Source: a virus
Strand: one strand, 5' to 3'
IMG/VR virus record: IMGVR_UViG_3300025407_000020
Coordinates: 49,556 to 113,555 of that record
Length of the DNA stretch: 64,000 nt
Positions 1 to 64,000 of the stretch are shown here, one piece after another. The position numbers and the translations under genes were made by a program. The number at the start of each line of letters is the position of its first letter. The stretch's first letter is position 1. The notes beneath the pieces are model-generated. The model was given only the letters and a program-made list of their open reading frames with translations. It ran no database searches and had not been told where the DNA came from.

Positions 1-49
1 TTTCTGCCCACTTACAGGCAAAGCCGATGCGTTTGATAGTGTTTGTCAT
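1..49 (-). CDS. N-terminus of a gene running off the left edge (possibly UV damage endonuclease-like)
   Basis: Only 16 codons are visible. An ATG at 49 on the minus strand opens a frame reading MTNTIKRIGFACKWAE up to the window edge. The RIGFACKW start resembles the first beta strand of phage UvdE/UvsE-type UV damage endonucleases (TIM barrels). That is recall from a very short stretch, so the identity is a guess. It follows the glycosyltransferase ending at 94 after 44 bases, in the same direction. Confidence 0.4.
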   Translation of the reverse strand, partial: MTNTIKRIGFACKWAE

Positions 50-93
50 AGTATCCACTCTATCATTATCTTGAGTCATTGTCAAGCACTTTC

Positions 94-1422
94 TCAAAAG
101 TCAAACAATCCCATTCCAGTTACTTCTTCTACGGGTTCAAATGTAGGATCCTTAGTCAGCCAAGTTTCCTTGTCAGTGTAGATGATTCTAAACTTATGTT
201 TATTAGACAACACAGACCTAACATCGTCAATACAGATAATGTTGCGCTTCAAACTTTTGATAAAGTCACTATATTTAACAGTGGTTTCATTACAAATCTT
301 AGCTGTATTGTTGTTTGATTTCTTAGATTCAAACTCATTGAAACAATGATTCCACTTATGAAACGCTGCATCCTCATGAATCTTGAAATGATTCACTGAA
401 ACATATGCAGTATACCAGTCTTTTGCCGTAGGATATCTCTCATAGACAAACTTGATATCCTCAACCATATGCTTTTTACTGGTAGTGAAGAACTGTGTGC
501 TGGGGAAGTTCTGCGTCCAGCGTTGATTCTCAAGCGCAAACGTAGGTAGCTGAATCATCTGTTCAAGAAATGCAATGCCATAGCTTTCTACAGTGCTAGG
601 GTTGAATGCTACACGGCAGCTTGTGATGAAGTCTACCTTCTCTTCTCCAATGACACTGACAGCAATCTTGTAGTCAACTCCGATCTTCTTCAATCGTTCT
701 TCAAACTTCTTAGCACCATTAGCACTTGTCATTACACGAGCAGGTAGCTTAGTCTGTTCAATCAAGTCAAGATAGAGTTCAGGATTCTTACCTTCTTCCC
801 AACGTCCAATAAACAATACTCCCTCGCGAGGCTTGTCATATTCTTGTAACAAGCCTTTTTCGGGAAGGGGAATAGGAAGATGAACCGCATTGTCAAAATG
901 CAATTTATTGAACGTACTTTGTGTGCCGATAGTGATGTTATCCATCTTTAATTGTAAACGCATCATTTCGTTTACACTGTCAAGAAATGGATTCTTAGTA
1001 TTTTTGAAGATTTGACTTTCTAGATGAGTGTATGCAATAGTCTGAATATAATCTGACAATCCAAGCGTAGAGATTACCTGAATAGTTTCATAGGTATTGC
1101 ACACAAATGCATCGTAAATATTCGTAGTTAATGCCTTGATCGTAGCGTCACGAAAGTTAGCCATACGCTCATAGCAGTAACTATCCTCATACATAAAGAT
1201 AGCACTATGATCGGTATAGCGCATTGGATTGCTAGGGTAGATGATATTTGCTTTGAGTTCTTTGATAAACTCATCAGCTACACCCTGAGGACTCTTATCT
1301 GTGATAATATCTACATATATTCCATGTGTGTTCATCAAGTCACAAAAACTCTTTGTGAACTGACCGATACCACCATGTGGAATCAATGTCTGTGAACTAA
1401 CTAGGAATCCGATACGTTTCAT
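94..1422 (-). CDS. Glycosyltransferase (GT-B-like)
   Basis: A 442-residue protein starting MKRIGFLVSSQTLIPHGG, the usual first strand and glycine loop of GT-B glycosyltransferases (GGIGQF). The middle contains GVLFIGRWEEGKNPELYLDL and later FNPSTVESYGIAFLEQM, which match the nucleotide-sugar side of GT4-type enzymes (E-x7-E region). It probably transfers a sugar; donor and acceptor are unknown. A virion protein, or DNA carrying the deazaguanine base made by neighbouring genes, are both possible. I chose the ATG at 1422 because it overlaps the QueE stop as TAATG; an in-frame ATG 12 bases upstream has no better ribosome site. Confidence 0.75.
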   Translation of the reverse strand: MKRIGFLVSSQTLIPHGGIGQFTKSFCDLMNTHGIYVDIITDKSPQGVADEFIKELKANIIYPSNPMRYTDHSAIFMYEDSYCYERMANFRDATIKALTTNIYDAFVCNTYETIQVISTLGLSDYIQTIAYTHLESQIFKNTKNPFLDSVNEMMRLQLKMDNITIGTQSTFNKLHFDNAVHLPIPLPEKGLLQEYDKPREGVLFIGRWEEGKNPELYLDLIEQTKLPARVMTSANGAKKFEERLKKIGVDYKIAVSVIGEEKVDFITSCRVAFNPSTVESYGIAFLEQMIQLPTFALENQRWTQNFPSTQFFTTSKKHMVEDIKFVYERYPTAKDWYTAYVSVNHFKIHEDAAFHKWNHCFNEFESKKSNNNTAKICNETTVKYSDFIKSLKRNIICIDDVRSVLSNKHKFRIIYTDKETWLTKDPTFEPVEEVTGMGLFDF

Positions 1423-2282
1423 TAAGTTGCCCATTGGTTTTTGAAAAGTGGCACCTGGAGCCTGTCCGAATAACGAAGACCATGCTTCATTGCAGCCAAT
1501 GCAACATTCTTGTTGTTGAGAGCATAGACGCTTTCAACACCACCAACTGGCATCAGATAAACATCACCCTTAAATCCTGCATCACGATAAATCTTGACAG
1601 TTTCAAGTGCTTCATTAATATCATCTTCTGTTGCAACAACAAACTTGAGATAAACGTGACCTACATTTTGATAGCTTGCAACAACCTCAGGCTTGATTGC
1701 GTCTTCACGAGACTCACCTGAACAACTCAACTTAGCACTGACGCTGAAAGTAATTTCTCGCTCAAAGCCGGGGTGCGGACGATCATCATGCCATGCCCAA
1801 GCCTCAAGATAATCAGCAACAGCAGGGGATAGCTCCTGAGTACCATTGGTCTCAAAAGTAATCTCTTTAAGACCCTGCATCTTAGGATGACTCAGTAGTT
1901 CAGGAAAAGCACGTTGCCAACCTAGGAGTGGTTCTCCTCCTGTGATGACGAGGTGTTCGTCTCGCCATTCCCCAAACGGAAGGAGTTCCATAATACTATT
2001 GACAATGGAATCAATATCCCTAACGGGAGAAAGATGCTTAAAGCGAGGATCCCAGGATGCATACGAGTCGCATCCCGTAGTGACGAGCGGAAGTTCGCCA
2101 TATTCCTTGTAATCTTCGGGATTGATTTGTTCTCGCTCACTTGATAGTTCTCCCTTGGGCATACCGAACCCACTGCATTTAAAATTACAACCGAACGTGC
2201 GTAAGAACACGCTCGGTACACCCATATAACGACCTTCACCCTGAATTGAGTAAAATAGTTCACTGATCTTGATTTTTGTCAT
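1422..2282 (-). CDS. queE: 7-carboxy-7-deazaguanine synthase QueE (radical SAM)
   Basis: A 286-residue radical SAM enzyme that converts 6-carboxytetrahydropterin to 7-carboxy-7-deazaguanine in queuosine/preQ0 synthesis. It shows the QueE start (LFYSIQGEGRYMGVPSVFLR), the cluster cysteines and the SAM-binding ITGGEPLLGW and TFETNGTQ motifs. The cysteine motif is split: CNFKC is followed by about 34 inserted residues before GCDSYASW, so the spacing is Cx3Cx34C instead of the bacterial Cx3CxxC. From memory this insert is common in phage QueE. It works with FolE (7131-7808) and QueD (3151-3693), and DpdA at 10772-12331 would use the final base. Confidence 0.93.
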   Translation of the reverse strand: MTKIKISELFYSIQGEGRYMGVPSVFLRTFGCNFKCSGFGMPKGELSSEREQINPEDYKEYGELPLVTTGCDSYASWDPRFKHLSPVRDIDSIVNSIMELLPFGEWRDEHLVITGGEPLLGWQRAFPELLSHPKMQGLKEITFETNGTQELSPAVADYLEAWAWHDDRPHPGFEREITFSVSAKLSCSGESREDAIKPEVVASYQNVGHVYLKFVVATEDDINEALETVKIYRDAGFKGDVYLMPVGGVESVYALNNKNVALAAMKHGLRYSDRLQVPLFKNQWAT

Positions 2283-2490
2283 TCTTTAATCTTTTCATTT
2301 CTATTTCATATTCATCTGGGTACAGTGCGATTTCTGCATCACACCAACCTACATGATTACAATACATGTCGCCCTTTGTTACGCACTGCGGTTTATTGCC
2401 TGAATTGATTTCATGCATCCAGTTTTTGTACAATATAAAGGACCCGGCAGCACATAGTACAGTTATAATTATAAGCTGAAATGTAAACAT
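2260..2490 (-). CDS. Small membrane-anchored protein, unknown function
   Basis: A 76-residue protein beginning MFTFQLIIITVLCAAGSFIL, one N-terminal membrane segment, followed by a soluble tail with three cysteines (QCV, YCNHVGWCD) and a charged C-terminus. The ATG at 2490 is preferred over an in-frame TTG at 2496; the upstream phosphoribosyltransferase stops at 2497. It overlaps the start of queE by 23 bases, so the two are probably translated together. I do not recognise a family. Confidence 0.6.
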   Translation of the reverse strand: MFTFQLIIITVLCAAGSFILYKNWMHEINSGNKPQCVTKGDMYCNHVGWCDAEIALYPDEYEIEMKRLKNDKNQDQ

Positions 2491-2496
2491 TGTCAA

Positions 2497-2991
2497 CTAC
2501 CTTTTCCACCATTCTTCCCAGGGGAAGACGACCCAAACTGGGTTTTCTGCCTTATTGATACTCTCACCGATATAGTTAACTTCAACTAGGCTTACGTCAT
2601 TGTCAACTAATGTAGCGAAGCGAACACTTTCATTCCAAATACCGTCCCACTTAGGATCATGTTTGAATGCGCTACATGCCCAATCATTCTTGATCCAGTT
2701 GAGTGTTGCACCAGTATCATTGATATCATCAACGATTAGAATGTTCTTACCATTGTAGGCGTCTTCTGCCATCCAGCAGTTAGATTCAGATTCGCCACCG
2801 TCACGAAGACTGACCTTAAGTGTCTCCATAGGAATGTCGAGATAATGACTAATCTTAAGTGCAGGGACTAGGCCCCCACGAGTCAGTCCAACAACATAAT
2901 CAGGCACCCAATGATCCTTGATCATTTGACGCATGATATTATGAACCAATGTGTCAATCTGTTCATCGGTGTAGTATACTTTATTTGTCAT
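2497..2991 (-). CDS. Purine-type phosphoribosyltransferase
   Basis: A 164-residue type I phosphoribosyltransferase. VVGLTRGGLVPALKISHYL gives the PP-binding loop, and NILIVDDINDTGATL is the PRPP-binding signature (two acidic residues then DTGxTL). The general shape is that of Gpt/Hpt xanthine-hypoxanthine phosphoribosyltransferases. Known enzymes of the family join a free purine base to PRPP. Here it lies between queE and queD, so it might act on a deazapurine or salvage purines; that link is inference from position. The small Cys-rich gene upstream overlaps its start by 11 bases. Confidence 0.85.
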   Translation of the reverse strand: MTNKVYYTDEQIDTLVHNIMRQMIKDHWVPDYVVGLTRGGLVPALKISHYLDIPMETLKVSLRDGGESESNCWMAEDAYNGKNILIVDDINDTGATLNWIKNDWACSAFKHDPKWDGIWNESVRFATLVDNDVSLVEVNYIGESINKAENPVWVVFPWEEWWKR

Positions 2992-3154
2992 TATCTACTG
3001 TATCCTTGTGCATGATGGTCGGCCTCATGTTTCCGTAAAGAAGCTGCTTGCATTTAGTATCATCATATGGGTTGCGTGGACAGAAGAATCCACCTGATCC
3101 ATCACTATTTTTGCCCCAGCGAAAGCAAACCTCTTCACAAGAACATTCAATCAT
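2981..3154 (-). CDS. Small cysteine-rich protein (57 aa), unknown
   Basis: A short open frame of 57 codons between queD and the phosphoribosyltransferase. Its ATG overlaps the queD stop as ATGA and it reads into the next gene for 11 bases, the usual sign of translational coupling. The protein starts MIECSCEEVCFRWGKN and has five cysteines (positions 4, 6, 10, 25, 35) that could bind a metal. No family is recognised. Without it there would be a 160-base hole in an otherwise gap-free operon, which supports it being real. Confidence 0.7.
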   Translation of the reverse strand: MIECSCEEVCFRWGKNSDGSGGFFCPRNPYDDTKCKQLLYGNMRPTIMHKDTVDNDK

Positions 3155-3693
3155 CCCAGCAAATCCTCATGCCATTCACGATGACCTTCACGGAAAGCCA
3201 TGTTGCTCTGTGTTTCACGAACTTCAACGCGATAGCACCAAAGACGATCGGCTTCACCTGCACCCCAATGGTCTGGAATGTAAACACCGTTGATGAAGTT
3301 ATAGATCATGTCGGCAAGTGCTTCACACCCAGTTGCAGGGATGATAGTCAACTTAGCCATACCACGTTCTTGCAACAATTTGAACACATCCATATCCGGA
3401 TCGTCTTCTGCTACAAGAAGGGTATGATCAAACTGATCCTCAAGAATACCCTTAAGGTCCTTCAAGCCGCCGTAGTCTGCACACCAATTACGTGCGTCTA
3501 ACGTGTCGGCACCAAAGTATACCTTGATAGTGAAACTGTAACCATGAATCTGATTACAGTGGCTATCGGCTCGCCACTGACGATATGCACACGGGAATGC
3601 GTCATGCCACTCCTTAGTGCTGGTATACTTGTACGACATCTGCGGTCGTGTTTCTAACTTATATTTCTTAGTTGCATCATCAATAAAAGACAT
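3151..3693 (-). CDS. queD: 6-carboxy-5,6,7,8-tetrahydropterin synthase QueD
   Basis: A 180-residue T-fold enzyme of the 6-pyruvoyl-tetrahydropterin synthase family, second step of preQ0 synthesis after FolE. AFPCAYRQWRADSHCNQIHG carries the catalytic cysteine and zinc histidines (H-x4-H followed by GYSF), DYGGLKDLKGILEDQFDHTLL is the conserved FD(Y/F)..L...LDHxxLN segment, and ATGCEALADMIYNFI plus VRVEVRET complete the pterin site. It is longer than bacterial QueD (about 120 aa), with an N-terminal extension. AAGGAG sits 6 to 7 bases before the ATG at 3693. Confidence 0.93.
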   Translation of the reverse strand: MSFIDDATKKYKLETRPQMSYKYTSTKEWHDAFPCAYRQWRADSHCNQIHGYSFTIKVYFGADTLDARNWCADYGGLKDLKGILEDQFDHTLLVAEDDPDMDVFKLLQERGMAKLTIIPATGCEALADMIYNFINGVYIPDHWGAGEADRLWCYRVEVRETQSNMAFREGHREWHEDLLG

Positions 3694-3753
3694 TCTTTTT
3701 CTCCTTAGATGACACGCAGAATGTTTATAGTGGGGTGAGTATCAAAGACCACT

Positions 3754-4212
3754 TTAGTACGCATAGCGACGGTTAATCCAGTCTAGTGTATCTTCTACTT
3801 CACAAAAACCTTCTGCTTCATAGATTTGCTGTACATCTAGACCATGATCAGCATAACCGTCTTCTAGCATTTCTTGATAGTAACTGCTCGGGATAGAGTA
3901 ACCAAGATCACTACCGATCATCTTATAGATCATTGCGGTATACGTCTTTTTCCCAAAAGTTACGTCAATATATTCCTTGCCATAAAAGTCTGGGAAGCCC
4001 TCAAGGATATCCAGCGCCTTTTCACAATTCTCAGTGATGTCCCAAAGAACACACTGTAACGTATCGCCATAGCTTTCTTCAATATCCGCAACACCTCGGA
4101 ATACGAGACGATAGTTGGGGATATCAACACGGCCAATACTAATGGCATTAGGACAGCGCGAAGCCATCTGTGCAATGTTAGTGTTCATGCCATATGACAG
4201 CATGAGGGCCAT
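3754..4212 (-). CDS. Gamma-glutamylcyclotransferase-fold protein (AIG2-like)
   Basis: A 152-residue protein with the cyclotransferase fold signature LSYGMNTN near the N-terminus (family YGxN), then YRLVFRGVADIEES, CVLWDIT and LDILEGFPDFYGKEYIDV, the usual strand order of AIG2/GGCT proteins; a glutamate in the EGFP..Y region is the expected catalytic acid. The family cleaves gamma-glutamyl amides to 5-oxoproline. The substrate here is unknown. AGGAG lies 7 bases before the ATG. It sits directly upstream of queD in transcription order, so it could belong to the base-modification module, but phages also carry such genes elsewhere. Confidence 0.75.
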   Translation of the reverse strand: MALMLSYGMNTNIAQMASRCPNAISIGRVDIPNYRLVFRGVADIEESYGDTLQCVLWDITENCEKALDILEGFPDFYGKEYIDVTFGKKTYTAMIYKMIGSDLGYSIPSSYYQEMLEDGYADHGLDVQQIYEAEGFCEVEDTLDWINRRYAY

Positions 4213-4325
4213 CTGTATTCTCCTATATTAAAGTCTTACTATATACTATTTAGGATAGTTTGTCAATCAAAAAGATAAATAAAAGTGTGTAGTTCACGGT
4301 GACAGGTGTAAGGCTAAGTGAAGCA
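4213..4325 (+). promoter_or_regulatory. Intergenic region with a plus-strand late-promoter-like box and stem
   Basis: This 113-base gap contains GATAAATA on the plus strand (4274-4281) inside a segment closely matching the one before the plus-strand HNH gene at 45628: TTGTCAA, then CAAAAAGATAAATAAA, then TGTAGTTC. Downstream, TTCAC at about 4293 can pair with GTGAA at about 4318. No plus-strand gene follows, so it may be the remnant of a lost homing endonuclease leader, or a promoter for an antisense RNA. It also separates the cyclotransferase gene from the gene ending at 4326. Confidence 0.4.
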
Positions 4326-4559
4326 TTATTTGCTCCACTGCCCCAAAAAGCGGTCCATTTCCCAACGAAACGCTGTTGTTCTTTTAATCAAACCTATTCT
4401 CCACACCCAGGCAAACTTAGCACGAATGCTTAGTAAAACCATTCCTGCTCGTGATGCTGGAACTGCTTCATAAGGAGGTTCGCAGCCAGCCCCGACATTA
4501 GCATCATCCGGCTCATTTGCGGCTCTCTTTACCCACCAATCTTTATCGCGGTTAACCAT
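4326..4559 (-). CDS. Hypothetical protein (77 aa)
   Basis: A 77-residue basic protein starting MVNRDKDWWVKRAANEPDDA with many tryptophans. Its ATG overlaps the stop of the upstream Smr-like gene as TAATG. No domain recognised. It is the last gene before the intergenic region at 4213-4325. Confidence 0.55.
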   Translation of the reverse strand: MVNRDKDWWVKRAANEPDDANVGAGCEPPYEAVPASRAGMVLLSIRAKFAWVWRIGLIKRTTAFRWEMDRFLGQWSK

Positions 4560-4777
4560 TATTTAAATCTTCCTATTGTAATTACACCGAAGCGATACAT
4601 CTTGTATTCGCATCCAATCCTATTTAGTACTTGTTCGGTTAGTTTAACCATTTTTACGCTGTTGCCACAAATGACGGTGAGTGGAAAACTGTTCTGATTC
4701 ATCAGAACAAAGTTCTCCACTAACGCATCAACATCTTGATGCTTAACGCCGTGTAAGTCTAACTTACAACTTTCCAT
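4559..4777 (-). CDS. Smr-domain-like small protein
   Basis: A 72-residue protein starting MESCKLDLHGVKHQDVDALV. The LDLHG motif, followed by an alpha helix, a strand (FPLTVICGNS) and a helix, is the pattern of the Smr domain (MutS2 C-terminus type), known as a small endonuclease or nucleic-acid-binding unit. The usual HGxG second motif is here CGNS, so nuclease activity is doubtful. The start at 4777 lies inside the end of the upstream gene (14-base overlap); a longer frame upstream to 4858 is the shadow of that gene. Confidence 0.6.
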   Translation of the reverse strand: MESCKLDLHGVKHQDVDALVENFVLMNQNSFPLTVICGNSVKMVKLTEQVLNRIGCEYKMYRFGVITIGRFK

Positions 4778-4979
4778 ACAGTTTGTCAAGCATTTTCTTT
4801 GCAGTTGGATAGCTATCCATAGCATCAACAACTGCATCAACCTCGTCCAGACGAGCAATCATTTCCTCAGGAGTTTCATGCTTCTGATTGAAGTTATAGA
4901 ATCCGACAGGAACGGTGAACGAAAAGTTCAGGTTCTTGAATAGGTCATTAAACTTCTTGTTAGGGTCCTTAGGTTCCAT
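4764..4979 (-). CDS. Hypothetical protein (71 aa)
   Basis: A 71-residue protein starting MEPKDPNKKFNDLFKNLNFS, acidic towards the middle (RLDEVDAVVDAMDS) and probably helical. I recall similar short proteins in T4-like cyanophages but no function. It begins one base after the stop of the nucleotidyltransferase-like gene frame and overlaps the following Smr-like gene. Confidence 0.6.
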   Translation of the reverse strand: MEPKDPNKKFNDLFKNLNFSFTVPVGFYNFNQKHETPEEMIARLDEVDAVVDAMDSYPTAKKMLDKLYGKL

Positions 4980-4980
4980 G

Positions 4981-5439
4981 TTACTTTCCTTCTGCTTGTG
5001 CTACACGTTTACGAAGAATACTTGAACTAAAGCTATGATCGCGGCTGTTAAAGATTAACTCAATATTACGATGCTCACATTCTTTGCGACCAGTAAAGTC
5101 TGTAGTTTCATACTCTACACCCAATATACGACAATCTAGGGGCAATGTCAAGAGTAAATCTACCAAATCTTTTTCCGTTTCGTAAACCACAATCTCGTCA
5201 ACAAAGCGACATGCACTAAGTTGGATTTGACGTTCAACGATTGACTGGACAGGCTTGTTCTTTGTATCTGGGCGATCAATGGTTGGATCAGTCTGTAGCC
5301 CGGCAATCAGATAGTCACAGTGATTTTTGGCTTCGGCAAGCATGGCGATGTGTCCGGCATGAAGTAGGTCCCATGCGCTAAATGTTATCCCTATCCGCTT
5401 TCCTTGCTCTTTAAGTTCTTTAATCTTATTGAATATCAT
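4981..5439 (-). CDS. Cytidylyltransferase-like nucleotidyltransferase
   Basis: A 152-residue protein of the HxGH nucleotidyltransferase superfamily, like glycerol-3-phosphate cytidylyltransferase TagD or the RfaE C-terminal domain. GITFSAWDLLHAGHIAMLAEAK carries the HxGH nucleotide motif and SRDHSFSSSILRKRV the C-terminal (I/F)SS(S/T)xxR motif. It would couple CTP or ATP to a phosphorylated sugar or polyol and could feed the phage glycosyltransferases, which is inference. AAAGGAG precedes the ATG at 5439 by 7 bases and lies inside the end of the homing endonuclease gene, so the insertion of that gene kept this ribosome site. Confidence 0.8.
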   Translation of the reverse strand: MIFNKIKELKEQGKRIGITFSAWDLLHAGHIAMLAEAKNHCDYLIAGLQTDPTIDRPDTKNKPVQSIVERQIQLSACRFVDEIVVYETEKDLVDLLLTLPLDCRILGVEYETTDFTGRKECEHRNIELIFNSRDHSFSSSILRKRVAQAEGK

Positions 5440-6145
5440 ATTCAATCTCCTTTGATAAACATTCTGTTTTACCTGCCATTGCTAGTTCCGGATAATAACT
5501 AAAGTCTGCGTATTCTTTAAGAATAGCTTGTTCTTGTTGGAAACAATCATACAGATTAGATTCTTTAGTCCAACAAATCCTGCCTCCATTGCGAGTAATA
5601 AAGTCATAATACCTAGTACGCATATTCATAGTGATTCCTACTTTATAGAACTTAGTACCATCGGTATCATTTAGTTCTATAAAGTATAAAACTCCGGGAG
5701 TTTCTTTGAGTTCGGGTTTCTTAGCAAACACAGATTCACAATACTTTCCAGGACCACTACTCGCAGTGCATAGTTTGCACCCGGAACCGTTTTTATGAAG
5801 CTCTGGCTTCTGCCAAAACTCACCGTGATCAGGGCAAAACATCTTCATCTTCACAGATATTCTAGTAAAGGTAGATTCATCGTATGAATAATAGGAACCA
5901 TGAACTTGTTCAAACAGAACTTTAATGTCATCCCACTTGCCCCCGGCCTTGTCAGCTTTACATTTCGGGCATCCGTGTTTTCCTAAATGATCAGCCGGCT
6001 TCTGCATCCAATCACCATGAATAGGACAAGTGATGCTTACCTTTTCTAGCATAGCCTTATATTCTACATTATCATAAGTATATTTGCCTTGATGTACTTC
6101 AACTGCTCTACTAACAAACTCGTCTTTGGTTAATCGCTTGCTCAT
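5426..6145 (-). CDS. Homing endonuclease, GIY-YIG-like with two zinc-ribbon repeats
   Basis: A 239-residue free-standing mobile endonuclease. Two N-terminal repeats (about residues 40-80 and 95-135) each have a CPxHG ... QKP ... CxxC pattern (ITCPIHGDWMQKP / GCPKCK; MFCPDHGEFWQKP / GCKLC), like the DUF723 repeats of phage homing enzymes. The C-terminal half, GVLYFIELN ... KFYKVGIT ... R, is a GIY-YIG-type nuclease core. The start at 6145 is chosen because GAGGAG is 7 bases upstream; a start at 6175 would lie inside the promoter and hairpin. It overlaps the next gene by 14 bases. Confidence 0.8.
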   Translation of the reverse strand: MSKRLTKDEFVSRAVEVHQGKYTYDNVEYKAMLEKVSITCPIHGDWMQKPADHLGKHGCPKCKADKAGGKWDDIKVLFEQVHGSYYSYDESTFTRISVKMKMFCPDHGEFWQKPELHKNGSGCKLCTASSGPGKYCESVFAKKPELKETPGVLYFIELNDTDGTKFYKVGITMNMRTRYYDFITRNGGRICWTKESNLYDCFQQEQAILKEYADFSYYPELAMAGKTECLSKEIEYDIQ

Positions 6146-6177
6146 CGGTGACTCCTCGTATAAAGTATTTATCACCG
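6146..6177 (-). promoter_or_regulatory. Late promoter inside a hairpin that encloses the ribosome site
   Basis: On the minus strand the leader contains CGGTGA, then GATAAATA (6166-6173), then GAGGAG, then TCACCG directly before the ATG. CGGTGA and TCACCG pair perfectly over 6 bp, closing a loop that holds the ribosome site. RNA read through from upstream would fold; RNA started at the late promoter would lack the 5' arm. This is the arrangement known for T4 I-TevI. Confidence 0.65.
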
Positions 6178-6203
6178 CCTGCGTGTTTTATATCAAAAGT
6201 TTG

Positions 6204-6410
6204 TTAAAGCCACCTCAATGCGAACCAACTTGCATCTCCTTCGTTAGCAAAATAATATGTCATTGTACCATAAGCGGCATCCCATACCCACGGTCTTTCG
6301 GTGTCTACGCAATCCTTAAAGGGAGCTTTAGTACCGATATTCTTTTCACACCAGTCAATAATAGGAATAACATCATCTACTGCTTTGATTGTTATCTGGG
6401 CAGATATCAT
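6204..6410 (-). CDS. Small protein, family with C-terminal F-x-x-E-x-DA-x-x-F motif
   Basis: A 68-residue protein ending YYFANEGDASWFALRWL. The same C-terminal pattern (aromatic strand, acidic turn, DA, then W/F-x-L-x-W/Y) ends the proteins at 6696-6884 and 6877-7134, so these look like diverged paralogues. Its start overlaps the upstream gene by 38 bases. Function unknown. Confidence 0.6.
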   Translation of the reverse strand: MISAQITIKAVDDVIPIIDWCEKNIGTKAPFKDCVDTERPWVWDAAYGTMTYYFANEGDASWFALRWL

Positions 6411-6699
6411 AAACCACTTCCTCTACTAAGGGTTCGCCCCCTATTCCATATGTTACTCTGTATTCTTTGCCGGCATGTTCGTAGAAATAGGTATGAGTTC
6501 TTTGATTATTGGAATCAGAGTAATGTCCCACTAATTTAAGAACAATGAGCATTTGCTCTGCTTCTTCACCTACAAGTTCCCGCATTTCAGGACCATGTAC
6601 CTGACGAATCCATTCTCGCAGTTTTTCAACAGGCCACTGCATACGTTCTTCGGTTTGTTTACGCATGGCTTCGATAATTTTAAGATATTTGTCAGTCAT
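6373..6699 (-). CDS. Hypothetical protein (108 aa)
   Basis: A 108-residue protein starting MTDKYLKIIEAMRKQTEERM. The helical first half is followed by a strand-rich second half (THTYFYEHAGKEYRVTYGIG). The ATG at 6699 overlaps the stop of the upstream gene as ATGA, which decides the start over a GTG at 6714. No family recognised. Confidence 0.6.
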   Translation of the reverse strand: MTDKYLKIIEAMRKQTEERMQWPVEKLREWIRQVHGPEMRELVGEEAEQMLIVLKLVGHYSDSNNQRTHTYFYEHAGKEYRVTYGIGGEPLVEEVVYDICPDNNQSSR

Positions 6700-6884
6700 C
6701 CCCATTTCCACCAAGTTAACAGAGCGTCTTCCTCGTACTCAAAGTGCAGGTCGTAGCTATCTATGTTCTTTCCGATAGACCACGTGCCCTTACAGTTTTC
6801 ATTCAACCATTGCTGACTCAAATTAACCGAATTGGGATTGATCTTAATTTGAATCTTGTAGGTATGAATGATATCGTCATTCAT
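6696..6884 (-). CDS. Small protein, F-x-x-E-x-DA family paralogue
   Basis: A 62-residue protein starting MNDDIIHTYKIQIKINPNS and ending DLHFEYEEDALLTWWKWG, the same C-terminal pattern as the genes on both sides. The start at 6884 overlaps the stop of the upstream gene by 8 bases. Function unknown. Confidence 0.6.
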   Translation of the reverse strand: MNDDIIHTYKIQIKINPNSVNLSQQWLNENCKGTWSIGKNIDSYDLHFEYEEDALLTWWKWG

Positions 6885-7134
6885 ATTTAAGTTTAAACCA
6901 CATTTCATCTGCTTCTGTGAGGAACTTCAAGCGATACTTGAATGTCATTGACACGGGATCGTATGCTTCTTCTAAATCATACTTTCCCGGGAAGTGCGAC
7001 TGCATTTGTTCCATAGCCCATCGGTATCGGTTAGTCTCCTCTGAGCCACTAGGCTCTCTAAACCAATTAACCCAATTAACCGGACCTACTTTGTTAAGAA
7101 GTTCCTCAGGAGTCACGATAAACTTGTATTTCAC
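6877..7134 (-). CDS. Small protein, F-x-x-E-x-DA family paralogue
   Basis: An 85-residue protein starting MKYKFIVTPEELLNKVGPVN and ending RLKFLTEADEMWFKLKYE, third member of the local family. It overlaps the folE stop as ATGA, so it is probably translated in step with FolE. Function unknown. Confidence 0.65.
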   Translation of the reverse strand: MKYKFIVTPEELLNKVGPVNWVNWFREPSGSEETNRYRWAMEQMQSHFPGKYDLEEAYDPVSMTFKYRLKFLTEADEMWFKLKYE

Positions 7135-7808
7135 TTGCCCATTCGTGCGATGCTAAGAAACTCTGCTCTTGCTGCAGGATCAGTCTTGAATCCACCACCG
7201 AGCTTACAAGTCACAGTTGACGAACCAGTATCTTCAACACCGCGACTCTTAACGCAATAGTGCTGTGCATCAATCATAACTGCAACATTGTCAGTTTCAA
7301 GGATATAGCAAAGAGTGTGGAATACCTGCTCAGTTAGTCGCTCTTGAATCTGAGGACGCTTTGCAAAGTACTCAACGATACGATTGATCTTTGAGAGACC
7401 AAGAACCTTTTCGTTGGGAACATAAGCAACAGTAGCAAGACCGTCAATGATTACAAAATGATGTTCACAATTACTTTGTACATTCACGTTGCGTTCAACG
7501 ACCATTTCATCATAGCCCATCTTGTTCGCAACAGTTGTACACTTGGGGAATGCTTCATAGTCAAGTCCCCAAAAGATTTCTCCTACATACATTTTAGCGA
7601 CCCGCTTCGGGGTTTCCTCTAAGCTATCATCAGTTAGGTCAAGCCCGAGAGTCTCCATAATATCCTTAAACTTACGCTCAATGATTTCAATCTTATCAGT
7701 ACGGCTCAGTCCATTGTCAACTGTCGGTGTTTCAACTCCCATCTTTACGAGATATTCGTGAACTTGTTGACCTAACGCCGGATCACACTTACTCTTATTA
7801 AAGCTCAT
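7131..7808 (-). CDS. folE: GTP cyclohydrolase I FolE
   Basis: A 225-residue enzyme that turns GTP into 7,8-dihydroneopterin triphosphate, the entry step for both folate and 7-deazaguanine synthesis. Visible signatures are ETPKRVAKMY, the zinc and active-site motif SNCEHHF, the loop GLSKINRIVEYFAKRPQIQERLTEQ, and HYCVKSRGVED with the second zinc cysteine. The length is standard. With QueD and QueE here, the 7-deazaguanine route is the likely use. AAGGA lies 9 bases before the ATG at 7808, within the last codons of the homing endonuclease gene (11-base overlap). Confidence 0.95.
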   Translation of the reverse strand: MSFNKSKCDPALGQQVHEYLVKMGVETPTVDNGLSRTDKIEIIERKFKDIMETLGLDLTDDSLEETPKRVAKMYVGEIFWGLDYEAFPKCTTVANKMGYDEMVVERNVNVQSNCEHHFVIIDGLATVAYVPNEKVLGLSKINRIVEYFAKRPQIQERLTEQVFHTLCYILETDNVAVMIDAQHYCVKSRGVEDTGSSTVTCKLGGGFKTDPAARAEFLSIARMGK

Positions 7809-8475
7809 TCTTATTCATCCTTCTTAAATGTTGTACTAGGTTGCCCTTATTAAACTCTCGGCGGCAACAGAGACAACAACTGTTGTGTCTCTCAAATCTT
7901 GCTCCGTTATTATTAAGTATAGCACTTTCGCTCATCTTTTGTCTAGTCTTTTGGGACTTTGGACCCTTATTAGCTTCGCTTATTATTTGTTTGGTTTCGA
8001 GCGAATGTGTTAGCCCTTGAGCAAAGGCGTTGCCTTTTATCTTTTCGGATTGGGCCTTCCTACCTTGATCATTGTCTTTGGTTTTACCTAGCCGCCGGCT
8101 GCGCTGCATATCAGAATAGTGCTTTTTAACATCTTCGGGACGATTTAATAAGGTAGTGCTTCGTTTCCGATTGGCTTCTGGACCGAGGTCCCCTCCGTAA
8201 CCCCCTTTAGCAACGTTGTATCCATCTTTTCTGCTGTTGTATTTTTGAATAGTGGGTTCTTCTAACTCACTGATATAGTTCCGATCATCCGATTCTTCTA
8301 GTAGTTCAACCGCAAAACTATCCGCTCCGTATTTCTTTATCGCTCGGTGCAGGGGATATTCAGGATTTTCGGAATCTTTTACATGTTGAGACCATCGTTG
8401 CTCAATCTTCAGTTTAGTTATACCGATATATAGCTTGTTATTAACCGAATTGGTTATTTTGTATAGTTTATACAT
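7798..8475 (-). CDS. Homing endonuclease, GIY-YIG with NUMOD3-type motifs
   Basis: A 225-residue protein with an N-terminal GIY-YIG nuclease (MYKLYKITNSVNNKLYIGIT followed by the conserved R-W-x2-H), then short DNA-binding repeats typical of phage homing enzymes (HSLETKQIISEANKG, KTRQKMSESA) and a C-terminal CxxC..C zinc-like motif (NSCCLCCRREF). GGAGAG precedes the ATG at 8475; the TTG at 8487 is less likely. It is inserted immediately upstream of folE and carries the folE ribosome site in its tail. Confidence 0.85.
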   Translation of the reverse strand: MYKLYKITNSVNNKLYIGITKLKIEQRWSQHVKDSENPEYPLHRAIKKYGADSFAVELLEESDDRNYISELEEPTIQKYNSRKDGYNVAKGGYGGDLGPEANRKRSTTLLNRPEDVKKHYSDMQRSRRLGKTKDNDQGRKAQSEKIKGNAFAQGLTHSLETKQIISEANKGPKSQKTRQKMSESAILNNNGARFERHNSCCLCCRREFNKGNLVQHLRRMNKNEL

Positions 8476-8559
8476 ATCTCTCTCCAAAGCATCTATCGTT
8501 AATGCTCAACGGAAGCATATGCTTCAATGTTGTTACCGCCTGTAACAACATTATTTATC
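8476..8559 (-). promoter_or_regulatory. Late promoter and RNA hairpins in the endonuclease leader
   Basis: On the minus strand GATAAATA (8552-8559) is followed by a perfect 11-bp stem (8542-8552 with 8526-8536, 5-base loop), then the 14-base palindrome GAAGCATATGCTTC (8512-8525), then AGCAT pairing with ATGCT just before GGAGAG. The strong stem overlaps the promoter by one base. It resembles the leaders of the other homing genes in this window. Confidence 0.6.
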
Positions 8560-8573
8560 TTAGATATGTACTT

Positions 8574-8825
8574 TTATTCTTTAGTTTTGTCCTTCACCTG
8601 CCCGTTTGCTAGGATAAACTTATTGAGCAATCCGGTTGTGTTGTTGGTAAATGATACCTCAAGCGAGTCAGTCTTGGATTCTGCTAATACCAACAAACCT
8701 GCTCTTTCGCCGACAATCGGAAGCAGTTCCATCATTAATCGCATACAGGTAAAATCATCAGCAACATCATATAGATACTTCAACATAATATGCTGAACCT
8801 GTTCATCTATCGTATTGATATGCAT
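8574..8825 (-). CDS. Hypothetical protein (83 aa)
   Basis: An 83-residue, mostly helical protein starting MHINTIDEQVQHIMLKYLYD. The ATG at 8825 overlaps the glycosyltransferase stop (TGATG). No domain recognised. It would be the last gene of its transcript before the homing endonuclease insertion. Confidence 0.6.
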   Translation of the reverse strand: MHINTIDEQVQHIMLKYLYDVADDFTCMRLMMELLPIVGERAGLLVLAESKTDSLEVSFTNNTTGLLNKFILANGQVKDKTKE

Positions 8826-10003
8826 CAATACTTCGCTTCACGAGTATGTTTTCTGTAGTCAGCACTGTCGCGCAGATACTTCTGACCCTTGCCTTCAAGA
8901 ATGTCACAGATACGATCAATAGTGCCATCAGTCCAATCGCTGATGTTGCCCATATTAGGATGCGGCTTCTTCAACAATACATCTAGCTTAGCAATAGCAT
9001 CATCAATAGACCAAGGGATATACATACGCTCATGGTCATTTGCAAATGTTTCGGGGAAGCTACGATACGCAGGGTATAGAACATTGCAACCGAGTGCATC
9101 AGCTTCACTTACAGTATTAGATACCCAATCTTGCAATGCACAGTTGAACACTACGCGACTGTTGTTGACAATCTCGTAATACTTGTTCTTGTCAAGATTA
9201 TCATAGATGATTAACTTGCCATCTTCGACCATCTTGCGAGTGCGAGCCATGTAGCTATCGTTGTTGCTCTTTAGTTCACCGCCGCTGCAAACAACAAACT
9301 CAACATCCTTGCTAGGATAGCGTTCATGCCATACATCAATCAAGTCCATGTAGAAGTCAGGTTGCTTCTCTTGATCCCAACGGGCACTGAATACAACACG
9401 CAATCTACGTGAACTAAATGGAGTAATATAGTTGTCTACTCTTTCAGTCACTTCATCCTTACCGAATGCAAGACCTGAAATATTGTAGATAGGAACGTCC
9501 CATCCTGCAACCTTCATGTGTGCAACCATTTCTTCGTTAGTTGCGAGAACACCTGATACACTAGAGCATACCATCTGTTCATATGCTCTCATCCAGCGAT
9601 CCATTCCCCACACATGAACAAAGTCATCGGGGTCAATTGTCTGTGCAAGGCAGCGCACAAAGATTTTCGGCTGCTTATCTTCGGGAAGCTGGTCAATGAT
9701 ATAGGGCAATGATTCAAAGCCCGGCTGGAACATATCTTCAAAGTAGATTACGTCTTCGCTCGTTACCTCACCTTGCTGCATCATCTTAACAAGGTTCATC
9801 ATTTGACTCATGCCAAAGTATGAACGACCATGTGCATCAAGCACCTGACCAGTTACAATCTTTTGGCTATTATCAAGAGTCAGACCGGGGACATACACGA
9901 CATCAATCCCGCGCCGATCAAAGACGCGCTTGTTCCACTCTGTAAGCTGTAGAGTGTACCTTGCGTTATAGGCTTCTAAGCCCATGTAGAATAGTTTTCT
10001 CAT
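8825..10003 (-). CDS. Glycosyltransferase (GT-B-like)
   Basis: A 392-residue protein with a glycosyltransferase layout: LRVVFSARWDQEKQPDFYMD begins the C-terminal nucleotide-sugar domain, and RVVFNCALQDWVSNTVSEADALGCNVLYPAY has the family's acidic donor-binding region (S-E-A-x-A-x-G). It differs in sequence from the glycosyltransferase at 94-1422 but has a similar layout. Donor and acceptor are not known. It lies between DpdA and FolE, which makes modification of DNA or of virion protein the options; neither is shown by sequence. Confidence 0.7.
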   Translation of the reverse strand: MRKLFYMGLEAYNARYTLQLTEWNKRVFDRRGIDVVYVPGLTLDNSQKIVTGQVLDAHGRSYFGMSQMMNLVKMMQQGEVTSEDVIYFEDMFQPGFESLPYIIDQLPEDKQPKIFVRCLAQTIDPDDFVHVWGMDRWMRAYEQMVCSSVSGVLATNEEMVAHMKVAGWDVPIYNISGLAFGKDEVTERVDNYITPFSSRRLRVVFSARWDQEKQPDFYMDLIDVWHERYPSKDVEFVVCSGGELKSNNDSYMARTRKMVEDGKLIIYDNLDKNKYYEIVNNSRVVFNCALQDWVSNTVSEADALGCNVLYPAYRSFPETFANDHERMYIPWSIDDAIAKLDVLLKKPHPNMGNISDWTDGTIDRICDILEGKGQKYLRDSADYRKHTREAKY

Positions 10004-10024
10004 ATGTCCCCGTTCTGTATTATA

Positions 10025-10252
10025 TTAGCCTCGGCCCTGTTCCTTGAAACGAGCCAAGTCAATTTCCCACTGATTCTTCACTGGCTTGCCAATGACAAAC
10101 TTCTGGAACTGACGATAAACATAGCTTCTGCTATTGTAAAGTTCGGCTTCGTCAAAACGATAACCGTAGTCACGGCAGAAGTTGCGATACTTGTCAAGGT
10201 CTTCAAAAATCTGATTGACCCGAGCGTTAGACTTAGTGGTATTCTTTGCCAT
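10025..10252 (-). CDS. Hypothetical protein conserved in T4-like phages (75 aa)
   Basis: A 75-residue basic protein starting MAKNTTKSNARVNQIFEDLD with FCRDYGYRFDEAELYN. I recall close relatives in T4-like cyanophages, annotated without function. It lies between the second T-fold protein and a glycosyltransferase. Confidence 0.7.
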   Translation of the reverse strand: MAKNTTKSNARVNQIFEDLDKYRNFCRDYGYRFDEAELYNSRSYVYRQFQKFVIGKPVKNQWEIDLARFKEQGRG

Positions 10253-10262
10253 TTTATTTTCC

Positions 10263-10724
10263 TTAAATGGTTAGTGATTGATAAGGTTTAGTTGTGTTGT
10301 AGTAAATTGTGGCACCGTTCTCACCATCTTCACTGACAGTGATTTCAATGTCACGGTTGGGGTAGCGACTTGCGATAAACTGATATAGATCATCACAAAT
10401 CATTTCACAAGACTTATGATCAAGCTGCATCACTCCATCCTTAAAGCTATTCTCTAGCCATCGTTTGAACTGAATAAACTCAATGTCACGGTCATTGTGT
10501 GTTACCTGAATCGCCACCTTGAAATGAAAGATGTGACGATGCGGGTATCCTAGGAAACTAACGTCATATTCGTCGCCAGTTGCCAAGCTCTTGTCGGTGT
10601 CTGCACCGGGATACATGTGAATGCCTTCACGCTGAAACGTAACCCAAATCATACGCTTTGCAGCGTTATTGATTCTATTGCGAGTATCAGCCTGAGTCTG
10701 CAAGATATATGTTTCAATAGTCAT
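10263..10724 (-). CDS. PTPS/QueD-like T-fold protein (second copy)
   Basis: A 153-residue protein that looks like a diverged 6-pyruvoyl-tetrahydropterin synthase. FLGYPHRHIFHFKVAIQVTH resembles the family's HxHxY/F zinc segment, the middle has LDHKSCEMICDDLYQFIASRYPNRDIEITVSEDGENGATIYY, comparable to the T-A-E-N-L ... V-x-V-x-E-(T/D) pterin-anchoring end of QueD, and the length fits. It is clearly different from QueD at 3151-3693, so it may have another substrate. It lies directly downstream of DpdA, supporting a role in base modification. Confidence 0.6.
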   Translation of the reverse strand: MTIETYILQTQADTRNRINNAAKRMIWVTFQREGIHMYPGADTDKSLATGDEYDVSFLGYPHRHIFHFKVAIQVTHNDRDIEFIQFKRWLENSFKDGVMQLDHKSCEMICDDLYQFIASRYPNRDIEITVSEDGENGATIYYNTTKPYQSLTI

Positions 10725-10771
10725 TATGTTTTTACTTTATCACTTTGTTGTTATAAACGCAAATGTTTTGG

Positions 10772-12331
10772 TCAATCAAGAACTTCTGCCATTGCATCAT
10801 CACTATCCTCAATGATTTCATCAATTTCAGGATCATCATTGACCGGTTCATCAATGCTAAACAACTGGTCAAACATAGTATGTGCGTTCATAGTTTTCTT
10901 GCCACTGAATCCTTGACCAGCCTTCATCTGCATCCAAAACTTGCTGTACTGATCAATCATTGCAAGACTCTTTTCACGATCCTTCAATGAGAAAATCTCA
11001 TCAACAATGTCAGCAAAGTTAAGATGACCAAGAGGATCCATAACCATCTTTGGTTTGATTCCCTGTTCATATCTACGATTTGCTTCTTGGACAGCAGACA
11101 TATGCTGATAGACATTGTGAGCCTGAATCAATGTATAGCTAAGAGTGTCCCAGCTAGTCTTTGTTTCCTTACCATGCTGACCAAGAAAGCCCTTACCACG
11201 ATAGCAAAGGTCTTTCATGACCATTAGATCGGTAACTGGACTGTCAGTGAAGACTTTGTGAATATTATCAGCTAAGACACCATCACTGAACTTGCGGGTA
11301 TCAGTTGAATACTTCTTAGCTTCCGCAGTCTTTTCCATTGCATAAGTCCACTTAGTGTCATGTTCAAACGTGTTATTGTTATAAGCAAGACCCTTAGCAG
11401 CAGCAAAGAACGGGCTAGCACAGTCAAATGTAATTTGGAACTTTGGATTATGATGCTTACGAACTGCTCTTTGAATATCGGTAAAGAGAACAGCATATTC
11501 CATGATACTAGTACCAAGACAGTGAATTAGATCATGCTTGCCTTCTTCAAGAAAGCCATCGTGAATGATGCCAACCAAACGCTTTAGCATCAAGTGAATG
11601 TCAATCTTATTCTGACCACCGAACGCCCAGCCATTGAATGCACGATCACCGTAGATGCTAGTATCGCAATACTTCTTCATTTCTTCATACCAGTCATCTG
11701 ACTGCTTATGATTGCGACCCTGTAGTACGTTTAAGAACTTGCAGCGACCATCACGATTTTGGATGAAGTATTCGTTATTGATATGAGTAGCAGTAATTGC
11801 TTCTTGGATCGTGCTGATACCATGTGCAGATTTGCCAGTCTTCTTATCCTTAATGTGATAAGTTGTTAGTGACTGTGATGGAATATCAAGACACATGCCA
11901 TAGTCCATGTACTCATCCATCCAAGTAAGAACTTGTTGACGCTTCTTCATTGCGCGGGGGCAGTTGGGGTCTTTCCAATCTGCGGGCCACTGACATTTAA
12001 GAATCTGGAACCCGCCCGAGTCTCCTAGCAGAAAAGTATTCTGTCTATCTCTCTTGCGGATGATAGATTCGTTATTGTCATCCTTAGTAATATCCAGATT
12101 CGCGTGACCCGCAGAATATAGTCCCCACTTGTACGTATACAATCCTTCCTTCTCATTAAGGAAGTTTAACTTCTCAACATCACCGTTGAAGGCCGCAGGG
12201 ATTCTCGCTGGGTCAAAATAGTTTTCACCTTCACGCTGCTTGCCTAAGCCGGCAATGAAGAAAGACGAGACTGCTGGCAGAAACAACGCCCAATCTGGGT
12301 TATGTGCTGCGGAGAGATTAATTTGTTCCAA
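10772..12331 (-). CDS. dpdA: DpdA-like DNA transglycosylase (TGT family)
   Basis: A 519-residue member of the tRNA-guanine transglycosylase superfamily. TFLLGDSGGFQILK (about residues 99-112) holds the conserved DSGGFQ active-site aspartate; GWAFGGQNKIDIH matches the substrate-loop glycines; LIHCLGTSIMEY ... FQITFDCASPF (D303) matches the second aspartate region (FDCxxP). The bacterial TGT zinc cysteines are not evident at the C-terminus, and the length and divergence fit phage DpdA, which swaps guanine in DNA for a 7-deazaguanine. FolE, QueD and QueE nearby give the base supply. The product base cannot be read from sequence. Confidence 0.88.
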   Translation of the reverse strand: MEQINLSAAHNPDWALFLPAVSSFFIAGLGKQREGENYFDPARIPAAFNGDVEKLNFLNEKEGLYTYKWGLYSAGHANLDITKDDNNESIIRKRDRQNTFLLGDSGGFQILKCQWPADWKDPNCPRAMKKRQQVLTWMDEYMDYGMCLDIPSQSLTTYHIKDKKTGKSAHGISTIQEAITATHINNEYFIQNRDGRCKFLNVLQGRNHKQSDDWYEEMKKYCDTSIYGDRAFNGWAFGGQNKIDIHLMLKRLVGIIHDGFLEEGKHDLIHCLGTSIMEYAVLFTDIQRAVRKHHNPKFQITFDCASPFFAAAKGLAYNNNTFEHDTKWTYAMEKTAEAKKYSTDTRKFSDGVLADNIHKVFTDSPVTDLMVMKDLCYRGKGFLGQHGKETKTSWDTLSYTLIQAHNVYQHMSAVQEANRRYEQGIKPKMVMDPLGHLNFADIVDEIFSLKDREKSLAMIDQYSKFWMQMKAGQGFSGKKTMNAHTMFDQLFSIDEPVNDDPEIDEIIEDSDDAMAEVLD

Positions 12332-12340
12332 TGTAGGATC

Positions 12341-12694
12341 CTATTTTACTAATGTTTGGACCATCTTTATTTTGTGGTCAAGGTTCTTTTTCTGTTCCAC
12401 AAGATCAGCGATGGTAGGGTTAGACTTAGCCAGCCTTTCAAGTTCTGCTTCTTCATATTGCTTCTTGATAGCCCAAGAAAGTGCAGATTCAGCATCAGGA
12501 GTTAGACCAACACTAGCATGGCTAGTGTTAATCTGCATCCAGGTATAACCATCATAGACTTCCATAGATTGAGTGCTGGCGTTCCATCTAATGTTTCCAG
12601 CGCCCAGTCCTGAACTGTTGTTAATATATGTGGTCGCAGGCATTCCACCGTTGACCATCATATATCTACCAGAACCGTTGATAGTCTTAAGCAT
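12341..12694 (-). CDS. Phage structural-type protein (117 aa)
   Basis: A 117-residue protein whose first half (TTYINNSSGLGAGNIRWNAS, then MEVYDGYTWMQIN) is a short beta module seen in phage tail or fibre-associated proteins, followed by a helical tail (WAIKKQYEEAELERLAKSNP). It overlaps the sliding clamp stop as TAATG. I recall similar proteins beside replication genes of T4-like cyanophages. Function unknown. Confidence 0.6.
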   Translation of the reverse strand: MLKTINGSGRYMMVNGGMPATTYINNSSGLGAGNIRWNASTQSMEVYDGYTWMQINTSHASVGLTPDAESALSWAIKKQYEEAELERLAKSNPTIADLVEQKKNLDHKIKMVQTLVK

Positions 12695-13428
12695 TACTTA
12701 GCCTGTGCGGGAAGCAAATAAGTCCAAGTAGCGAAACCGCTATCAACAACGATTTCAGCAGCGCCTGCATCAGCGAAGCGAACAGTCTTCTCACCCGGAA
12801 GATCCATGATTGCGAGAAAGACCTTGACAGGCCAGTTCCAAGGCTTGTTCAACGTACCACTTACACTCGGCTGGAAGACAAAGTTGCCTGAGTGAGTTGA
12901 GGGATCACCAAAGTAAATCTTAAGATCACCATTGTCAGTCTTAGTAGTGAAAGTGATTTCTTCGCTGTTAGCCTGAGCCTGCTTCTTAAGACGCTGAATA
13001 CCATCAACAGTAGGAGTAAACTCTACGTCCCAAGTAGTACCACGAAACGAAACAGTCTTAACCTTGTCTTCAACAATGTTCTTAGCCATCAAGCGATAGT
13101 CGTTAACGAAGTCGCCCGTTGCAGTTTCAAAGTGAATAGCACTTGGAATCTGAGTTCCATCAACGTCCTTAGTAGTGACGTTGATGATAGCCTTATCATC
13201 GTACAAGTCATCAAAGCTAAGAATAGTCTTGAGCTTAGTCAAGTTAGGCATACCGAATACGCCCTTAAATTGAGAAATCGGAGCGTTAAGAACGCCAGTA
13301 ACGACAACTGAGCGATCATCAGCATAAGCAGAAACCTTAGTTTCAGTATCAGTGCCATCAATCTTTACGAGGTCAACAACACCCAAACCCTGAGTGTGCT
13401 GAATTAAGTCCAATAGGTAGTCTTTCAT
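12694..13428 (-). CDS. 45: DNA polymerase sliding clamp (T4 gp45-like)
   Basis: A 244-residue protein starting MKDYLLDLIQHTQGLGVVDL with the two-domain strand-rich composition of T4-type clamps and a position next to the polymerase. The trimeric clamp encircles DNA and tethers gp43, and in T4 it also activates late promoters together with gp33/gp55, which suits the ATAAATA boxes seen here. AAAGGA lies 6 bases before the ATG at 13428; an upstream in-frame start at 13452 would include the ribosome site. Confidence 0.85.
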   Translation of the reverse strand: MKDYLLDLIQHTQGLGVVDLVKIDGTDTETKVSAYADDRSVVVTGVLNAPISQFKGVFGMPNLTKLKTILSFDDLYDDKAIINVTTKDVDGTQIPSAIHFETATGDFVNDYRLMAKNIVEDKVKTVSFRGTTWDVEFTPTVDGIQRLKKQAQANSEEITFTTKTDNGDLKIYFGDPSTHSGNFVFQPSVSGTLNKPWNWPVKVFLAIMDLPGEKTVRFADAGAAEIVVDSGFATWTYLLPAQAK

Positions 13429-13438
13429 TGTTTTTCCT

Positions 13439-13633
13439 TTATAAACTTGCAATAATTTCGGCGCGTCGGGCCCGACGCTTCCGGTCAGCCTCAGTTTCTG
13501 CGATGCGTTCCGCCATTTCAGCCTTGCTAACGTAATAGCTACGCATATCTAAATGACGCATAATCTCATCTAGGTCACTGCGAAGACACGCAATCTTTTC
13601 TTCGGTGTCGAACTTTTCAAAATCAATATTCAT
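13439..13633 (-). CDS. Hypothetical helical protein (64 aa)
   Basis: A 64-residue charged protein starting MNIDFEKFDTEEKIACLRSD, predicted helical or coiled coil, ending in an arginine-rich stretch (ADRKRRARRAEIIASL). It lies between polymerase and clamp with AAAGGATG before its start. No family recognised. Confidence 0.6.
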   Translation of the reverse strand: MNIDFEKFDTEEKIACLRSDLDEIMRHLDMRSYYVSKAEMAERIAETEADRKRRARRAEIIASL

Positions 13634-13708
13634 GTTTCATCCTTTATGATATTTAGGTTTGTATTGTGTGTATTATAGTGGAATACTTTGCAAAAGTCAA
13701 TTAGTTGT

Positions 13709-16417
13709 TTATCCGAAACTAAACAAGTCATCAAATGTGCTATTAGTATTGGTATCGCTGCGAATGTCCCAGTCAAGAACGCCTAGCAAGTTGTCAATCT
13801 TCTCGTCAACTAGCTTGCGTTCCATGTCAAGATCATCAAAGGGAAGATCAAGGAACCATTGCGGAAGACGAAGTTCATCTGTTGGATATGCCACATTAGT
13901 AAAGCCCAGTGGATTATCCTTCAATGAGCAAACGATAACCTTCATGCCGTCTACAATCTTTTGACTATACTGGTCACCGTTCATCTTACGTAAATAGTTG
14001 TAGTTAATAGCTGCTCTTGCATGACCAACCGCACACTTACCAGTCTTTTCAAACTTGATAGTGTGATTAGTTAGATTGTTGACACTCTTAGGAGAACCCT
14101 TAGTCCAACTATCTTGCTCACTCAGCCACTTCTTGAATTCACGAATTTTAGCTACAACTTCCTCTCTAGTAGAACCACCTAGTACCATCTTAAGAACTTC
14201 CATTAGGAATTCTTGAACATACTTGGGAGTATCTGCTCTTTTAAGATCAAGACCCATAGCCTTGATCTTACCCATCTTGCCGTCAATATCTTGACGCTTG
14301 CCTTCTAAGTCAAAGATGTTGATTGCATACCGCTTCTTAGTGATAAAGAGGGTGCGATCACCGATAAGTTCACGCCCAGCTTTAATCACTTCGCCGTTCT
14401 TACGAGGGCAGTGAAATGCACGTTCCATGAAAGCAGGGAAGCTAGCGTTAGTCAACTCTGCAATTTGGTCATACAAGTCAATGCAAGTTTCCTTAGTCCA
14501 TGTAAGTTCGCCTGAATCAATCTGATCCTTCAAGATCGGATATGCAGTGAAGTAGCAACTGTCAGTATCGCCATACACAATCGCATCACCGTCGTGTTGA
14601 TACTTTTCTGCGATAGTTTCATTGATCTGGCTCATCATGTGCTTAACGACTTGACGACCACTCAACGTAACTGATTGACCAATACGCTTATCGTAGAATC
14701 TACAGTGTTCGTTTAGAAGTGCGCCATATGCTGAGTTAAGCAAAATCTTACGGACTAGCTGTCGCTTGTCGTAATACTCAAACATATCAGTGCCATACGC
14801 AGCCTTTGCTTCTTTCTGAATACTCTTACGTTCTGAATACCAGCGACTCAATAGACCTGGAATGATGCCTTCTTGTTCATAAGTGAAGATGGTGCCGTTC
14901 GCAGATAGAATCCACGGGCGACTACTATCAAAGATCATCTTCCAAATCTCAGCAGCAGACATTTCTACACTGCGACCATCTTCATAGTCAACAGTGAGCA
15001 TTGTCCCGCGCTCTTGGTTCATAATAGCAGTATATTCTAGCGATCCGAAGAGCCCTTCCCAAAGAATCGCTCCAGTAACTGCGTCAGCATCGTCTCCGTT
15101 CTTTTTCTTTCGCTTTTGTTTTGCGAGGGCGATGCTTTTTTCGTGCATGTATTGGTCTGTGAGGGTTTGTCGAACCTGTCCCACGATTGTTTCTGGGGCC
15201 ATGTTGAGTGCCCGGATTGCTGAGGGGTAGAGACTGTTGATGTCAACTGCTCCGACCCATTCGTGAATCCCCTTCTTGGGAACAGCAACATAAGCTCCGG
15301 CAGCTTGTTGTCCTTCACCGTAACTATCCTGACGCTTTTTGTCAGGAACGATGAATCCTCGTTCATGTGCTTCATTATAAATTGCCATTTCAATCATTGC
15401 CACCGAACCCATCACCGTCGGCAGCAGTACGGTGTTTTCGTGAGCTAGCGCATTTGCTAGATCAAGAAACTTTAGCTTGTTGTGAATCTTGAACACCAGC
15501 ATAGTATCCTGCCGGTTATACTCTACGAACTTCTTGAAGTCCTTGTTGTAAAGCTGATCAAGCGATCCTTCATATGGAGTCTTACGTTCACCTAGTTCAT
15601 ACTCACCGATTGCGTCTAGTGAATAGCTATGGCGAGATTCGTAGTTGTACTTCTTGTAGAGTTGCAGATAGTCCATATGAATACGACCAACAAAGTCGTA
15701 AGTCTGCTCTTCCTTACCAAAGCGTTCATAAGTACGAGGCTTAGGCATCTGACCAAGCAGACAGAACTTGCGAGTATCGTCCTTAGTCATGATTCGCTTA
15801 ACGCGATTCACGCAATAGGGAACGTCATACCCTTCTGAGTTCCAACCAGTAACAACGTCTGCATCCTCAATTAGATCAAAGAACGTCTCAAACATTTCAA
15901 TTTCAGAGCGAAACAGAAAACAGTTTGGAAAGTCCTTAGTCAATTCCTGTGCAGTCTCATCGGTCATATGCTTCGGAGGAATGACTAGCGTAACAAGTTG
16001 CTCAAGCCAATCCAGATAACAAGTGATTGCTGTTACTGAGTTGAATGGATCACTGGTTGGACTATAACCCTTCTCCGGGTCAAAGTCCACTTCAATATCG
16101 AAGAAGCAAGTGTGCAGTTTGGGAGGTTCAACCTTAAGATAGTTGTCAGACAAACATCTGAATACTACGTTAACATCGCTTTCAAACAACCTCTTGCCGC
16201 GATGGATCCTCTTCTCCTTCTCAAACTCTTGTTTCTTACGAGTAGAGAAACGAGATACATTATCTCCATAGATAGAGCGATACTTACCCTTCGGGTCTTC
16301 GTGATAGAAAACATAGTTCGTACTATATTCTCTATAGGCGCGTTTACCCTCGGGAGTACGCTCTACTACGTAGATTTTATCTGCATTGGAATCTAGGACA
16401 GCATCAACGTATGACAT
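13709..16417 (-). CDS. 43: Family B DNA polymerase (T4 gp43-like)
   Basis: A 902-residue replicative polymerase, close to T4 gp43 in length (898). The 3'-5' exonuclease shows CFFDIEVDFD (Exo I), VVTGWNSEGYDVPY (Exo II) and YNRQDTMLV (Exo III). The polymerase shows AVDINSLYPSAIRALN (motif A), KILLNSAYGALLNE (motif B) and VYGDTDSCYF (motif C). It copies the phage genome with the clamp (12694-13428) and the loader (50467-51396). The start overlaps the stop of the DsbA-like gene at 16417. No intein or other insert is apparent. Confidence 0.97.
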   Translation of the reverse strand: MSYVDAVLDSNADKIYVVERTPEGKRAYREYSTNYVFYHEDPKGKYRSIYGDNVSRFSTRKKQEFEKEKRIHRGKRLFESDVNVVFRCLSDNYLKVEPPKLHTCFFDIEVDFDPEKGYSPTSDPFNSVTAITCYLDWLEQLVTLVIPPKHMTDETAQELTKDFPNCFLFRSEIEMFETFFDLIEDADVVTGWNSEGYDVPYCVNRVKRIMTKDDTRKFCLLGQMPKPRTYERFGKEEQTYDFVGRIHMDYLQLYKKYNYESRHSYSLDAIGEYELGERKTPYEGSLDQLYNKDFKKFVEYNRQDTMLVFKIHNKLKFLDLANALAHENTVLLPTVMGSVAMIEMAIYNEAHERGFIVPDKKRQDSYGEGQQAAGAYVAVPKKGIHEWVGAVDINSLYPSAIRALNMAPETIVGQVRQTLTDQYMHEKSIALAKQKRKKKNGDDADAVTGAILWEGLFGSLEYTAIMNQERGTMLTVDYEDGRSVEMSAAEIWKMIFDSSRPWILSANGTIFTYEQEGIIPGLLSRWYSERKSIQKEAKAAYGTDMFEYYDKRQLVRKILLNSAYGALLNEHCRFYDKRIGQSVTLSGRQVVKHMMSQINETIAEKYQHDGDAIVYGDTDSCYFTAYPILKDQIDSGELTWTKETCIDLYDQIAELTNASFPAFMERAFHCPRKNGEVIKAGRELIGDRTLFITKKRYAINIFDLEGKRQDIDGKMGKIKAMGLDLKRADTPKYVQEFLMEVLKMVLGGSTREEVVAKIREFKKWLSEQDSWTKGSPKSVNNLTNHTIKFEKTGKCAVGHARAAINYNYLRKMNGDQYSQKIVDGMKVIVCSLKDNPLGFTNVAYPTDELRLPQWFLDLPFDDLDMERKLVDEKIDNLLGVLDWDIRSDTNTNSTFDDLFSFG

Positions 16418-16674
16418 CAGTTAGTCTTACCAACGGTCTCCAGGATGTTGTTGAGTTCTTCGTTTTCTTCATTCGTCTCATTGAGACGCTGCTTGTAAGC
16501 AATCTTGATAGCCTTCTTAAGAATCGAGGGCTTGACTTCAAGTTCTTCTGCAATTGCCTTAACAGTATCGTTAAGACCTTCGTTGAGAGTTTCGACTTCT
16601 TGAATAACCGAGATACCCTCGTTGATGAGCTGGGTCAACTTGACCTTAGCTTCTTGATTAAATGTACGTGACAT
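16417..16674 (-). CDS. DsbA-like double-stranded DNA-binding protein
   Basis: An 85-residue protein starting MSRTFNQEAKVKLTQLINEG, all helical, with a middle segment (LEVKPSILKKAIKIAYKQRL) resembling T4 DsbA, which binds DNA near late promoters. The similarity is by layout and length and is not strong. AAGGAG precedes the ATG by about 6 bases, and the gene is coupled to the polymerase by a 1-base overlap. Confidence 0.55.
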   Translation of the reverse strand: MSRTFNQEAKVKLTQLINEGISVIQEVETLNEGLNDTVKAIAEELEVKPSILKKAIKIAYKQRLNETNEENEELNNILETVGKTN

Positions 16675-16739
16675 GTTTTCTCCTTCTAGTCTAGTTATTA
16701 TAACAGACTACGCAGAGAATTCAACTATATTGGTAACCG

Positions 16740-17318
16740 TTATTGAAAGATATAGTGATGCTTTTCGCCGTAAATCTTAATATATTTCCCAGCAAGCATA
16801 TCAGCCATTGCTTCTATAGGTGAGCCAGGATAGCTATCACCTGGCTTGATCATGCCTAGTTCGCTTTGACGGCAGTGTACGATTTCGTGAAATACTGTGC
16901 GAAGGATATCTACAAGATTGCGATTCTTTGCATATACCCAGATAGTAGGATCACCCTCAATATGACGACCAGTGTGATGATTGTCTTGGGCATCCTTAGT
17001 GTCATAGCTTAAGTCAATCTTGATTGGATTCTCTAAGTGTACTCTACGCATTGCCCACTCGGCAAACTTTTGTACTTCTGCATCAAGGTCAAGATTATCT
17101 TTATCAGATTCATCTAGCTTGCCCTTAACCCAAGTATCAGGTGTTTTCTTGTACTTTTTGACAAATAGATCATGCAATGCTTTACCTGTGATCTTGTGCT
17201 TTTCAGCAATCTTACGCATCAACTTATCTATGGTGTCATAGTCGTGCTTGGCTAGAGAAGGTAACTTCTCAGCCAGTTCGTCAACAGGGGATTCTATAAT
17301 GAATTGTTTAGCTCGCAT
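16740..17318 (-). CDS. Zinc metallopeptidase-like protein with capsid-targeting N-terminus
   Basis: A 192-residue protein starting MRAKQFIIESPVDELAEKLP. The first nine residues end in I-I-E, matching the T4 capsid-targeting peptide (M-K-x4-FI-x-E) that is cut by the head protease after (L/I)xE. The C-terminal half has TVFHEIVHCRQSELG, an HExxH zinc-peptidase motif, followed by PIEAMADMLAGKY, which could supply the third ligand (E). It is likely packaged in the head and injected; its target is unknown. The GATAAATA box at 17324-17331 ends only 5 bases upstream of the ATG at 17318, so late RNA would start close to or inside the gene unless transcription begins elsewhere. Confidence 0.7.
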   Translation of the reverse strand: MRAKQFIIESPVDELAEKLPSLAKHDYDTIDKLMRKIAEKHKITGKALHDLFVKKYKKTPDTWVKGKLDESDKDNLDLDAEVQKFAEWAMRRVHLENPIKIDLSYDTKDAQDNHHTGRHIEGDPTIWVYAKNRNLVDILRTVFHEIVHCRQSELGMIKPGDSYPGSPIEAMADMLAGKYIKIYGEKHHYIFQ

Positions 17319-17329
17319 CAATATATTTA

Positions 17330-17878
17330 TCAAATGCGGAGCATATATGCGATTTCAGGCGGAATCCAAGGTTCCTTCATCCTTTCTGGATTCCAAACAA
17401 TGCCTGCGATGTTACCATTGATAAACGCTTCTGGATTACCCAAGTAATCTAAGCAAAGAATGTTTGCACTATCAGGTAGACTTTTGATGCAGTAGCCATG
17501 ATTGCTGTTAACTTCGCGTACTTCTCTATGATAGAAGATGGGATGATCCAATCCATTGTGATTATTAATCGGTTCAACTGTGCCACCGATCATTTCCGCA
17601 GCTAAAAAGGCACCTCTCGCAATACCCACGACAGGTTTGCCACGTTCAAGCATCTTGTTAGCTAGTTCTATTTCAACGTTACGTCTTGTTGCGTTGTCAT
17701 TTCCAGCAGTGATAATCAATGAGTCTAGGTCATTGGCCATTGCATTGAAGTCTTGATTCATTGTGTTGGGGACGACAAATAGGCTATGCCCACGAATGGT
17801 ATTGTACCATCCCTGCTCAATGGCATCATAAGTCACACCATCTTGGGTGATTACAGATTTACTAAGGCCTATCTTCAT
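17330..17878 (-). CDS. Class I glutamine amidotransferase-like protein, active site apparently lost
   Basis: A 182-residue protein of the GATase1/gamma-glutamyl hydrolase fold. SLIITAGNDNATRR corresponds to the first substrate loop, and GKPVVGIARGAFLAAEMIGG to the nucleophile elbow where G-x-C-x-G is expected; the cysteine is alanine here. The catalytic histidine motif (W-H-P-E) reads VWNPERM, so the histidine is asparagine. Both changes argue against amidase activity; a binding or regulatory role is possible. AAGG lies before the ATG at 17878. It sits just after the curli-like operon terminator in transcription order. Confidence 0.7.
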   Translation of the reverse strand: MKIGLSKSVITQDGVTYDAIEQGWYNTIRGHSLFVVPNTMNQDFNAMANDLDSLIITAGNDNATRRNVEIELANKMLERGKPVVGIARGAFLAAEMIGGTVEPINNHNGLDHPIFYHREVREVNSNHGYCIKSLPDSANILCLDYLGNPEAFINGNIAGIVWNPERMKEPWIPPEIAYMLRI

Positions 17879-17892
17879 AGATATATTTAGAC

Positions 17893-17927
17893 AAAAAATA
17901 ACGGCGAGGATTTTACTCCCCGCCGTT
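17893..17927 (-). terminator. Rho-independent terminator after the curli-like operon
   Basis: On the minus strand AACGGCGGGG pairs with CCTCGCCGTT (one G-U pair, 8-base loop) and is followed by ATTTTTTG. It lies 25 bases past the stop of the porin gene and closes the operon that starts near 26235. Confidence 0.85.
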
Positions 17928-17951
17928 AGTAAAGTGACTATTAAGTGTTAC

Positions 17952-18674
17952 TTAGAAGTTCTTCTTCAAAGAAACAACAAAGTTATTTCCATAAAGTCCA
18001 TGACCATTAACACTGTTGTATGCCTTCATGCCTGCACCTTCATTGGTGTTGACATAGTAAAGACCAGTAACAGTGAATCCCTTAGGGAGATTATAGCTAG
18101 CGCCGAAGTTAATGTCATTATAGTCGTAGTTATTGTGGTGTGCAGTGAACGTATGACCATAGTGTGCGATCAAAGTAACTGGACCAACTGGCTGAGAAAC
18201 ATCAGCAGTTACATAATGAGTGCCATGGGTATTTGGAATACCAAAGTAGTTAGTGAAAGAGTGGCTACCCTTTACAGTAACTGGACCATATGTAGCAGCA
18301 AGATATGCTTCACTAGTAGTATACGAAACATTACCGTTCTTAGCATGGAAGTAAGTGTCAGTGTAAGAACCTACGTCAAGAGTAAGACCCTTAGCAACTT
18401 CATGCTTGTATCCAACGTAAAAATCTTCTTCGTAACCAGCCCCACCGGTGTAATATTCACTAGAAACGTTACTAAAGAACGTGCCTGCATATAGACCGCT
18501 CTTATCAGTAACGTCAAGGTTACCCGATACTTCAGGTCCTACGTTAGTTTGGCTGACGCCGCGATAACGATAGTCTGACGAAACAGTGATATTGCCGGAA
18601 AGATCAGTAGCGTGTGCAGCGGAAGCGAATCCAAGAGCAGCAACTACTGCGAGAATAGTCTTCTTAAAAATCAT
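17952..18674 (-). CDS. TorF-family putative porin, outer-membrane beta barrel
   Basis: A 240-residue exported protein. A signal peptide (MIFKKTILAVVAALGFASAAHA) is followed by DLSGNITVSSDYRYRGVSQT, the hallmark start of the Gcw_chp/TorF putative porin family, then many alternating hydrophobic strands, and a C-terminal phenylalanine (FVVSLKKNF), which the BAM machinery recognises. It would sit in the host outer membrane. This family is bacterial; a phage copy at the end of a curli-like operon is unusual. AAAGGA is 6 bases before the ATG at 18674. An inverted repeat (ATGCA-tac-TGCAT) lies in the leader. Confidence 0.85.
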   Translation of the reverse strand: MIFKKTILAVVAALGFASAAHATDLSGNITVSSDYRYRGVSQTNVGPEVSGNLDVTDKSGLYAGTFFSNVSSEYYTGGAGYEEDFYVGYKHEVAKGLTLDVGSYTDTYFHAKNGNVSYTTSEAYLAATYGPVTVKGSHSFTNYFGIPNTHGTHYVTADVSQPVGPVTLIAHYGHTFTAHHNNYDYNDINFGASYNLPKGFTVTGLYYVNTNEGAGMKAYNSVNGHGLYGNNFVVSLKKNF

Positions 18675-18767
18675 AGTATATCCTTTATATGATAGAGACA
18701 TGCAGTATGCATGAGTCTTCTATACTATTTACAGTATTATTGCATTAACTGCAATTTATTTGGGCAA

Positions 18768-18977
18768 TTACTTGCAATTATAATGATAGCCAAACACGCC
18801 ACGTGGACCAGGAGTCCAACTTGGGCCAGTTAGCTTGCAGTTTGCTTCATTCTTAGCTGGAACAAAAATTGCCATCTTGTTTGCACCCTGTACCCAATGT
18901 CCCTTAGGGGCTGGGGTAGACGCACATGCAGATGTTGCTCCCATTAGAACAGCAGTTGCTAGTAGTAGTTTCTTCAT
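18768..18977 (-). CDS. Small exported protein (69 aa)
   Basis: A 69-residue protein starting MKKLLLATAVLMGATSACAS, a clear signal peptide; the cysteine at position 18 could make it a lipoprotein, though the lipobox (T-S-A-C) is weak. The mature part has two cysteines (NCK, YNCK) that could form a disulfide and a WTPGPRGVFGYHYNC end. AAGGAG precedes the ATG at 18977. It lies between the cyclase and the porin. Function unknown. Confidence 0.7.
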   Translation of the reverse strand: MKKLLLATAVLMGATSACASTPAPKGHWVQGANKMAIFVPAKNEANCKLTGPSWTPGPRGVFGYHYNCK

Positions 18978-19004
18978 TTTACTTCTCCTTTTTAGCAACC
19001 CTAC

Positions 19005-21059
19005 TTATTTAGAAGTTGCTCTATACACGCCGTCCCAGTTACTTGGTGGGTTAGCCTTGTATTCTTCAATTCTTTCAATCATTGCATCATAGTACTTATC
19101 TAATTCACCATTCCAAGATTTCTTTAAGTTATGAGCAAAAGTTTCTGCTGTTTCCCACTCACCCTTACGATAATAATCTAGGAAGCGAATATGAGCTTTC
19201 TCATCTTCTTCATAAAAACTCTCAAGAACAGTGTAGATTTTTACAGGTTCTGTCTTTCCCTTGACTGCAAGTAAGTCAAGTTCAATGACTTGGTATGTAT
19301 GTCGTACATACTCGGCGGTCTTTGGTCCAATGATGATTTTGACGCCATATGGTTTGCTTTGACCTTCGAGACGAGACGCCAAATTAACTCCGTCACCGAG
19401 GCAAGTATAGTCAAAACGCTGATCACTACCCATATTGCCAACAACAACGGTATCAGTATTAATACCGAGACCCATTCCAAAAGCTGGTATGCCTTCTTCT
19501 TTAATTTCTGCATTGAAGTCCTCTAACGATTTAAGCATTTGGAACGCAGTTCTTACTGAGTCCAATGCATGTTGCTCATTGTTCAATGGTGCGTTCCAGA
19601 AAGCCATTTGAGCATCACCGATATACTTATCAAGCGTACCCTTGTTTTCTAAAATTGCCTTAGTCATAGCAGTCATATAGCGGTTCATGATCTTTGTCAA
19701 GCCTTGAACATCTTTACCATAGTGTTCACTAATTGTAGTGAATCCACGAACGTCGGTGAACATAATTGATAGTTCTTGTTCGGTGCCGCCTAGTTGTAGT
19801 AGGTCAGGTTGACGCTGCAATTGTGCGACAAGATCAGGTGACAAGTAAGTACCAAACTGTTTCTTAATCTGTTGCTTTTGAAGGAACTCACTAATAAACT
19901 TTGCAGTATAGATATGCATATAAATAAGCACTGCTGCAACAACGTTGAATGAAATGTCAACTAGAATCTTGTTGTGTGCATATAGATAATATGGTGCGTA
20001 TACATAGCCTGCTAGTAATATAAGTATCCAAACTATAGAGTAGCGTACTCTTGATAGAATGATGATTGCAAGTGAAAGGATGAAGAATGCAGCAAGATCA
20101 ACCAGACTTACCCAATTCGGAATTGACACTGAATCCCCATTTATCAACGTCTGAAGAAGACTGGCCTGAAGCTGATGCGGCATTTGGGCACCATTTGGAG
20201 TTGCTACGGGATTTACAACGCCATTCGCAGTCACACCGAGTAGAACGATCTTACCATCGAGACGAGGAATATTCTCGCCTACTTCAAACGATGAGAATAC
20301 GTAATTCGGGTTCGTAAAAACGCGACCATATTCATCAGTTTTAATAGTATTGAAAGAAGGAACACGTAATGCCTCAACACCTGTCTGATTTACCTTCGCT
20401 TGGTATGAAGGATCTCCTGACGCAACTCGAATTAACTCAAGCCCAAACGCAGGATAAAATTCGCCTTTTGATTGGGCAAGCAGGGGTACACGACGAACAA
20501 CACCATCAGATTCAGGAAGAGTTGAAGTTATACCTACCCCTACGGCAGCATCTTGAAAACTTGAGATATTGGATAAGACACATGGATATTGAGGTAAGAA
20601 CTCGGATGGTTGCCCGTCCCCAATCACAGCAACTCCAGTCCGACGAATCGTTTGGTCTTTCCTTGATGCAGAGCAATCCGACGTTACAGTCTGACTAAGT
20701 ACAACCGGATACTTCTTTAGTGTATCTACTAGTACGTGGTCGGTGCCAAAGCGATCAGATTCAGGCATAAGAATAGTACTGCCGACAAGACCAGCACCTC
20801 TGCCATAAATATCAGTAATAATCTTAGCATAAACTTCCCTTGGAAAAGGATACTGCCCATATTTCTCAATCGCTTTCTCCCCGATATTTGCAACTACAAT
20901 CTGTTCCGAATGTACTGGCTTACCTAGCATCAAATAGTCATAGAACTTAAGTTTCATTGCGTCAACCATATATGGATTGCTTAACTTAACAACAAGAAGT
21001 AATCCTACTGTAAATAATGCTAGCCAGGGACTCAATAAAACTTTCTTTAACTTATTCAT
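19005..21059 (-). CDS. CHASE2-domain adenylate cyclase (class III)
   Basis: A 684-residue membrane protein. After one N-terminal membrane segment comes an extracytoplasmic CHASE2 sensor (about residues 25-320, with FYDYLMLGKPV and GKIVLLGVTANG), three membrane segments (about 320-395), then a class III cyclase domain. Catalytic motifs are MFTDVRGFTTIS and KYIGDAQMAFW (metal aspartates and the substrate lysine), and YTCLGDGVNLASRLEG (aspartate for adenine, N and R for catalysis), so it should make cAMP. A TPR-like tail follows. AAAGGA precedes the ATG. In bacteria such cyclases often sit beside FecR-domain genes, as here (22254-23417). A phage-borne copy is unusual. Confidence 0.93.
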   Translation of the reverse strand: MNKLKKVLLSPWLALFTVGLLLVVKLSNPYMVDAMKLKFYDYLMLGKPVHSEQIVVANIGEKAIEKYGQYPFPREVYAKIITDIYGRGAGLVGSTILMPESDRFGTDHVLVDTLKKYPVVLSQTVTSDCSASRKDQTIRRTGVAVIGDGQPSEFLPQYPCVLSNISSFQDAAVGVGITSTLPESDGVVRRVPLLAQSKGEFYPAFGLELIRVASGDPSYQAKVNQTGVEALRVPSFNTIKTDEYGRVFTNPNYVFSSFEVGENIPRLDGKIVLLGVTANGVVNPVATPNGAQMPHQLQASLLQTLINGDSVSIPNWVSLVDLAAFFILSLAIIILSRVRYSIVWILILLAGYVYAPYYLYAHNKILVDISFNVVAAVLIYMHIYTAKFISEFLQKQQIKKQFGTYLSPDLVAQLQRQPDLLQLGGTEQELSIMFTDVRGFTTISEHYGKDVQGLTKIMNRYMTAMTKAILENKGTLDKYIGDAQMAFWNAPLNNEQHALDSVRTAFQMLKSLEDFNAEIKEEGIPAFGMGLGINTDTVVVGNMGSDQRFDYTCLGDGVNLASRLEGQSKPYGVKIIIGPKTAEYVRHTYQVIELDLLAVKGKTEPVKIYTVLESFYEEDEKAHIRFLDYYRKGEWETAETFAHNLKKSWNGELDKYYDAMIERIEEYKANPPSNWDGVYRATSK

Positions 21060-21069
21060 AAACTATCCT

Positions 21070-22257
21070 TTAGTGTTTCGTGTATGTGTATCCAGTACAT
21101 GGGCCGGAAGTGCAAGTGATAGACATAGCAGCACTATCACTAGTAGTTGCGTTATCTTGAGTTACAGTTACGCCGATGTTATTATTATTTAGCGTTAAAG
21201 AGAACATTTTCTGTGCTGCGCCCGATTGTGTGACAGATACATTGTTTCCGCTCGTTGGTATGTTTAGTTCTAGAAAGTGATTGCCAGTACCTACCTGAGA
21301 AGTGTTTATGGTGTTATTATTGTTAGATACATTCTCAAACAAACTTTTATTACCACCTGATAACTGGTTGCTAATAACATTTGCGTTACCACTGATCAAT
21401 GCTTGTTCATAATTTGCGGTACCCTGCTGATTTATCGTCAAATTGTTCCCTGTTCCATTAATAGAACCTTCAACTAGGTTATGATACCCTGATATAGTCT
21501 GACTACCCTGTGTGACATTCAACGCATTTGATCCACCTGTGATAGTGAAAGATTGAGTACCATTAACTCCTCGTACAGCATTGAAGTCTCCCGTCTGAGT
21601 GACAGTGACATTTGTATTATCGCCACCTGATTGACTGATATAGACTGAATTGTAACCAATAGTTGTTGTCTGGTTGATCTTAGTTTGTTCGGTTGACGTA
21701 ATAGTTGCTAGAGGGTAGGTAGGAGCAGAAGTATATGTTTGACCTGCATTTAGTGGAGTAGTTGAACCACTACTAGCAAAACTATCAGTCTGTGTAGTTG
21801 TAGGATTCAATGTACCAGTAAAGCTGAATCCATTGTTGTTGGGAAAACCATAGTCAGTGCTGAATACAGTACCGTTATAGTTAGCGTTAGTGAAGAAGAA
21901 GAAATGGTGACCTGAGCTATCGGTACCTAATCCCTGCACAGTTAATTTGCCATTGCCTAGATTAGCGACAAGTGTTCCATTGCTATTATAGACTTTCATC
22001 GTCCAGGGGTAACTTGGATTGCCGCTCGGTGAGAACTGTATATACTGAGTTGATGAAAGATGATATGGTGATCCAGTATTCCAACTTGTTCCTATACCAC
22101 TGAGGCTATAGATTTGACAAGTATTCGTATATAAACAAGCACTGACATTCCATTGTGTATCGCTGAATTGTGCGGCACCAAACTTTAGATCAGCAAACGT
22201 AGTGGCATAGGCCATTGACGACCACAATAACATAAAGAGAGCAATTAACTTTCTCAT
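21070..22257 (-). CDS. Curlin-repeat protein with N-terminal exported domain
   Basis: A 395-residue secreted protein: signal peptide (MRKLIALFMLLWSSMAYA), a unique domain with two cysteines (about 20-180), then curlin-type repeats from about residue 200 (VYISQSGGDNTNVTVTQTGD, NLTINQQGTANYEQ, NNVSVTQSGAAQ), each with the N/Q-rich beta strand and turn pattern of CsgA/CsgB. It ends with a CTSGPCTGYTY disulfide-like tail. It may be an amyloid subunit or a nucleator passed through the CsgG pore. It overlaps the FecR gene stop as ATGA. Confidence 0.8.
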   Translation of the reverse strand: MRKLIALFMLLWSSMAYATTFADLKFGAAQFSDTQWNVSACLYTNTCQIYSLSGIGTSWNTGSPYHLSSTQYIQFSPSGNPSYPWTMKVYNSNGTLVANLGNGKLTVQGLGTDSSGHHFFFFTNANYNGTVFSTDYGFPNNNGFSFTGTLNPTTTQTDSFASSGSTTPLNAGQTYTSAPTYPLATITSTEQTKINQTTTIGYNSVYISQSGGDNTNVTVTQTGDFNAVRGVNGTQSFTITGGSNALNVTQGSQTISGYHNLVEGSINGTGNNLTINQQGTANYEQALISGNANVISNQLSGGNKSLFENVSNNNNTINTSQVGTGNHFLELNIPTSGNNVSVTQSGAAQKMFSLTLNNNNIGVTVTQDNATTSDSAAMSITCTSGPCTGYTYTKH

Positions 22258-23417
22258 TTGTTCATGTCCGGTGGAGCACCGTTCTGTATAACAGTGATAG
22301 TACCTTGGGGTCTACCTGTACCTGATGTAGTCCATTTGTGATCCATAAAGTTATATGCGTCAACGATGCCATTCTGTGATGATACGACTTGTACTTCTGA
22401 ATCTTTAGGGACCCAAACTCCTACTATCTGATTTTTATCATCAGATATTCTTGCATAGACCCAACCCTCTTGAATTTTCTTTCTATACGTGGGTGAAACG
22501 TTTGTGTATATGGTTTGTTTAGGTAACGCACCATTAATGTCCTCATAGACCTGTTCAATCTCAGCTTGCGTAGCCTGTCTTGGTTGAATAGCTATTGCAA
22601 CTTGTTCAACGTTGTCTCCTGTTCCGGAGTTAGGGTCCTTGTTATCATCTGATGCAGCTTTAGAAGGGTTAACAAACTTTTTTACTGCCTCTCTTGCTAC
22701 CTTAAGCAAGCTCTGCCCATCATCTGTAGCTAGTGGAGCAATCTGAATCGTATTGTTAAGTGCTTTCATTGCTGGATTAACGATGACCGGCGGACTTGGG
22801 GGAGCAAATGCATTCTCTACAACAGTTGCTTGGAATGGCTTAGTCATTGACACAACACCTGATGCCGTTATAACATCAATTGCGCCAGCTGGACAATCAA
22901 AGTTTGTTTTGGTAATATCTTTATCGTCAAAGCAACTTGGAACCAGAACAACTGTTGAGCGGCCAGCTTCATCAACACTCATAACAAAGTCTGTACCACG
23001 AACAGCAATAGTAGCAGTTGGTGTGCGAATGTTTACACCTTTTGGATTACCGTGAGCGAGAGCACCTGATGCATAGCGCACAGTGCCTAATGCTACCTTA
23101 AGTCCTAATTTTCCTTTAGCTTTATTGTTATTATCAAACACAAAGGCGTCAATGACAAGTCTACTATTTTCAGTAATGTTGACTGTAGTAGCGTCAACAA
23201 ACACTATCTTGAACTTGCCTTGACTATTAGTAGAGACAGTATCCATCTTTTCAATGCCGGCACCTCTACCAGCAGGCATAGCACTGGGCCCTCTTCTGAT
23301 CTGCCCTCCGCCTTTTGCCTCTGTTATGGAACCTATGCTTGCTAAAGCGGGTGAGGCTAAAGCAAGCAATAGGATTCCAAGAGTCTTAGTGACCAGTTTT
23401 GATATTGTAAACGCCAT
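22254..23417 (-). CDS. FecR-domain exported protein
   Basis: A 387-residue protein with a signal sequence (TLGILLLALASPALA) and a FecR domain (about residues 55-155: MDTVSTNSQGKFKIVFVDAT, SRLVIDAFVFD, VALGTVRYASGA, IRTPTATIAVRGTDFVMSVD). The rest is low-complexity linker plus a C-terminal domain. FecR proteins of this class often pair with CHASE2 cyclases, which is the case here two genes downstream. The start at 23417 lies 32 bases inside the upstream curlin gene. It could be the periplasmic partner that links the curlin products to cyclase signalling; that is inference. Confidence 0.85.
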   Translation of the reverse strand: MAFTISKLVTKTLGILLLALASPALASIGSITEAKGGGQIRRGPSAMPAGRGAGIEKMDTVSTNSQGKFKIVFVDATTVNITENSRLVIDAFVFDNNNKAKGKLGLKVALGTVRYASGALAHGNPKGVNIRTPTATIAVRGTDFVMSVDEAGRSTVVLVPSCFDDKDITKTNFDCPAGAIDVITASGVVSMTKPFQATVVENAFAPPSPPVIVNPAMKALNNTIQIAPLATDDGQSLLKVAREAVKKFVNPSKAASDDNKDPNSGTGDNVEQVAIAIQPRQATQAEIEQVYEDINGALPKQTIYTNVSPTYRKKIQEGWVYARISDDKNQIVGVWVPKDSEVQVVSSQNGIVDAYNFMDHKWTTSGTGRPQGTITVIQNGAPPDMNK

Positions 23418-24180
23418 TAGACCCTACACTTTGAATGTGAACAACAGTTTCTGACGCACCATACTGCTGCGTTGTTACCGTGTTGTTGCTTCCAGTGAAG
23501 TTGGCCCATAAACTGTGCCCGTATGTGCCGGCCGTATCAGTTTGTGTTACATTGATAGTGTTGCTATCACCAGTGAAATACAAGTTCTGTGAAGAATTAG
23601 GAGCAGTGACAGTAACAGTAATTGCATTATTGTTGCCGTTAGTATCAATTGTTTGTGTAATGTTTGCTGCTGCGCCGTGGAATGCAAGAGTATTGTTGTT
23701 ACCAACAAACTTGTCATTTAGATTCAATCCATTACAATTTGCATCATTCTGATAAGTTCCGCAACGAATATCAGCACTGTTGTTGTTTCCAATCTGTCTA
23801 ATAGTAGAATTGGTGCCTGTTCCTGCGCCAGTATCACCGACAATACCCATTAATAGTGTGTTGCTGTTACCAGTTTGAATAACAGTAACAGCGTTGCTAT
23901 CACCACGTAGATAGATAGGATCAGCTAATGTGCCGACTATATCAGCAGTGCCAGTCTGTTGAATGTTGACATTCACACTACCGCCTGACTGATTGATGTA
24001 TACTTTGTTAGTTGTTGCCACTGCTGCTGCTTCAACTTCGTTCGGTGAAGTAGTTACAATAGCAGGAGGAGTCGGCGCAGTAGGAAGAACTGCTGTAGTA
24101 GGAGTGCTTGCTTGCTGAGCAAATGCAGTGCCCGATACCAACAACGAACCAAGAATTAGTGCTTTCATTATTATTTTCAT
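23386..24180 (-). CDS. Curlin-repeat protein (CsgA/CsgB-like)
   Basis: A 264-residue secreted protein. The signal peptide is MKALILGSLLVSGTAFA; after a proline- and alanine-rich linker come at least seven curlin-like repeats starting at about residue 58 (VYINQSGGSVNVNIQQTGTA, NAVTVIQTGNSNT, NTINVTQTDTAG). The repeats have the X-N-X-x-x-x-x-Q-x-G spacing of amyloid subunits. AAGGA is 8 bases before the ATG at 24180. It lies directly downstream of csgG, as curlin genes do in bacterial operons, although order and orientation differ from E. coli. Confidence 0.85.
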   Translation of the reverse strand: MKIIMKALILGSLLVSGTAFAQQASTPTTAVLPTAPTPPAIVTTSPNEVEAAAVATTNKVYINQSGGSVNVNIQQTGTADIVGTLADPIYLRGDSNAVTVIQTGNSNTLLMGIVGDTGAGTGTNSTIRQIGNNNSADIRCGTYQNDANCNGLNLNDKFVGNNNTLAFHGAAANITQTIDTNGNNNAITVTVTAPNSSQNLYFTGDSNTINVTQTDTAGTYGHSLWANFTGSNNTVTTQQYGASETVVHIQSVGSNGVYNIKTGH

Positions 24181-24191
24181 CGTTATAATCC

Positions 24192-25019
24192 TTATTTTGT
24201 TGCTTTAGTAATAGTGGTTTTATAGTGCCAAAGTCCTTTCTTTTCACCACTTTTAATTAGTTCTGCTACACCGAGTTCTATGGCACTGCGTATAGCATAA
24301 CTTCCCGGTTCGTTTGCTGTTTGCTGCCCGTCAAGTTCAAATGCTTGTGTTCCTAAATCAAAGAACTTAAAAGCAGTGATCCCTTCAGATGTTGATAGTA
24401 CTGTCTTGGTTACAGTAACACTATCTAGCACTTCACCGGTTTGTGTTGATACAAGTCGCATACTGATGACGACCATATCTTCACTGTACTGAGTGTTCGG
24501 ACCTATTCCTAAGTAACGAACACCATTACCTCCTGTTTTAGTGTTACTATTGTAATCAATAATACCACCTTCAATGATAAGGCCTGCAACCATTAATGGC
24601 GGCAGAGGTTCAGCCTTTTCACCGAATTCTTGTTCACGCATTTGACGAATCAATTGACGTTCTTTAATGAGACTATCAATGCCAACACGTTCAACTGGTT
24701 TAAACCATTTGCCGCCTGCCGCATCACCCAATGTCTTGATTAGATAAGCCTCACCGCCTTGTGTTACTGCGCTACTAAATGACGCTGTAGTTGATGATGG
24801 CTTTCTTTGTCCAGTCTTATCTGTGAATGCATATACTGCAATAGGAATTGGTGGCCCATCTAATTCAGGAATAGAATCGAACACTTTTTTATTAGCAAAA
24901 GTAACTACTTTTGGCTTAGAGCGTAATAATTCGTTGTCTTGGTTTAGTCTAGGATGTATTGCACCAACACACCCTGTAAGCATCGTGGTAGCAGCTAATA
25001 ATAGAATAAGTTTCTTCAT
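24192..25019 (-). CDS. csgG: CsgG-like curli secretion channel lipoprotein
   Basis: A 275-residue outer-membrane lipoprotein: lipobox signal (MKKLILLLAATTMLTGC), then IPIAVYAFTDKTGQRK and GGEAYLIKTLGDA ... WFKPVERVGIDSLIKERQLIR, and GGIIDYNSNTKTGGNGVRYLGIG covering a transmembrane hairpin, then MVVISMRLVSTQTGEVLDSV. These are the CsgG core motifs; nine subunits form a 36-strand pore in E. coli. Length equals E. coli CsgG (277). It lies next to CsgF and curlin genes. It could also be used as a lysis or DNA-exit pore, as has been suggested for phage CsgG copies (from memory). Confidence 0.95.
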   Translation of the reverse strand: MKKLILLLAATTMLTGCVGAIHPRLNQDNELLRSKPKVVTFANKKVFDSIPELDGPPIPIAVYAFTDKTGQRKPSSTTASFSSAVTQGGEAYLIKTLGDAAGGKWFKPVERVGIDSLIKERQLIRQMREQEFGEKAEPLPPLMVAGLIIEGGIIDYNSNTKTGGNGVRYLGIGPNTQYSEDMVVISMRLVSTQTGEVLDSVTVTKTVLSTSEGITAFKFFDLGTQAFELDGQQTANEPGSYAIRSAIELGVAELIKSGEKKGLWHYKTTITKATK

Positions 25020-25029
25020 AACTTACTCC

Positions 25030-25476
25030 TTAAAACGCAAACGTAGCAATCGGAACTGTTACTACAGTTTGATTACCCGTCTTGTCTATTACAGTAAGTT
25101 GAACATTAGTTCCTGTTTTCACATAGCTAATAGTGTTACCATCTAAGTTAAATGTGCCAGTAGTAGCCGAGCCACCTGTTTGAAATAGATTATTAGACAA
25201 CTGTGTAGCAAGTTGTGCATATACTTGGCTAGTGAATAGATTGATGAACTTTGCTAATGGAGTATTTGCAGCGGCTGATACAGCATTTGCTTGAGCAGTA
25301 GCAATAGCATTATCGTTTGATGCTTTATGTGCTTCCATTGCTGCTTCAACTTGTAGGACATGAGTAGACCAGCCATAGCCACTAAAGGATGGGTCTTTGA
25401 ATTGCTGTACTATTGGATCTGCATATGCTGTACTACTTGCACATAGAGAAAGTAATATCATTATTTTTCTTATCAT
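25030..25476 (-). CDS. csgF: CsgF-like curli assembly protein
   Basis: A 148-residue exported protein: signal peptide (MIRKIMILLSLCASSTAYA), then DPIVQQFKDPSFSGYGWSTH, equal to the CsgF motif (F-R-N-P-N-F-G-G), a helical centre and a final TGTNVQLTVIDKTGNQTVVTVP that matches the CsgF C-terminus. CsgF plugs the CsgG pore and passes CsgB to the surface. The start is the ATG at 25476, with AGGGAG 7 bases before it; the frame extends upstream to 25563 but that part overlaps the previous gene. Confidence 0.93.
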   Translation of the reverse strand: MIRKIMILLSLCASSTAYADPIVQQFKDPSFSGYGWSTHVLQVEAAMEAHKASNDNAIATAQANAVSAAANTPLAKFINLFTSQVYAQLATQLSNNLFQTGGSATTGTFNLDGNTISYVKTGTNVQLTVIDKTGNQTVVTVPIATFAF

Positions 25477-25492
25477 TATTCTCTCCCTAGTA

Positions 25493-25801
25493 TTATTTCT
25501 TATGTTCTTCTGCTTTCTTTGGCTGGTTGATAATATGTTCTGCTTCAACACGTTCATGCTCAATAGTCTTACCGCGCAAGTGCAATACGGTGTTCACTTT
25601 TTGATTTAAACGAATCAAGTCATTGTCTAGCATTCTAATGCGATCAATTAGAGCAATCAACGTGGTATTAGCTTCACTGAGAACAGGCTTAACTTCTTTG
25701 GTTGCCCACTCCCATACATAATATATGAGGTATCCCATGCCGCCAGCAGCAATGATGGGGAATCCATATTTGTTGATTAAGTCTGCTAATCCACTGCCCA
25801 T
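25493..25801 (-). CDS. Small membrane protein with coiled-coil tail (YvrJ/holin-like)
   Basis: A 102-residue protein starting MGSGLADLINKYGFPIIAAG with one membrane segment (about 12-32) and a long charged helix (VLSEANTTLIALIDRIRMLDNDLIRLNQK). The NKYGFPI start and single span recall YvrJ/BhlA-type small phage membrane proteins. The protein at 25954-26235 has the same design (VAQVGFPIAAACGAGYFVF, then DNRVKTMNHDVIRID), so the pair are paralogues. Being first in the csgFG operon, they could be holin-like or assist secretion; the sequence does not decide. Confidence 0.7.
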   Translation of the reverse strand: MGSGLADLINKYGFPIIAAGGMGYLIYYVWEWATKEVKPVLSEANTTLIALIDRIRMLDNDLIRLNQKVNTVLHLRGKTIEHERVEAEHIINQPKKAEEHKK

Positions 25802-25954
25802 TTATTTCTTCTTCTTTACCAATATCACACGTTCATCACGTATAAACGCAACAAACTCGTCTCCTTCCTCAACCTTCAAATGTCTGGACGCATCTTCATC
25901 TATCGTGATGCTTCCATTATTATGAACGTCTAGCCAACATTCTACAATAAGCAT
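25802..25954 (-). CDS. AbrB/SpoVT-like small DNA-binding protein (50 aa)
   Basis: A 50-residue protein starting MLIVECWLDVHNNGSITIDE and continuing with DASRHLKVEEGDEFVAFIRD, matching the swapped-hairpin AbrB/MazE pattern (x-G-x-I-x-I-P-x-x-x-R-x-x-L-x-x-x-x-G-D). Its ATG overlaps the upstream stop (TAATG) and its stop directly precedes the next ATG, so the reading frame is certain to be used. It is a candidate regulator of the curli-like operon; no target sites are known. Confidence 0.7.
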   Translation of the reverse strand: MLIVECWLDVHNNGSITIDEDASRHLKVEEGDEFVAFIRDERVILVKKKK

Positions 25955-26235
25955 TAGTCTCTCCTTGCATCCGTCTTACCATCAGCACGAGCAATGCGAT
26001 CTACGTCTGGTTTTAGGCCAAGAGCATTACTAACTACTGTATCAATTCGAATGACATCATGGTTCATTGTCTTAACACGATTGTCAAGAGAAGAAATGAT
26101 CCCTTTCATGCCTGATACGCTACCAGACACACCCGCAAGAATAAACTTCAATGTAAGGAATACGAAGTAACCAGCGCCACATGCAGCAGCGATTGGAAAG
26201 CCAACCTGGGCTACTAAATTAAAGAACTCTCCCAT
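25954..26235 (-). CDS. Small membrane protein with coiled-coil tail, first gene of curli-like operon
   Basis: A 93-residue protein starting MGEFFNLVAQVGFPIAAACG, one membrane segment then a helical tail; a paralogue of the 25493-25801 product. AGGAG is 5 bases before the ATG at 26235, and the longer frame to 26286 runs through the leader hairpin. It is the first gene of the operon that ends at the terminator at 17893-17927. Confidence 0.7.
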   Translation of the reverse strand: MGEFFNLVAQVGFPIAAACGAGYFVFLTLKFILAGVSGSVSGMKGIISSLDNRVKTMNHDVIRIDTVVSNALGLKPDVDRIARADGKTDARRD

Positions 26236-26341
26236 TCGTACTCCTATTGTATTATAGGAAACCCGTAGATTAACTACGGGCTTCATATGTATTTAGCAAT
26301 ATGGGAGTAAAAATAACTACACGGTTTTGACGTAGGTCAAA
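26236..26341 (-). promoter_or_regulatory. Leader of the curli-like operon: inverted repeat, late-like box and hairpin
   Basis: Three elements lie in this 106-base gap. TTTGAC-N4-GTCAAA (26326-26341) is a perfect inverted repeat, like the TTGAC-N4-GTCAA sites of FNR/FixK-type regulators. CTAAATAC (about 26289-26296) resembles the late box. A 7-bp stem (CCCGTAG / CTACGGG, 26262-26280) sits before the ribosome site. I see no clear sigma-70 -10. Confidence 0.45.
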
Positions 26342-26671
26342 TTAACGGTAGATACTCTTATGCATAGTGTTACGCTTCATAGTACGAAGTGCTTCCTTGA
26401 AGTGTTCTAGGCTCTGAGTTGCAACCTTCTGCAATTCTTCACGCTCAAACGGCTTCATTGAATCATAGCCGTTTAGGAAGTCAGCCATAACAGCAACAGG
26501 GATGCTCACCTTATCACCGTCCTTGAAGATAACAGGCGAACGACCACCGTTGTCAAGAGCCTTCTTGAACTGCATTACGATGTGAGGAACCTTATCAGTA
26601 TCCGGATCGTCTACGATGTCAAGTTCTTCTTCGTCATCAAACGATTCCATGAGCAGTTCGTTAATCTTCAT
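26342..26671 (-). CDS. Capsid-targeting-type protein (109 aa)
   Basis: A 109-residue acidic protein starting MKINELLMESFDDEEELDIV; L-M-E at 7-9 fits the (L/I)xE head-protease cleavage site of a capsid-targeting peptide. The rest is helical with no recognised domain. A GATAAATA box lies at 26699-26706, 28 bases upstream of the ATG. It is probably an internal head protein. Confidence 0.6.
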   Translation of the reverse strand: MKINELLMESFDDEEELDIVDDPDTDKVPHIVMQFKKALDNGGRSPVIFKDGDKVSIPVAVMADFLNGYDSMKPFEREELQKVATQSLEHFKEALRTMKRNTMHKSIYR

Positions 26672-26698
26672 TTTATAACCCTTTTTGTTTTGATAGAG

Positions 26699-26706
26699 TA
26701 TTTATC
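26699..26706 (-). promoter_or_regulatory. Late promoter-like box GATAAATA
   Basis: GATAAATAC on the minus strand, 28 bases before the ATG at 26671. It matches the T4 late consensus TATAAATA except the first base. Confidence 0.6.
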
Positions 26707-26757
26707 ACTGCTGACAAATATCACTATATCATTGGTGTGTACCGTTGTCAACCTTTT

Positions 26758-27948
26758 TTATGCCATTGGCTCAAATAATAATTGGCCAGGCTTAGCAAAC
26801 ACTAGCTTGCCATCTTGGTTACGCATTGCAACCTCTAGTTGCTCAATGATTTCCGGTGTAAAGTGTCTGGCTCTGATTTCTCCGTAACCAAAGATATGAA
26901 CTTCACATGGCTCATCACCTTCTACTTTCTGAATAGCGAGCATACGATTGCGACCTTCATGCCCTACAACTTGTGCATAGTTCAAGCCAGTGAAGTCACC
27001 ATCAAAGTATTTTTCAGGAATGTCAATGATCAAGAATGGAGAACCTAAACTTCCACCCTTTTCCATGTGCTGTACGATATAATCAACGCTTGTTGGACTT
27101 GGAAGATGTGCAGCAAGTGATAAGAAGTCACTTGGCTTCATCAATACTCTTAATCCACGATAGTCTACGTTACTGTTATAACCAGTGGTGCCAAGTCCCT
27201 TACCGTTTATATCGTTATCAGCTTTGTATTCGTCTAACTCATCTTCTCTAACATATGCTAGTTGATGTAGTGCTTGAAACTTTTTATCTCTGTCGGCTAA
27301 TCCATGAAGACCAGAGTTGATATGTTTAGTAGCCTGTTCTGTGTCAGTGAAGTCATTTACCTTAGGTGATACACGATGCTGCCAAAACCATAATGCAACC
27401 TTAGCTGCTACATTAGGCTTCTCAACTAACTCAGGATGTTTCTCTAATGGAAGTCCTAATGCAGTGCCTGCTTTCTTGTAGTTTTCACGACCAGTTAATT
27501 GAATAAATCCGCGCCCATGATATTTGACACCATCACCGGGATTAGTATTTCCTAGTATTGCTGCTTTCTTTGGTGCATATTTTGGATCATATTTTCTAAA
27601 GTCTAATGAGCCGCCGAACTCTTTCAATGAAGAAAAGTTCTGAGTTTCGTGGGCGCATTGTGCCATGAACTGTTGCAACTCTGCACCCTTCAACCCTGCT
27701 TTAATAGCAGCATTTTTTAATATCTTTGCAGCGGGCTTATTCATGATTGCTTTAACTTGATGCAATACATTAGCAGCTAGTGGTTTTGGTGCGGACAAAT
27801 CAATTCTAGTAACAGGCTGAAAGTCATTTTTTGGCTTCATAAGAGAATGAGCACCTAATGCTAATGCACCAGCCGCGCCTACTGTGCCTAGAGTTTTCTT
27901 CCAGTCTTCATCCAACTGTTGACTGGTTATGAATTCATTAGCTCTCAT
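26758..27948 (-). CDS. GH19 glycoside hydrolase with capsid-targeting N-terminus
   Basis: A 396-residue protein. The N-terminus MRANEFITSQQLDED fits the capsid-targeting pattern (L-D-E at 12-14). Residues about 70-250 form a GH19 chitinase/lysozyme domain: QQFMAQCAHETQNFSSLKE has the catalytic HET glutamate, YHGRGFIQLTGRENYKKAG the substrate-binding loop, ALWFWQHRV a conserved helix. The C-terminal domain (about 280-396) has VVGHEGRNRMLAIQK, a motif seen in phage proteins of unknown role. It cuts peptidoglycan, and being head-targeted it could act on entry or in assembly, unlike the endolysin at 57798-58421. Confidence 0.8.
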   Translation of the reverse strand: MRANEFITSQQLDEDWKKTLGTVGAAGALALGAHSLMKPKNDFQPVTRIDLSAPKPLAANVLHQVKAIMNKPAAKILKNAAIKAGLKGAELQQFMAQCAHETQNFSSLKEFGGSLDFRKYDPKYAPKKAAILGNTNPGDGVKYHGRGFIQLTGRENYKKAGTALGLPLEKHPELVEKPNVAAKVALWFWQHRVSPKVNDFTDTEQATKHINSGLHGLADRDKKFQALHQLAYVREDELDEYKADNDINGKGLGTTGYNSNVDYRGLRVLMKPSDFLSLAAHLPSPTSVDYIVQHMEKGGSLGSPFLIIDIPEKYFDGDFTGLNYAQVVGHEGRNRMLAIQKVEGDEPCEVHIFGYGEIRARHFTPEIIEQLEVAMRNQDGKLVFAKPGQLLFEPMA

Positions 27949-30878
27949 TAGTTACTTGCTCGTGTAGCATACAATCCCGCAGATCGTGGGAACATTGCAG
28001 GATATTCTCGTCTTGCTGTGTTAATAGCATCCTGCATATCAATAGCCGGGAAATAGCGAGCTTCTCCGGAGTCTACATTTTGAACTCTCCAAGACTGTCT
28101 AGTAGATGATGGTTCACTAAATGCAGGCTCTGGAGATCCAAATGATCCGCTAAATTGTGGATTAGATTGTCTTAATGCCTGCTCTCTTGCGGCTTGCTGT
28201 CGCAATAATCTATTAGCATCCATTTGCGTAGCGGCACCATATCTCTCTGTTCTTATTTCATCATTGAAGATATCAGGGTATAGTCTAGCAGCGATTGTAT
28301 GCGCTTCAACTGGTGTTCTTGCTGCAATAAAGATATTGTCGCCGCGGCCATTGCTTGTGTCATAAACGCTATACTGCTCAGGTTGAGTAGACTGCTCAAG
28401 ACGGGCTAACTTTTCTTGCTGACTCTTATACATACTACGCATTAACGAAGGCTGGCTGGTAGATACTAAACCTGATTGATCTTGTACCGTAATATCTTCT
28501 GGACGAACAAACTTATCAGGTTCTAATTTCATAGCTATTTCAACAGCCTCAGCACCATTTTCAGCAACAAAATATGCATAACCATTGTAATTGCTTAAAC
28601 GATATGTCTTTAGATTACTAATGTCAATAGTTTCATCTTCGCCGGCTTTATTGAACTCAGTAGTTTCTCTATCTCGCTGTCTTTCTTGTTCACGTTGTTG
28701 AATTAAATCTTCTTGCGCTTTTTCATATTCTTGATATGTGTCCTCATCAGGATAGTTTTGATCTATATACATATCAAACCCTTGCATACCTTCTACGTCT
28801 TCACCTTCAAGTTTATTCGCTACATTAATTGCGTTATCTCTTGTAGTTGCAGCTATAAAGAAGTAGCGTTGATAACCATTTGATCCATCAACTACTCTAA
28901 CACGCCAAATCTTTGGACGCTGTGACCATTCTAGACCCTCACGAACTTTATTAGTTTGCCATTCAATCATCTGATTAATTTGACGCTTACTAGCATGTTC
29001 GTCAGTCAACGTGATTTCAGTATTGGGATGTGCTGCAAAATATTCCGGATTCATTGCTAGTACATAATCTCTTGCTTCTTCTTCGTTTTCTGCAACAACG
29101 CTGGTAAGCCCATGACCATAGTCAGCACGATATAGTTTAAGATCATCTAATGAAGGGTCAAACTTAAATGGCTTTACAGTGATATATTCAATCGTGTCTG
29201 GTCTAAACCAATTTGGCTTGAACTTTTGTGCGGCCTTAAATGCGGATGACTCATCAGGAACTGTATCAGTGTTTGCAATATAAATGGTATTTTCTTTCTT
29301 ACCATCGTTATATTCTACTACCCAATCGTTTTCTTCAACATCATCTGGGTGAAGGATTCTAATACCTTGGTCTTTAAAACGTTCGGTGCGAGTTTTTTCA
29401 AGCTGCTTAGCATATTCTGAGCGAGTGATTTCCCCAGCCATATAACGAGCAAGATAGCTCATATCGCTCTTTGGATCCTTAGGCTTGAGCAACTTATACA
29501 AACCCTTTAAGTATTCTTTCTTATACTTCTTTGGATCGCAGGCAGCATCAAGTGCTACTACGAATCTCAATAATGTATCTTCAATCTTATCAAAGTTTTT
29601 GTCAAGCCAATCGCCACCTGCACTACGGAATTCTACGTAGCTATCTTTAGTATTAATACTAGTATACTTGTTAGTGCGACCACTGTGAATTAATTTACTA
29701 GCAATAGTTTCCATATTGCCTTTTAATTGCTTTAATAGTCTATCAACATCTGCTGGACTATTAGCTCTTTCTTTAATAATGTCAAGTGCTGATTTAGCAT
29801 ATGTATTGCCAATACGTCCAAACTTATCTAATACATACTTGTCGCCAAGTAATATAGCTAACTTTACATAGTCAAGGTCATCACGACTATAGTTAGGAAC
29901 ACTAACGTTAATGTGCAGACCAGTTGAATTATTAGTATATGCTCCGCGGTCATCAGCCCATTCTTTAACTTTCTTTAAGTCTTCAATCATTTCATCAACA
30001 GGCATGGGAGGACTGATAAACTCTAATCCAGCTTCACCTGATCTATGATTAATACTACTATCAGTTTCTAATGAGTATGCATCCGGTGCTCTACGTGCGC
30101 CGTGATAATCACTGCTTGAATAAACTTTTTTGCCAATTGCCTCACTAAAATCATCACCGATAGATTCAATGGCTTCACCACCACCATAACTAGATTCCGG
30201 CGCAGTGTAATATGGCCACGAAATATTTGCGTTAACTCGTCTCATAACATCCGACATCTCATCAATGCCAATGTCGTGCAAAAAGTCTCTTTCGCTAAAG
30301 TCACCTTCGTCTCGTTTAGTTTCAATATATTCTTCATAGGCTCTATTATAATTATCGCCCTGTTCGTCCCATTCATCTTCAATAAACTTTTCCCAATCTT
30401 CTTTGTCGGGAACTGTTTCTCCGAATAAGTCTTCTCCTTTGCCTACATGCTCGGCAACGTCTTCATCACTTATGTTATTGTGACACCAGTCTCTAAAGAA
30501 GCCTTTACCATCTGGACCATTCCAATCATTGTCAATCTGCTCAGTTTGCCATTCATGAAACTTTTCAGTAAGTTCTTCGCCTAGTCGTTCTACTTCACGA
30601 TCACTATTCTGTTGTCCAACATACTCGTCTTCACCACCAAAGAAACGAACGATGTCATCAATATCATCGGGACGTGGATCATGGCTATAATCTTCTTCTG
30701 GCTCGTCATATCTATCTTCATCATCAATTTCAACATCAGGGACGACCATTTCAAACTCTATGCCAACTTTGGCACCAGGAACACCAGCGGCCAACTTCTT
30801 GAGATTTGAAGGACTCATTTCAACTTCAAATAACTCTTGCTGAGCCTCATATAGTTCAAGAAAATGTTTTGCTCTCAT
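27948..30878 (-). CDS. Amidoligase-like protein with C-terminal tandem repeats, capsid-targeted
   Basis: A 976-residue protein beginning MRAKHFLELYEAQQELFE (L-Y-E at 9-11 fits head-protease cleavage). Residues about 35-480 resemble COOH-NH2 amidoligases: KVGIEFEMVVP (36-47), GLEFISPP (284-291) and GLHINVSVP (320-328) parallel the E-x-E, E-x-x-S-x-P and G-x-H-x-N/H motifs. After a linker, about six tandem repeats of 60-80 residues follow (YRADYGHGLTSVVAENEEEA, YRLSNYNGYAYFVAENGAEA, WRVQNVDSGEARYFPAIDMQ), each a small alpha/beta unit with a G-x-x-x-Y-F-x-A-x-x-x-x-x-A motif. The substrate is unknown; protein modification in the injected cell is possible. Confidence 0.65.
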   Translation of the reverse strand: MRAKHFLELYEAQQELFEVEMSPSNLKKLAAGVPGAKVGIEFEMVVPDVEIDDEDRYDEPEEDYSHDPRPDDIDDIVRFFGGEDEYVGQQNSDREVERLGEELTEKFHEWQTEQIDNDWNGPDGKGFFRDWCHNNISDEDVAEHVGKGEDLFGETVPDKEDWEKFIEDEWDEQGDNYNRAYEEYIETKRDEGDFSERDFLHDIGIDEMSDVMRRVNANISWPYYTAPESSYGGGEAIESIGDDFSEAIGKKVYSSSDYHGARRAPDAYSLETDSSINHRSGEAGLEFISPPMPVDEMIEDLKKVKEWADDRGAYTNNSTGLHINVSVPNYSRDDLDYVKLAILLGDKYVLDKFGRIGNTYAKSALDIIKERANSPADVDRLLKQLKGNMETIASKLIHSGRTNKYTSINTKDSYVEFRSAGGDWLDKNFDKIEDTLLRFVVALDAACDPKKYKKEYLKGLYKLLKPKDPKSDMSYLARYMAGEITRSEYAKQLEKTRTERFKDQGIRILHPDDVEENDWVVEYNDGKKENTIYIANTDTVPDESSAFKAAQKFKPNWFRPDTIEYITVKPFKFDPSLDDLKLYRADYGHGLTSVVAENEEEARDYVLAMNPEYFAAHPNTEITLTDEHASKRQINQMIEWQTNKVREGLEWSQRPKIWRVRVVDGSNGYQRYFFIAATTRDNAINVANKLEGEDVEGMQGFDMYIDQNYPDEDTYQEYEKAQEDLIQQREQERQRDRETTEFNKAGEDETIDISNLKTYRLSNYNGYAYFVAENGAEAVEIAMKLEPDKFVRPEDITVQDQSGLVSTSQPSLMRSMYKSQQEKLARLEQSTQPEQYSVYDTSNGRGDNIFIAARTPVEAHTIAARLYPDIFNDEIRTERYGAATQMDANRLLRQQAAREQALRQSNPQFSGSFGSPEPAFSEPSSTRQSWRVQNVDSGEARYFPAIDMQDAINTARREYPAMFPRSAGLYATRASN

Positions 30879-31321
30879 TATGCTCTCTGAGTTTTAAGAA
30901 TACTTCTCAACATCCAATTATGCTTGGCGTGAGCATCAATGCGCTCTGCAATGAAGTTCGCAATGCCCTGTTCATCTGCATCATTAGCTACATGAAACGC
31001 TTGCTTGTACATAGCAAGAATCGTAGCGTTATCATGATATAGTTCCTGCATCATCAATTCAGCACGAGGAACTTTAGTCTGGTCTGAGATTTGTGACAAC
31101 TCAGCAAAGCGAGTGAGACTGCCAGGAGCATATTCATCTAACTGGCGAATAGTTTCCGCTAGTCTATCAATAGTGTTTCCATAAACTTCTTCATAGAAGT
31201 TGCCTAGAAACTCGTGATACTGGGGGAAGTCAGGGCCTTCAACGTTCCAATGAAACTGTTGAGCCTTGATAGAAAGCGTGTAGGCTGAAGCCAAAAGTGT
31301 TTTAAGTGTTTCTGGTAGCAT
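30878..31321 (-). CDS. Dps-like ferritin-fold protein
   Basis: A 147-residue four-helix protein of the Dps/ferritin superfamily. KAQQFHWNVEGPDFPQYHEF carries the ferroxidase histidine and acidic residues (H-W-x-V-x-G-x-x-F), and FYEEVYGNTIDRLAETIRQLD the second ligand pair (E-x3-D/E). Dps proteins bind DNA and oxidise iron. It sits between a ParB/methyltransferase fusion and the amidoligase-like gene, both predicted virion genes. A CATAAATA box lies at 31340-31347. Its stop overlaps the next ATG (TAATG). Confidence 0.88.
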   Translation of the reverse strand: MLPETLKTLLASAYTLSIKAQQFHWNVEGPDFPQYHEFLGNFYEEVYGNTIDRLAETIRQLDEYAPGSLTRFAELSQISDQTKVPRAELMMQELYHDNATILAMYKQAFHVANDADEQGIANFIAERIDAHAKHNWMLRSILKTQRA

Positions 31322-31339
31322 GATTATAGTCCTATAGAC

Positions 31340-31347
31340 TATTTATG
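31340..31347 (-). promoter_or_regulatory. Late promoter-like box CATAAATA
   Basis: CATAAATAG on the minus strand, 19 bases before the Dps ATG; a small stem (TAGTC / GACTA) follows, with AGGA for the ribosome. Confidence 0.5.
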
Positions 31348-31348
31348 C

Positions 31349-33304
31349 TTATATGTCTTCTTCTTCACCAATGTCAACAAACTTGATTGGACGATTAGAC
31401 AACACTGCTGCTAACGCTCTATGATTGCCGTCAATGATTCTACCATCGTTCATTACAATGATTTGATCACTGAGATTAGGATCATTTTCATAATGTTCTA
31501 CTGTTTCTCGTTGATCTTCATCCATCATATCAAATAGTTCTTCAATATGTTCTATTCTATACTGGCTAGTCAAGCATAGATTTAGTTTGTTTGGATTAAT
31601 AGTTTGAATCATGAATGGAGTATCAAGGTCACTGGTGCCGATATAGTTCCAAATCAATTCATTATGATCTGGGTAGTTGTTATCGTAGATATCACTTAAT
31701 GTAGTAGTATCCTCAGTCATGGTCATGATTCTACGTTGACCTCTACTCTTTACCATACCATATTCTTGCTCATATGTAGTAGGGCCGCCGACCATTGAGC
31801 CACCATTGTTACCAGCACTACCACCGCCTAGTCCAGTGCTTACTGTTTCATTAGTTTGTTTAACACCTACCCAGGCCTTGACAGTCGGTACGCCCAGTGC
31901 CCTTGCTGTGTTTACTCTATGATATCCATCTATTAGATAGCCATCACTGTCTACTACAACGGGAGGTGCCTTTGAAAAGTCCATCTTTTTGTATTTTTCA
32001 ATCTTGTCTTTTTCCAATCCGGGCAGTTCATTATAAATTGAATTTGTAGGAATGGTCTTGAAGTCAAAGTGATCGTGATCTAAAACACGATTTCGCCAAT
32101 GATCATAATCGTCTCTATCTATAACAGTACCCATGATTGATCGTAAATAGTCAAGAGTCTGTTCCGATGACATTCTCTGTTTATTGTCTGTTGCTGACTC
32201 ATTTAGCTTTTTACCACTACGACCAATGATCATATAACGAGTATATTCTGTTTCAGGATCAGCTAACTCTTTCTCGCCAGTATAATAAGTTTTGTTTAAT
32301 GGGAAATATTCAACAAATTCTTCTAAACTATCTGTATCTAATAATACATTGTCAACATTATTACGAGCCTGTAAACAACATAATACATTATCAGGAAGTT
32401 TTGCTAAGAATACTGGACCTGTTTCATTGCAGCTAGTATTAATTACTACGCATGGCTTTTCATATACAATATCTTCTGCATTTTGATGAATTAATATGAG
32501 TTTACCGTCATCATTTAGTTGCTGTAATAAGTCTTTACTACGCATTAACTTTTCTTCGTCTGGTTCAACTAATACTAGTTTCTTAAAGTTTACACCAGCT
32601 TGCTGTAAGAAGATACCCATGTTGCCATACCAGCTACCTAATACATAGATAGTACCAGCATTCTTGCCCTTTAGACCCTTAGCTAACAATTTAGCTAACC
32701 ATGTCTTACTCTCAACTAAGTCTGGAGTGAAGCTACCCTCTAATGTATCGGGGCTTGCTTCAATGACTGGTTCTTCAACTGTCTCATCAATGTTATCTGG
32801 TTCGCGCTCACCGTAGCTGCTTGACTTCGTTAAGCCAACATAAGCAGGGATCGTCTCATACCCTAAACGAGCATAAGCATTAGCACGATGCATACCATCA
32901 ATCACTGAACCTGCAATGGGGTCATAAACAATAGGTGGCATTGTTTTGGGTGAGTCTTTGATATATTCAATATAGTCTTCTACTAAATCTTCATCAACAT
33001 AGAACTCATCTAAGTTAATCTTTGATAGTGGTAGTTCACTTTTCTTATATTCATCAAACCAATAAATACGATCAGGCAAGTCACCTTCTTCAATGTCGCT
33101 AAACTCTCTGTGAATATCTTTCACTTGATTGAAGATTGTGCCAGGATCAACAGATTCAACTATACCTTCTTCACGAAGTTCTTGCATTGCTTGTAATAGT
33201 GGATGCACTTTGTTTTCTTCTACTATTTCCTCAATTGGTTCAGGAACTTCCTCTGACTGTAGCATATCAATATATTCCATTAACTTTGCTAAATCAGAGG
33301 TCAT
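31349..33304 (-). CDS. Fusion of three ParB-like domains and a methyltransferase-like domain
   Basis: A 651-residue protein. Three ParB/Srx-like domains are visible by their ID-G-x-H-R motif: PPIVYDPIAGSVIDGMHRAN (about 130-155), PPVVVDSDGYLIDGYHRVNT (about 445-465) and IVMNDGRIIDGNHRALAAVL (about 620-640). Between the first two lies a Rossmann domain like a SAM methyltransferase (GTIYVLGSWYGNMGIFLQQ, then KLVLVEPDEEKLMRS). The N-terminus is acidic. ParB folds use CTP or ATP, or act as nucleases. Being in the virion region, it may act on host DNA; that is inference. No capsid-targeting peptide is visible. Confidence 0.75.
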   Translation of the reverse strand: MTSDLAKLMEYIDMLQSEEVPEPIEEIVEENKVHPLLQAMQELREEGIVESVDPGTIFNQVKDIHREFSDIEEGDLPDRIYWFDEYKKSELPLSKINLDEFYVDEDLVEDYIEYIKDSPKTMPPIVYDPIAGSVIDGMHRANAYARLGYETIPAYVGLTKSSSYGEREPDNIDETVEEPVIEASPDTLEGSFTPDLVESKTWLAKLLAKGLKGKNAGTIYVLGSWYGNMGIFLQQAGVNFKKLVLVEPDEEKLMRSKDLLQQLNDDGKLILIHQNAEDIVYEKPCVVINTSCNETGPVFLAKLPDNVLCCLQARNNVDNVLLDTDSLEEFVEYFPLNKTYYTGEKELADPETEYTRYMIIGRSGKKLNESATDNKQRMSSEQTLDYLRSIMGTVIDRDDYDHWRNRVLDHDHFDFKTIPTNSIYNELPGLEKDKIEKYKKMDFSKAPPVVVDSDGYLIDGYHRVNTARALGVPTVKAWVGVKQTNETVSTGLGGGSAGNNGGSMVGGPTTYEQEYGMVKSRGQRRIMTMTEDTTTLSDIYDNNYPDHNELIWNYIGTSDLDTPFMIQTINPNKLNLCLTSQYRIEHIEELFDMMDEDQRETVEHYENDPNLSDQIIVMNDGRIIDGNHRALAAVLSNRPIKFVDIGEEEDI

Positions 33305-33309
33305 TCTTA

Positions 33310-36165
33310 TTACCTCTTAAGGCCCTTCATAATGGCTGATTCTTTTTTGAAAGTGCCGGCACTCTTTGGAGTAAACTTGCGATAAGATTCACCTGAGTGA
33401 CCTTGACCCATGCCACCTGCGTATGAAGTGTCTTCGTTCTTTACTGCTTTCTTGTTGAATGCCTTGATGAGTTTGATTTGATCCTCTAGATCATATTCAC
33501 GGAACGCATCGCACATATTGCTATGTGCAAACATACTGAGTTGTTCGCTGGCGTCATCAATCGCTTCTTCTAAATCGCCTAGATCAACATATTCCCAATC
33601 ATAGCGTTCTCTACGCATTTCACTATTTAAATCCTTTGCGAATGTCATGATGTCATCGGTATATCTACTTTCGCTTACGCCGGCACTTTTTGATTTATAA
33701 GTTCTCCAACCGCCTGGCTGAACACCAACTGCACCTGAAGTGTCTGGCATTTCACTCAATGCAATACCTTCACTGATAGCACCTCTAAACTTACGATCCT
33801 TTAACCCACCATATGGATTAACTGCAGGAGTCTTTTCTGCTGCAAACTCTCCAGTATAGTCTTCGTTAACCCCGTCATCATCATTATTGCCTAAGAACTT
33901 ATTCATTGCACGGTTATATGCGTCATCACGAGAAGCTGCACCGGACACTCTCATACCCTTAGGCAATTCAGGTTCTTTTATTTTTTTCTCTCTGCCTACA
34001 ATTACGCCAGCATCAACAAATACATCATAAACTTTTCTATGTGTAGCGTTATCTTTGGCACCAATGACAATCATATCCTGCCCCATACCGCGATCCTGAT
34101 AGTATATTACTCCAAAATCCTTTTTCGGGCTTAAGAAAGTGGTCCATGTATAACCAATGCTAGCAGAAACTTGTTTACTACCGCTCATTATTGATAGTCT
34201 ATTTAAATTGAGATATTTAATAACCGCATCAACATTTTTCATGTTAGACATGCTTTTTAGGAATTGCTTATCATCTAAATGCTTCATTGGGTCAGCACTA
34301 GATAGATAATCTAGGCTTTTTACTGCACGGAATCCTACCTCTGCTCTACGAATCAAATACTGCTTTACAATAGGATAAATATGCTTTAAATATTCCATTG
34401 CTTCAAAAAAAGTATGGTCGTGTTGAACGTTATTGTTTCCTTGTTGCCAATCCATTGCTTCAACGAAATATCTCTTTGCCATTTCTTCTTCGGCTGCTGC
34501 GATAGTGTTAAGTGTGTTAGCGAGTTGCTTGATATTGTAGGCTGCTGCTTTGAATGAACCTTTACTAATGTCATTTGCTAATGCAGTAGCTTCACCGTGC
34601 GCTTTCTTCTTTAATCGTGATAGACTCATTGTTCCAGCACCACCGAGAATAGCAACTTCTGGATCTTTAGCATCGTGTCCTACGATTACGCCCTCTTCTA
34701 AGTTATAGTTGTATCCCGGTGGCACTCTGCGCCCAGTTTTATCAACCCCATACTTTTTGTAATAAGAGAGTAATATATCATTTATTCTGTTAACTGCATC
34801 ATATCCGGCTTGTGTTTGTTCCGCCGTTCTATAATCAGTGTCCGGAGTTTTAACACCTCGTTTTGCCATATATGCATTTCTAGCAGCTAAGTTGCCCGCG
34901 CCGACATCCAGTAGATTAACAAATGCTTCTTTGAACTTAGGATCCGAGGCTAATTCAGCTTTAAATTCCTTGGATTGTTTATTGCCAAACTTATTGATTG
35001 CAAACTGCATAACGCTGTTAATATCTTTATTATCCATCCAATTTTGAAGTACAGAGATAGGATATGCGCCTGCGCCTATGTGAATGTTTTGCACCGGTTC
35101 TTTTGGATTAGCATCACGATATGCTTTCTGTTTTGCAAGGTTTTCTGCTCTCTTAATAGGATCCAAATCCTTTTTGTATAGACTTTGCTGCATAGTAGCA
35201 TTGACCATTGCAGGTGTTCTAAACATTTCTACACCACCAGGTGTGCCTTTTGCCTCATTCTTTGGCTTCTTATGATGCTTTTTCATATTGATAGCGATAG
35301 CGGCCTGTTGTGCAGGATTAGCGGCTTCTTCTACGCTCTCGCTCTTGGTTCCCCAATTCTTAGCACCTTTCTTGCGACACTGAACTAATGCACCGCTAGC
35401 ATATGCACTTGGCCAAACCTTATAGCGACTCTTAACTTTATAATAGCAGGCATCTTGCTTTTCATTAAGCATTGATTCATGATACATTGCTCCGCCGCAT
35501 TCTGGGCATTGCTGTGTTTCTTGAATGTCTTCATTCTTTTTGCGTCCGGCACAATGTGCTTTTTGACTGAAGCCTTTTGGATGTGAGCAATCAATACTGC
35601 GCTTATACTTTGCGCTCCACTTTTCGTCCAACTCTTGGTCTTCGTTCTTTACACAGTTGGGAACAGTCTTGCCGAACATCTTCTTGTTACCTTCTTTATG
35701 ATAACCCTTCCAGCAATTCTCATCCATCATTTCTTCATTGGTCTTTTTCTTTGTAGCAACATTGTGTGCTGGGCCATGACGATCTGGGTTTGGATCTTCT
35801 CTGCGCTTTTTACTAGCAGCATACTTGCGACCCTTTTTGCCAATAGAGTGAGCTTTGCTTTGCGGTAGGCACTTTGGCTTACCTTCACTATCGCTACCTC
35901 TAGCACAAGCACCGCGAATCTTACCATCAGGTCCAAAACGTACCCACTTTTCTTTGAACCATTTATGAAGGTTTTCGTCAAGCTGGACATCTTCTCTCAT
36001 TTCTTGCTTGACTTCAATCTTCTTGTTAGGGAACTTAGTACGCATACGCTTTGCATCTTCTTCTGCTTCATGCGCTCTTGCGTATTTGGTTGCTGCCTTA
36101 CCGTCAATGTAGATTACAGCTACGTTTTCCCCTTCGTCAACGATACCCTTCATGATAGAACTCAT
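33310..36165 (-). CDS. Large mosaic virion protein with Cys-rich modules (DUF5872-like), possibly a polyprotein
   Basis: A 951-residue protein made of short modules. The N-terminal part has KWVRFGPDGKIRGACARGSD ... CLPQSKAHS, a DUF5872-like unit; ENCWKGYHKEGNKKMFGKTV and WSAKYKRSIDCSHPKGFSQK are two further short Cys-containing modules; QCPECGGAMYHE is a zinc-finger-like pair. A structured middle region follows (about 330-760). Modules are separated by acidic linkers with (L/I)xE sites (LDENL, LDEKW, LNEKQ, ISEG, LSEMP), which the phage head protease could cut. It is probably a head or internal protein precursor; the functions of the parts are unknown. Confidence 0.6.
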   Translation of the reverse strand: MSSIMKGIVDEGENVAVIYIDGKAATKYARAHEAEEDAKRMRTKFPNKKIEVKQEMREDVQLDENLHKWFKEKWVRFGPDGKIRGACARGSDSEGKPKCLPQSKAHSIGKKGRKYAASKKRREDPNPDRHGPAHNVATKKKTNEEMMDENCWKGYHKEGNKKMFGKTVPNCVKNEDQELDEKWSAKYKRSIDCSHPKGFSQKAHCAGRKKNEDIQETQQCPECGGAMYHESMLNEKQDACYYKVKSRYKVWPSAYASGALVQCRKKGAKNWGTKSESVEEAANPAQQAAIAINMKKHHKKPKNEAKGTPGGVEMFRTPAMVNATMQQSLYKKDLDPIKRAENLAKQKAYRDANPKEPVQNIHIGAGAYPISVLQNWMDNKDINSVMQFAINKFGNKQSKEFKAELASDPKFKEAFVNLLDVGAGNLAARNAYMAKRGVKTPDTDYRTAEQTQAGYDAVNRINDILLSYYKKYGVDKTGRRVPPGYNYNLEEGVIVGHDAKDPEVAILGGAGTMSLSRLKKKAHGEATALANDISKGSFKAAAYNIKQLANTLNTIAAAEEEMAKRYFVEAMDWQQGNNNVQHDHTFFEAMEYLKHIYPIVKQYLIRRAEVGFRAVKSLDYLSSADPMKHLDDKQFLKSMSNMKNVDAVIKYLNLNRLSIMSGSKQVSASIGYTWTTFLSPKKDFGVIYYQDRGMGQDMIVIGAKDNATHRKVYDVFVDAGVIVGREKKIKEPELPKGMRVSGAASRDDAYNRAMNKFLGNNDDDGVNEDYTGEFAAEKTPAVNPYGGLKDRKFRGAISEGIALSEMPDTSGAVGVQPGGWRTYKSKSAGVSESRYTDDIMTFAKDLNSEMRRERYDWEYVDLGDLEEAIDDASEQLSMFAHSNMCDAFREYDLEDQIKLIKAFNKKAVKNEDTSYAGGMGQGHSGESYRKFTPKSAGTFKKESAIMKGLKR

Positions 36166-36166
36166 A

Positions 36167-36595
36167 TTAATCAGCCTTCTTGTTTTTATCTTTTTCAGTA
36201 ATAGGGCCGCCTGTTACCCATGCTTTGCAACTGCGGCTGCCTGCGCACTTGAAGTGTAAGAAATTACAATAACCTAAATCACTAAGATTGATTGTAGCAT
36301 TACTGTCAATATTTTCTTCATCACCTTTGATGCCTTTACTAATGCAATCGCGCATACTGTCACTAACATCAAATGCAGCACAGTTTCCGCACATCATAGA
36401 CTTTGCGGTTGCTTCGTCTACTTTAAAAACGTTGCTCATATCTTTCCAGTATGACCCAGGCTTATTTGGATTCGCAGGACCATACATATATTCGTCAATA
36501 GCAATTTGACGATTCTTAAGATTTAAGTTAATATCGTGTGTGGCACGGGGGCAACCTTTTTCAACTGCTTCTAAGAGATTGATAAGATCACGCAT
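36167..36595 (-). CDS. Cysteine-rich protein conserved in T4-like phages (142 aa)
   Basis: A 142-residue protein starting MRDLINLLEAVEKGCPRATH; L-L-E at 7-9 fits a capsid-targeting start. MCGNCAAFDVSD ... DCI ... GYCNFLHFKCAGSRSCKAW has seven cysteines in a metal- or Fe-S-binding arrangement. I recall similar proteins in T4-like cyanophages. The ATG at 36595 overlaps the upstream stop by 8 bases. Function unknown. Confidence 0.65.
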   Translation of the reverse strand: MRDLINLLEAVEKGCPRATHDINLNLKNRQIAIDEYMYGPANPNKPGSYWKDMSNVFKVDEATAKSMMCGNCAAFDVSDSMRDCISKGIKGDEENIDSNATINLSDLGYCNFLHFKCAGSRSCKAWVTGGPITEKDKNKKAD

Positions 36596-37424
36596 TTCCT
36601 TTAGCCTCTTCTTCCATACTATCAGCAACGCTATCTAAGTAGTCACTTGCTAATGTGATATAGCTTTGCTGCCATGCCATTAGTTCGTCACGCTGATCAA
36701 GCATTTGATAGATTCTCTTTGCAGCTTTGGCTGCACTACGCATTTCACCCTTAGCCATGCTAATTTCATGGTCAAAATGTTCTTGACTTTCACCAACGCC
36801 GCCACCTGCAATAACACCTGCCGATTCACTATACTCTTGCTTACTGATAAGATATTCAGTTACATTAGTCATCATACTCTTAATAGTGCCAATCTTTTCA
36901 CTAACCCATTCAGGAAACTGATCACTATTTTCTAATCTAGTATGAAGTTCTTTGGCATTACGTGCAATTGTTCTAAGACTATTCTTTAATGTCTCACCCT
37001 CATGCTCTGCTTTATCTGGGTCAAACGCATGAAAGCCGGTCTTTAGTCTATGACCTTGACCTGGAACAAGAATCAAATCGTCTTCTTGTAAGTCAGCTTC
37101 ATTAACTTCATTCTTTGACTTTGGACGCAATGAAGGAGGAGTACCTAGTGAAGCGATCATCTGTTCTTTACTAGTACGATACTTCTTTTGGAAGTTGCCA
37201 TTATCCATGTCTCTAATATCAATAGCAAGTTCTTTCATCTTGCTTTCATTGACAGAGTTGGCATACTTCTTACTTGTCTTTTTACCTGTAAGTAATGTAC
37301 CTGGCTTCTCGTTGCCATAAACTCCCTTACCAACTCCACTGCGCTTTTGAGTGGTCATTGGTGTAGCTACAGTAGCAATAGCGCCAGCAGTCGTACTTTC
37401 GTTGATGAATTCATTGATCTTCAT
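36588..37424 (-). CDS. Capsid-targeted protein (278 aa)
   Basis: A 278-residue protein starting MKINEFINESTTAGAIATVA; I-N-E at 7-9 is an ideal capsid-targeting cleavage site, closest in this window to T4 IPIII-type peptides. The C-terminal half is helical (FPEWVSEKIGTIKSMMTNVT). Other NE motifs (NSVNESK, NEVNEAD) may also be cut. GATAAATA lies at 37450-37457, 26 bases upstream. Likely an internal head protein. Confidence 0.65.
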   Translation of the reverse strand: MKINEFINESTTAGAIATVATPMTTQKRSGVGKGVYGNEKPGTLLTGKKTSKKYANSVNESKMKELAIDIRDMDNGNFQKKYRTSKEQMIASLGTPPSLRPKSKNEVNEADLQEDDLILVPGQGHRLKTGFHAFDPDKAEHEGETLKNSLRTIARNAKELHTRLENSDQFPEWVSEKIGTIKSMMTNVTEYLISKQEYSESAGVIAGGGVGESQEHFDHEISMAKGEMRSAAKAAKRIYQMLDQRDELMAWQQSYITLASDYLDSVADSMEEEAKGNA

Positions 37425-37449
37425 GGGGTAATCCTATATAGTGATATAG

Positions 37450-37457
37450 TATTTATC
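37450..37457 (-). promoter_or_regulatory. Late promoter-like box GATAAATA
   Basis: GATAAATAC, 26 bases before the ATG at 37424 and overlapping the last codon of the homing endonuclease gene. Confidence 0.6.
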
Positions 37458-38193
37458 AGCCGCTGACTATTCTCCATCCTTTAGCATGACTATATTTTCC
37501 ATTAATAACTTGGCTGATATTGCTTTTTAGTTCCGGATACGTTGAGGTCATCTCTAATCTAGTAGCAGTTAGTTGTTCTCCGGTATTAATGTTTTCCCAA
37601 AGATATACAGTATCTACATATCTAGGATTATTTTTCCCCAACGGCTTTTTATCCGGATTGTTTTTATAAAAAGTTTTTCTACCATTACTATAGTTGGTGT
37701 GCATCTGTTCTGTCATCACTCTATTAGCAGACGCCGCCCGTTGTATTTCTTTAGTTTCATCAGTGTGTTTACGACCGTAGAAGGGATTATTTTTACCTTT
37801 GTGTTTTTCGCTCATATACTTGCTATGTAGAATAGCTGCTTCCGCACGTATCGCAGCTATTTCGGGAATTAGGTTATCTCCTATTATTCTTTGTTGTGTT
37901 TTACTTTGCGGATTAGCCATTCGCACAGCAGCTAGTGTCATCTTCCTAATGTTCTTTTCTTCACTGACCATTTTAGGTAATAGCAAATGAACTCTTAAGT
38001 GTTCCTCCGCAGTTAACCACACTAAGTTAGATTTCTCGTCGGTGCCTCCCATTGATTTAGGTATTATGTGATGACGTTCGGTATAAGTTAGTATGGTCTT
38101 TGCTTCTCTCCTAGAAGCAGATTGCGGAACTCTTGTAATAGCATGATTGACAATATCATAGTATTGTTCAGTAAAGTTGTTTTCCAGGTACAT
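37456..38193 (-). CDS. HNH homing endonuclease with NUMOD motifs
   Basis: A 245-residue endonuclease. The HNH domain is TERHHIIPKSMGGTDEKSNL followed by VWLTAEEHLRVHLLL (H-H ... N ... H). It is followed by NUMOD3-type repeats (KGKNNPFYGRKHTDETKEIQ, GKNNPRY) and a NUMOD1-like DNA-binding end (NINTGEQLTATRLEMTSTYP). AAAGGAG precedes the ATG at 38193; the frame extends upstream to 38223 through the promoter, so the shorter start is chosen. It lies between the capsid-targeted gene and a glycosyltransferase. Confidence 0.88.
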   Translation of the reverse strand: MYLENNFTEQYYDIVNHAITRVPQSASRREAKTILTYTERHHIIPKSMGGTDEKSNLVWLTAEEHLRVHLLLPKMVSEEKNIRKMTLAAVRMANPQSKTQQRIIGDNLIPEIAAIRAEAAILHSKYMSEKHKGKNNPFYGRKHTDETKEIQRAASANRVMTEQMHTNYSNGRKTFYKNNPDKKPLGKNNPRYVDTVYLWENINTGEQLTATRLEMTSTYPELKSNISQVINGKYSHAKGWRIVSG

Positions 38194-38205
38194 TGCAATC
38201 TCCTT

Positions 38206-38222
38206 TGATAATCTATTTATCA
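38206..38222 (-). promoter_or_regulatory. Late promoter inside a hairpin before the HNH gene
   Basis: TGATAAATAGATTATCA on the minus strand: TGATAA pairs with TTATCA (5-base loop), the 5' arm is the GATAAATA box, and AAAGGAG overlaps the 3' arm. A late start would remove the hairpin arm. Confidence 0.5.
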
Positions 38223-38255
38223 CTCCTAGAACCTTTTACGAAAACTACTACTCAT

Positions 38256-38297
38256 AAAAAGGAAGGGGAGATTATTGTCTCTCCCCTCCTAGTTTTT
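38256..38297 (-). terminator. Rho-independent terminator after the glycosyltransferase
   Basis: On the minus strand GGAGGGGAGA pairs with TCTCCCCTTCC (one bulge) and is followed by TTTTT. It directly follows the stop of the gene at 38296-39207 and has A/T runs on both sides, so it may work in both directions. Confidence 0.8.
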
Positions 38298-39207
38298 AGT
38301 TGATTACGTTTCCGTTCTCATCAACTAACTTAATCTTTCCTGCCTGAAGCTGTTGTTCAAGGTACATAGGACCGATATTCTCAATGAGGTAGTTCATGTT
38401 TTCCTGACAGAACACGTAGGAACCAGAGTGACGAAGAAGGACGCGCTTGTCAACCCAGATACGTCCTCCCAAATCTCTATGGTTCTCGCAAAATGTCCAA
38501 TCCTCGGAATAGTAACGATTCTGGCGAACAGCAGTATCAAAATATGTCTTCAAATGCTGATCATATTTCGGGTCAAGGCCGATATCGTTCTTGTACTGCT
38601 TAACTGCTGGGTGACTGTTCATCTTTTCAAAGACATGCTTCTTCATAAGAAGGAAGCCGGTGCCTGCCTTTGAAACTTCTTGAAGACCATCAGGACCTTC
38701 TTCGGCACCATCAAACCCGTTGACAACCCACTTGATGGGCATAGTCTTCATTGGGTACAAACCACCGATAACGTCAACGTCCCTGTTCAAGAGGACTAGC
38801 AAATGCCAGGGCTCCCAACCGATATCAGCGTCAACGAAGAACAAGTGTGTTGCATCGGGCATGTCTAGGAACTTAGCAGTCAGAGTGTTTCTTGCTCTGC
38901 TGATAAGTGATTCATTTACCATTGTTTCAAGCGTCCAGTCAATGCCCAACTGGCGAGCAGTATTTGCCCACTTGATGAATGACATAAATGTTGATTCAGT
39001 CAACATACCACCGTAGCAAGGCATTGCAATATGCACCTTAGTTGTACGGAGGAAGTCAACGTTAACTTGAACCTGACCCTCAGCCGGGGCCTGTTCTTGT
39101 GCAGCTTGCTCAGCAATTTCCTGCAACTGTTCAACTGGAACAGTGCGTTCTTCGCCGTTCGGGGCTACATTCTTCTTGGTATTCTTAGTAGTAGGTTTAC
39201 GTGCCAT
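38296..39207 (-). CDS. GT-A-type glycosyltransferase-like protein
   Basis: A 303-residue protein. After a charged, alanine- and glutamine-rich N-terminus, VHIAMPCYGGMLTESTFMSF starts a GT-A fold, SLISRARNTLTAKFLDMPDA and HLFFVDADIGWEPWHLL hold the DxD metal-nucleotide motif, and DVDVIGGLYPMKTMPIKWVV follows. It probably transfers a sugar from a nucleotide donor. I recall similar proteins in T4-like phages next to virion genes. It is followed by a terminator and preceded by a 10-bp hairpin, so it may be a single-gene unit. Confidence 0.7.
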   Translation of the reverse strand: MARKPTTKNTKKNVAPNGEERTVPVEQLQEIAEQAAQEQAPAEGQVQVNVDFLRTTKVHIAMPCYGGMLTESTFMSFIKWANTARQLGIDWTLETMVNESLISRARNTLTAKFLDMPDATHLFFVDADIGWEPWHLLVLLNRDVDVIGGLYPMKTMPIKWVVNGFDGAEEGPDGLQEVSKAGTGFLLMKKHVFEKMNSHPAVKQYKNDIGLDPKYDQHLKTYFDTAVRQNRYYSEDWTFCENHRDLGGRIWVDKRVLLRHSGSYVFCQENMNYLIENIGPMYLEQQLQAGKIKLVDENGNVIN

Positions 39208-39218
39208 TTGGTCCTCTT

Positions 39219-39249
39219 TCGTTGTAAACTATAAAGATATTTACAACGA
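39219..39249 (-). promoter_or_regulatory. Perfect 10-bp inverted repeat with a late-like box in the leader
   Basis: TCGTTGTAAA (39240-39249) pairs perfectly with TTTACAACGA (39219-39228), 11-base loop. GTAAATAT in the 5' arm resembles the late box. The ribosome site GAGG follows directly, so folding could affect translation of the glycosyltransferase, or end the upstream transcript. Confidence 0.5.
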
Positions 39250-39264
39250 GAAGAGGCTATGGAA

Positions 39265-40950
39265 TTATTTTTCTTCTAAATAATCCATATTTTCGGATAC
39301 ATTGTTTTGATCAGTAGTGATTAGCTTTTGAATACTTGCTTCAATTGCACCCGGTTCATTGCGATATGGACTCATCTGAACATGACCAACTAATCTATAT
39401 TGATCAGGTCCTTCAAGATGATAAACTGAATAGCCTTCTTTAGTGAATCCTTCATCGTCATCATAGCTGTCATCACCTAGGAAATAACCATTGCCTAGGT
39501 CTTCAATGATAGATGCCATACTAGCAGAATAAACAGTACCGGCTGCTTCACTTATCATTTCTTCATCACCGACATGCTTCTTAATACCAAGCACATCACC
39601 AAGCATATTCAAACTTGCTAGATACTTTTTCTGTGATGCTGCTGCTCTTTCAGGACTCCAATGTGATTTGTCGCCTGTATAGTTCATGTAGTTGTCGCAA
39701 TACTTAACCATCATTGCTAATGGGTTTTTGCTATTAATAATCTTGCGAATATTGTCAGCATAGGACAATGACTTGTCTTTGGTTAATAATTGTACAGCTT
39801 CAATAACTTCTGGACTAAAGCCCTTCTTGGCAAGTTGTTCTGGAGTATAAGGTGTATCTTCAAGAACATCGTGAAGTAATGCTACCTTAACTGCATCTGG
39901 GGTAAACTTGGGACCAAAGAACTTCTTACCAATTGCAGCTACAGCCTTAGGGTGTGATGAATATGGCATTGAACCATACATCTGACCTTGTTCTTTATCG
40001 TGCGCTCTTTGAATGAACTTCTTAGTCTTACGAACGTTGTATTCGTCTAGTTGACCATCTGCTTGACTTCCATCACAATCATAATCACAGTTTTCATCTC
40101 CGCAATACGGACATTCAATCCATCCTACACCATGTCTATGCTCATCATTGTGTTGTTTAGAGAATGCATCTGCGTACTTGTCGTATTGTGACTGCTTCCT
40201 TTTAAAGGGAACTACCTCTCCTTCCGTCAAGATAGATTTAGCCTCGCTCAACAGTTGAACGAACTTAGCCTTCTGTGCAGGGGATGCTTCACTGATCATA
40301 GGCTTGATTGCGCTGATAAGTCTGCGAATGCTCTCAGTAACCTGAAGGTTATTGTCAAATACTTGCTTCATTTTCTCTGCTGCATCCCCATATAAATCTC
40401 TAAGGATTCTCATTTTTGTTTTGTCATCTGCGCCTGCATATGCTTTACGAATAGCACTTGCATCGCGCATTGTTTTGCCAGCGATAGGGAATTCTGCAAC
40501 ATCAGTTGACATTACATAACCATGATCCGACATTGGCTTGACTAAATCTTTTCCATATGGCTGTAAGTAAGAAGGACTACCGTCTCGTTTAGGATTAAAG
40601 CTAAAGCGAGGATCAGGGGCTATACCTAACTTAGGATCGCCCTCCATGTCCTTCTTACTTACGCCAAATACAATTGCTGTTTTCTCGGGATCAAGGTTCA
40701 GTTGATCAATATATTCTTGAGCCGCGTATGGATTGCGGACAGCAATTATATTCTTGCTTGGAATGCCAAGAGCCATTGCCATCTTTGCGCGATCTTGCGC
40801 TGAGAATGGACTCTTTGGCTGTTCCTGTTTTGCTGAGATAGCGAGATAGGTATTATCCAAGCCAAACTTCTTTGCTAGCTGCTTAAAGCTAGCAGCATGA
40901 CCCTTGTGAAAAGGATGAAATCTACCTGGATATATACCTATTACGCGCAT
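39265..40950 (-). CDS. Nucleotidyltransferase fused to a RelA/SpoT-type HD hydrolase domain
   Basis: A 561-residue fusion. The N-terminus MRVIGIYPGRFHPFHKGHAA is an HxGH nucleotidyltransferase (NadR/NMNAT-like), extending to about residue 200. The centre has (I/L)-S/T-E linkers and a Cys cluster (ECPYCGDENCDYDC). Residues about 330-450 form an HD domain like the (p)ppGpp hydrolase: YSSHPKAVAAI, VALLHDVLEDTPYTPEQL (HDxxED), then MMVKYCDNYMN. A further C-terminal part is unknown. It may act on NAD or alarmone metabolism after infection. The domain pairing is unusual and the joint function is inference. Confidence 0.85.
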   Translation of the reverse strand: MRVIGIYPGRFHPFHKGHAASFKQLAKKFGLDNTYLAISAKQEQPKSPFSAQDRAKMAMALGIPSKNIIAVRNPYAAQEYIDQLNLDPEKTAIVFGVSKKDMEGDPKLGIAPDPRFSFNPKRDGSPSYLQPYGKDLVKPMSDHGYVMSTDVAEFPIAGKTMRDASAIRKAYAGADDKTKMRILRDLYGDAAEKMKQVFDNNLQVTESIRRLISAIKPMISEASPAQKAKFVQLLSEAKSILTEGEVVPFKRKQSQYDKYADAFSKQHNDEHRHGVGWIECPYCGDENCDYDCDGSQADGQLDEYNVRKTKKFIQRAHDKEQGQMYGSMPYSSHPKAVAAIGKKFFGPKFTPDAVKVALLHDVLEDTPYTPEQLAKKGFSPEVIEAVQLLTKDKSLSYADNIRKIINSKNPLAMMVKYCDNYMNYTGDKSHWSPERAAASQKKYLASLNMLGDVLGIKKHVGDEEMISEAAGTVYSASMASIIEDLGNGYFLGDDSYDDDEGFTKEGYSVYHLEGPDQYRLVGHVQMSPYRNEPGAIEASIQKLITTDQNNVSENMDYLEEK

Positions 40951-40953
40951 ATC

Positions 40954-41142
40954 TTACTTTGCTTCTTTACGTGCGTTCTTTTCTTCGGTGATTTCGTTAC
41001 GACGAGTCTTGCACAACTTTGCAAGTTCACCAAGTGCCTTACGAGCGCGGGTACCTGCGGCTGCATTACCTGCTTCAAACTTTGCGTCTTCTAGTAGAAA
41101 GGCGTCAAGTTGCGCCTTGATTTTAAAACTTGTACTTTCCAT
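40954..41142 (-). CDS. Small basic helical protein, histone-like (62 aa)
   Basis: A 62-residue protein starting MESTSFKIKAQLDAFLLEDA with AAAGTRARKALGELAKLCKT. The lysine/alanine-rich helices recall short Hc1-like DNA-binding proteins; similar proteins occur in pelagiphage-type genomes (from memory). It precedes the nucleotidyltransferase-HD gene by 3 bases. Confidence 0.55.
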   Translation of the reverse strand: MESTSFKIKAQLDAFLLEDAKFEAGNAAAGTRARKALGELAKLCKTRRNEITEEKNARKEAK

Positions 41143-41154
41143 TTTCTTCTTTCT

Positions 41155-41541
41155 TTAATAGCTGAGTTTAATGTAGTTTACACCACCGTTGTTGAAATCT
41201 TCAACCTTCGCTCTCATATAAACGAAGTTGCCCTCAACGTTGGTGTACATGCTTGCATTGCTTGCAATTTGAGGGGCTGAGTTAGCTGGCGCATATGCAT
41301 TAGCTTCAAGCTCATATACAGTGAACCAGTCAGTGTCAGCAGGAGTCGATGCAAGAGTTGCCTCAAGCACGATATTGCCGGAGCAATTAGTTAAACTGAT
41401 GTTAACAGTTTGTAAATCTTTATTGCCTAGATAGTATGCGGCAGCGGGCTGACTGTTACCAACAACAGTATATGGCGCGCCATTACCAGGATTTTGATAG
41501 ACTGTCTGTGGCAATAGGATCAAAGTAGTTTGCTGAGACAT
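41155..41541 (-). CDS. Virion-type beta protein (128 aa)
   Basis: A 128-residue protein starting MSQQTTLILLPQTVYQNPGN, a strand-rich sequence without a signal peptide (NISLTNCSGNIVLEATLAST ... FVYMRAKVEDFNNGGVNYIK). The style is that of a small T4-like tail or baseplate accessory protein. It overlaps the upstream stop (TAATG). Function unknown. Confidence 0.55.
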   Translation of the reverse strand: MSQQTTLILLPQTVYQNPGNGAPYTVVGNSQPAAAYYLGNKDLQTVNISLTNCSGNIVLEATLASTPADTDWFTVYELEANAYAPANSAPQIASNASMYTNVEGNFVYMRAKVEDFNNGGVNYIKLSY

Positions 41542-41705
41542 TAAGCTCTCTCAACCTCTACTAAGACCCCATTACCAGCGAGTTCCTGTGCTACTTGTTC
41601 TAGTGCTGTTTGAATGTCCTCGGTGACAATAGTATCGTCTAAGTCACTGTCCTTAACAAGTTTGCTCAACTTGATAACGAGTACATCCTCAATCATTTTA
41701 GCCAT
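41541..41705 (-). CDS. Small protein conserved in style with T4-like phages (54 aa)
   Basis: A 54-codon frame starting MAKMIEDVLVIKLSKLVKDS, acidic with a strand-helix pattern. GGAG is 7 bases before the ATG, a GATAAATA box is 22 bases upstream, and the stop overlaps the next ATG, so it is very likely expressed. Function unknown. Confidence 0.7.
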   Translation of the reverse strand: MAKMIEDVLVIKLSKLVKDSDLDDTIVTEDIQTALEQVAQELAGNGVLVEVERA

Positions 41706-41727
41706 GATAATACTCCATTTGATAGAG

Positions 41728-41735
41728 TATTTATC
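41728..41735 (-). promoter_or_regulatory. Late promoter-like box GATAAATA
   Basis: GATAAATAC, 22 bases before the ATG at 41705; it would drive the small genes and the nucleotidyltransferase-HD gene downstream. Confidence 0.6.
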
Positions 41736-41741
41736 TCTAGC

Positions 41742-42446
41742 CTATTTCTTTTCTAATTTGTACGTCTTTCCAATAGCACCGGGGAACATCAACATTAGCA
41801 TCATAAGATTCCTGTCATCGTCATAATCTAGGAAGTAATTATTCCAAAGCCAAATATCATACCGATGCATCATATTACGATTCAAGAACGTTTCAAATGA
41901 TTTACTAGGGCGAAGATCAGGTGTTCTCTGTAGATATTGAAGCATATCATTTCTAAATTCCGCCGGCACTCTATTGCTAGTCATATATGCTCTATACTTA
42001 GCCGGGGGATCATTCTTGAAATACTTAACACCCTTAGGAGCAACATTTGCCTGATTGATTTTGACATCGGGTTTTACAGCAACAATACTTTCTACAATAG
42101 GCAGTTCGTTAGTATAGACACAAATAGTATTACTTTCGTATCGCATACCAATATTCTTATTCTTTTTGTAGTAGGTTTTGCGAATATCAATAAGATGTGT
42201 AATAAGAGGATAGTCTACTGGATCAGGTGTATATCTTTCTCTATAGTAAGGCCAATAGTTCTTGTCATCTTTCTTTACAAGATAGTTCTCATGTTCCTCT
42301 GCTAGCCTATTACAATATTCATCAATGTCATTCATATATTGCACCCAATATAGATTAGGTGCGCTAATGTAGACCCGATAGAGATACTTGTTGAAGTACA
42401 AGTTATCTCTATCAATAGGCTTAATTTTCAATTTGGATGATGCCAT
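41742..42446 (-). CDS. Hypothetical protein (234 aa)
   Basis: A 234-residue protein starting MASSKLKIKPIDRDNLYFNK, rich in tyrosine and asparagine, with no signal or membrane segment. It is reminiscent of T4-like hypothetical proteins next to ClpA-like genes, but I do not recognise a domain. The ATG at 42446 lies 26 bases inside the end of the ClpA-like gene; a longer frame to 42491 is less likely. Confidence 0.6.
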   Translation of the reverse strand: MASSKLKIKPIDRDNLYFNKYLYRVYISAPNLYWVQYMNDIDEYCNRLAEEHENYLVKKDDKNYWPYYRERYTPDPVDYPLITHLIDIRKTYYKKNKNIGMRYESNTICVYTNELPIVESIVAVKPDVKINQANVAPKGVKYFKNDPPAKYRAYMTSNRVPAEFRNDMLQYLQRTPDLRPSKSFETFLNRNMMHRYDIWLWNNYFLDYDDDRNLMMLMLMFPGAIGKTYKLEKK

Positions 42447-44691
42447 CGTCACCAATCCTTGCAGCTTGCTTAGCTGAAATATGGAAAGCAATGTTGCCTT
42501 CTTCCATCACAGCCATAACATTCGCATTATTGATACGCTCAAACAGTACCTTCTTACTAAGAGGAACACGAATCAACTCATCAATCTTACGAGCAAGAGG
42601 ACGAGCGCCCATCTTACTATCGTAACCAACTGCTGCAAGATGATCAACAACTTCCTCAGTCAAGTTGAGGGTGATGTTGTGCTTGTCAAGAAGTGGCTTC
42701 TTGAGTTCTTCAACGAACTTGACAACAATCTTCTTGATTGAAAGACTATCCAGCTTATTGAACTTGCAGACCATATCAAGACGATTACGGAACTCAGGCT
42801 TGAAGAACTGCTTAAGTGCCTTGTCTTCTTCACCAGTCTTATCAAGACTACCGAAACCAATAGCATTGTTTTCGTTATCAGCACTGCCCAAGTTACTAGT
42901 AAGAATGATAATAGTGTTCTTCATTGACACCTGCTTACCATTACTACCAGTCACAATTCCCTCATCCAACATCTGCAAGAAGATGTTGAAAATATCGGGG
43001 TGAGCCTTTTCAACTTCGTCAAACAGCAGGATTGAATGAGGATTCTTGCTCAAGTCTGAGATTAGACGCCCGCCCTGCACCTGCGAGTCGCTAAAGCCCA
43101 CGTAACCCGGGGGCGGACCAATCAAGCTGCTTACGCTATGCTTCTCGCCATACTCACTCATGTCGTACTTGAGAAGCGGCATATCCAGATTCTTGGACAG
43201 CAGCTTAGCCAATTCAGTTTTACCCGTGCCCGTTGGGCCCAAGAACAAGAAACTTGCGATCGGCTTCTTATCGTTGCCGATACCTGCGAACGAAACATAG
43301 ACACGTTCAAGAACACTGTCAACAGTTTCATCCTGACCATACAATTTATTCTTGACATTCATTTCAAGATTCTGCACACGATCCATGTTATCACCACTGA
43401 GCTTATCAGCAGGAACGCCAGTGAACTTTTCAACCTGTTCAAAGATCAGTTCCTTAGTGATAATTGCATCCTTGTTTTCAAGAACACGTTGCTTTGCACA
43501 AGCTGCGTCAAGCAAGTCAATACTCTTGTCAGGGTTCTTACGATCATGGATATAGCGATCAGCATTGTCAACTGCGGCTTCAATTGCTTCCTGAGTGATG
43601 CTGACTTCATGGAAGTCATTCAAACGAGCAGCAAGGCCACTGAGAATACGGACAGTGCTGTCACGGCTGGGTTCATCAATGCTGACCCGATAGAATCGGC
43701 GCATCAATGCACGATCCTTTTCAAACGACTCGTAAAACTCTTCCCAAGTCGTGCTTGCGATGACCTTAAGATGACCCTTAGTGATTGCGGGCTTGAGCAT
43801 ATTAGCGAAGTCAACGCTACCGCTACTACCACTTGAGCCTGCGCCCTGCATAGTGTGGGCTTCGTCAATGAAGAGGATTGCATTCTTCTTCACGGACAAT
43901 GCATCAAGGACGTTCTTGACCTTTTCTTCAAAGTCACCGCGATAACGACTGCCAGCAAGCAATGAACCAACTTCAAGCGAATAAAGTTCATAACCTGCAA
44001 GAAACTCAGGGACTTCATCATTGACAATAGCGTTAGCAATGCCTTCTGCGATTGCAGTCTTACCAACGCCCGGGTCACCAACCATCAATACGTTACTCTT
44101 GAAACGCTTAGCAAGAACATTGATGATGTCATCAATTTCCTTACTGCGACCGATAACAGGTTCTAGCTTGCCTTCACGAGCAAGGCTAGTGAGGTTGATA
44201 GTATATTCTTCAAGAATTTCCTCAGCCTGATTGTCAGTGATTGCAGTAACAAAGTCGCCGCCTTTATAATGCTTCTGCCAGTGAGCAAGAAACTCACCCT
44301 TAGTCACACCATACTTAAGCAGGAAGTAATGGCCATGCGAACTAGATTCGTGAACGATTGACATGTAAAGATCAATCGTAGTAACCTGGCGACGACCAGT
44401 GAACAGTACCTGCGTAACTGCACGATTCATTACACGCTCAAGAGTATTAGTGCGCTTGGGCTGATAGTTAGGATCCTTGCTCTCAATTGCATGAAGCCCA
44501 TTAAGATAGGATTCAATTTCCTGAGTCATAAGATCAGTGTCAACATTGAAGCTGTTCAAACACTTCTTGAACGGAGGGTGTGACACCAGTGCCCAAAGCA
44601 AGTGTTCAACAGTGCAGTATTGATGCTGCCTCTGCTTCGCTGCTTCAATGGCGCGTTCAATAATGTTTTCAATTTCAGGACTGTTTTGCAA
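42421..44691 (-). CDS. clpA: ClpA-like AAA+ unfoldase
   Basis: A 756-residue two-ring AAA+ protein, the length of E. coli ClpA (758). It has an N-domain (YCTVEHLLWALV), the first Walker A (VGDPGVGKTAIAEG) and B (AILFIDEAHTMQGAG), the second Walker A (FLGPTGTGKTELAKL) and B (ILLFDEVEKAHPD), sensor and C-terminal motifs (GARPLARKIDELI). ENNAIGFGSLDKTGEE holds an IGF tripeptide at the place of the ClpP-binding loop, so it could dock on host ClpP. No clpP or clpS is in the window. The DnaJ-like gene lies immediately upstream. Phage ClpA copies are uncommon. Confidence 0.92.
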   Translation of the reverse strand: MQNSPEIENIIERAIEAAKQRQHQYCTVEHLLWALVSHPPFKKCLNSFNVDTDLMTQEIESYLNGLHAIESKDPNYQPKRTNTLERVMNRAVTQVLFTGRRQVTTIDLYMSIVHESSSHGHYFLLKYGVTKGEFLAHWQKHYKGGDFVTAITDNQAEEILEEYTINLTSLAREGKLEPVIGRSKEIDDIINVLAKRFKSNVLMVGDPGVGKTAIAEGIANAIVNDEVPEFLAGYELYSLEVGSLLAGSRYRGDFEEKVKNVLDALSVKKNAILFIDEAHTMQGAGSSGSSGSVDFANMLKPAITKGHLKVIASTTWEEFYESFEKDRALMRRFYRVSIDEPSRDSTVRILSGLAARLNDFHEVSITQEAIEAAVDNADRYIHDRKNPDKSIDLLDAACAKQRVLENKDAIITKELIFEQVEKFTGVPADKLSGDNMDRVQNLEMNVKNKLYGQDETVDSVLERVYVSFAGIGNDKKPIASFLFLGPTGTGKTELAKLLSKNLDMPLLKYDMSEYGEKHSVSSLIGPPPGYVGFSDSQVQGGRLISDLSKNPHSILLFDEVEKAHPDIFNIFLQMLDEGIVTGSNGKQVSMKNTIIILTSNLGSADNENNAIGFGSLDKTGEEDKALKQFFKPEFRNRLDMVCKFNKLDSLSIKKIVVKFVEELKKPLLDKHNITLNLTEEVVDHLAAVGYDSKMGARPLARKIDELIRVPLSKKVLFERINNANVMAVMEEGNIAFHISAKQAARIGDDGIIQIEN

Positions 44692-44702
44692 GTTATTTTC
44701 CT

Positions 44703-45515
44703 TTACTTAGTTTGGTTACGCTTAATGGCTTCAAGTACTTCAGTGTTAATATTAGCAGGGATATAAGGTTTTAGCAATAGTATTTGGTTACCTCTTGTTC
44801 CATTTGAGCGAGTCATGCCATAACCCGCAATTTTAACTTGCTGAGTAGGCTGTGTATTTGGTGCGATATCAACCTCTAATGTCTTACCATCAATGGTATT
44901 AAAGTTTACCTTGGTACCAACAATAAGGTCTAGCACAGAGATTGGGAAGTTCGAATATAAATCATCACCCTGTCTATCAAAACGTAGATCAGGTAGAATC
45001 AAAAACTCAATGATTAAGTGACCGTCATCTATGATATTATCATAGCGAATGCTGCTACCAGTATGAATACCTTTAGGAATCGTAATGTTAATTACTTTGG
45101 TTCCTTGAGGAGTGCCCAACTGCAATACTTGATCAGCGCCATTGAACACATCGACCAGTGATACAGTTACCCGTGTGCGATAGCTTGGCTTTTGCGGTTG
45201 CTGTTGTTGAAATGGATTACGATGTCCAAATGCCTGACCGAATAAATCGTTCAAGTCAAAGCCATTCATGTTGAAACTGAATCCGCCGGGATGATCACCG
45301 AATGGATTATGCTGCTGTCTTGCGGATGGGTTATCGTACTGAAACCGCTTATCAGGATCGCTTAATGTTTCATAGGCATTACTGATTTCTTGGAACTTGT
45401 TGATATCACCGCCTTTGTCCGGGTGATATTGCATCGCTAGTTTACGATATGCCTTTTTGATTTCTTCCTGGGAGGCGTCACGTGGAACACCCAATGTATC
45501 GTAATAATTAGTCAT
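44703..45515 (-). CDS. DnaJ-like co-chaperone
   Basis: A 270-residue J-domain protein. [20 protein letters not shown] and [12 protein letters not shown] (HPD motif, stimulates DnaK ATPase) form the J domain; a G/F-rich linker ([20 protein letters not shown]) and two substrate-binding C-terminal domains follow. The zinc-finger cysteines of DnaJ are absent, so it is of the CbpA type. It may recruit host DnaK to unfold proteins for the ClpA-like partner downstream or assist head assembly. Rare in phages. Confidence 0.92.
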
Positions 45516-45558
45516 ATAGTATATATTATCATGTTATCGTCGCATTGTCAACCAAAAA

Positions 45559-45623
45559 GATAAATAAAGATGTAGTTCGCGGGACGGCAATCCCCAACTA
45601 CTCTAATGCTAGAAAGGAGCATC
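45559..45623 (+). promoter_or_regulatory. Plus-strand late promoter and hairpins of the HNH gene
   Basis: GATAAATA (45559-45566) is followed by GTAGTT ... AACTAC (45572-45601) with an inner GGGA/TCCC stem, and by ATGCT ... AGCAT (45606-45622) around AAAGGAG, so the ribosome site sits in a hairpin loop. The leader start matches the region at 4262-4290. Confidence 0.6.
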
Positions 45624-45627
45624 AGCA

Positions 45628-46152
45628 ATGACTATTTATTCACCTATTGGCCATCGTAAGATATATGAGCAGCATTTTGGACCAATCCCCAAAGACGCAA
45701 ATGGCCGCTCATATGAAATACATCACATCGACGGTAATCACCACAACAATGATCCATCAAATTTACAATGTGTGACTATCCAAGAGCATTATGACATTCA
45801 TTATTCACAAGGTGACTGGGCAGCATGTCATCGGATGTCAGCCCGGATGCAATTGACACCGTCAGAAATATCAAACCTGTCTAAAAAATCGAATCAACAC
45901 CGAATAGATTGCGGAACTCATCATTTTTTGGGAGAAACTAACCCGTCTCGCAAAAAAGTAAAAAATGGCACTCATCATTTTTTAGGAGGAGCAATTCAAA
46001 AAAGTCGTGTAGATGCGGGAACGCATCCTTTTGTAGGTCCTGGAGCACCGAGTCAGCAAATGTGGGTCTGCCCCCATTGCGGTAAAACAGGCAAGAGTAA
46101 ATCTAACTATACAAGATGGCACGGAGAAAAATGCCCATCTAAGAATTCTTAG
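45628..46152 (+). CDS. HNH homing endonuclease on the plus strand
   Basis: A 174-residue endonuclease. The HNH core is RSYEIHHIDGNHHNNDPSNL with CVTIQEHYDIHY (H-H ... N ... H); three short repeats follow (GTHHFLG, GTHHFLG, GTHPFVG), then a zinc-finger end (WVCPHCGKTGKS ... KCPSKNS). It is one of only two plus-strand genes here and opposes its neighbours, typical of a recent mobile insertion. AAAGGAG lies 9 bases upstream of the ATG. It sits between the DnaJ-like gene and the holin gene. Confidence 0.88.
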   Translation: MTIYSPIGHRKIYEQHFGPIPKDANGRSYEIHHIDGNHHNNDPSNLQCVTIQEHYDIHYSQGDWAACHRMSARMQLTPSEISNLSKKSNQHRIDCGTHHFLGETNPSRKKVKNGTHHFLGGAIQKSRVDAGTHPFVGPGAPSQQMWVCPHCGKTGKSKSNYTRWHGEKCPSKNS

Positions 46153-46185
46153 ATGGGCAACATATTAGGTGTCAAAAGTCAAGTA

Positions 46186-46764
46186 TTATTTTCCTGGTAG
46201 TCCCGGAATAGCAGCAGCTACATCAGTGCTGTTGTTTGAGACACCTTCAATCTTTTCCTTAGTACGACCATAAGTAGCGATACCAAGAACTGCACCCATT
46301 GCGATGTGGAATAGACCAGCACCCTGCAATGTAATTGGCTGCCAAGGAGTAGTTACGCTACCACCATGCACTACCTGCAACAGTGACCAAAGAATAGGGA
46401 ATAGAATGAAGTCAAAAGTACATACTGCCATGTACATCCAACCCATTGCAGGACGCCACTTCTTGTTAATCCAATCTTCATTGTCATTCTTAACAAGAAC
46501 TTCTGCATTCTGCGCTGCGTTGGTGCCGGCTTGTGTCAATGCAGCATTGTTTAGATTCATAAGCTGATTAGCTTGTTCGTTTCTCTCGTGTACCTGTGCC
46601 ATAAAACCCTCGTCATGTTTCATTGAATCTTCATGCTCATCATTCTTAGCGATAAGCTGTAGTTCTTCACTTGCGTTTGGCTTTGGTAGAACCAAGCCCA
46701 TTGCTGATGATGCTGGAATGCTAACTGCTTCATGTGCATCAGTATCTTCGTCTATGTTTGCCAT
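46186..46764 (-). CDS. Holin (three-membrane-segment type)
   Basis: A 192-residue protein with a long hydrophilic N-terminal part and two or three membrane segments at the end (MYMAVCTFDFILFPILWSLL, AGLFHIAMGAVLGIATYG) after KKWRPAMGWMYM. The pattern matches the 3TM holin family (RPxxGW start). It would permeabilise the inner membrane for the GH19 endolysin at 57798-58421. It sits just downstream of the plus-strand endonuclease insertion. Confidence 0.8.
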   Translation of the reverse strand: MANIDEDTDAHEAVSIPASSAMGLVLPKPNASEELQLIAKNDEHEDSMKHDEGFMAQVHERNEQANQLMNLNNAALTQAGTNAAQNAEVLVKNDNEDWINKKWRPAMGWMYMAVCTFDFILFPILWSLLQVVHGGSVTTPWQPITLQGAGLFHIAMGAVLGIATYGRTKEKIEGVSNNSTDVAAAIPGLPGK

Positions 46765-46765
46765 A

Positions 46766-47311
46766 TTATAGTCCTGCCATTGCTTGTAAGTTTCTGATAT
46801 AATCGTCGTTGGGATTATACTTTAACTCAGTTTCGAGACCTGCAAGAGTACGCATCTCGTTGATTTCTTCCTCTTTGCCTTCTCTTTTTTCTTCATATTG
46901 GTTTGGATTGAGAATCATCTTTTGTCTAATGATTTCTTCATCTGCATCATATTCATCGCCATCAATCTCAACTGACCAGTCTTTCAACTTCATACCAGTC
47001 AATGTTTCTAAGTCAGACAACAATGTAATAATTCTATTTGGAACCTTTGAGCGACGATCCAATTCAACGAATACGATCCACTTGCCTGGCTCAATTTCAC
47101 CATCACTTAAACTAGCATCTAATACCCAGTCATAGCCACGTTCAAGCCAAGTTACCAAATCCTTAGCAGCGAGCTTTGAGTTTACCGTAAATGCTAAAGT
47201 AACAATATCCGAGTCACTTCCCATCTTAGCTGCATATTCATCAATGGTCATCAAATCTTTAATTTGACCTTCCATATCAAGGTAATCAAGACCTTCAGTG
47301 AGAATAGACAT
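46766..47311 (-). CDS. Structural-type protein conserved in T4-like cyanophages (181 aa)
   Basis: A 181-residue acidic protein starting MSILTEGLDYLDMEGQIKDL with LMTIDEYAAKMGSDSDIVTL. I recall relatives next to virion genes in T4-like phages. Its C-terminus (NEMRTLAGLETELKYNPNDD) looks like a prohead-type tail. It overlaps the upstream stop (TAATG). Function unknown. Confidence 0.6.
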   Translation of the reverse strand: MSILTEGLDYLDMEGQIKDLMTIDEYAAKMGSDSDIVTLAFTVNSKLAAKDLVTWLERGYDWVLDASLSDGEIEPGKWIVFVELDRRSKVPNRIITLLSDLETLTGMKLKDWSVEIDGDEYDADEEIIRQKMILNPNQYEEKREGKEEEINEMRTLAGLETELKYNPNDDYIRNLQAMAGL

Positions 47312-47916
47312 TACATCGGTGCTCCCATATCTGCGGCTTGAGCTACTGGCTGATTCTGATCCTGCATAGTTTCAGGACCCTGATCTTCTTGACTCGCGCC
47401 GCCTTCATCAAGGTCTTCGTCATATGCATCTTGAATATCACTCAAGTCAATTGATTGGTCAGCGAGGTCGATAGAGCCTTCCTTGATGTCATCCATAAGT
47501 TCGAATGGAATCTCAATTTCAACAAACCAAACTTTACGCTTATGCATCTTTGGATATCTAGTGCCAGGAACAAAGTCTTCGTAGTCTTTTACTTCTACTG
47601 GAACTTCAAGCTCACTTTTACCAAAGCGAACCTTGCATCCAATGTTCATTAGACGTAATGCACCCTTTGGATTAGGCATCAACTTATAAGGCCACATAAA
47701 GATGCACTTGCAGCTATATCTACCAACTGTAGGTCCTTGTACAAGCTCACCTACGATCCAGTTCTTATACGCATACAAGTCTGCTTCATCAAGGACACGT
47801 TCAAAATCTAATAGAGTAGACATGGATCCATCACTCATGTAGATACCCTTGATCGTATCCACAATGCTAACGAAGTCTACATCGTTAAAAAACTTATCTG
47901 CTGGCAAAGTACTCAT
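47311..47916 (-). CDS. Structural-type protein conserved in T4-like cyanophages (201 aa)
   Basis: A 201-residue protein starting MSTLPADKFFNDVDFVSIVD, soluble and strand-rich, with an acidic Q/D-rich end. It is paired with the downstream gene at 46766-47311 by a 1-base overlap; the pair occurs together in T4-like phages (from memory). GATAAATA boxes lie at 47922-47929 and 47983-47990. Function unknown. Confidence 0.6.
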   Translation of the reverse strand: MSTLPADKFFNDVDFVSIVDTIKGIYMSDGSMSTLLDFERVLDEADLYAYKNWIVGELVQGPTVGRYSCKCIFMWPYKLMPNPKGALRLMNIGCKVRFGKSELEVPVEVKDYEDFVPGTRYPKMHKRKVWFVEIEIPFELMDDIKEGSIDLADQSIDLSDIQDAYDEDLDEGGASQEDQGPETMQDQNQPVAQAADMGAPM

Positions 47917-48096
47917 GAATGTATTTATCTTTCCTGAAACAGAAAGTAGGAATCGTGCTTGTGCTTACAGAAACGAGCAATATATTTATCATAGGAAACT
48001 AATTTCCACATGCTCATACTTTACTCAAATGCCTAACCTAAATACGAATGAGAGCAAACGCCCTCACACATACAGTATCAAATCTAGGAGATATTT
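47917..48096. promoter_or_regulatory. Divergent intergenic region with two minus-strand late boxes
   Basis: The 180 bases between phoH (plus) and the gene starting at 47916 (minus). GATAAATA occurs at 47922-47929 (5 bases before the ATG) and 47983-47990. Towards phoH, CCTAAATACG (about 48035) resembles the late box on the plus strand, and AGGAG (48086-48090) is the phoH ribosome site. No other feature seen. Confidence 0.55.
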
Positions 48097-48864
48097 GTGA
48101 CTAAACGCAAAACTAGCGCATTAAGACAAAAAGACACACACTCAAGACGTAACGAGAGTAAGGCATTCTACATGAATGAATCGAAGACAATAGATTTTAC
48201 TCAAACCCAACCCAAAAAGGCCAAGAAACCTGTCGAGCTAATTCCCCAAAGTAGGAACCAGGAAAAATATATCGTCGCACTGACTGACCCTGAAACAGAC
48301 ATCGTAGTGGTTAGTGGCCCAGCTGGCACGGGTAAAACTTACCTAGCTATGCTTGCAGCAATTCAAGCTATGAGAAGAGGAGACTGCGAAAAGATACTAC
48401 TTACCAGACCAGCCGTGGCCGTCGATGACGAGAAACATGGATTCTTACCTGGCGATCTAAACCAAAAGATGGAACCGTGGGTAAGACCTCTATTTGACGT
48501 ACTACGAGAGTTCTATACCACCAAAGAACTTGAATATATGGTTGAAGAACAAGTAATTGAAGTTACTCCATTAGCTTTCTGCCGTGGTCGTAACTTTAAA
48601 CACAGTTGGATCATACTAGATGAAGCTCAGAATGCTACTCCTAGCCAGATGAAAATGCTAATGACAAGAATTGGTGAGGGCAGTAAGATTGTCATTACTG
48701 GAGACGTAGAACAGACTGATCGTAAAACTCCCGACAATGGACTATTAGATTTGAAATCACGAATTGAAAAGTTCAATGTCCCTGGCATGAAAACATGCGA
48801 ATTTGATACTAAGGATATTAGAAGACATGAAATTATTGAGCATGTCTTAAAAATGTACTCATAA
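48097..48864 (+). CDS. phoH: PhoH-like ATPase
   Basis: A 255-residue P-loop ATPase. VVSGPAGTGKTYLAMLAAIQ is Walker A, HSWIILDEAQNATPSQMKML is Walker B, and KILLTRPAVAVDDEKHGFLP is the PhoH family block. The start is GTG at 48097 with AGGAG 6 bases before it. PhoH is common in marine T4-like phages; its role in infection is not settled. It is one of only two plus-strand genes here, read divergently from 47916, and ends at a perfect hairpin. Confidence 0.93.
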   Translation: MTKRKTSALRQKDTHSRRNESKAFYMNESKTIDFTQTQPKKAKKPVELIPQSRNQEKYIVALTDPETDIVVVSGPAGTGKTYLAMLAAIQAMRRGDCEKILLTRPAVAVDDEKHGFLPGDLNQKMEPWVRPLFDVLREFYTTKELEYMVEEQVIEVTPLAFCRGRNFKHSWIILDEAQNATPSQMKMLMTRIGEGSKIVITGDVEQTDRKTPDNGLLDLKSRIEKFNVPGMKTCEFDTKDIRRHEIIEHVLKMYS

Positions 48865-48866
48865 GG

Positions 48867-48890
48867 TAAACGGGGCGAAAGCCCCGTTTA
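48867..48890. terminator. Bidirectional terminator hairpin between convergent genes
   Basis: TAAACGGGGC-GAAA-GCCCCGTTTA: a perfect 10-bp stem with a GNRA tetraloop, placed between the phoH stop and the minus-strand gene stop, so it can end both transcripts. Confidence 0.85.
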
Positions 48891-49193
48891 TCACTTCTTC
48901 TTGCCGGGAACAATCTTAGCGGCTAATTTTTCCTGTTCCTTAGTGATTACAGCTTCTTTTTCAAGCTGTTCAATCAACTTTGGGTAGACTCTTGCATAAT
49001 AGTCACGCATTAGGGTAAAGTCACTGTCATGCTGCTTGCCTTCAATGACTGACTTGACAATCTTTTTGTCGGCAAAGTCAAGAATAACATTGCAGCTATT
49101 CATATCCGATGTGCGGACACGCTTAGAGACTGACACCATTTCGTCAATCTGTCCACCCATCTTACGCAAGAAACTGATTAATAGATATCTCAT
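48891..49193 (-). CDS. Hypothetical protein conserved in T4-like phages (100 aa)
   Basis: A 100-residue protein starting MRYLLISFLRKMGGQIDEMV with VRTSDMNSCNVILDFADKKI. It has a strand-helix pattern with a basic end (KIVPGKKK). I recall relatives near phoH and the clamp loader in T4-like cyanophages. The ATG at 49193 overlaps the upstream stop (ATGA). Function unknown. Confidence 0.6.
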   Translation of the reverse strand: MRYLLISFLRKMGGQIDEMVSVSKRVRTSDMNSCNVILDFADKKIVKSVIEGKQHDSDFTLMRDYYARVYPKLIEQLEKEAVITKEQEKLAAKIVPGKKK

Positions 49194-49501
49194 GACCACT
49201 CCTTTACTTCTTCTGGATCGTCATAGTTGATATAACGATTCTTGTCATAGTTCCAATGCCTATTGTCATAAAAATTAATGATTAAGAAATGTCTGAATAG
49301 GCTAAGATCAAGCATCACTCCTGCATGGTCACACCTCATGTTACATCCAAATGCGACGCCAATAAGAGTGTTACCTGCTTTACTAAGCTGAATCTCTAAT
49401 GACTTGTGCTTAGATAAACTCCATGTCTTTTCTATATAGTCGGTTTGGTCGCCAAAACTTTTAAACCAAGGCCAATTGATGTTGAATGAGAAATTGATCA
49501 T
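49190..49501 (-). CDS. Hypothetical protein (103 aa)
   Basis: A 103-residue protein starting MINFSFNINWPWFKSFGDQT, aromatic-rich, with one CxxxC (GCNMRCDH). It overlaps neighbours on both sides as ATGA. A cyanophage-like hypothetical with no recognised domain. Confidence 0.6.
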   Translation of the reverse strand: MINFSFNINWPWFKSFGDQTDYIEKTWSLSKHKSLEIQLSKAGNTLIGVAFGCNMRCDHAGVMLDLSLFRHFLIINFYDNRHWNYDKNRYINYDDPEEVKEWS

Positions 49502-49722
49502 ATCGGTGCCCATATCTTCATGAAATTATCATAGCAATCCTGCGAATCGTATATAATAGTAAACCCAAAGGAATCACTTTCAGTATGGACTCCGAAGATT
49601 TCTCGGCGCCATTCCGCTGCCTGCTCATCTGTAATCTTTAAAATATTTCTAGTATACGCAGAACACATGCTAATCTGCTCCGGTTGGCTTTCTCCCCAAC
49701 TATATTTTATTTGAACACTCAT
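49498..49722 (-). CDS. Hypothetical protein (74 aa)
   Basis: A 74-residue protein starting MSVQIKYSWGESQPEQISMC. GAGGA, from the end of the upstream endonuclease gene, lies 8 bases before the ATG at 49722. No domain recognised; the first gene after the endonuclease insertion. Confidence 0.6.
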   Translation of the reverse strand: MSVQIKYSWGESQPEQISMCSAYTRNILKITDEQAAEWRREIFGVHTESDSFGFTIIYDSQDCYDNFMKIWAPI

Positions 49723-49726
49723 AATA

Positions 49727-50419
49727 TCAATCCTCAATGTATTTACTGCGTTCTAGCAGTATAGTCAATATTTCTTCATTAGTGTCATGTTTATTAGACT
49801 TATTAAGATTATCTTTCCAAGGCAGCAATTGCAGGTTCTCCACAACTGACATAACAGTAACTGGAATCTTTAGCTGATATCCTACTGAAATAGGAACTTT
49901 GTGATCTATTTGGTGAGCATCAGGAGTCCCTGATCGTCCTAATAACAACCCTTTCGGATTCAGCAAATTAACATTGCTATTATATGTTTTCCTTGATGCT
50001 GTGTATACTGCTCTCTTGTATCTTTGATAATCCTGATAATCTTCTTCCGAAATCTTTCGTCTCGGGGGCATTGAGTATCCGGTTTTACCTTTGTTCCAAG
50101 GTACTTGAACTCCAGTTTTACCTTTGTTCCAAGGGTCTCTTGGGTTCAGTTCCCGATGCTTTTTGTTTGCTATACTTGACTTAGTTCTACTACTTTCTTT
50201 AACTGGTCTGCCCGTTAATTTCTCGCTGCGTTTCTTACGCATTGCTTCTGCGTTAGCCCCATGCAACTCATTATAAGACTTACCTTTTCGTGTTGCTCCA
50301 CTATTTGTTCCTATTTTTTGTTTAACAACAGGGCACTTAGGGGCTGATTTATGACAACATAGTAATCCAGCTTTATTAGTGAAGGTTGCTTCTAATCCAC
50401 ATCCTCTATGACATAACAT
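49727..50419 (-). CDS. HNH homing endonuclease
   Basis: A 230-residue protein. The N-terminus has a Cys/His cluster (MLCHRGCGLEATFTNKAGLL, CCHKSAPKC); the middle has NUMOD3-like repeats (NPRDPWNKGKTG, VPWNKGKTGYS); the C-terminus has the HNH core HQIDHKVPISVGYQ ... VVENLQLLPWKDNLNKSN. It is inserted between the clamp loader gene (stop 50467) and a small gene, whose ribosome site it supplies. The ATG at 50419 follows a hairpin that holds AAGGAG. Confidence 0.85.
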   Translation of the reverse strand: MLCHRGCGLEATFTNKAGLLCCHKSAPKCPVVKQKIGTNSGATRKGKSYNELHGANAEAMRKKRSEKLTGRPVKESSRTKSSIANKKHRELNPRDPWNKGKTGVQVPWNKGKTGYSMPPRRKISEEDYQDYQRYKRAVYTASRKTYNSNVNLLNPKGLLLGRSGTPDAHQIDHKVPISVGYQLKIPVTVMSVVENLQLLPWKDNLNKSNKHDTNEEILTILLERSKYIED

Positions 50420-50445
50420 AACAAATCTCCTTATTGTTATTTATG
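50418..50445 (-). promoter_or_regulatory. Late promoter and ribosome-site hairpin before the HNH gene
   Basis: On the minus strand CATAAATA (50438-50445) overlaps ATAACAA (50434-50440), which pairs over 7 bp with TTGTTAT (50418-50424); AAGGAG lies in the loop. A transcript starting at the late promoter would lack most of the 5' arm. Confidence 0.65.
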
Positions 50446-50466
50446 CCAACTCCACTAAAGTAGCAG

Positions 50467-51396
50467 TTAAAGTGTAGTCAATTCACAAAGCGTAGCTGCC
50501 ATACTGATTTCAGGAATGCCAACGAGTGGAAGATTTGCAAGACCATTGCGAATGATAACAATGTTTGCATCCTTCTTTTCTTGTGCAGTTCCCCAAAGAT
50601 CAAGATTGTCATACATCCATCTATATGTATCTTCAATGCGAGTCGGGTACAAGGAAATATACTGCATCAACTGTTGACGGCCCTCAAGAATCTTACCATT
50701 CTTGAATAGTTCAGCAGCAGCCATCAATAGTTCATCTTCGCCACTACCAGTTGACTGCGGCTTGTTGAGCTTTCCAGTAGTTGAATTCTGCTGTAGTTGA
50801 TTCAAACACTTACGAAGATCGGGGTATGATCCGCGAACATAAGTGTCAAGATCATCAAGCTCAAAATCAACGTTTTCAGTAAGAAGAACTGTTGCAGCAC
50901 GGGCAGTAAAGTCAGTCATGTCGGGTCTAGCGATATGAAACTTATAGCAACGACTTTCGCGCAATGCCGGGATGATCTTGTGTTCATAGTTACAAGTTAG
51001 AATGTAACGACAAGTATCAGCATATGCTTCCATATCATTACGCAATGCTGCTTGTGCTGCCTGAGTTAGATAGTCAGCCTCGTCAAGAAGAACGACCTTG
51101 AACTTACCAAATGGCATAGTCTGCACAAAGCCATTGATTCGTTCGCGCATGTTGTCAATGCCGTTCTCACGGCTAGCGTTAATCTCTAGAACGTCAAATG
51201 CATCAACGCCAAGTTCATGAATGAGAACCTTAGCGAGAGTAGTCTTGCCTGTACCCGGATCACCGCTGAGAAGAAGATGCGGAATCGTACCTTCTGCAAT
51301 CCAACTCTTTACCTGCTTACGCTGAGTTTCATCAACGAACACATAATCAGATACCTTATTCGGGCGATACTTTTCTACCCAGAGATTATTTTTCAT
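50467..51396 (-). CDS. 44: Clamp loader large subunit (T4 gp44-like AAA+)
   Basis: A 309-residue AAA+ protein. VEKYRPNKVSDYVF is the loader start, LLLSGDPGTGKTTLAKV Walker A, FKVVLLDEADYL Walker B, YILTCNYEHKIIPALRESR sensor 1 plus the SRC-like arginine finger. It opens the sliding clamp (12694-13428) with gp62, which is not in the window. The start at 51396 overlaps the upstream gene by 11 bases. Confidence 0.94.
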   Translation of the reverse strand: MKNNLWVEKYRPNKVSDYVFVDETQRKQVKSWIAEGTIPHLLLSGDPGTGKTTLAKVLIHELGVDAFDVLEINASRENGIDNMRERINGFVQTMPFGKFKVVLLDEADYLTQAAQAALRNDMEAYADTCRYILTCNYEHKIIPALRESRCYKFHIARPDMTDFTARAATVLLTENVDFELDDLDTYVRGSYPDLRKCLNQLQQNSTTGKLNKPQSTGSGEDELLMAAAELFKNGKILEGRQQLMQYISLYPTRIEDTYRWMYDNLDLWGTAQEKKDANIVIIRNGLANLPLVGIPEISMAATLCELTTL

Positions 51397-51598
51397 TATG
51401 TCGGTCTCTCATTTCTTTACGAATGTTGTATAGTGAGTTTAGTGCCTCATCGTTGCCAAAGTCAAGATCGAGGTTAGCCAATTCTTTTAGAGCCTTGCTA
51501 GTTCTAGAGAATGCAATGGTAGCTGCTGCTGCGGCTGCTCCTACTGCTGCAAGTGCAGCAATATATGGTGCGTAATCTTTGAGAGTTTTGTTTGTCAT
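51386..51598 (-). CDS. Small membrane protein (70 aa)
   Basis: A 70-residue protein starting MTNKTLKDYAPYIAALAAVG with one alanine-rich membrane segment (about 10-30) and a charged helical tail. It overlaps the clamp loader start. Function unknown. Confidence 0.6.
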   Translation of the reverse strand: MTNKTLKDYAPYIAALAAVGAAAAAATIAFSRTSKALKELANLDLDFGNDEALNSLYNIRKEMRDRHNEK

Positions 51599-51637
51599 TG
51601 TAATAGAATACTTGATGTTGTGTGAAAAGTCAAGATA

Positions 51638-51695
51638 TTTGGGGAAGTGATTCTCGCCTCACGAGCCTCGTAGAAATGTTTCTCACTTCCCCAAA
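51638..51695 (-). ncRNA. Structured intergenic element with 13-bp perfect stem
   Basis: TTTGGGGAAGTGA (51638-51650) pairs perfectly with TCACTTCCCCAAA (51683-51695). The 32-base loop holds a smaller stem (ACGAG / CTCGT, 51661-51671). No T-run follows on either strand, so it is not a standard terminator. It lies between the GroES-like gene and the small membrane protein and may stabilise or process the mRNA, or be a small RNA. Confidence 0.5.
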
Positions 51696-51699
51696 CGTA

Positions 51700-52068
51700 T
51701 TAGTATTCTTTATCTGTCATTGTATAATCGTTAACTTTTTCTTTACTTACTAACAAAATATCATTTGGATCTACTTTGCGGATGACTTTCTCGCCGTCTT
51801 CGTCTTCAATAGTCTGACCACGTGACCAGCGACCGTGTGCTATCATAATATAATCGCCTACTTCTATATCGGCTGTTACTTTAGGCCCTAATGCGTAGAC
51901 CTGCGCCCAACGTGGACGAATGCCTGCGCTTTTCATATCGTCATCAATAATGATGATGCCACCACGACTGATGCGCTCTCTAAATTCCATCCCATGAACT
52001 AGGATGTGATCTCCGATTGCTCGGAACTCGTTAAACTTTGTAGTAGATAAATTGCGTTTTTCTGCCAT
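51700..52068 (-). CDS. GroES-like co-chaperonin (T4 gp31-type)
   Basis: A 122-residue protein with the GroES-fold order: FRAIGDHILVHGMEFRERIS, GGIIIIDDDMKSAGIRPRWA (long mobile loop), VYALGPKVTADIEVGDYIMI and VDPNDILLVSKEK. T4 gp31 replaces GroES on host GroEL to fold the major capsid protein, and this is its likely role. The loop carries GGIIII, close to the GIVL-type GroEL contact. Confidence 0.8.
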   Translation of the reverse strand: MAEKRNLSTTKFNEFRAIGDHILVHGMEFRERISRGGIIIIDDDMKSAGIRPRWAQVYALGPKVTADIEVGDYIMIAHGRWSRGQTIEDEDGEKVIRKVDPNDILLVSKEKVNDYTMTDKEY

Positions 52069-52070
52069 GA

Positions 52071-52481
52071 TTACTTTTTCTTGGTGGTAGTAGTAGTTAC
52101 GTCAGGCATCACGAAGTCTGGTGCTTCGCTAGCAGGCTTGATCACGATCTTTTCTGCTTCTGCTGCCTTCAATGCTTCAATTTCTGCTGCTTCATTATCG
52201 TCTTCAAACTCCATTTCTTCTGGATGAAGTTCTTCGACGGGTGGCTGAATATCAGCAGGTGCGTCCTTTGGCTTTAATACGTTTGCAGCACGATTAGATA
52301 CTGTACGCTGATATGCATCACCGACCTTCTTAGTGACAGGTACAACTACCTTACCATGACTGTCGATAGTGTCGCCACGTGCGTTTACGTTCATATTACC
52401 TACTGCACGAACATGTTCGTTCCTAGCAGCAATCTGGCCCATATCAATATTTCTTCCTAGGGCAGAACGATGAGTTACCAT
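52071..52481 (-). CDS. Hypothetical protein (136 aa)
   Basis: A 136-residue protein starting MVTHRSALGRNIDMGQIAAR with a proline- and glutamate-rich second half and a threonine/lysine end (TTTTTKKK). Probably disordered in part; T4-like phages have similar proteins (from memory). A CATAAATA box lies at 52503-52510. Confidence 0.6.
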   Translation of the reverse strand: MVTHRSALGRNIDMGQIAARNEHVRAVGNMNVNARGDTIDSHGKVVVPVTKKVGDAYQRTVSNRAANVLKPKDAPADIQPPVEELHPEEMEFEDDNEAAEIEALKAAEAEKIVIKPASEAPDFVMPDVTTTTTKKK

Positions 52482-52502
52482 GAGTTTTTCTCCTTTGTCT
52501 TA

Positions 52503-52510
52503 TATTTATG
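52503..52510 (-). promoter_or_regulatory. Late promoter-like box CATAAATA
   Basis: CATAAATAT, 22 bases before the ATG at 52481, driving the small gene and the GroES-like gene. Confidence 0.5.
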
Positions 52511-52524
52511 CTCAAAAACGTGGG

Positions 52525-53034
52525 TTATTTCAAAAACTCGTCTACTGGTAGGTCGTAGTACAATGAATTGATCTTGTGTACGCCAATAAGAAACAACACA
52601 AAACTTGCAACACTTGACCCTCTACCTACTCCCCAAACAATGTTGTTGGCTCGCATAGTATCAACAAGATACTTTAGGTACCGCAATAGCGGAAACATAT
52701 CACGTTCTTGATACAATAGTAGTTCTTCCCCTACTCGTTGAAGTTCAGCTTCACTTTGGCATTGATCCAGTACAAACTTTGCAATATCAAACTTAGCGTA
52801 TTCAACTGGGATAAAGAAGTTTTCTTGACACTTCATGTCAAATTCTTCAACTGTCATACTATCGTCAACGATATACTCAATGAGTTCTGGAATGTTTTCT
52901 ACATATAGGCTGTTATTGAAGGTTACCTTATCAGAAACCAATACGTTCTTCAAACGAATGTCAGGGTTGGTTAGATATATATTGCAGATGTCTCTTTCAG
53001 AATAAATCTGCTGCCCATATTTGTCTGTGATCAT
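52525..53034 (-). CDS. DNA polymerase III alpha-like fragment protein (169 aa)
   Basis: A 169-residue protein starting MITDKYGQQIYSERDICNIY. The C-terminal part, LRYLKYLVDTMRANNIVWGV then GRGSSVASFVLFLIGVHKIN and LYYDLPVDEFLK, resembles the conserved G-x-GRGS block of bacterial DnaE, without the rest of the polymerase. T4-like marine phages carry similar short proteins (from memory). No catalytic aspartates are present, so it may bind DNA or primer. The ATG at 53034 is chosen over a TTG at 53055. Confidence 0.6.
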   Translation of the reverse strand: MITDKYGQQIYSERDICNIYLTNPDIRLKNVLVSDKVTFNNSLYVENIPELIEYIVDDSMTVEEFDMKCQENFFIPVEYAKFDIAKFVLDQCQSEAELQRVGEELLLYQERDMFPLLRYLKYLVDTMRANNIVWGVGRGSSVASFVLFLIGVHKINSLYYDLPVDEFLK

Positions 53035-53070
53035 GTTGCTATTATAACACAGCAATTTGATGTTGTCAAG

Positions 53071-53610
53071 TTATTTCCAACCCAACTCTAATGCGATCCA
53101 TTCGTTATCGTCAAACAACTTGACAATATTGGATTCGTTGTTTGGTTCTTCGTCGCTGATGCTGAGGTCGGATTTGTTCCACCAATATGATCCGGGATAA
53201 TAGTTTTCTGCCACTTCAGAGACTATATTATATCTAACACCCTCGCTCAATTCTGAGCCTAGGATAAGATCAGTGACTTGGACTCTACCTCTCATTATGG
53301 CGTTTAGTTTAAGAAGCAATAATGAAGCAAAGATTTCATCATGTGGCTCAGCAGGAAGTTTGCATACTTTCAAGCCTGCATTTTCGTATTTGTCAATACT
53401 TTCTTGATCGTTTTCGTCAACAAGTATAGAGTTTTGAATTACATTTCTAATATAATGTGTAGCTCTGCCTACAGCAATACTAGGTTCATCTGGGCTATCA
53501 CATTGCTCAACAAGCATTGATAACGTGATTGCATAGGAATTGATCCAAAATGTATCTTGGTAATGGACTCCTGTTTGGAAATAGTAGTCTTTTTCAATTC
53601 TTGTGTTCAT
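53071..53610 (-). CDS. Hypothetical protein (179 aa)
   Basis: A 179-residue protein starting MNTRIEKDYYFQTGVHYQDT, acidic and soluble, with no motif I recognise. It overlaps the next upstream gene by 17 bases. T4-like cyanophages carry comparable hypotheticals. Confidence 0.55.
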   Translation of the reverse strand: MNTRIEKDYYFQTGVHYQDTFWINSYAITLSMLVEQCDSPDEPSIAVGRATHYIRNVIQNSILVDENDQESIDKYENAGLKVCKLPAEPHDEIFASLLLLKLNAIMRGRVQVTDLILGSELSEGVRYNIVSEVAENYYPGSYWWNKSDLSISDEEPNNESNIVKLFDDNEWIALELGWK

Positions 53611-53845
53611 TGTCGGACGATATGTTGATTCTGTTGTTTAGTTTTTGCTTTTCGAAAATCTCATCCATCTTCTTTGCATGTTGGGCCTTATATGTCCCGA
53701 TAGCCATTTGAAGTTGATGGATGAGAGGACCGTTACCGGTACGATACGCAAAAGTAAGTTTGGTATTTAAGCTAGAGATAGTATCCTGAAGTTGCTCCAG
53801 TGTCTTCTCTTGTAATTCGTCTTTATTGATAAATGGATGTTCCAT
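53594..53845 (-). CDS. Small helical protein (83 aa)
   Basis: An 83-residue protein starting MEHPFINKDELQEKTLEQLQ, helical with coiled-coil character (DTISSLNTKLTFAYR), spaced 3 bases after the structural gene at 53849. Function unknown. Confidence 0.6.
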   Translation of the reverse strand: MEHPFINKDELQEKTLEQLQDTISSLNTKLTFAYRTGNGPLIHQLQMAIGTYKAQHAKKMDEIFEKQKLNNRINISSDNEHKN

Positions 53846-53848
53846 AGT

Positions 53849-55150
53849 TTACCAAGAAGTAAGAGCGATTCTTTTCCAAATATCATTGCCTTCAGTGTAG
53901 ATAGTAGCTACTCCGGACAATCCTGTTGTAGTGCCGGGAACAAATGCAGTTCCAGCAACACCATTTACTCGTGACTGACTGATAGTTACGTTAGGTGAAC
54001 TGATAGTCTTAATATAATATACAGTTCCTGCAACGATATTTGTGTTAGCTGTATCAACGTTGCCGCTAAAAATAATTGGAGCATTTAGTGTTGCGTTGGC
54101 TGTTCCGCTTAATGTAATAATATTACCAGTTGCGTAAGTGTTGACCAAACCCTTACTGTATGCATTTGAGTTGTAATCATCGGTGCTGATGTACAAATAT
54201 GAAACCGGGTTAGCATACATTGCAGCAGTTGGAGTACTATTACCTGCTAGATTTACATTTCCTCCGCCTACTGAAGTTGCTACAGTAAAGGTAGTAGTTG
54301 ACACCACGTTTCTTACATAGTAAGTTGTACCAACTGTGATGTTAGCTTCCATGCTAGTACCAGTGAATACAACAGGTAGATCAGGATATAGCTGTGCAGT
54401 ATTACCTGTAGTTAGATAGTCTGCTGCATTAGTGCTAGTGATGTTCAACTGGTTTACAGAAGGACCAACAGCGATTGTTCCATTAACATCACCTGGAAGG
54501 CCAGTCGGTGGAATGTTTCTTGTTTGAATTTCAGTTGACTGGTAAGGGCGATTGATTGGTTCTACTGTGACTGTGTTACCGCAGTCAAGAGATGAGAAGC
54601 GAAGTTCAATGATGTTTGCGTTAGCAGGAGCACTGAGTGTAGCAACACCACCTACGTTTTCATAGTTCTCAAGTAGTGTTACACCAAAGTTGTTGTTTGA
54701 ACTAATGCAGCTACTTGGAAGTTGTACATATGCAGGACCCGTATTAGCATAAGTCAATCTAACTACAACGTTGCTTTGTGTGTTAGTGGGTGCCCAATTA
54801 CCAAACTGTAATGTAACATTTCCAGTTAATGAACCAAACTGTACATCTGCACGATTAACGTCAACGAGTACAGTTCCAGCAAGAGCATTGCCTAGGTTGT
54901 AAGTAGTTGCTCTAAAGCCGCTCGTTGATGCATTGCTGATAAGAGCATTGCCCATGTCATTGTTAAGAGTTGTGTTGTCAAGTGCAGCCTTGAGAACAAC
55001 CTTAGATTGCAAATCGGTGATTTCATTGGCAGCAGTGTTGAACTGCCCTCTGATTTGAGTAAAGTTATCTCTAAAGCCCTGAGAGCTATTGTTGACTCCC
55101 GGCACTGGATAATTTACATTGATTCCGTTTGTGTTAATTTGACTGGTCAT
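53849..55150 (-). CDS. Virion protein, beta-rich (433 aa)
   Basis: A 433-residue, threonine/asparagine-rich, strand-heavy protein starting MTSQINTNGINVNYPVPGVN with an N-terminal GFRDNFTQIRGQFNTAANEI helix typical of T4-like cyanophage tail or neck structural proteins. The C-terminal part has repeated VVFTGTSMEANITVGTTYYV-type units that recur in the 55174-57789 protein (VIFSGATFGSIVANQTYYVK). AATAAATA lies at 55171-55178. It is probably a fibre or baseplate component. Confidence 0.65.
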   Translation of the reverse strand: MTSQINTNGINVNYPVPGVNNSSQGFRDNFTQIRGQFNTAANEITDLQSKVVLKAALDNTTLNNDMGNALISNASTSGFRATTYNLGNALAGTVLVDVNRADVQFGSLTGNVTLQFGNWAPTNTQSNVVVRLTYANTGPAYVQLPSSCISSNNNFGVTLLENYENVGGVATLSAPANANIIELRFSSLDCGNTVTVEPINRPYQSTEIQTRNIPPTGLPGDVNGTIAVGPSVNQLNITSTNAADYLTTGNTAQLYPDLPVVFTGTSMEANITVGTTYYVRNVVSTTTFTVATSVGGGNVNLAGNSTPTAAMYANPVSYLYISTDDYNSNAYSKGLVNTYATGNIITLSGTANATLNAPIIFSGNVDTANTNIVAGTVYYIKTISSPNVTISQSRVNGVAGTAFVPGTTTGLSGVATIYTEGNDIWKRIALTSW

Positions 55151-55170
55151 GTTTCTCTTTTTCCGTAATG

Positions 55171-55178
55171 TATTTATT
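55171..55178 (-). promoter_or_regulatory. Late promoter-like box AATAAATA
   Basis: AATAAATAC, 21 bases before the ATG at 55150. Confidence 0.5.
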
Positions 55179-57789
55179 GCCTGTATTGTGTCGTGTCAGG
55201 TAAAATAGTTTCACGAGGGAACAACACATAAAAGTCTTTACTATCAATAGGATTTGGAGTAGGAGTAGCACTTGGTAATACAGTCCAGGCTGCTGGATTG
55301 AGAGTATTATCAAAGTTGTAAGTTGCGCTCTTGTTCACTGTAAATCTATCAATTTCAAAGTTGATAGTATTTAATGTCTGCACTTCTCCTACTTCGTTTT
55401 TCCAATTATTCTGAATCTGATATTGAATGTACTCTGCGTAGCTAACAGTTTGGCCATTTAGTGTAGTTGTACCCGGCTTGCAATATGCAATGACCCAAGC
55501 CGGAGTATAGCCCAATGTAGAACCATTAAGTTGCTGACTTGTCATCCATAAGGGCAATAACTTGTAGTTATAGTCTTGCCCAAGAACATCTACTACCTGC
55601 TGTCTCATGTTGGGTAATGAGTTAGGATATAATACTCTAGCGAAGCCTGGTGTTCTACTGGTATAATACGTAGGAGGAGGCGAGTTTTCTCCCTCATAGC
55701 TAGTATAAATGTTAGTTTCAGTATCATACCATGGACCCAAGAATAATGGTATAGCTCTAGGCCAGTATATTTCTTTAGCTACACTCTCACCTTGAGGTGT
55801 GATAATATTAGATTGACTCTCATTTGAATAGTTATTATCTACTTCATTATAGTTCACTAGATTGTCATAAATCTCACTATAGACTACTTCATACAGTATT
55901 TCGCCAGTATTCTCATCGCGGGCGATGGCTGTTTTGATTTCACCTAACGTGATATTTCGCCAATAGTGATTCTTTTCTTGAATAGCAGCAACATATGCGT
56001 CTAGGTTATTTGCATAGATTCCATATGCGTGATCATATATGATATTCGTAGCTTTTCCAAAGAAAGGATCATCTGCTCTATAGAGATAATCAGTTGGGAT
56101 AAGCGAGTCATTGTTGAGCAAAGTCGCTAATAGATTTCTATCCGAGATGCTAGGTGTGCATTTGCAATACAATGTGTCAACTGGTCTATCAAACTCTTGA
56201 TATACGCTTAACGTAAATGTCTGAGATGAGTTTACTATCGGGTATTGTTCAGAGTATGCCTGCACAGTAAACGTAAAGTCAGTTGAAGTATTAGGAGATT
56301 GAATAGTAGTAGTCGGCTGAAAAGATACGATTCCTGACAATTCACCGTTTGGTAACAGTGTTAGGTTTGGTGGAAGAGTTCCAGAAGTAAGACGATATTG
56401 CAATGGAACATCACTTACAGCTTGAACATATTCTATGCTCGTGATGCCATTTAGAACCGTACCCATATTAGCAGGAGTGATCCAAGTAACATTCCCGGAG
56501 ACGTTATTTGTGATATTGAATGAGAAGTTAAATGTATCCGATACAATGTTAGTATGTATGACCTTAGATACATAAACACTAAAACTGAACTGACTTATGC
56601 TGTTATCACTGATAATAGGATTTCCAGTGACCCATCCTGTATTGCTATCTCCTACTAATCCTAAGGGCAGATTAGAGAAAGTATAGGTTAATTGATTGCC
56701 ATCAAAGTCATGCCCTAATACCTGAAAGTTGAATATATTATTACTTGTGAAAGACCCAATATACGCATATTGGGAAGGTGAATAGGTATTTCCATGTGAG
56801 TTCGGCGGGATGACATAGTATCCATATTCTGCGATATTACTATCTAGTATATATGTTTCGGGTCTAGTGTTATAGATCGTAGGTATTCTAGTATTAGGCG
56901 GATAGCCCGGACCACCTTGATTCAACGGGGTGTTTTGATTGATGACTGAAATTGTATAAAGCTGAGTAGCCGATCCAAGTGGACTTTCTAACTTCAATGT
57001 GAATGAATATGATTGATTGATAGGTTCACCAACAGTAATATTGGGAAGAGTCGCAACCATGTAGCCAACAGCATCATCCATTGCAACTACTGATCCATTG
57101 ACTGTATGCGCGACCGTGAATTGAGTTCCATTGAGTACAGTCTTTACGTAGTATGTTTGATTAGCTACAATTGACCCAAATGTGGCGCCGCTGAAAATAA
57201 CAGGTCTACCGGGACTAATATCTGCTGTACTCAAGCAAGTTAACGTATTGGTTACTGAGGTAGTCGCCACTACAAAGGTCACTACAGATGGAAGATTGAC
57301 ATCGGTAGTGGGAGGGGCAGCGTATCCTCTGATCAATCCATACTCGTTGATTTCTATGCCTGGTGGTAATATCCCTGATATTTTTCTAATAGTGACTGGA
57401 TTTGTAGAGATTGGATTATTATATTCAATTGGTAACTCAGTCCAAGTACTATCTAGTATTGTGGCAATAGTACCACCGGGCGTAGTGAATGATGGTATCG
57501 CACTACCAGACATCGTTATACTGAATGTTCTGTCTCTAATGTTACCATAGTTGTCAGTTACTCTAATAACAAATGTACTAGTAGTATCAATAGTTACTAA
57601 CAAAGGTGTTCCGGAAATTAAGCCAGCAGTGTTCATTGTTAATCCTGCAGGGAATGAACCGCTTATGAGTGCATATGTCAATGTAACTGCCGGCAACTGA
57701 GGAGTAGCCGACAACTGATAAGCAAACACAGTTGCAGAAGGAAAGTTTCCTAATGAACCTGCTACGGTGTTCCAAACTGGCTGTTGCAT
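55174..57789 (-). CDS. Large virion protein with Ig-like (He_PIG) repeats
   Basis: An 871-residue protein. The first part has Ig-like units of the He_PIG type (ALISGSFPAGLTMNTAGLIS with GTP, IRKISGILPPGIEINEYGLI, RLTSGTLPPNLTLLPNGELS), common in tail and fibre proteins that bind surfaces. A middle unit (VIFSGATFGSIVANQTYYVK) is shared with the neighbouring structural protein. The C-terminal third is tyrosine-rich. A tail or baseplate adhesin is likely. The stop lies 20 bases before the next structural gene. Confidence 0.75.
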   Translation of the reverse strand: MQQPVWNTVAGSLGNFPSATVFAYQLSATPQLPAVTLTYALISGSFPAGLTMNTAGLISGTPLLVTIDTTSTFVIRVTDNYGNIRDRTFSITMSGSAIPSFTTPGGTIATILDSTWTELPIEYNNPISTNPVTIRKISGILPPGIEINEYGLIRGYAAPPTTDVNLPSVVTFVVATTSVTNTLTCLSTADISPGRPVIFSGATFGSIVANQTYYVKTVLNGTQFTVAHTVNGSVVAMDDAVGYMVATLPNITVGEPINQSYSFTLKLESPLGSATQLYTISVINQNTPLNQGGPGYPPNTRIPTIYNTRPETYILDSNIAEYGYYVIPPNSHGNTYSPSQYAYIGSFTSNNIFNFQVLGHDFDGNQLTYTFSNLPLGLVGDSNTGWVTGNPIISDNSISQFSFSVYVSKVIHTNIVSDTFNFSFNITNNVSGNVTWITPANMGTVLNGITSIEYVQAVSDVPLQYRLTSGTLPPNLTLLPNGELSGIVSFQPTTTIQSPNTSTDFTFTVQAYSEQYPIVNSSQTFTLSVYQEFDRPVDTLYCKCTPSISDRNLLATLLNNDSLIPTDYLYRADDPFFGKATNIIYDHAYGIYANNLDAYVAAIQEKNHYWRNITLGEIKTAIARDENTGEILYEVVYSEIYDNLVNYNEVDNNYSNESQSNIITPQGESVAKEIYWPRAIPLFLGPWYDTETNIYTSYEGENSPPPTYYTSRTPGFARVLYPNSLPNMRQQVVDVLGQDYNYKLLPLWMTSQQLNGSTLGYTPAWVIAYCKPGTTTLNGQTVSYAEYIQYQIQNNWKNEVGEVQTLNTINFEIDRFTVNKSATYNFDNTLNPAAWTVLPSATPTPNPIDSKDFYVLFPRETILPDTTQYRQ

Positions 57790-57797
57790 AATAATCC

Positions 57798-58421
57798 TTA
57801 AGCTAGTGCTTTAAGTGCTAGATCGTAGTGATGCTGTCTATCAGCGAGACCAATAGTTCCGCCGTTGATTCTGCGAGTAAGACCAACGAAGTCGCCCTTG
57901 TCAGCATATACACTCAACTTGTTTGCGTCCCAGAACCATGCAGCACTTGCTACAGCACCTTCAGCGGTTTCAAGATATGCAACTGTCTCATCAAGTGACT
58001 TGCCGATTGATGCAGCAAACTTGGTGTAGTTCTGCTTACCAGTCAACTGAATCAACCCACGACCGCAGAACTTGTATCCATCGCCTGAACTTTCAGGACC
58101 ATTACCCATACGATTTGCATAGACCTTATTAGCAATCTTAGCAGGTTGTCTTTCATAAGGCTTAGCAGCAGCTAATGTTGGGAAGTACTTGTGAAATACC
58201 TTGTTCAACGATTGTGCGCTATAGCTAAGACCTTCTTTGGTGAAGTTGAATGCACCTGACTCGTGTGCTACTTGAGCAAGGAATGCAGCCATTCTCTTTG
58301 GATTTTCAAACAATCCAAAGTGTTCACCCACAGTGTTAAGAGGATCTACGTACTTCTCTAACACTGCTGGCTTAGTATGTGGGCATAACTGCTTCAATAA
58401 ATCTAATGTTACTTTTGCCAT
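57798..58421 (-). CDS. GH19 endolysin
   Basis: A 207-residue peptidoglycan hydrolase. AAFLAQVAHESGAFNFTKEG has the catalytic HES glutamate, YKFCGRGLIQLTGKQNYTKF the substrate loop, ASAAWFWDANKL and INGGTIGLADRQHHYDLAL the closing helices. No signal peptide, so it would need the holin (46186-46764). It differs from the head-targeted GH19 protein at 26758-27948. Confidence 0.92.
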   Translation of the reverse strand: MAKVTLDLLKQLCPHTKPAVLEKYVDPLNTVGEHFGLFENPKRMAAFLAQVAHESGAFNFTKEGLSYSAQSLNKVFHKYFPTLAAAKPYERQPAKIANKVYANRMGNGPESSGDGYKFCGRGLIQLTGKQNYTKFAASIGKSLDETVAYLETAEGAVASAAWFWDANKLSVYADKGDFVGLTRRINGGTIGLADRQHHYDLALKALA

Positions 58422-58431
58422 TGTTAACTCC

Positions 58432-58596
58432 TTATGGTCTACCCTGGCCGCGATATGCTTTGAAGTTTCTACGCTTATTCTTATTCATAGTACCAAACTT
58501 GATCTTACCTAGACCAATTGTAGTACCACCCTTGTGGTTGTCTGAAAAGCTAATTTTGCCGGTGCCTGTTTTGCCACTGCTTGAACCTTTTGCCAT
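58432..58596 (-). CDS. Small basic glycine-rich protein (54 aa)
   Basis: A 54-codon frame starting MAKGSSSGKTGTGKISFSDN, basic and glycine-rich, ending RRNFKAYRGQGRP. GGAG precedes the ATG and a CATAAATA box is 21 bases upstream. It fills the gap between the endolysin and the first oxygenase. Function unknown. Confidence 0.7.
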   Translation of the reverse strand: MAKGSSSGKTGTGKISFSDNHKGGTTIGLGKIKFGTMNKNKRRNFKAYRGQGRP

Positions 58597-58616
58597 GATA
58601 ATATCTCCTTATCATG

Positions 58617-58624
58617 TATTTATG
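58617..58624 (-). promoter_or_regulatory. Late promoter-like box CATAAATA
   Basis: CATAAATAC, 21 bases before the ATG at 58596; it would drive the small gene and the endolysin. Confidence 0.5.
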
Positions 58625-58655
58625 CTAGCATGACGATATACTAAGGGTCAGTGTA

Positions 58656-59267
58656 TTATTTGTTAAGTACTTGGATGTTTCCGGCGATTGAGATTCTATG
58701 CTCATCTACTGTTTGGAATGAATATACCTGATGCTTGAGATATGACGGGAACATCATTAGTACACCTTCCCATGTTTGGTCAATATCAATGTCATGCATA
58801 TAAATGCCGCCGTCCAGCCTGTTATACACGAATTGAAACTTTGATGCTACATTACTGTTTGATTCTTTCATGCTAGGAAGATTCATTTCTTTTTGAAGAT
58901 CATACGGTATGGTAACCCAAATAACCCAAGAAATATCTTGATAATGAAAGTGCAATGGATTGTATTCGTGTTTCTTTTGAAAGTTTACCCATGAGCTAGC
59001 ATCAATTACATACTCATTATTACGATAGAAATCAAATCTTTCTCTGTATTCTTGGAATGTTCGGTCTATACATTCCTTGAACGAACCATTTATATTGTAC
59101 TGTAGTTCAGTTTCTAAGTGACCGGCCAACTCATTATTGTATTTCCTGGGCTTAGCGTCTACTTGTCGTTGTAGGTCTGCGGTCAACTCAGCAAACACCC
59201 TGACGGGGATTCTTGTCTTGAGAACACCGGGGTTGTGTAATTTTACTTCAGTGAAATCTAGTTCCAT
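58656..59267 (-). CDS. 2OG-Fe(II) oxygenase-like protein
   Basis: A 203-residue protein with a double-stranded beta-helix pattern: NPLHFHYQDISWVIWVTIPY (first His ligand region, H-x-H), later FPSYLKHQVYSFQTVDEHRI with the second His and the R-I-S 2-oxoglutarate arginine. Phage proteins of this type carry out hydroxylation; the substrate is unknown. It is the last of four oxygenase genes in the transcript that follows the collagen-like fibre. Confidence 0.7.
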   Translation of the reverse strand: MELDFTEVKLHNPGVLKTRIPVRVFAELTADLQRQVDAKPRKYNNELAGHLETELQYNINGSFKECIDRTFQEYRERFDFYRNNEYVIDASSWVNFQKKHEYNPLHFHYQDISWVIWVTIPYDLQKEMNLPSMKESNSNVASKFQFVYNRLDGGIYMHDIDIDQTWEGVLMMFPSYLKHQVYSFQTVDEHRISIAGNIQVLNK

Positions 59268-59268
59268 A

Positions 59269-59763
59269 TTATTTGCCCCAAATCTGAATAGTATATCTTG
59301 GTTCTACTGAAAGATCACTGACAGTGGTCACCATGTGTTGAGTATGGTCATGGTTTAAAGCAAGCATGTTTTTCTTTGGACAAATAGCCTTATATCCATC
59401 TTTGTCTTCCCATATAAAGATTCCACCATATGCCATATCCCAGTTCTCATTTAGATAGATAGTAGCACCAAACTTATAGATACCATCATCATGCATACAT
59501 ATTCCGCTTCCCCTAAACCATATATAATGCTGGATATACAAGTCATCATGTTCGGGAAGATAAGATTTGATATGTTCAAGGATGGCATGATGCAAATCAG
59601 AACTTACATGAGACGCTGAGCAGATTCCAGTTACCCCGGTTTTTATATCATCGTCCCAAAACAGTTCGCTGCAATTCCATACTTGTTTATACCTGAATTC
59701 TTCTCTTTCTCTATTGATCCAGGTGATGAGGTCATCACTCAGTACATCATCATAAAACTTCAT
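59269..59763 (-). CDS. Prolyl 4-hydroxylase-like 2OG-Fe(II) oxygenase
   Basis: A 164-residue protein. ICMHDDGIYKFGATIYLNEN supplies H-x-D, GGIFIWED the strand after it, and ALNHDHTQHMVTTVSDLSVE ... RYTIQIWGK the distal His and the 2OG-binding Arg. This is the P4H/DSBH layout. It shares 4 bases with the next gene. A natural candidate substrate is the Gly-X-Pro fibre encoded upstream; that link is inference. Confidence 0.8.
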   Translation of the reverse strand: MKFYDDVLSDDLITWINREREEFRYKQVWNCSELFWDDDIKTGVTGICSASHVSSDLHHAILEHIKSYLPEHDDLYIQHYIWFRGSGICMHDDGIYKFGATIYLNENWDMAYGGIFIWEDKDGYKAICPKKNMLALNHDHTQHMVTTVSDLSVEPRYTIQIWGK

Positions 59764-60002
59764 GATTTTTCTTCCTCTAGAGGGTTAATAGTAAGTGTTG
59801 ATGTTTCTCTGTCTATTTCCAACGAGCCTTCACAACACATACTCCAATCCTCACCTGTTTTTGCACCATAACTAGGTACATTGATCTTAACGTGCTTACA
59901 GAGATATTCTTTTCCATCTTCAAATACACGCCAAACGTGGTCTACTGTTCCGCGATTAATCTCACCGCGTGATTTGTTAAATCTGATCATGAAACTTGAC
60001 AT
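59760..60002 (-). CDS. Hypothetical protein (80 aa)
   Basis: An 80-residue protein starting MSSFMIRFNKSRGEINRGTV with two adjacent cysteines (MCCEG). It overlaps the YkgJ-like gene (TAATG) and the oxygenase (ATGA), so it is part of the tight oxygenase operon. Function unknown. Confidence 0.6.
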   Translation of the reverse strand: MSSFMIRFNKSRGEINRGTVDHVWRVFEDGKEYLCKHVKINVPSYGAKTGEDWSMCCEGSLEIDRETSTLTINPLEEEKS

Positions 60003-60415
60003 TATAATCTTGCCTCTAAGAAATCAGTATTACCTATTTTATTCCAACCACCATTGACCTGATAATATAAGTTTAGCTTGTTATTTAATGTATATTGTAT
60101 AGCCCAACTAAGAACATCTGCCTTCATTGGCGCGCCCGCTTCGATCAATTCAATATATGAGATATCATCAATGGTTCTCGAAGTTAGTATTGCATTTGCT
60201 TCGTCTGGCTTCATCCATTCTGGAATCTCTTGATTTTCATCTTGCAACCACATGCACTTATACGACTTGCAGGGATCATCGGGACGAGTACTATAGATAG
60301 AACATCCATTACCATTCAAGAAATGACATTTTCTACTATTCCAAAACGCATACCCGTATGCTTCTCCGCGTAAATGACCTTCACAGCATTTGTGACATGA
60401 ACCGCACTCTCTCAT
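60002..60415 (-). CDS. YkgJ-like Cys-rich zinc/iron-chelating protein
   Basis: A 137-residue protein starting MRECGSCHKCCEGHLRGEAY with CHFLNGNGCSIYSTRPDDPC, the CxxCxxCC ... C ... C arrangement of the YkgJ family, which is thought to bind zinc or iron. It may supply or sense iron for the neighbouring Fe(II) oxygenases; that is inference. It is coupled on both sides by overlaps. Confidence 0.8.
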   Translation of the reverse strand: MRECGSCHKCCEGHLRGEAYGYAFWNSRKCHFLNGNGCSIYSTRPDDPCKSYKCMWLQDENQEIPEWMKPDEANAILTSRTIDDISYIELIEAGAPMKADVLSWAIQYTLNNKLNLYYQVNGGWNKIGNTDFLEARL

Positions 60416-61053
60416 TAGATAATCTCCGCTGATGCAGGATATACCACTGGAACAGGATTCAATCTAGTAGCGATGTTCATGTGAATAAACTTGAATGGCT
60501 TAGTAGATGCATTGCGCGTGAAGCTGTGAGGTAGCCAAGAGTTTGCAAAGAATAGCATTCCGGGAGTTGGAGTGAAGTTAATAATAGAAGTAGCCATTGA
60601 GATGTTACTAAAATCGGCTTCGGGAAGATCAATCATTACCTTAGATGGTCTAGGATCATGTATTACTAGTTTGGGTGGATTACTAGGACATTCAGTGAAA
60701 TAAAACGCAACAAGGTTACAATCATTATGATTGTGATATTCCATAGAAGAATACTTGTGATGTTCTTGCACCCAACTTTCTGTGAAGTAAGTAGATCGGT
60801 TGTCCATGTTGTATCCCTGATCGCGCAACAGATTCCAGGCAGTGTTGATTACATAATCATGAAACTCAATTAATTGGTCATGTCCTGATACATCAGCCTG
60901 AATGACAGGATATATTTCGTCTATCTTATTTTCTTTGCGTTGAATATGCAATACATCATTGCTAGCCTTTCGTACAGTATCAAGAAACTCAGGTTTTTTG
61001 ATGCTATAAACGGGTGAGGCAAAGTAATGCCATTGATCAAGTACGTCAGTCAT
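60415..61053 (-). CDS. 2OG-Fe(II) oxygenase (phage type)
   Basis: A 212-residue protein with SMEYHNHNDCNLVAFYFTEC (iron His/Asp region) and PGMLFFANSWLPHSFTRNAS (distal His) followed by FKFIHMNIA. This fits phage 2OG-Fe(II) oxygenases of the TIGR02466 type. AGGA lies 6 bases before the ATG at 61053; the frame to 61089 overlaps the upstream gene. Substrate unknown. Confidence 0.8.
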   Translation of the reverse strand: MTDVLDQWHYFASPVYSIKKPEFLDTVRKASNDVLHIQRKENKIDEIYPVIQADVSGHDQLIEFHDYVINTAWNLLRDQGYNMDNRSTYFTESWVQEHHKYSSMEYHNHNDCNLVAFYFTECPSNPPKLVIHDPRPSKVMIDLPEADFSNISMATSIINFTPTPGMLFFANSWLPHSFTRNASTKPFKFIHMNIATRLNPVPVVYPASAEII

Positions 61054-61061
61054 GTGTAATC

Positions 61062-61658
61062 CTATTTGAAGCGAGGTCCGGTCAACCAAACAACTAATGT
61101 TTTTCTAGTTCCTTTAGTAACCGGTGTCACTCTATGTAGTACAAAAGAAGGGAAGGCAGAAATTAAACCTTTCTCTTTTTTTACTTGAGTTGGATTTGGT
61201 CCTTCAAACAGTTCTAAGTCTCCTCCCTCATACTCAGATGGGTCTGATAATTGTAGAACCATTGACAACTTTCTGGGAGTATCAGAAGTAGATCCTCCCC
61301 TATCTAAATGCCAAGTGTAATGTCCGTCTCCACCGTCATAGATTGTATATTGCAAGTCTTCAACGAAACCCCATATATCAAAGTCAAAGAACTGTCCATT
61401 CAATTGTCTTGCTATGTAACCTAGCTTATCGTAGATGAATTGAGTATCCTCATTGAGGCTCATCCATCCTGTTTTAGATTGTCTTATTCTATCACTAACA
61501 CAATTATCTTGGCCTACAGTAGCAGCAGAAATTGCAAGTTGATCCCCTATTTCTATGATGCGAGCAAGTTCCTCATCTGAGAATCCATTATGCCATAGTG
61601 CAAAGTTTAATTCTGGTACAGCAATAGGAGGCGGCGGAGTAAGTTGATAAACTGACAT
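61062..61658 (-). CDS. PKHD-type 2OG-Fe(II) hydroxylase
   Basis: A 198-residue protein. YTWHLDRGGSTSDTPRKLSM holds the H-x-D iron ligands, SEYEGGDLELFEG the next strand, FPSFVLHRVTPVTKGTRKTL the distal His and 2OG Arg (H-x-V-x-P-V-x-x-G-x-R). This is the PiuC/PKHD layout, common in marine T4-like phages. It is coupled to the DUF6065-like gene by a 1-base overlap. Confidence 0.9.
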   Translation of the reverse strand: MSVYQLTPPPPIAVPELNFALWHNGFSDEELARIIEIGDQLAISAATVGQDNCVSDRIRQSKTGWMSLNEDTQFIYDKLGYIARQLNGQFFDFDIWGFVEDLQYTIYDGGDGHYTWHLDRGGSTSDTPRKLSMVLQLSDPSEYEGGDLELFEGPNPTQVKKEKGLISAFPSFVLHRVTPVTKGTRKTLVVWLTGPRFK

Positions 61659-62371
61659 TACTTAAGTTTCCAGACGTTATCCCTATAGTGAGACTCGTGG
61701 CTTTGACGTTTACGATGAGTATCATTTAACTCTTTAAGTTCATTTTCATTGAATGAGCGTATTACATGTTTAGTAAACAATGAATCTCTTTTTATAGGTA
61801 TAACTTGCATCAATGGGGTGCCCGCCGGTATAATCTCATTTGCATTGGGCTTGTTCCAAACAAATGGGAAGTTAACAAACTCAAAATATCCATCACAATC
61901 AACCATACCCGAGAAACAAGTGAAACGTTCATCTGCTCTATTCAGTGGTGGAACAAACAACAATGAATATCCTTCAGGACATTTGATGGCCCAATAGTTT
62001 AACCATTTTATAGGTGGTTTGGGAAGATGTGGTGCGGGGCATTTATCAGATGTTACTTGACTTTGTAAGTGATTTTCGATCATGGGCCGCGGGAATTTAG
62101 TATCATATTTTATATGAGAGCAGTCCTCATTGGATTCAACATGCACATCAGCAACTAGAGGTATAATCCATCCAGTAACCATTGCATCAAGAAAAGGAGG
62201 GCATCTCTTTAGTGTTGATTGCTCAAATCCAGCACCCAGTTTCATAGGTAGTGCTTTATACCAACTTGGCATAAGTTTTCTTGCAGGGTAGGGTTCTGGA
62301 ATGTTACCTAGATCATCATCAAAGCAAAGAAACTCTAGCTTTGGTTCTTTTTTTCTCAAAAACGAGAACAT
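61658..62371 (-). CDS. DUF6065-like phage protein (237 aa)
   Basis: A 237-residue protein with LEFLCFDDDLGNIPEPYPAR then KLMPSWYKALPMK, the opening of the DUF6065-type proteins often found beside phage oxygenases. The interior has LLFVPPLNRADERFTCFSGM and GTPLMQVIPIKRD, strand-rich. No catalytic motif recognised. It is coupled on both sides. Confidence 0.65.
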   Translation of the reverse strand: MFSFLRKKEPKLEFLCFDDDLGNIPEPYPARKLMPSWYKALPMKLGAGFEQSTLKRCPPFLDAMVTGWIIPLVADVHVESNEDCSHIKYDTKFPRPMIENHLQSQVTSDKCPAPHLPKPPIKWLNYWAIKCPEGYSLLFVPPLNRADERFTCFSGMVDCDGYFEFVNFPFVWNKPNANEIIPAGTPLMQVIPIKRDSLFTKHVIRSFNENELKELNDTHRKRQSHESHYRDNVWKLK

Positions 62372-62583
62372 TAATTTTGTCCATTTCCTGGTTTTTCGTA
62401 ATGCACGCCTCCTGATTCAATGAAGGCTTTGCATCTTTCAACTTCTGCGGTCCCGCGAAGAATGTGATCATCATGCAAACTAAAATGTAAACCTGAAATC
62501 CATTCTCTTAGATGCAATGGGAGCTTATCATAACACCGCATGACTAACATCATTCGTTTACAATCTACGGTGTAGTCTTCCAA
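62371..62583 (-). CDS. Hypothetical protein (70 aa)
   Basis: A 70-residue protein starting MEDYTVDCKRMMLVMRCYDK. Its stop overlaps the next ATG (TAATG). No domain recognised. Confidence 0.55.
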   Translation of the reverse strand: MEDYTVDCKRMMLVMRCYDKLPLHLREWISGLHFSLHDDHILRGTAEVERCKAFIESGGVHYEKPGNGQN

Positions 62584-62600
62584 AAGTTGTCTCTATATAG

Positions 62601-62906
62601 TTAGAGTGCTAGTAGTTCAACTAGATTACTATTCGTAATTGCATCAAGTCCAATTAGAGCCTGTTTTGTGATCGTGAAGTCATCATGCTTCTCGTCGTAA
62701 ATTACGAATGGGAAGTCGGTAAACTCACCGATGCCCCATGTATTCAAAGCTGCGAATACACTAGAATGTTGAGCTGGATCACCATACCATAGGTTATCGT
62801 GTGGAATATTGTTATCAATCATCCATTGCAATGCTATAGCAGAATCATTTCCACCATTAGGTGTAAGGCCAGTATAGAGGAAAATATCTTTAATGCCAAC
62901 AATCAT
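62601..62906 (-). CDS. Hypothetical protein with thioredoxin-like features (101 aa)
   Basis: A 101-residue protein starting MIVGIKDIFLYTGLTPNGGN; the alpha/beta pattern with FTDFPFVIYDEKHDDF recalls glutaredoxin-type folds, but the CxxC is absent. Relatives occur in T4-like cyanophages near fibre genes (from memory). AGGAG precedes the ATG. Two AATAAATA boxes lie upstream (62961-62968 and 62988-62995). Confidence 0.55.
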   Translation of the reverse strand: MIVGIKDIFLYTGLTPNGGNDSAIALQWMIDNNIPHDNLWYGDPAQHSSVFAALNTWGIGEFTDFPFVIYDEKHDDFTITKQALIGLDAITNSNLVELLAL

Positions 62907-62930
62907 TTTTTAACTCCTAGTGATTTAATC

Positions 62931-62995
62931 GTGGGTCTCGACCCATGCTGTTTACTGTTGTATTTATTACCAGTAGACCGGTGCACGTATTTATT
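62931..62995 (-). promoter_or_regulatory. Two late promoter-like boxes and a palindrome after the fibre gene
   Basis: AATAAATAC occurs twice on the minus strand (62961-62968 and 62988-62995, the second overlapping the fibre stop), in matching surroundings (TGGTAATAAATAC). TGGGTC-N2-GACCCA (about 62933-62946) follows. They would drive the oxygenase operon. Confidence 0.5.
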
Positions 62996-64000
62996 ACCAA
63001 GAGACAGTAACAGCACCATTAGCACTACCGGTGCCGACTGTTACTGTTATCAATTGGTACGGATAAACTTGCACAGAAGTTGCGTTAGTTGTAGACGCAG
63101 TACTTCCTGGGTTTCCCGCAGTTCCTGGATTACTGGTGCCAGCCGTGCCTGCTGTAGCACCAGTACCGGCAGATCCTGAAGTTCCGGTAGTACCGGCACT
63201 TCCGCATTTACCCGGCCAAGTAGCAGGAGCTGCGCCGCCTGCTGTAGCACCAGTGCCAGCACCACCTGCTGTGCCAGCAGTACCTGGTGAACCAGTTTTT
63301 CCAGACCAGCAAGTAGGAGCAGCGCCGCCTGCTGTAGCGCCAGTTCCAGCAGATCCGGCGTTACCGGCAGTACCTGCCGTGCCGCACTTACCTGGCCAAG
63401 TAGCAGGAGCTGCGCCGCCTGCTGTAGCACCAGTACCAGCAGATCCGGCGTTACCGGCAGTACCTGCCGTGCCGCACTTACCTGTCCATGTACATGGTGC
63501 AGCACCGCCCGGTCCGGCACCAGAGCCAGCCGTGCCAGGATTGCCGGCTGCACCAGGAGTACCAGCATTACCATTGCCCCCGGCTAGACCAGTAGATGCA
63601 GTAAGTGATTGGGGACCTCCATTGCCGCCGGCGCCGCCGTTACCGTTAACTCCCGGTGAGGCAGTGCCTGCTGAACCAGCTGAACCCGGGCTGCCCGGGC
63701 CGCATGTCTTGTTACCGGCGCCGCCGCCTCCGCCGCCACCGCCTCCGCCGCCACCGCGAGTACCAGCATTACCTGCTGTACCAGGATTGCCGGCCGTGCC
63801 AGCAGTACCGCCCGGGCCTGCTGTGCCATTAGTACCTGGATTGCCTGGTCCGCCTATAGTGCCTGGATTGCCGGCTGCACCAGCTGTACCACCTGGGCCA
63901 GCAGTGCCATTTGTTCCTGGATTGCCTGGTCCGCCCTGTGTGCCTGGATTACCGGCCGTGCCAGCTGTACCACCTGGGCCTGCTGTGCCGTTAGTACCTG
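62994..64000 (-). CDS. Collagen-like, glycine-rich tail fibre/adhesin C-terminal part
   Basis: An open frame running from the right edge to a TAA at 62994-62996; at least 334 residues. It begins with unbroken Gly-X-Y triplets (GTNGTAGPGGTAGTAGNPGT) in which GNP and GGP put proline in the Y position, continues with a run of 12 glycines, four 30-residue repeats with AAPATWPGKCGTAGTAGNAG, and ends with VYPYQLITVTVGTGSANGAV ... VSW, a usual fibre-tip ending. Such Gly-rich ends form collagen-like or polyglycine-II folds that bind the host. The start lies outside the window. Other frames in this region are shadows. GC content is far above the rest. Confidence 0.88.
   Translation of the reverse strand, partial: GTNGTAGPGGTAGTAGNPGTQGGPGNPGTNGTAGPGGTAGAAGNPGTIGGPGNPGTNGTAGPGGTAGTAGNPGTAGNAGTRGGGGGGGGGGGGAGNKTCGPGSPGSAGSAGTASPGVNGNGGAGGNGGPQSLTASTGLAGGNGNAGTPGAAGNPGTAGSGAGPGGAAPCTWTGKCGTAGTAGNAGSAGTGATAGGAAPATWPGKCGTAGTAGNAGSAGTGATAGGAAPTCWSGKTGSPGTAGTAGGAGTGATAGGAAPATWPGKCGSAGTTGTSGSAGTGATAGTAGTSNPGTAGNPGSTASTTNATSVQVYPYQLITVTVGTGSANGAVTVSW
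63150..63510 (-). repeat. Tandem 90-bp repeats (four copies) in the fibre gene
   Basis: Units of 30 codons (GGAAP-xx-W-x-GK-C/T-G then TAGTAGNAGSAGTGATA). Copies at 63331-63390 and 63421-63480 are nearly identical at 90-base spacing, and 63215-63240 matches 63395-63420 at 180-base spacing. The W-x-GK-C loop varies most. Confidence 0.85.
63780..63998 (-). repeat. Tandem 81-bp Gly-X-Y repeats at the window edge
   Basis: Units of 27 residues (GTNGTAGPGGTAGxAGNP then GTxGGPGNP), almost three copies visible, cut by the right edge. They differ mainly at two codons (T/A and Q/I). Confidence 0.8.

Follow-up and report, generated by a model that had tools for sequence, protein, structure and literature searches.

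The window analysed here, a stretch of 64,000 nucleotides of phage DNA, carries a curli (type VIII secretion) cassette, which in our reading would serve to build adhesive amyloid on infected cells, with variable heads on the fibre and a FecR–cyclase sensor for the envelope; we put the probability of this reading at roughly 0.55. Judged by sequence, features of type VIII secretion are present, namely a CsgG pore, a CsgF with its motif and exported curlin-repeat subunits. A broader claim, for which we would offer somewhat less than even odds, is that several unrelated phage lineages possess a virus-controlled, retargetable adhesion organelle comprising dedicated amyloid, exchangeable heads on the second curlin (CurB), a FecR–CHASE2 sensor and two phage-specific membrane proteins. 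If true, viruses make and retarget extracellular amyloid during infection, which bears directly on why pelagiphages carry curli genes and removes the stated "no csgA/csgB" premise of the pore-only model.

A ten-gene operon and its relatives

The earlier note on this DNA had described a phage-borne operon of CsgF, CsgG, two curlins, FecR, a CHASE2 cyclase and a TorF porin, and such an operon indeed occupies 17.9–26.3 kb on the minus strand, although the interval holds ten genes rather than the eleven claimed. Inspection of gaps and hairpins likewise confirmed the tight spacing and the single strong terminator: from tm1 through the porin, the longest ORFs are separated by −71 to +152 nt, and the −71 nt gap vanishes when the likely CsgF start is used (ATG 25476, moved from 25563, giving 148 aa behind a good Shine–Dalgarno sequence). 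The most likely starts of tm1, the small protein and the porin are 26235, 18977 and 18674. The features are as follows.

tm1, 25954..26235, minus: 93 aa, with a single membrane segment and a helical tail that is conserved; phrog_18771 1.4e-32; paralogue of tm2; linked to the csg genes; start by Shine–Dalgarno
tm2, 25493..25801, minus: 102-aa paralogue of tm1; phrog_18771 3.9e-31; csg linkage as for tm1
csgF, 25030..25476, minus: pore-associated curli assembly protein; Pfam CsgF 59 bits (cut-off 25.8); Shine–Dalgarno
csgG, 24192..25019, minus: lipoprotein, outer-membrane curli secretion pore; Pfam CsgG 169.5 bits (20.8); E. coli CsgG structures 1e-43
curA, 23386..24180, minus: signal peptide and curlin repeats, likely fibre subunit; Pfam Curlin_rpt 21.9 bits (20.7)
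fecR, 22254..23417, minus: exported FecR-domain protein; Pfam FecR 46.7 bits (24); N-terminal hydrophobic segment
curB, 21070..22257, minus: signal peptide, N-terminal module that is exchangeable (roughly residues 20–200), C-terminal curlin repeats; by family membership and module swaps
cyc, 19005..21059, minus: predicted inner-membrane CHASE2 class III adenylate cyclase; Pfam CHASE2 115.8 bits (26.3), Guanylate_cyc 70.1 bits (21.9); catalytic residues kept
small protein, 18768..18977, minus: 69–70 aa, putatively exported; private cargo; start by Shine–Dalgarno
porin, 17952..18674, minus: putative TorF family; TIGR02001 110.5 bits (47.15), Pfam Gcw_chp/TorF 123.6 bits (24); private cargo
intrinsic terminator, 17928–17899, minus: 12-bp stem with 7 G–C pairs, loop of 6, then TTTTTT; closes the operon

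Both CsgG and CsgF, which the earlier note had considered clear, exceed their family cut-offs, and CsgF has the FKDPSF motif near its mature N terminus. The lipoprotein signal region of CsgG also matches the Cor exclusion family (E = 0.004), over the first 22 residues only, an uninformative similarity. No T4-type late promoter (TATAAATA) precedes the operon, the whole window holding 1 against 4.4 expected, and sigma-70-like promoters are no commoner than in shuffles (29 vs 28.5); the best sigma-70-like match (26751–26723; 11/12, extended −10) lies upstream of the gene at 26342–26671. A GH19 endolysin gene is found just upstream of the cassette.

A bacterial assembly artefact was considered and rejected: two other metagenome contigs (L005 and L006) have an identical CsgG in the same gene neighbourhood, a phage DNA polymerase adjoins the operon, and the relatives include many phages. 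Since a closely related IMG/VR record reaches 360 kb, the window phage is a jumbo phage. Nearly all of the 80 + 80 relatives gathered with two CsgG queries hold the six core genes in the same order, and the csgFG loci with enough downstream sequence carry a curlin gene. Median dN/dS lies at 0.05–0.11 across all eight genes, a sign of purifying selection. The cassette, with its substrates, FecR and cyclase, is phage-borne and selected as a unit. The relatedness of the cassette conflicts with that of the polymerase, and as far as the papers show, its occurrence in jumbo phages with such a conflict is apparently new. One relative (L054) has within its cassette an ORF that we named PstS-like by eye. 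The porin and the small exported protein fall outside the conserved system, because they were found only in the window and the two contigs of the same phage; the nearest plasmid-coded relative of the porin, at 36% identity, is from Cupriavidus, a weak hint at the host.

Curlins, sensor and membrane pair

Both substrate-like curlins have signal peptides, as the earlier note held, the first passing the Curlin_rpt cut-off and the second belonging by family membership. The AF2 model of CurA is a regular strand–turn–strand ladder (pLDDT 77.6), for which Foldseek returned no match below E = 0.001 and no solved curli structure. The window CurB scores below the Curlin_rpt cut-off (14.7 bits), and its homologues in HTVC008M and L022, members of the same family, exceed it. 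Comparison across relatives reveals CurB to be a chimera, in which the C-terminal repeats are joined to N-terminal heads that have been exchanged relative to them: PA14 (as in HTVC008M), F5/8 type C (as in L229) and others, the PA14 and F5/8 type C heads exceeding their Pfam cut-offs. By their domain types, these heads would be sugar-binding. No such head occurs among 30 bacterial curlins. The window's own head matches no named domain, and the N-terminal part of the poor AF2 model is mostly below pLDDT 50; this module matched no source among sequenced phages and, of 12 records searched, is present only in the phage's own record and in three related records. In Melnitz, CurB lacks an N-terminal head, and in a minority of loci CurB is short or missing. 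To the extent that the papers describe the cassette, a chimeric CurB appears to be new.

The cyclase is predicted to be active, with the motifs FTDVRGFT, LDKYIGDA and GDGVNLASRLE retaining what we take to be the two metal-binding aspartates, the substrate-binding lysine and the transition-state Asn and Arg; a Thr seven positions ahead of that Asn points to subclass IIIb. FecR adjoins related CHASE2 cyclases in several bacteria. No phage-coded cAMP receptor was found in 12 records.

The title of the earlier note correctly listed the csg, curlin, FecR and cyclase members but left unnamed the constant pair at the operon head, tm1 and tm2, which are paralogous and, with rare exceptions, found alongside the cassette. 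The phage cassette has been described with one or two "histidine kinase" genes ahead of csgF (PMC9599517). From its position, the tm pair probably corresponds to them, and a profile search of tm1 and tm2 found no histidine-kinase domain, the genes there encoding membrane proteins of 93–110 aa. Their similarity to holins is weak and below usual thresholds, both for members of the tm family against BhlA/UviB/YvrJ-type holin profiles (YvrJ, E = 0.07 at best, 4/16 members) and for tm2 against a PHROG holin (E = 0.009). As a constant partner of the cassette, the pair seems to have been overlooked in the published descriptions and is apparently new relative to them.

Proposed adhesion and its alternatives

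In the adhesive reading, CurA and CurB would be exported by the host Sec pathway during infection, cross the CsgG–CsgF pore in the outer membrane and assemble there into amyloid coating the infected cell, with CurB displaying its N-terminal binding module. Exchange of modules between phage lineages, like that of tail-fibre tips, might then make the fibre stick to different surface sugars or neighbours, and it poses a concrete question: does the head decide what an infected cell sticks to? The exported FecR and the inner-membrane cyclase, with its periplasmic sensor, could together sense the envelope, converting its condition or that of the pore into a cyclic-nucleotide signal for host receptors to read, while the tm pair would supply dedicated membrane partners. 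The phage would most likely profit because infected cells adhere to, or aggregate with, further hosts, surface masking being a possible by-product.

Support for adhesion comes from the complete set of CsgF, CsgG and two exported curlins, from the conserved core order, low dN/dS and the CurA ladder, and from CurB heads that are exchanged and absent from the bacterial curlins; the sensor is supported by the retained catalytic residues and by the bacterial pairing of FecR with CHASE2 cyclases. Against adhesion, neither fibres nor clumping were seen in Melnitz infections (PMC9004378), though the headless CurB of Melnitz leaves unsettled the case of HTVC008M, whose CurB has a head. Also against it are the nameless, poorly modelled head of the window CurB, the loci with CurB short or absent, and the lack of CsgE, of a Foldseek curli match for CurA and of a phage cAMP receptor in the records searched.

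Superinfection exclusion, proposed in PMC9599517, uses the same parts: fibres or pore would cover the infected cell, or change it, in a way that keeps competing phages from adsorbing, and the modules would anchor the coat to sugars on the surface of that same cell. We consider it unlikely; by itself it leaves the exchange of CurB heads unexplained, unless the heads track the sugar that anchors the coat. A lysis or exit pore, in which CsgG, alone or with CsgF, would set the time of lysis as a channel resembling a pinholin or secretin (PMC9004378), would suit the upstream endolysin gene and the faint holin-like similarity of tm1/tm2. The endolysin does not adjoin the cassette in HTVC008M or Melnitz, however, and the premise that csgA/csgB are lacking fails: two curlin-repeat proteins are annotated in Melnitz's own record, and curlins are found in the loci that have room for them. 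Moreover, CsgG belongs to an outer-membrane lipoprotein family, whereas pinholins act in the inner membrane. We hold such a pore to be very improbable, and among the three roles offered by the earlier note we rate the "regulated exit pore" lowest, because curlin genes follow csgFG wherever enough downstream sequence exists. Similarly long are the odds on nutrient import, with CsgG an ungated outer-membrane channel for cofactors or iron compounds, FecR an iron-linked regulator and the porin a further channel: FecR prompted the suggestion (PMC9599517), and the TorF porin ending the operon and the PstS-like ORF of L054 would fit, but the porin is private to the window phage, FecR pairs with the cyclase here as in several bacteria, and the conserved curlins are left unexplained.

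Comparison with known systems

The Escherichia coli curli system (csgBAC/csgDEFG) resembles the window in its CsgG and CsgF homologues and its exported curlin-repeat subunits. The E. coli operon has no FecR or cyclase and includes CsgE, CsgC and CsgD. CsgE (PF10627) was not found in the nine records searched, and its absence has likewise been reported for alphaproteobacterial and phage cassettes (PMC9599517); since CsgE is thus not universal, the phage cassette is less like that of E. coli, and its membership in type VIII secretion is unaffected.

Among phages, the window conforms to the described type VIII cassette: csgF, csgG, a curlin and FecR, usually with a second curlin and a cyclase, in order and in a phage genome. 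The amyloid subunits, FecR and cyclase, which the earlier note took for additions here, already occur in HTVC008M and Melnitz, and a 2022 paper described the complete pelagiphage cassette including them (PMC9599517); a candidate claim of the first phage with curlins was accordingly rejected. The pelagiphage cassette (HTVC008M, HTVC023P-type; PMC7029224, PMC9599517) is alike in core genes and order, with small membrane genes, csgF, csgG, curlin, FecR, curlin and cyclase; the window differs in its jumbo carrier, another CurB N-terminal module and the appended porin and small protein, and its CsgF, CsgG, FecR and cyclase are only 37–46% identical. Methylophage Melnitz, said by its authors to lack csgA/csgB and proposed to carry a lysis-timing pore (PMC9004378), has csgF, csgG, curlin, FecR, curlin and cyclase annotated in order, with the tm pair upstream. 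A bacterial parallel, apparently new as far as the papers show, is the Hyphomonas sp. TMED17 locus (L090), which has csgF–csgG–curlin–FecR–CHASE2 cyclase, the same kinds of genes in the same order (identities to the window: cyclase 46%, CsgG 40%, FecR 35%). It differs in lying on a bacterial contig with cellular flanks, in having one curlin only and in having no tm pair, and it contradicts the published statement that bacterial curli operons are without FecR and cyclase.

The operon and its carrier

Within the window (bases 49556-113555 of a virus record totalling 113,555 bases), ten genes run head to tail on the minus strand from 26235 down to an intrinsic terminator, where the earlier note had counted eleven.

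13709-16417: DNA polymerase, adjoining the operon
17928-17899, minus: strong intrinsic terminator, end of the operon
From 26235, minus: tm1, tm2, csgF, csgG, curA, fecR, curB, CHASE2 cyclase, small protein, TorF porin

In the window, all the families that the note had listed score above their Pfam cut-offs, apart from the curlin repeats of CurB, which at 14.7 bits fall below the cut-off of 20.7; relatives of this CurB in the same iterative family score above it. The small protein between the cyclase and the porin is putatively exported. Directly upstream of the cassette lie a GH19 (endolysin-like) gene (26758-27948) and, beside it, a 976-aa amidoligase-domain gene (27948-30878), both of which keep this position in the closest relatives with room. 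Genes of the HNH homing-endonuclease type occur at 37456-38223 and 45628-46152.

Judging from its DNA polymerase, the window is most likely a jumbo-phage fragment, since the nearest sequenced phages are the jumbo phages Sinorhizobium Phosso (47.5%) and Agrobacterium Atu_ph07 (46%), followed by 350-kb phages of enterobacteria and Xanthomonas, and identity reaches 80% with a 360,683-base IMG/VR record bearing the same cassette (L008/G003). It is 79% with another cassette carrier (L055/G011) and only ~30-35% with carriers of 130-170 kb (G007, G008). Other records with the cassette csgG (G655-G660) are 285-383 kb long. A literature search found no paper joining jumbo phage, curli and CsgG. In the record of a further locus (L011, G004:C1:46280-50697), the polymerase gene is in two parts separated by ~1.6 kb, which suggests an intron or homing-endonuclease insertion.

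A constant membrane pair and variable curlins

The two tm paralogues (~93-110 aa), which precede csgF, each have a single membrane segment and, after it, a helical tail that is conserved. A search of 50,697 phage records matched them only to those of the pelagiphage HTVC008M and the methylophage Melnitz. Among 80 viral loci retrieved through tm alone, 51 carry csgG in the flanking sequence and most of the rest carry the cyclase; when 20 tm-fetched records were searched whole, csgG was present in every one above 100 kb, and the four lacking it measure 17-63 kb. Conversely, tm was found in 16/20 csgG records, three of the exceptions being 28-46 kb long and the fourth having csgG at a contig end. 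Where both are present (134 loci), a median of 69 bases separates them, and tm stands either on the same strand before csgF (58) or on the opposite strand beside the cyclase (67); in the HTVC008M-type set it is upstream of csgG in 74/74 loci with room. Domain searches found no kinase domain in these proteins, and their resemblance to holins is too faint to be of use. Where the tm genes stand, an earlier study placed one or two ‘HK’ genes (PMC9599517), from which we infer that the published ‘HK’ is the tm family.

CurB, whose recognised members span 86 to 764 aa, is a chimera of an exchangeable N-terminal module and curlin repeats. Ahead of the repeats, PA14 exceeds its Pfam cut-off of 24 bits in HTVC008M (27.7), L022 (52.5), L226 (30.2) and L266 (45.2), as F5/8 type C does its cut-off of 28.2 in L229 (36.6); among 25 diverse members, the two occur in four and five, respectively (E<=0.01). 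Some other members carry modules without a name, to which the HTVC008M-type set adds two more types, and those of Melnitz, L009 and L249 have none. The window's module has no match among sequenced phages, no named domain and a low-confidence model. The modules have been exchanged relative to the repeats, as aligned pairs illustrate.

CurB identity between loci (repeats; N part)
Window/L022: 63%; 22% (shuffled 20%)
Window/L055: 25%; 46%
L058/L261: 37%; 78%
L244/L073: 25%; 68%

No PA14- or F5/8 type C-like domain was found in 30 bacterial curlins. Because both domains occur in carbohydrate-binding proteins, an adhesin role for the modules is likely, if unproved. Near another cassette, a 677-aa signal-peptide protein (L243, 16394-18427) has a CurB-type N-terminal module and is not recognised as a curlin. 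For CurA, the AlphaFold2 model (pLDDT 77.6, and over 90 across most of the second half of the chain) is a regular ladder of strand-turn-strand units, in keeping with curlin repeats; Foldseek against the PDB returned only weak beta-solenoid and beta-helix matches.

Conservation, movement and a bacterial counterpart

The core csgF-csgG-curlin-fecR-(curlin)-cyclase keeps its order in almost all relatives with room among 80 IMG/VR loci found with the window CsgG, the second curlin being short or missing in a minority, and equally in 80 found with the HTVC008M CsgG. Median dN/dS in close pairs is 0.05 to 0.11 for all eight genes (tm1 from two pairs). The porin and small protein occur only in the window phage and two contigs of the same phage, and are therefore cargo. 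Cassette relatedness is at odds with that of the polymerase, because L055, at 79% polymerase identity to the window, shares only 58% in CsgG and 51% in the cyclase, whereas L041, at ~30-35%, shares 73% in CsgG, 67% in FecR and 74% in the cyclase; transfer or replacement of cassettes between jumbo and smaller phages is the simplest reading. Several MAG-assigned contigs (L085, L087-L089, L101, L104, L107, L118, L151, L155) have a phage-type cassette with tm genes or cluster with phage sequences, and are apparently phage contigs misbinned into bacterial genomes. The phage origin of OR851715.1 (L004), an unannotated, unverified 1,499-base record labelled Salmonella phage whose CsgG shares 40% identity with that of the window, is doubtful.

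Bacterial T8SS operons were described as being without FecR and cyclase (PMC9599517). Contrary to this statement, locus L090, on a 705-kb contig from the Hyphomonas sp. TMED17 MAG, carries csgF-csgG-curlin-FecR-CHASE2 cyclase among cellular flanking genes, with no tm pair found at the locus; MAGs may contain binning errors, but the flanks speak against one here. A gammaproteobacterial MAG (L138) has curlin-csgF-csgG-curlin-curlin-FecR. Such loci are rare: FecR had one strong match across 385 genomes of the class, as did the cyclase across 249 of the order, in each case the Hyphomonas genome itself. In a quick tree with long branches, viral CsgGs group with phage-like MAG contigs and two bacterial loci, and the remaining bacterial CsgGs fall outside. 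Curli cyclases, including that of Hyphomonas, likewise make up a single group separate from other CHASE2 cyclases. In several other genomes FecR genes adjoin related CHASE2 cyclases with no curli genes visible on these short loci, where they could sit further away.

Catalytic residues are intact in the window cyclase, and the pairing of the genes suggests that FecR may regulate it. Since no cNMP-binding protein was found in 12 phage records, the host would have to read any cyclic-nucleotide signal, unless this acts in another way. At L054 (14014-15003), an ORF resembling, by eye, a PstS-type phosphate-binding protein lies between curB and the cyclase.

Function and relation to known cassettes

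With substrates, pore, assembly factor and variable head all present, the best-supported reading, at a probability of 0.55, is that infected cells secrete an adhesive amyloid: curlin substrates would leave the cell by the pore and assembly factor, and the variable head would make the amyloid adhesive. The strongest negative, that Melnitz infections reportedly showed no clumping, is tempered by the headless CurB of Melnitz. Exclusion of rival phages draws on the same parts and is the less probable use of them, whereas a role for the pore only, at odds with the constant presence of curlins, is very improbable.

One study reported csgF/csgG and considered csgA/csgB missing (PMC7029224), an absence restated for Melnitz together with a proposed pinholin or secretin role (PMC9004378); complete cassettes were later described in podo- and myo-pelagiphages, with aggregation, exclusion or import proposed (PMC9599517). 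HTVC008M is annotated as csgF, csgG, ‘curlin-associated protein’, two hypotheticals and cyclase, in the gene order of the window, and Melnitz as csgF, csgG, curlin repeat, FecR, curlin repeat and cyclase. Given these cassettes, the window system is a member of an already published kind; what is new, judging by the literature searched, is its carriage by jumbo phages, the constant non-kinase membrane pair, the exchangeable CurB heads and the bacterial counterpart.
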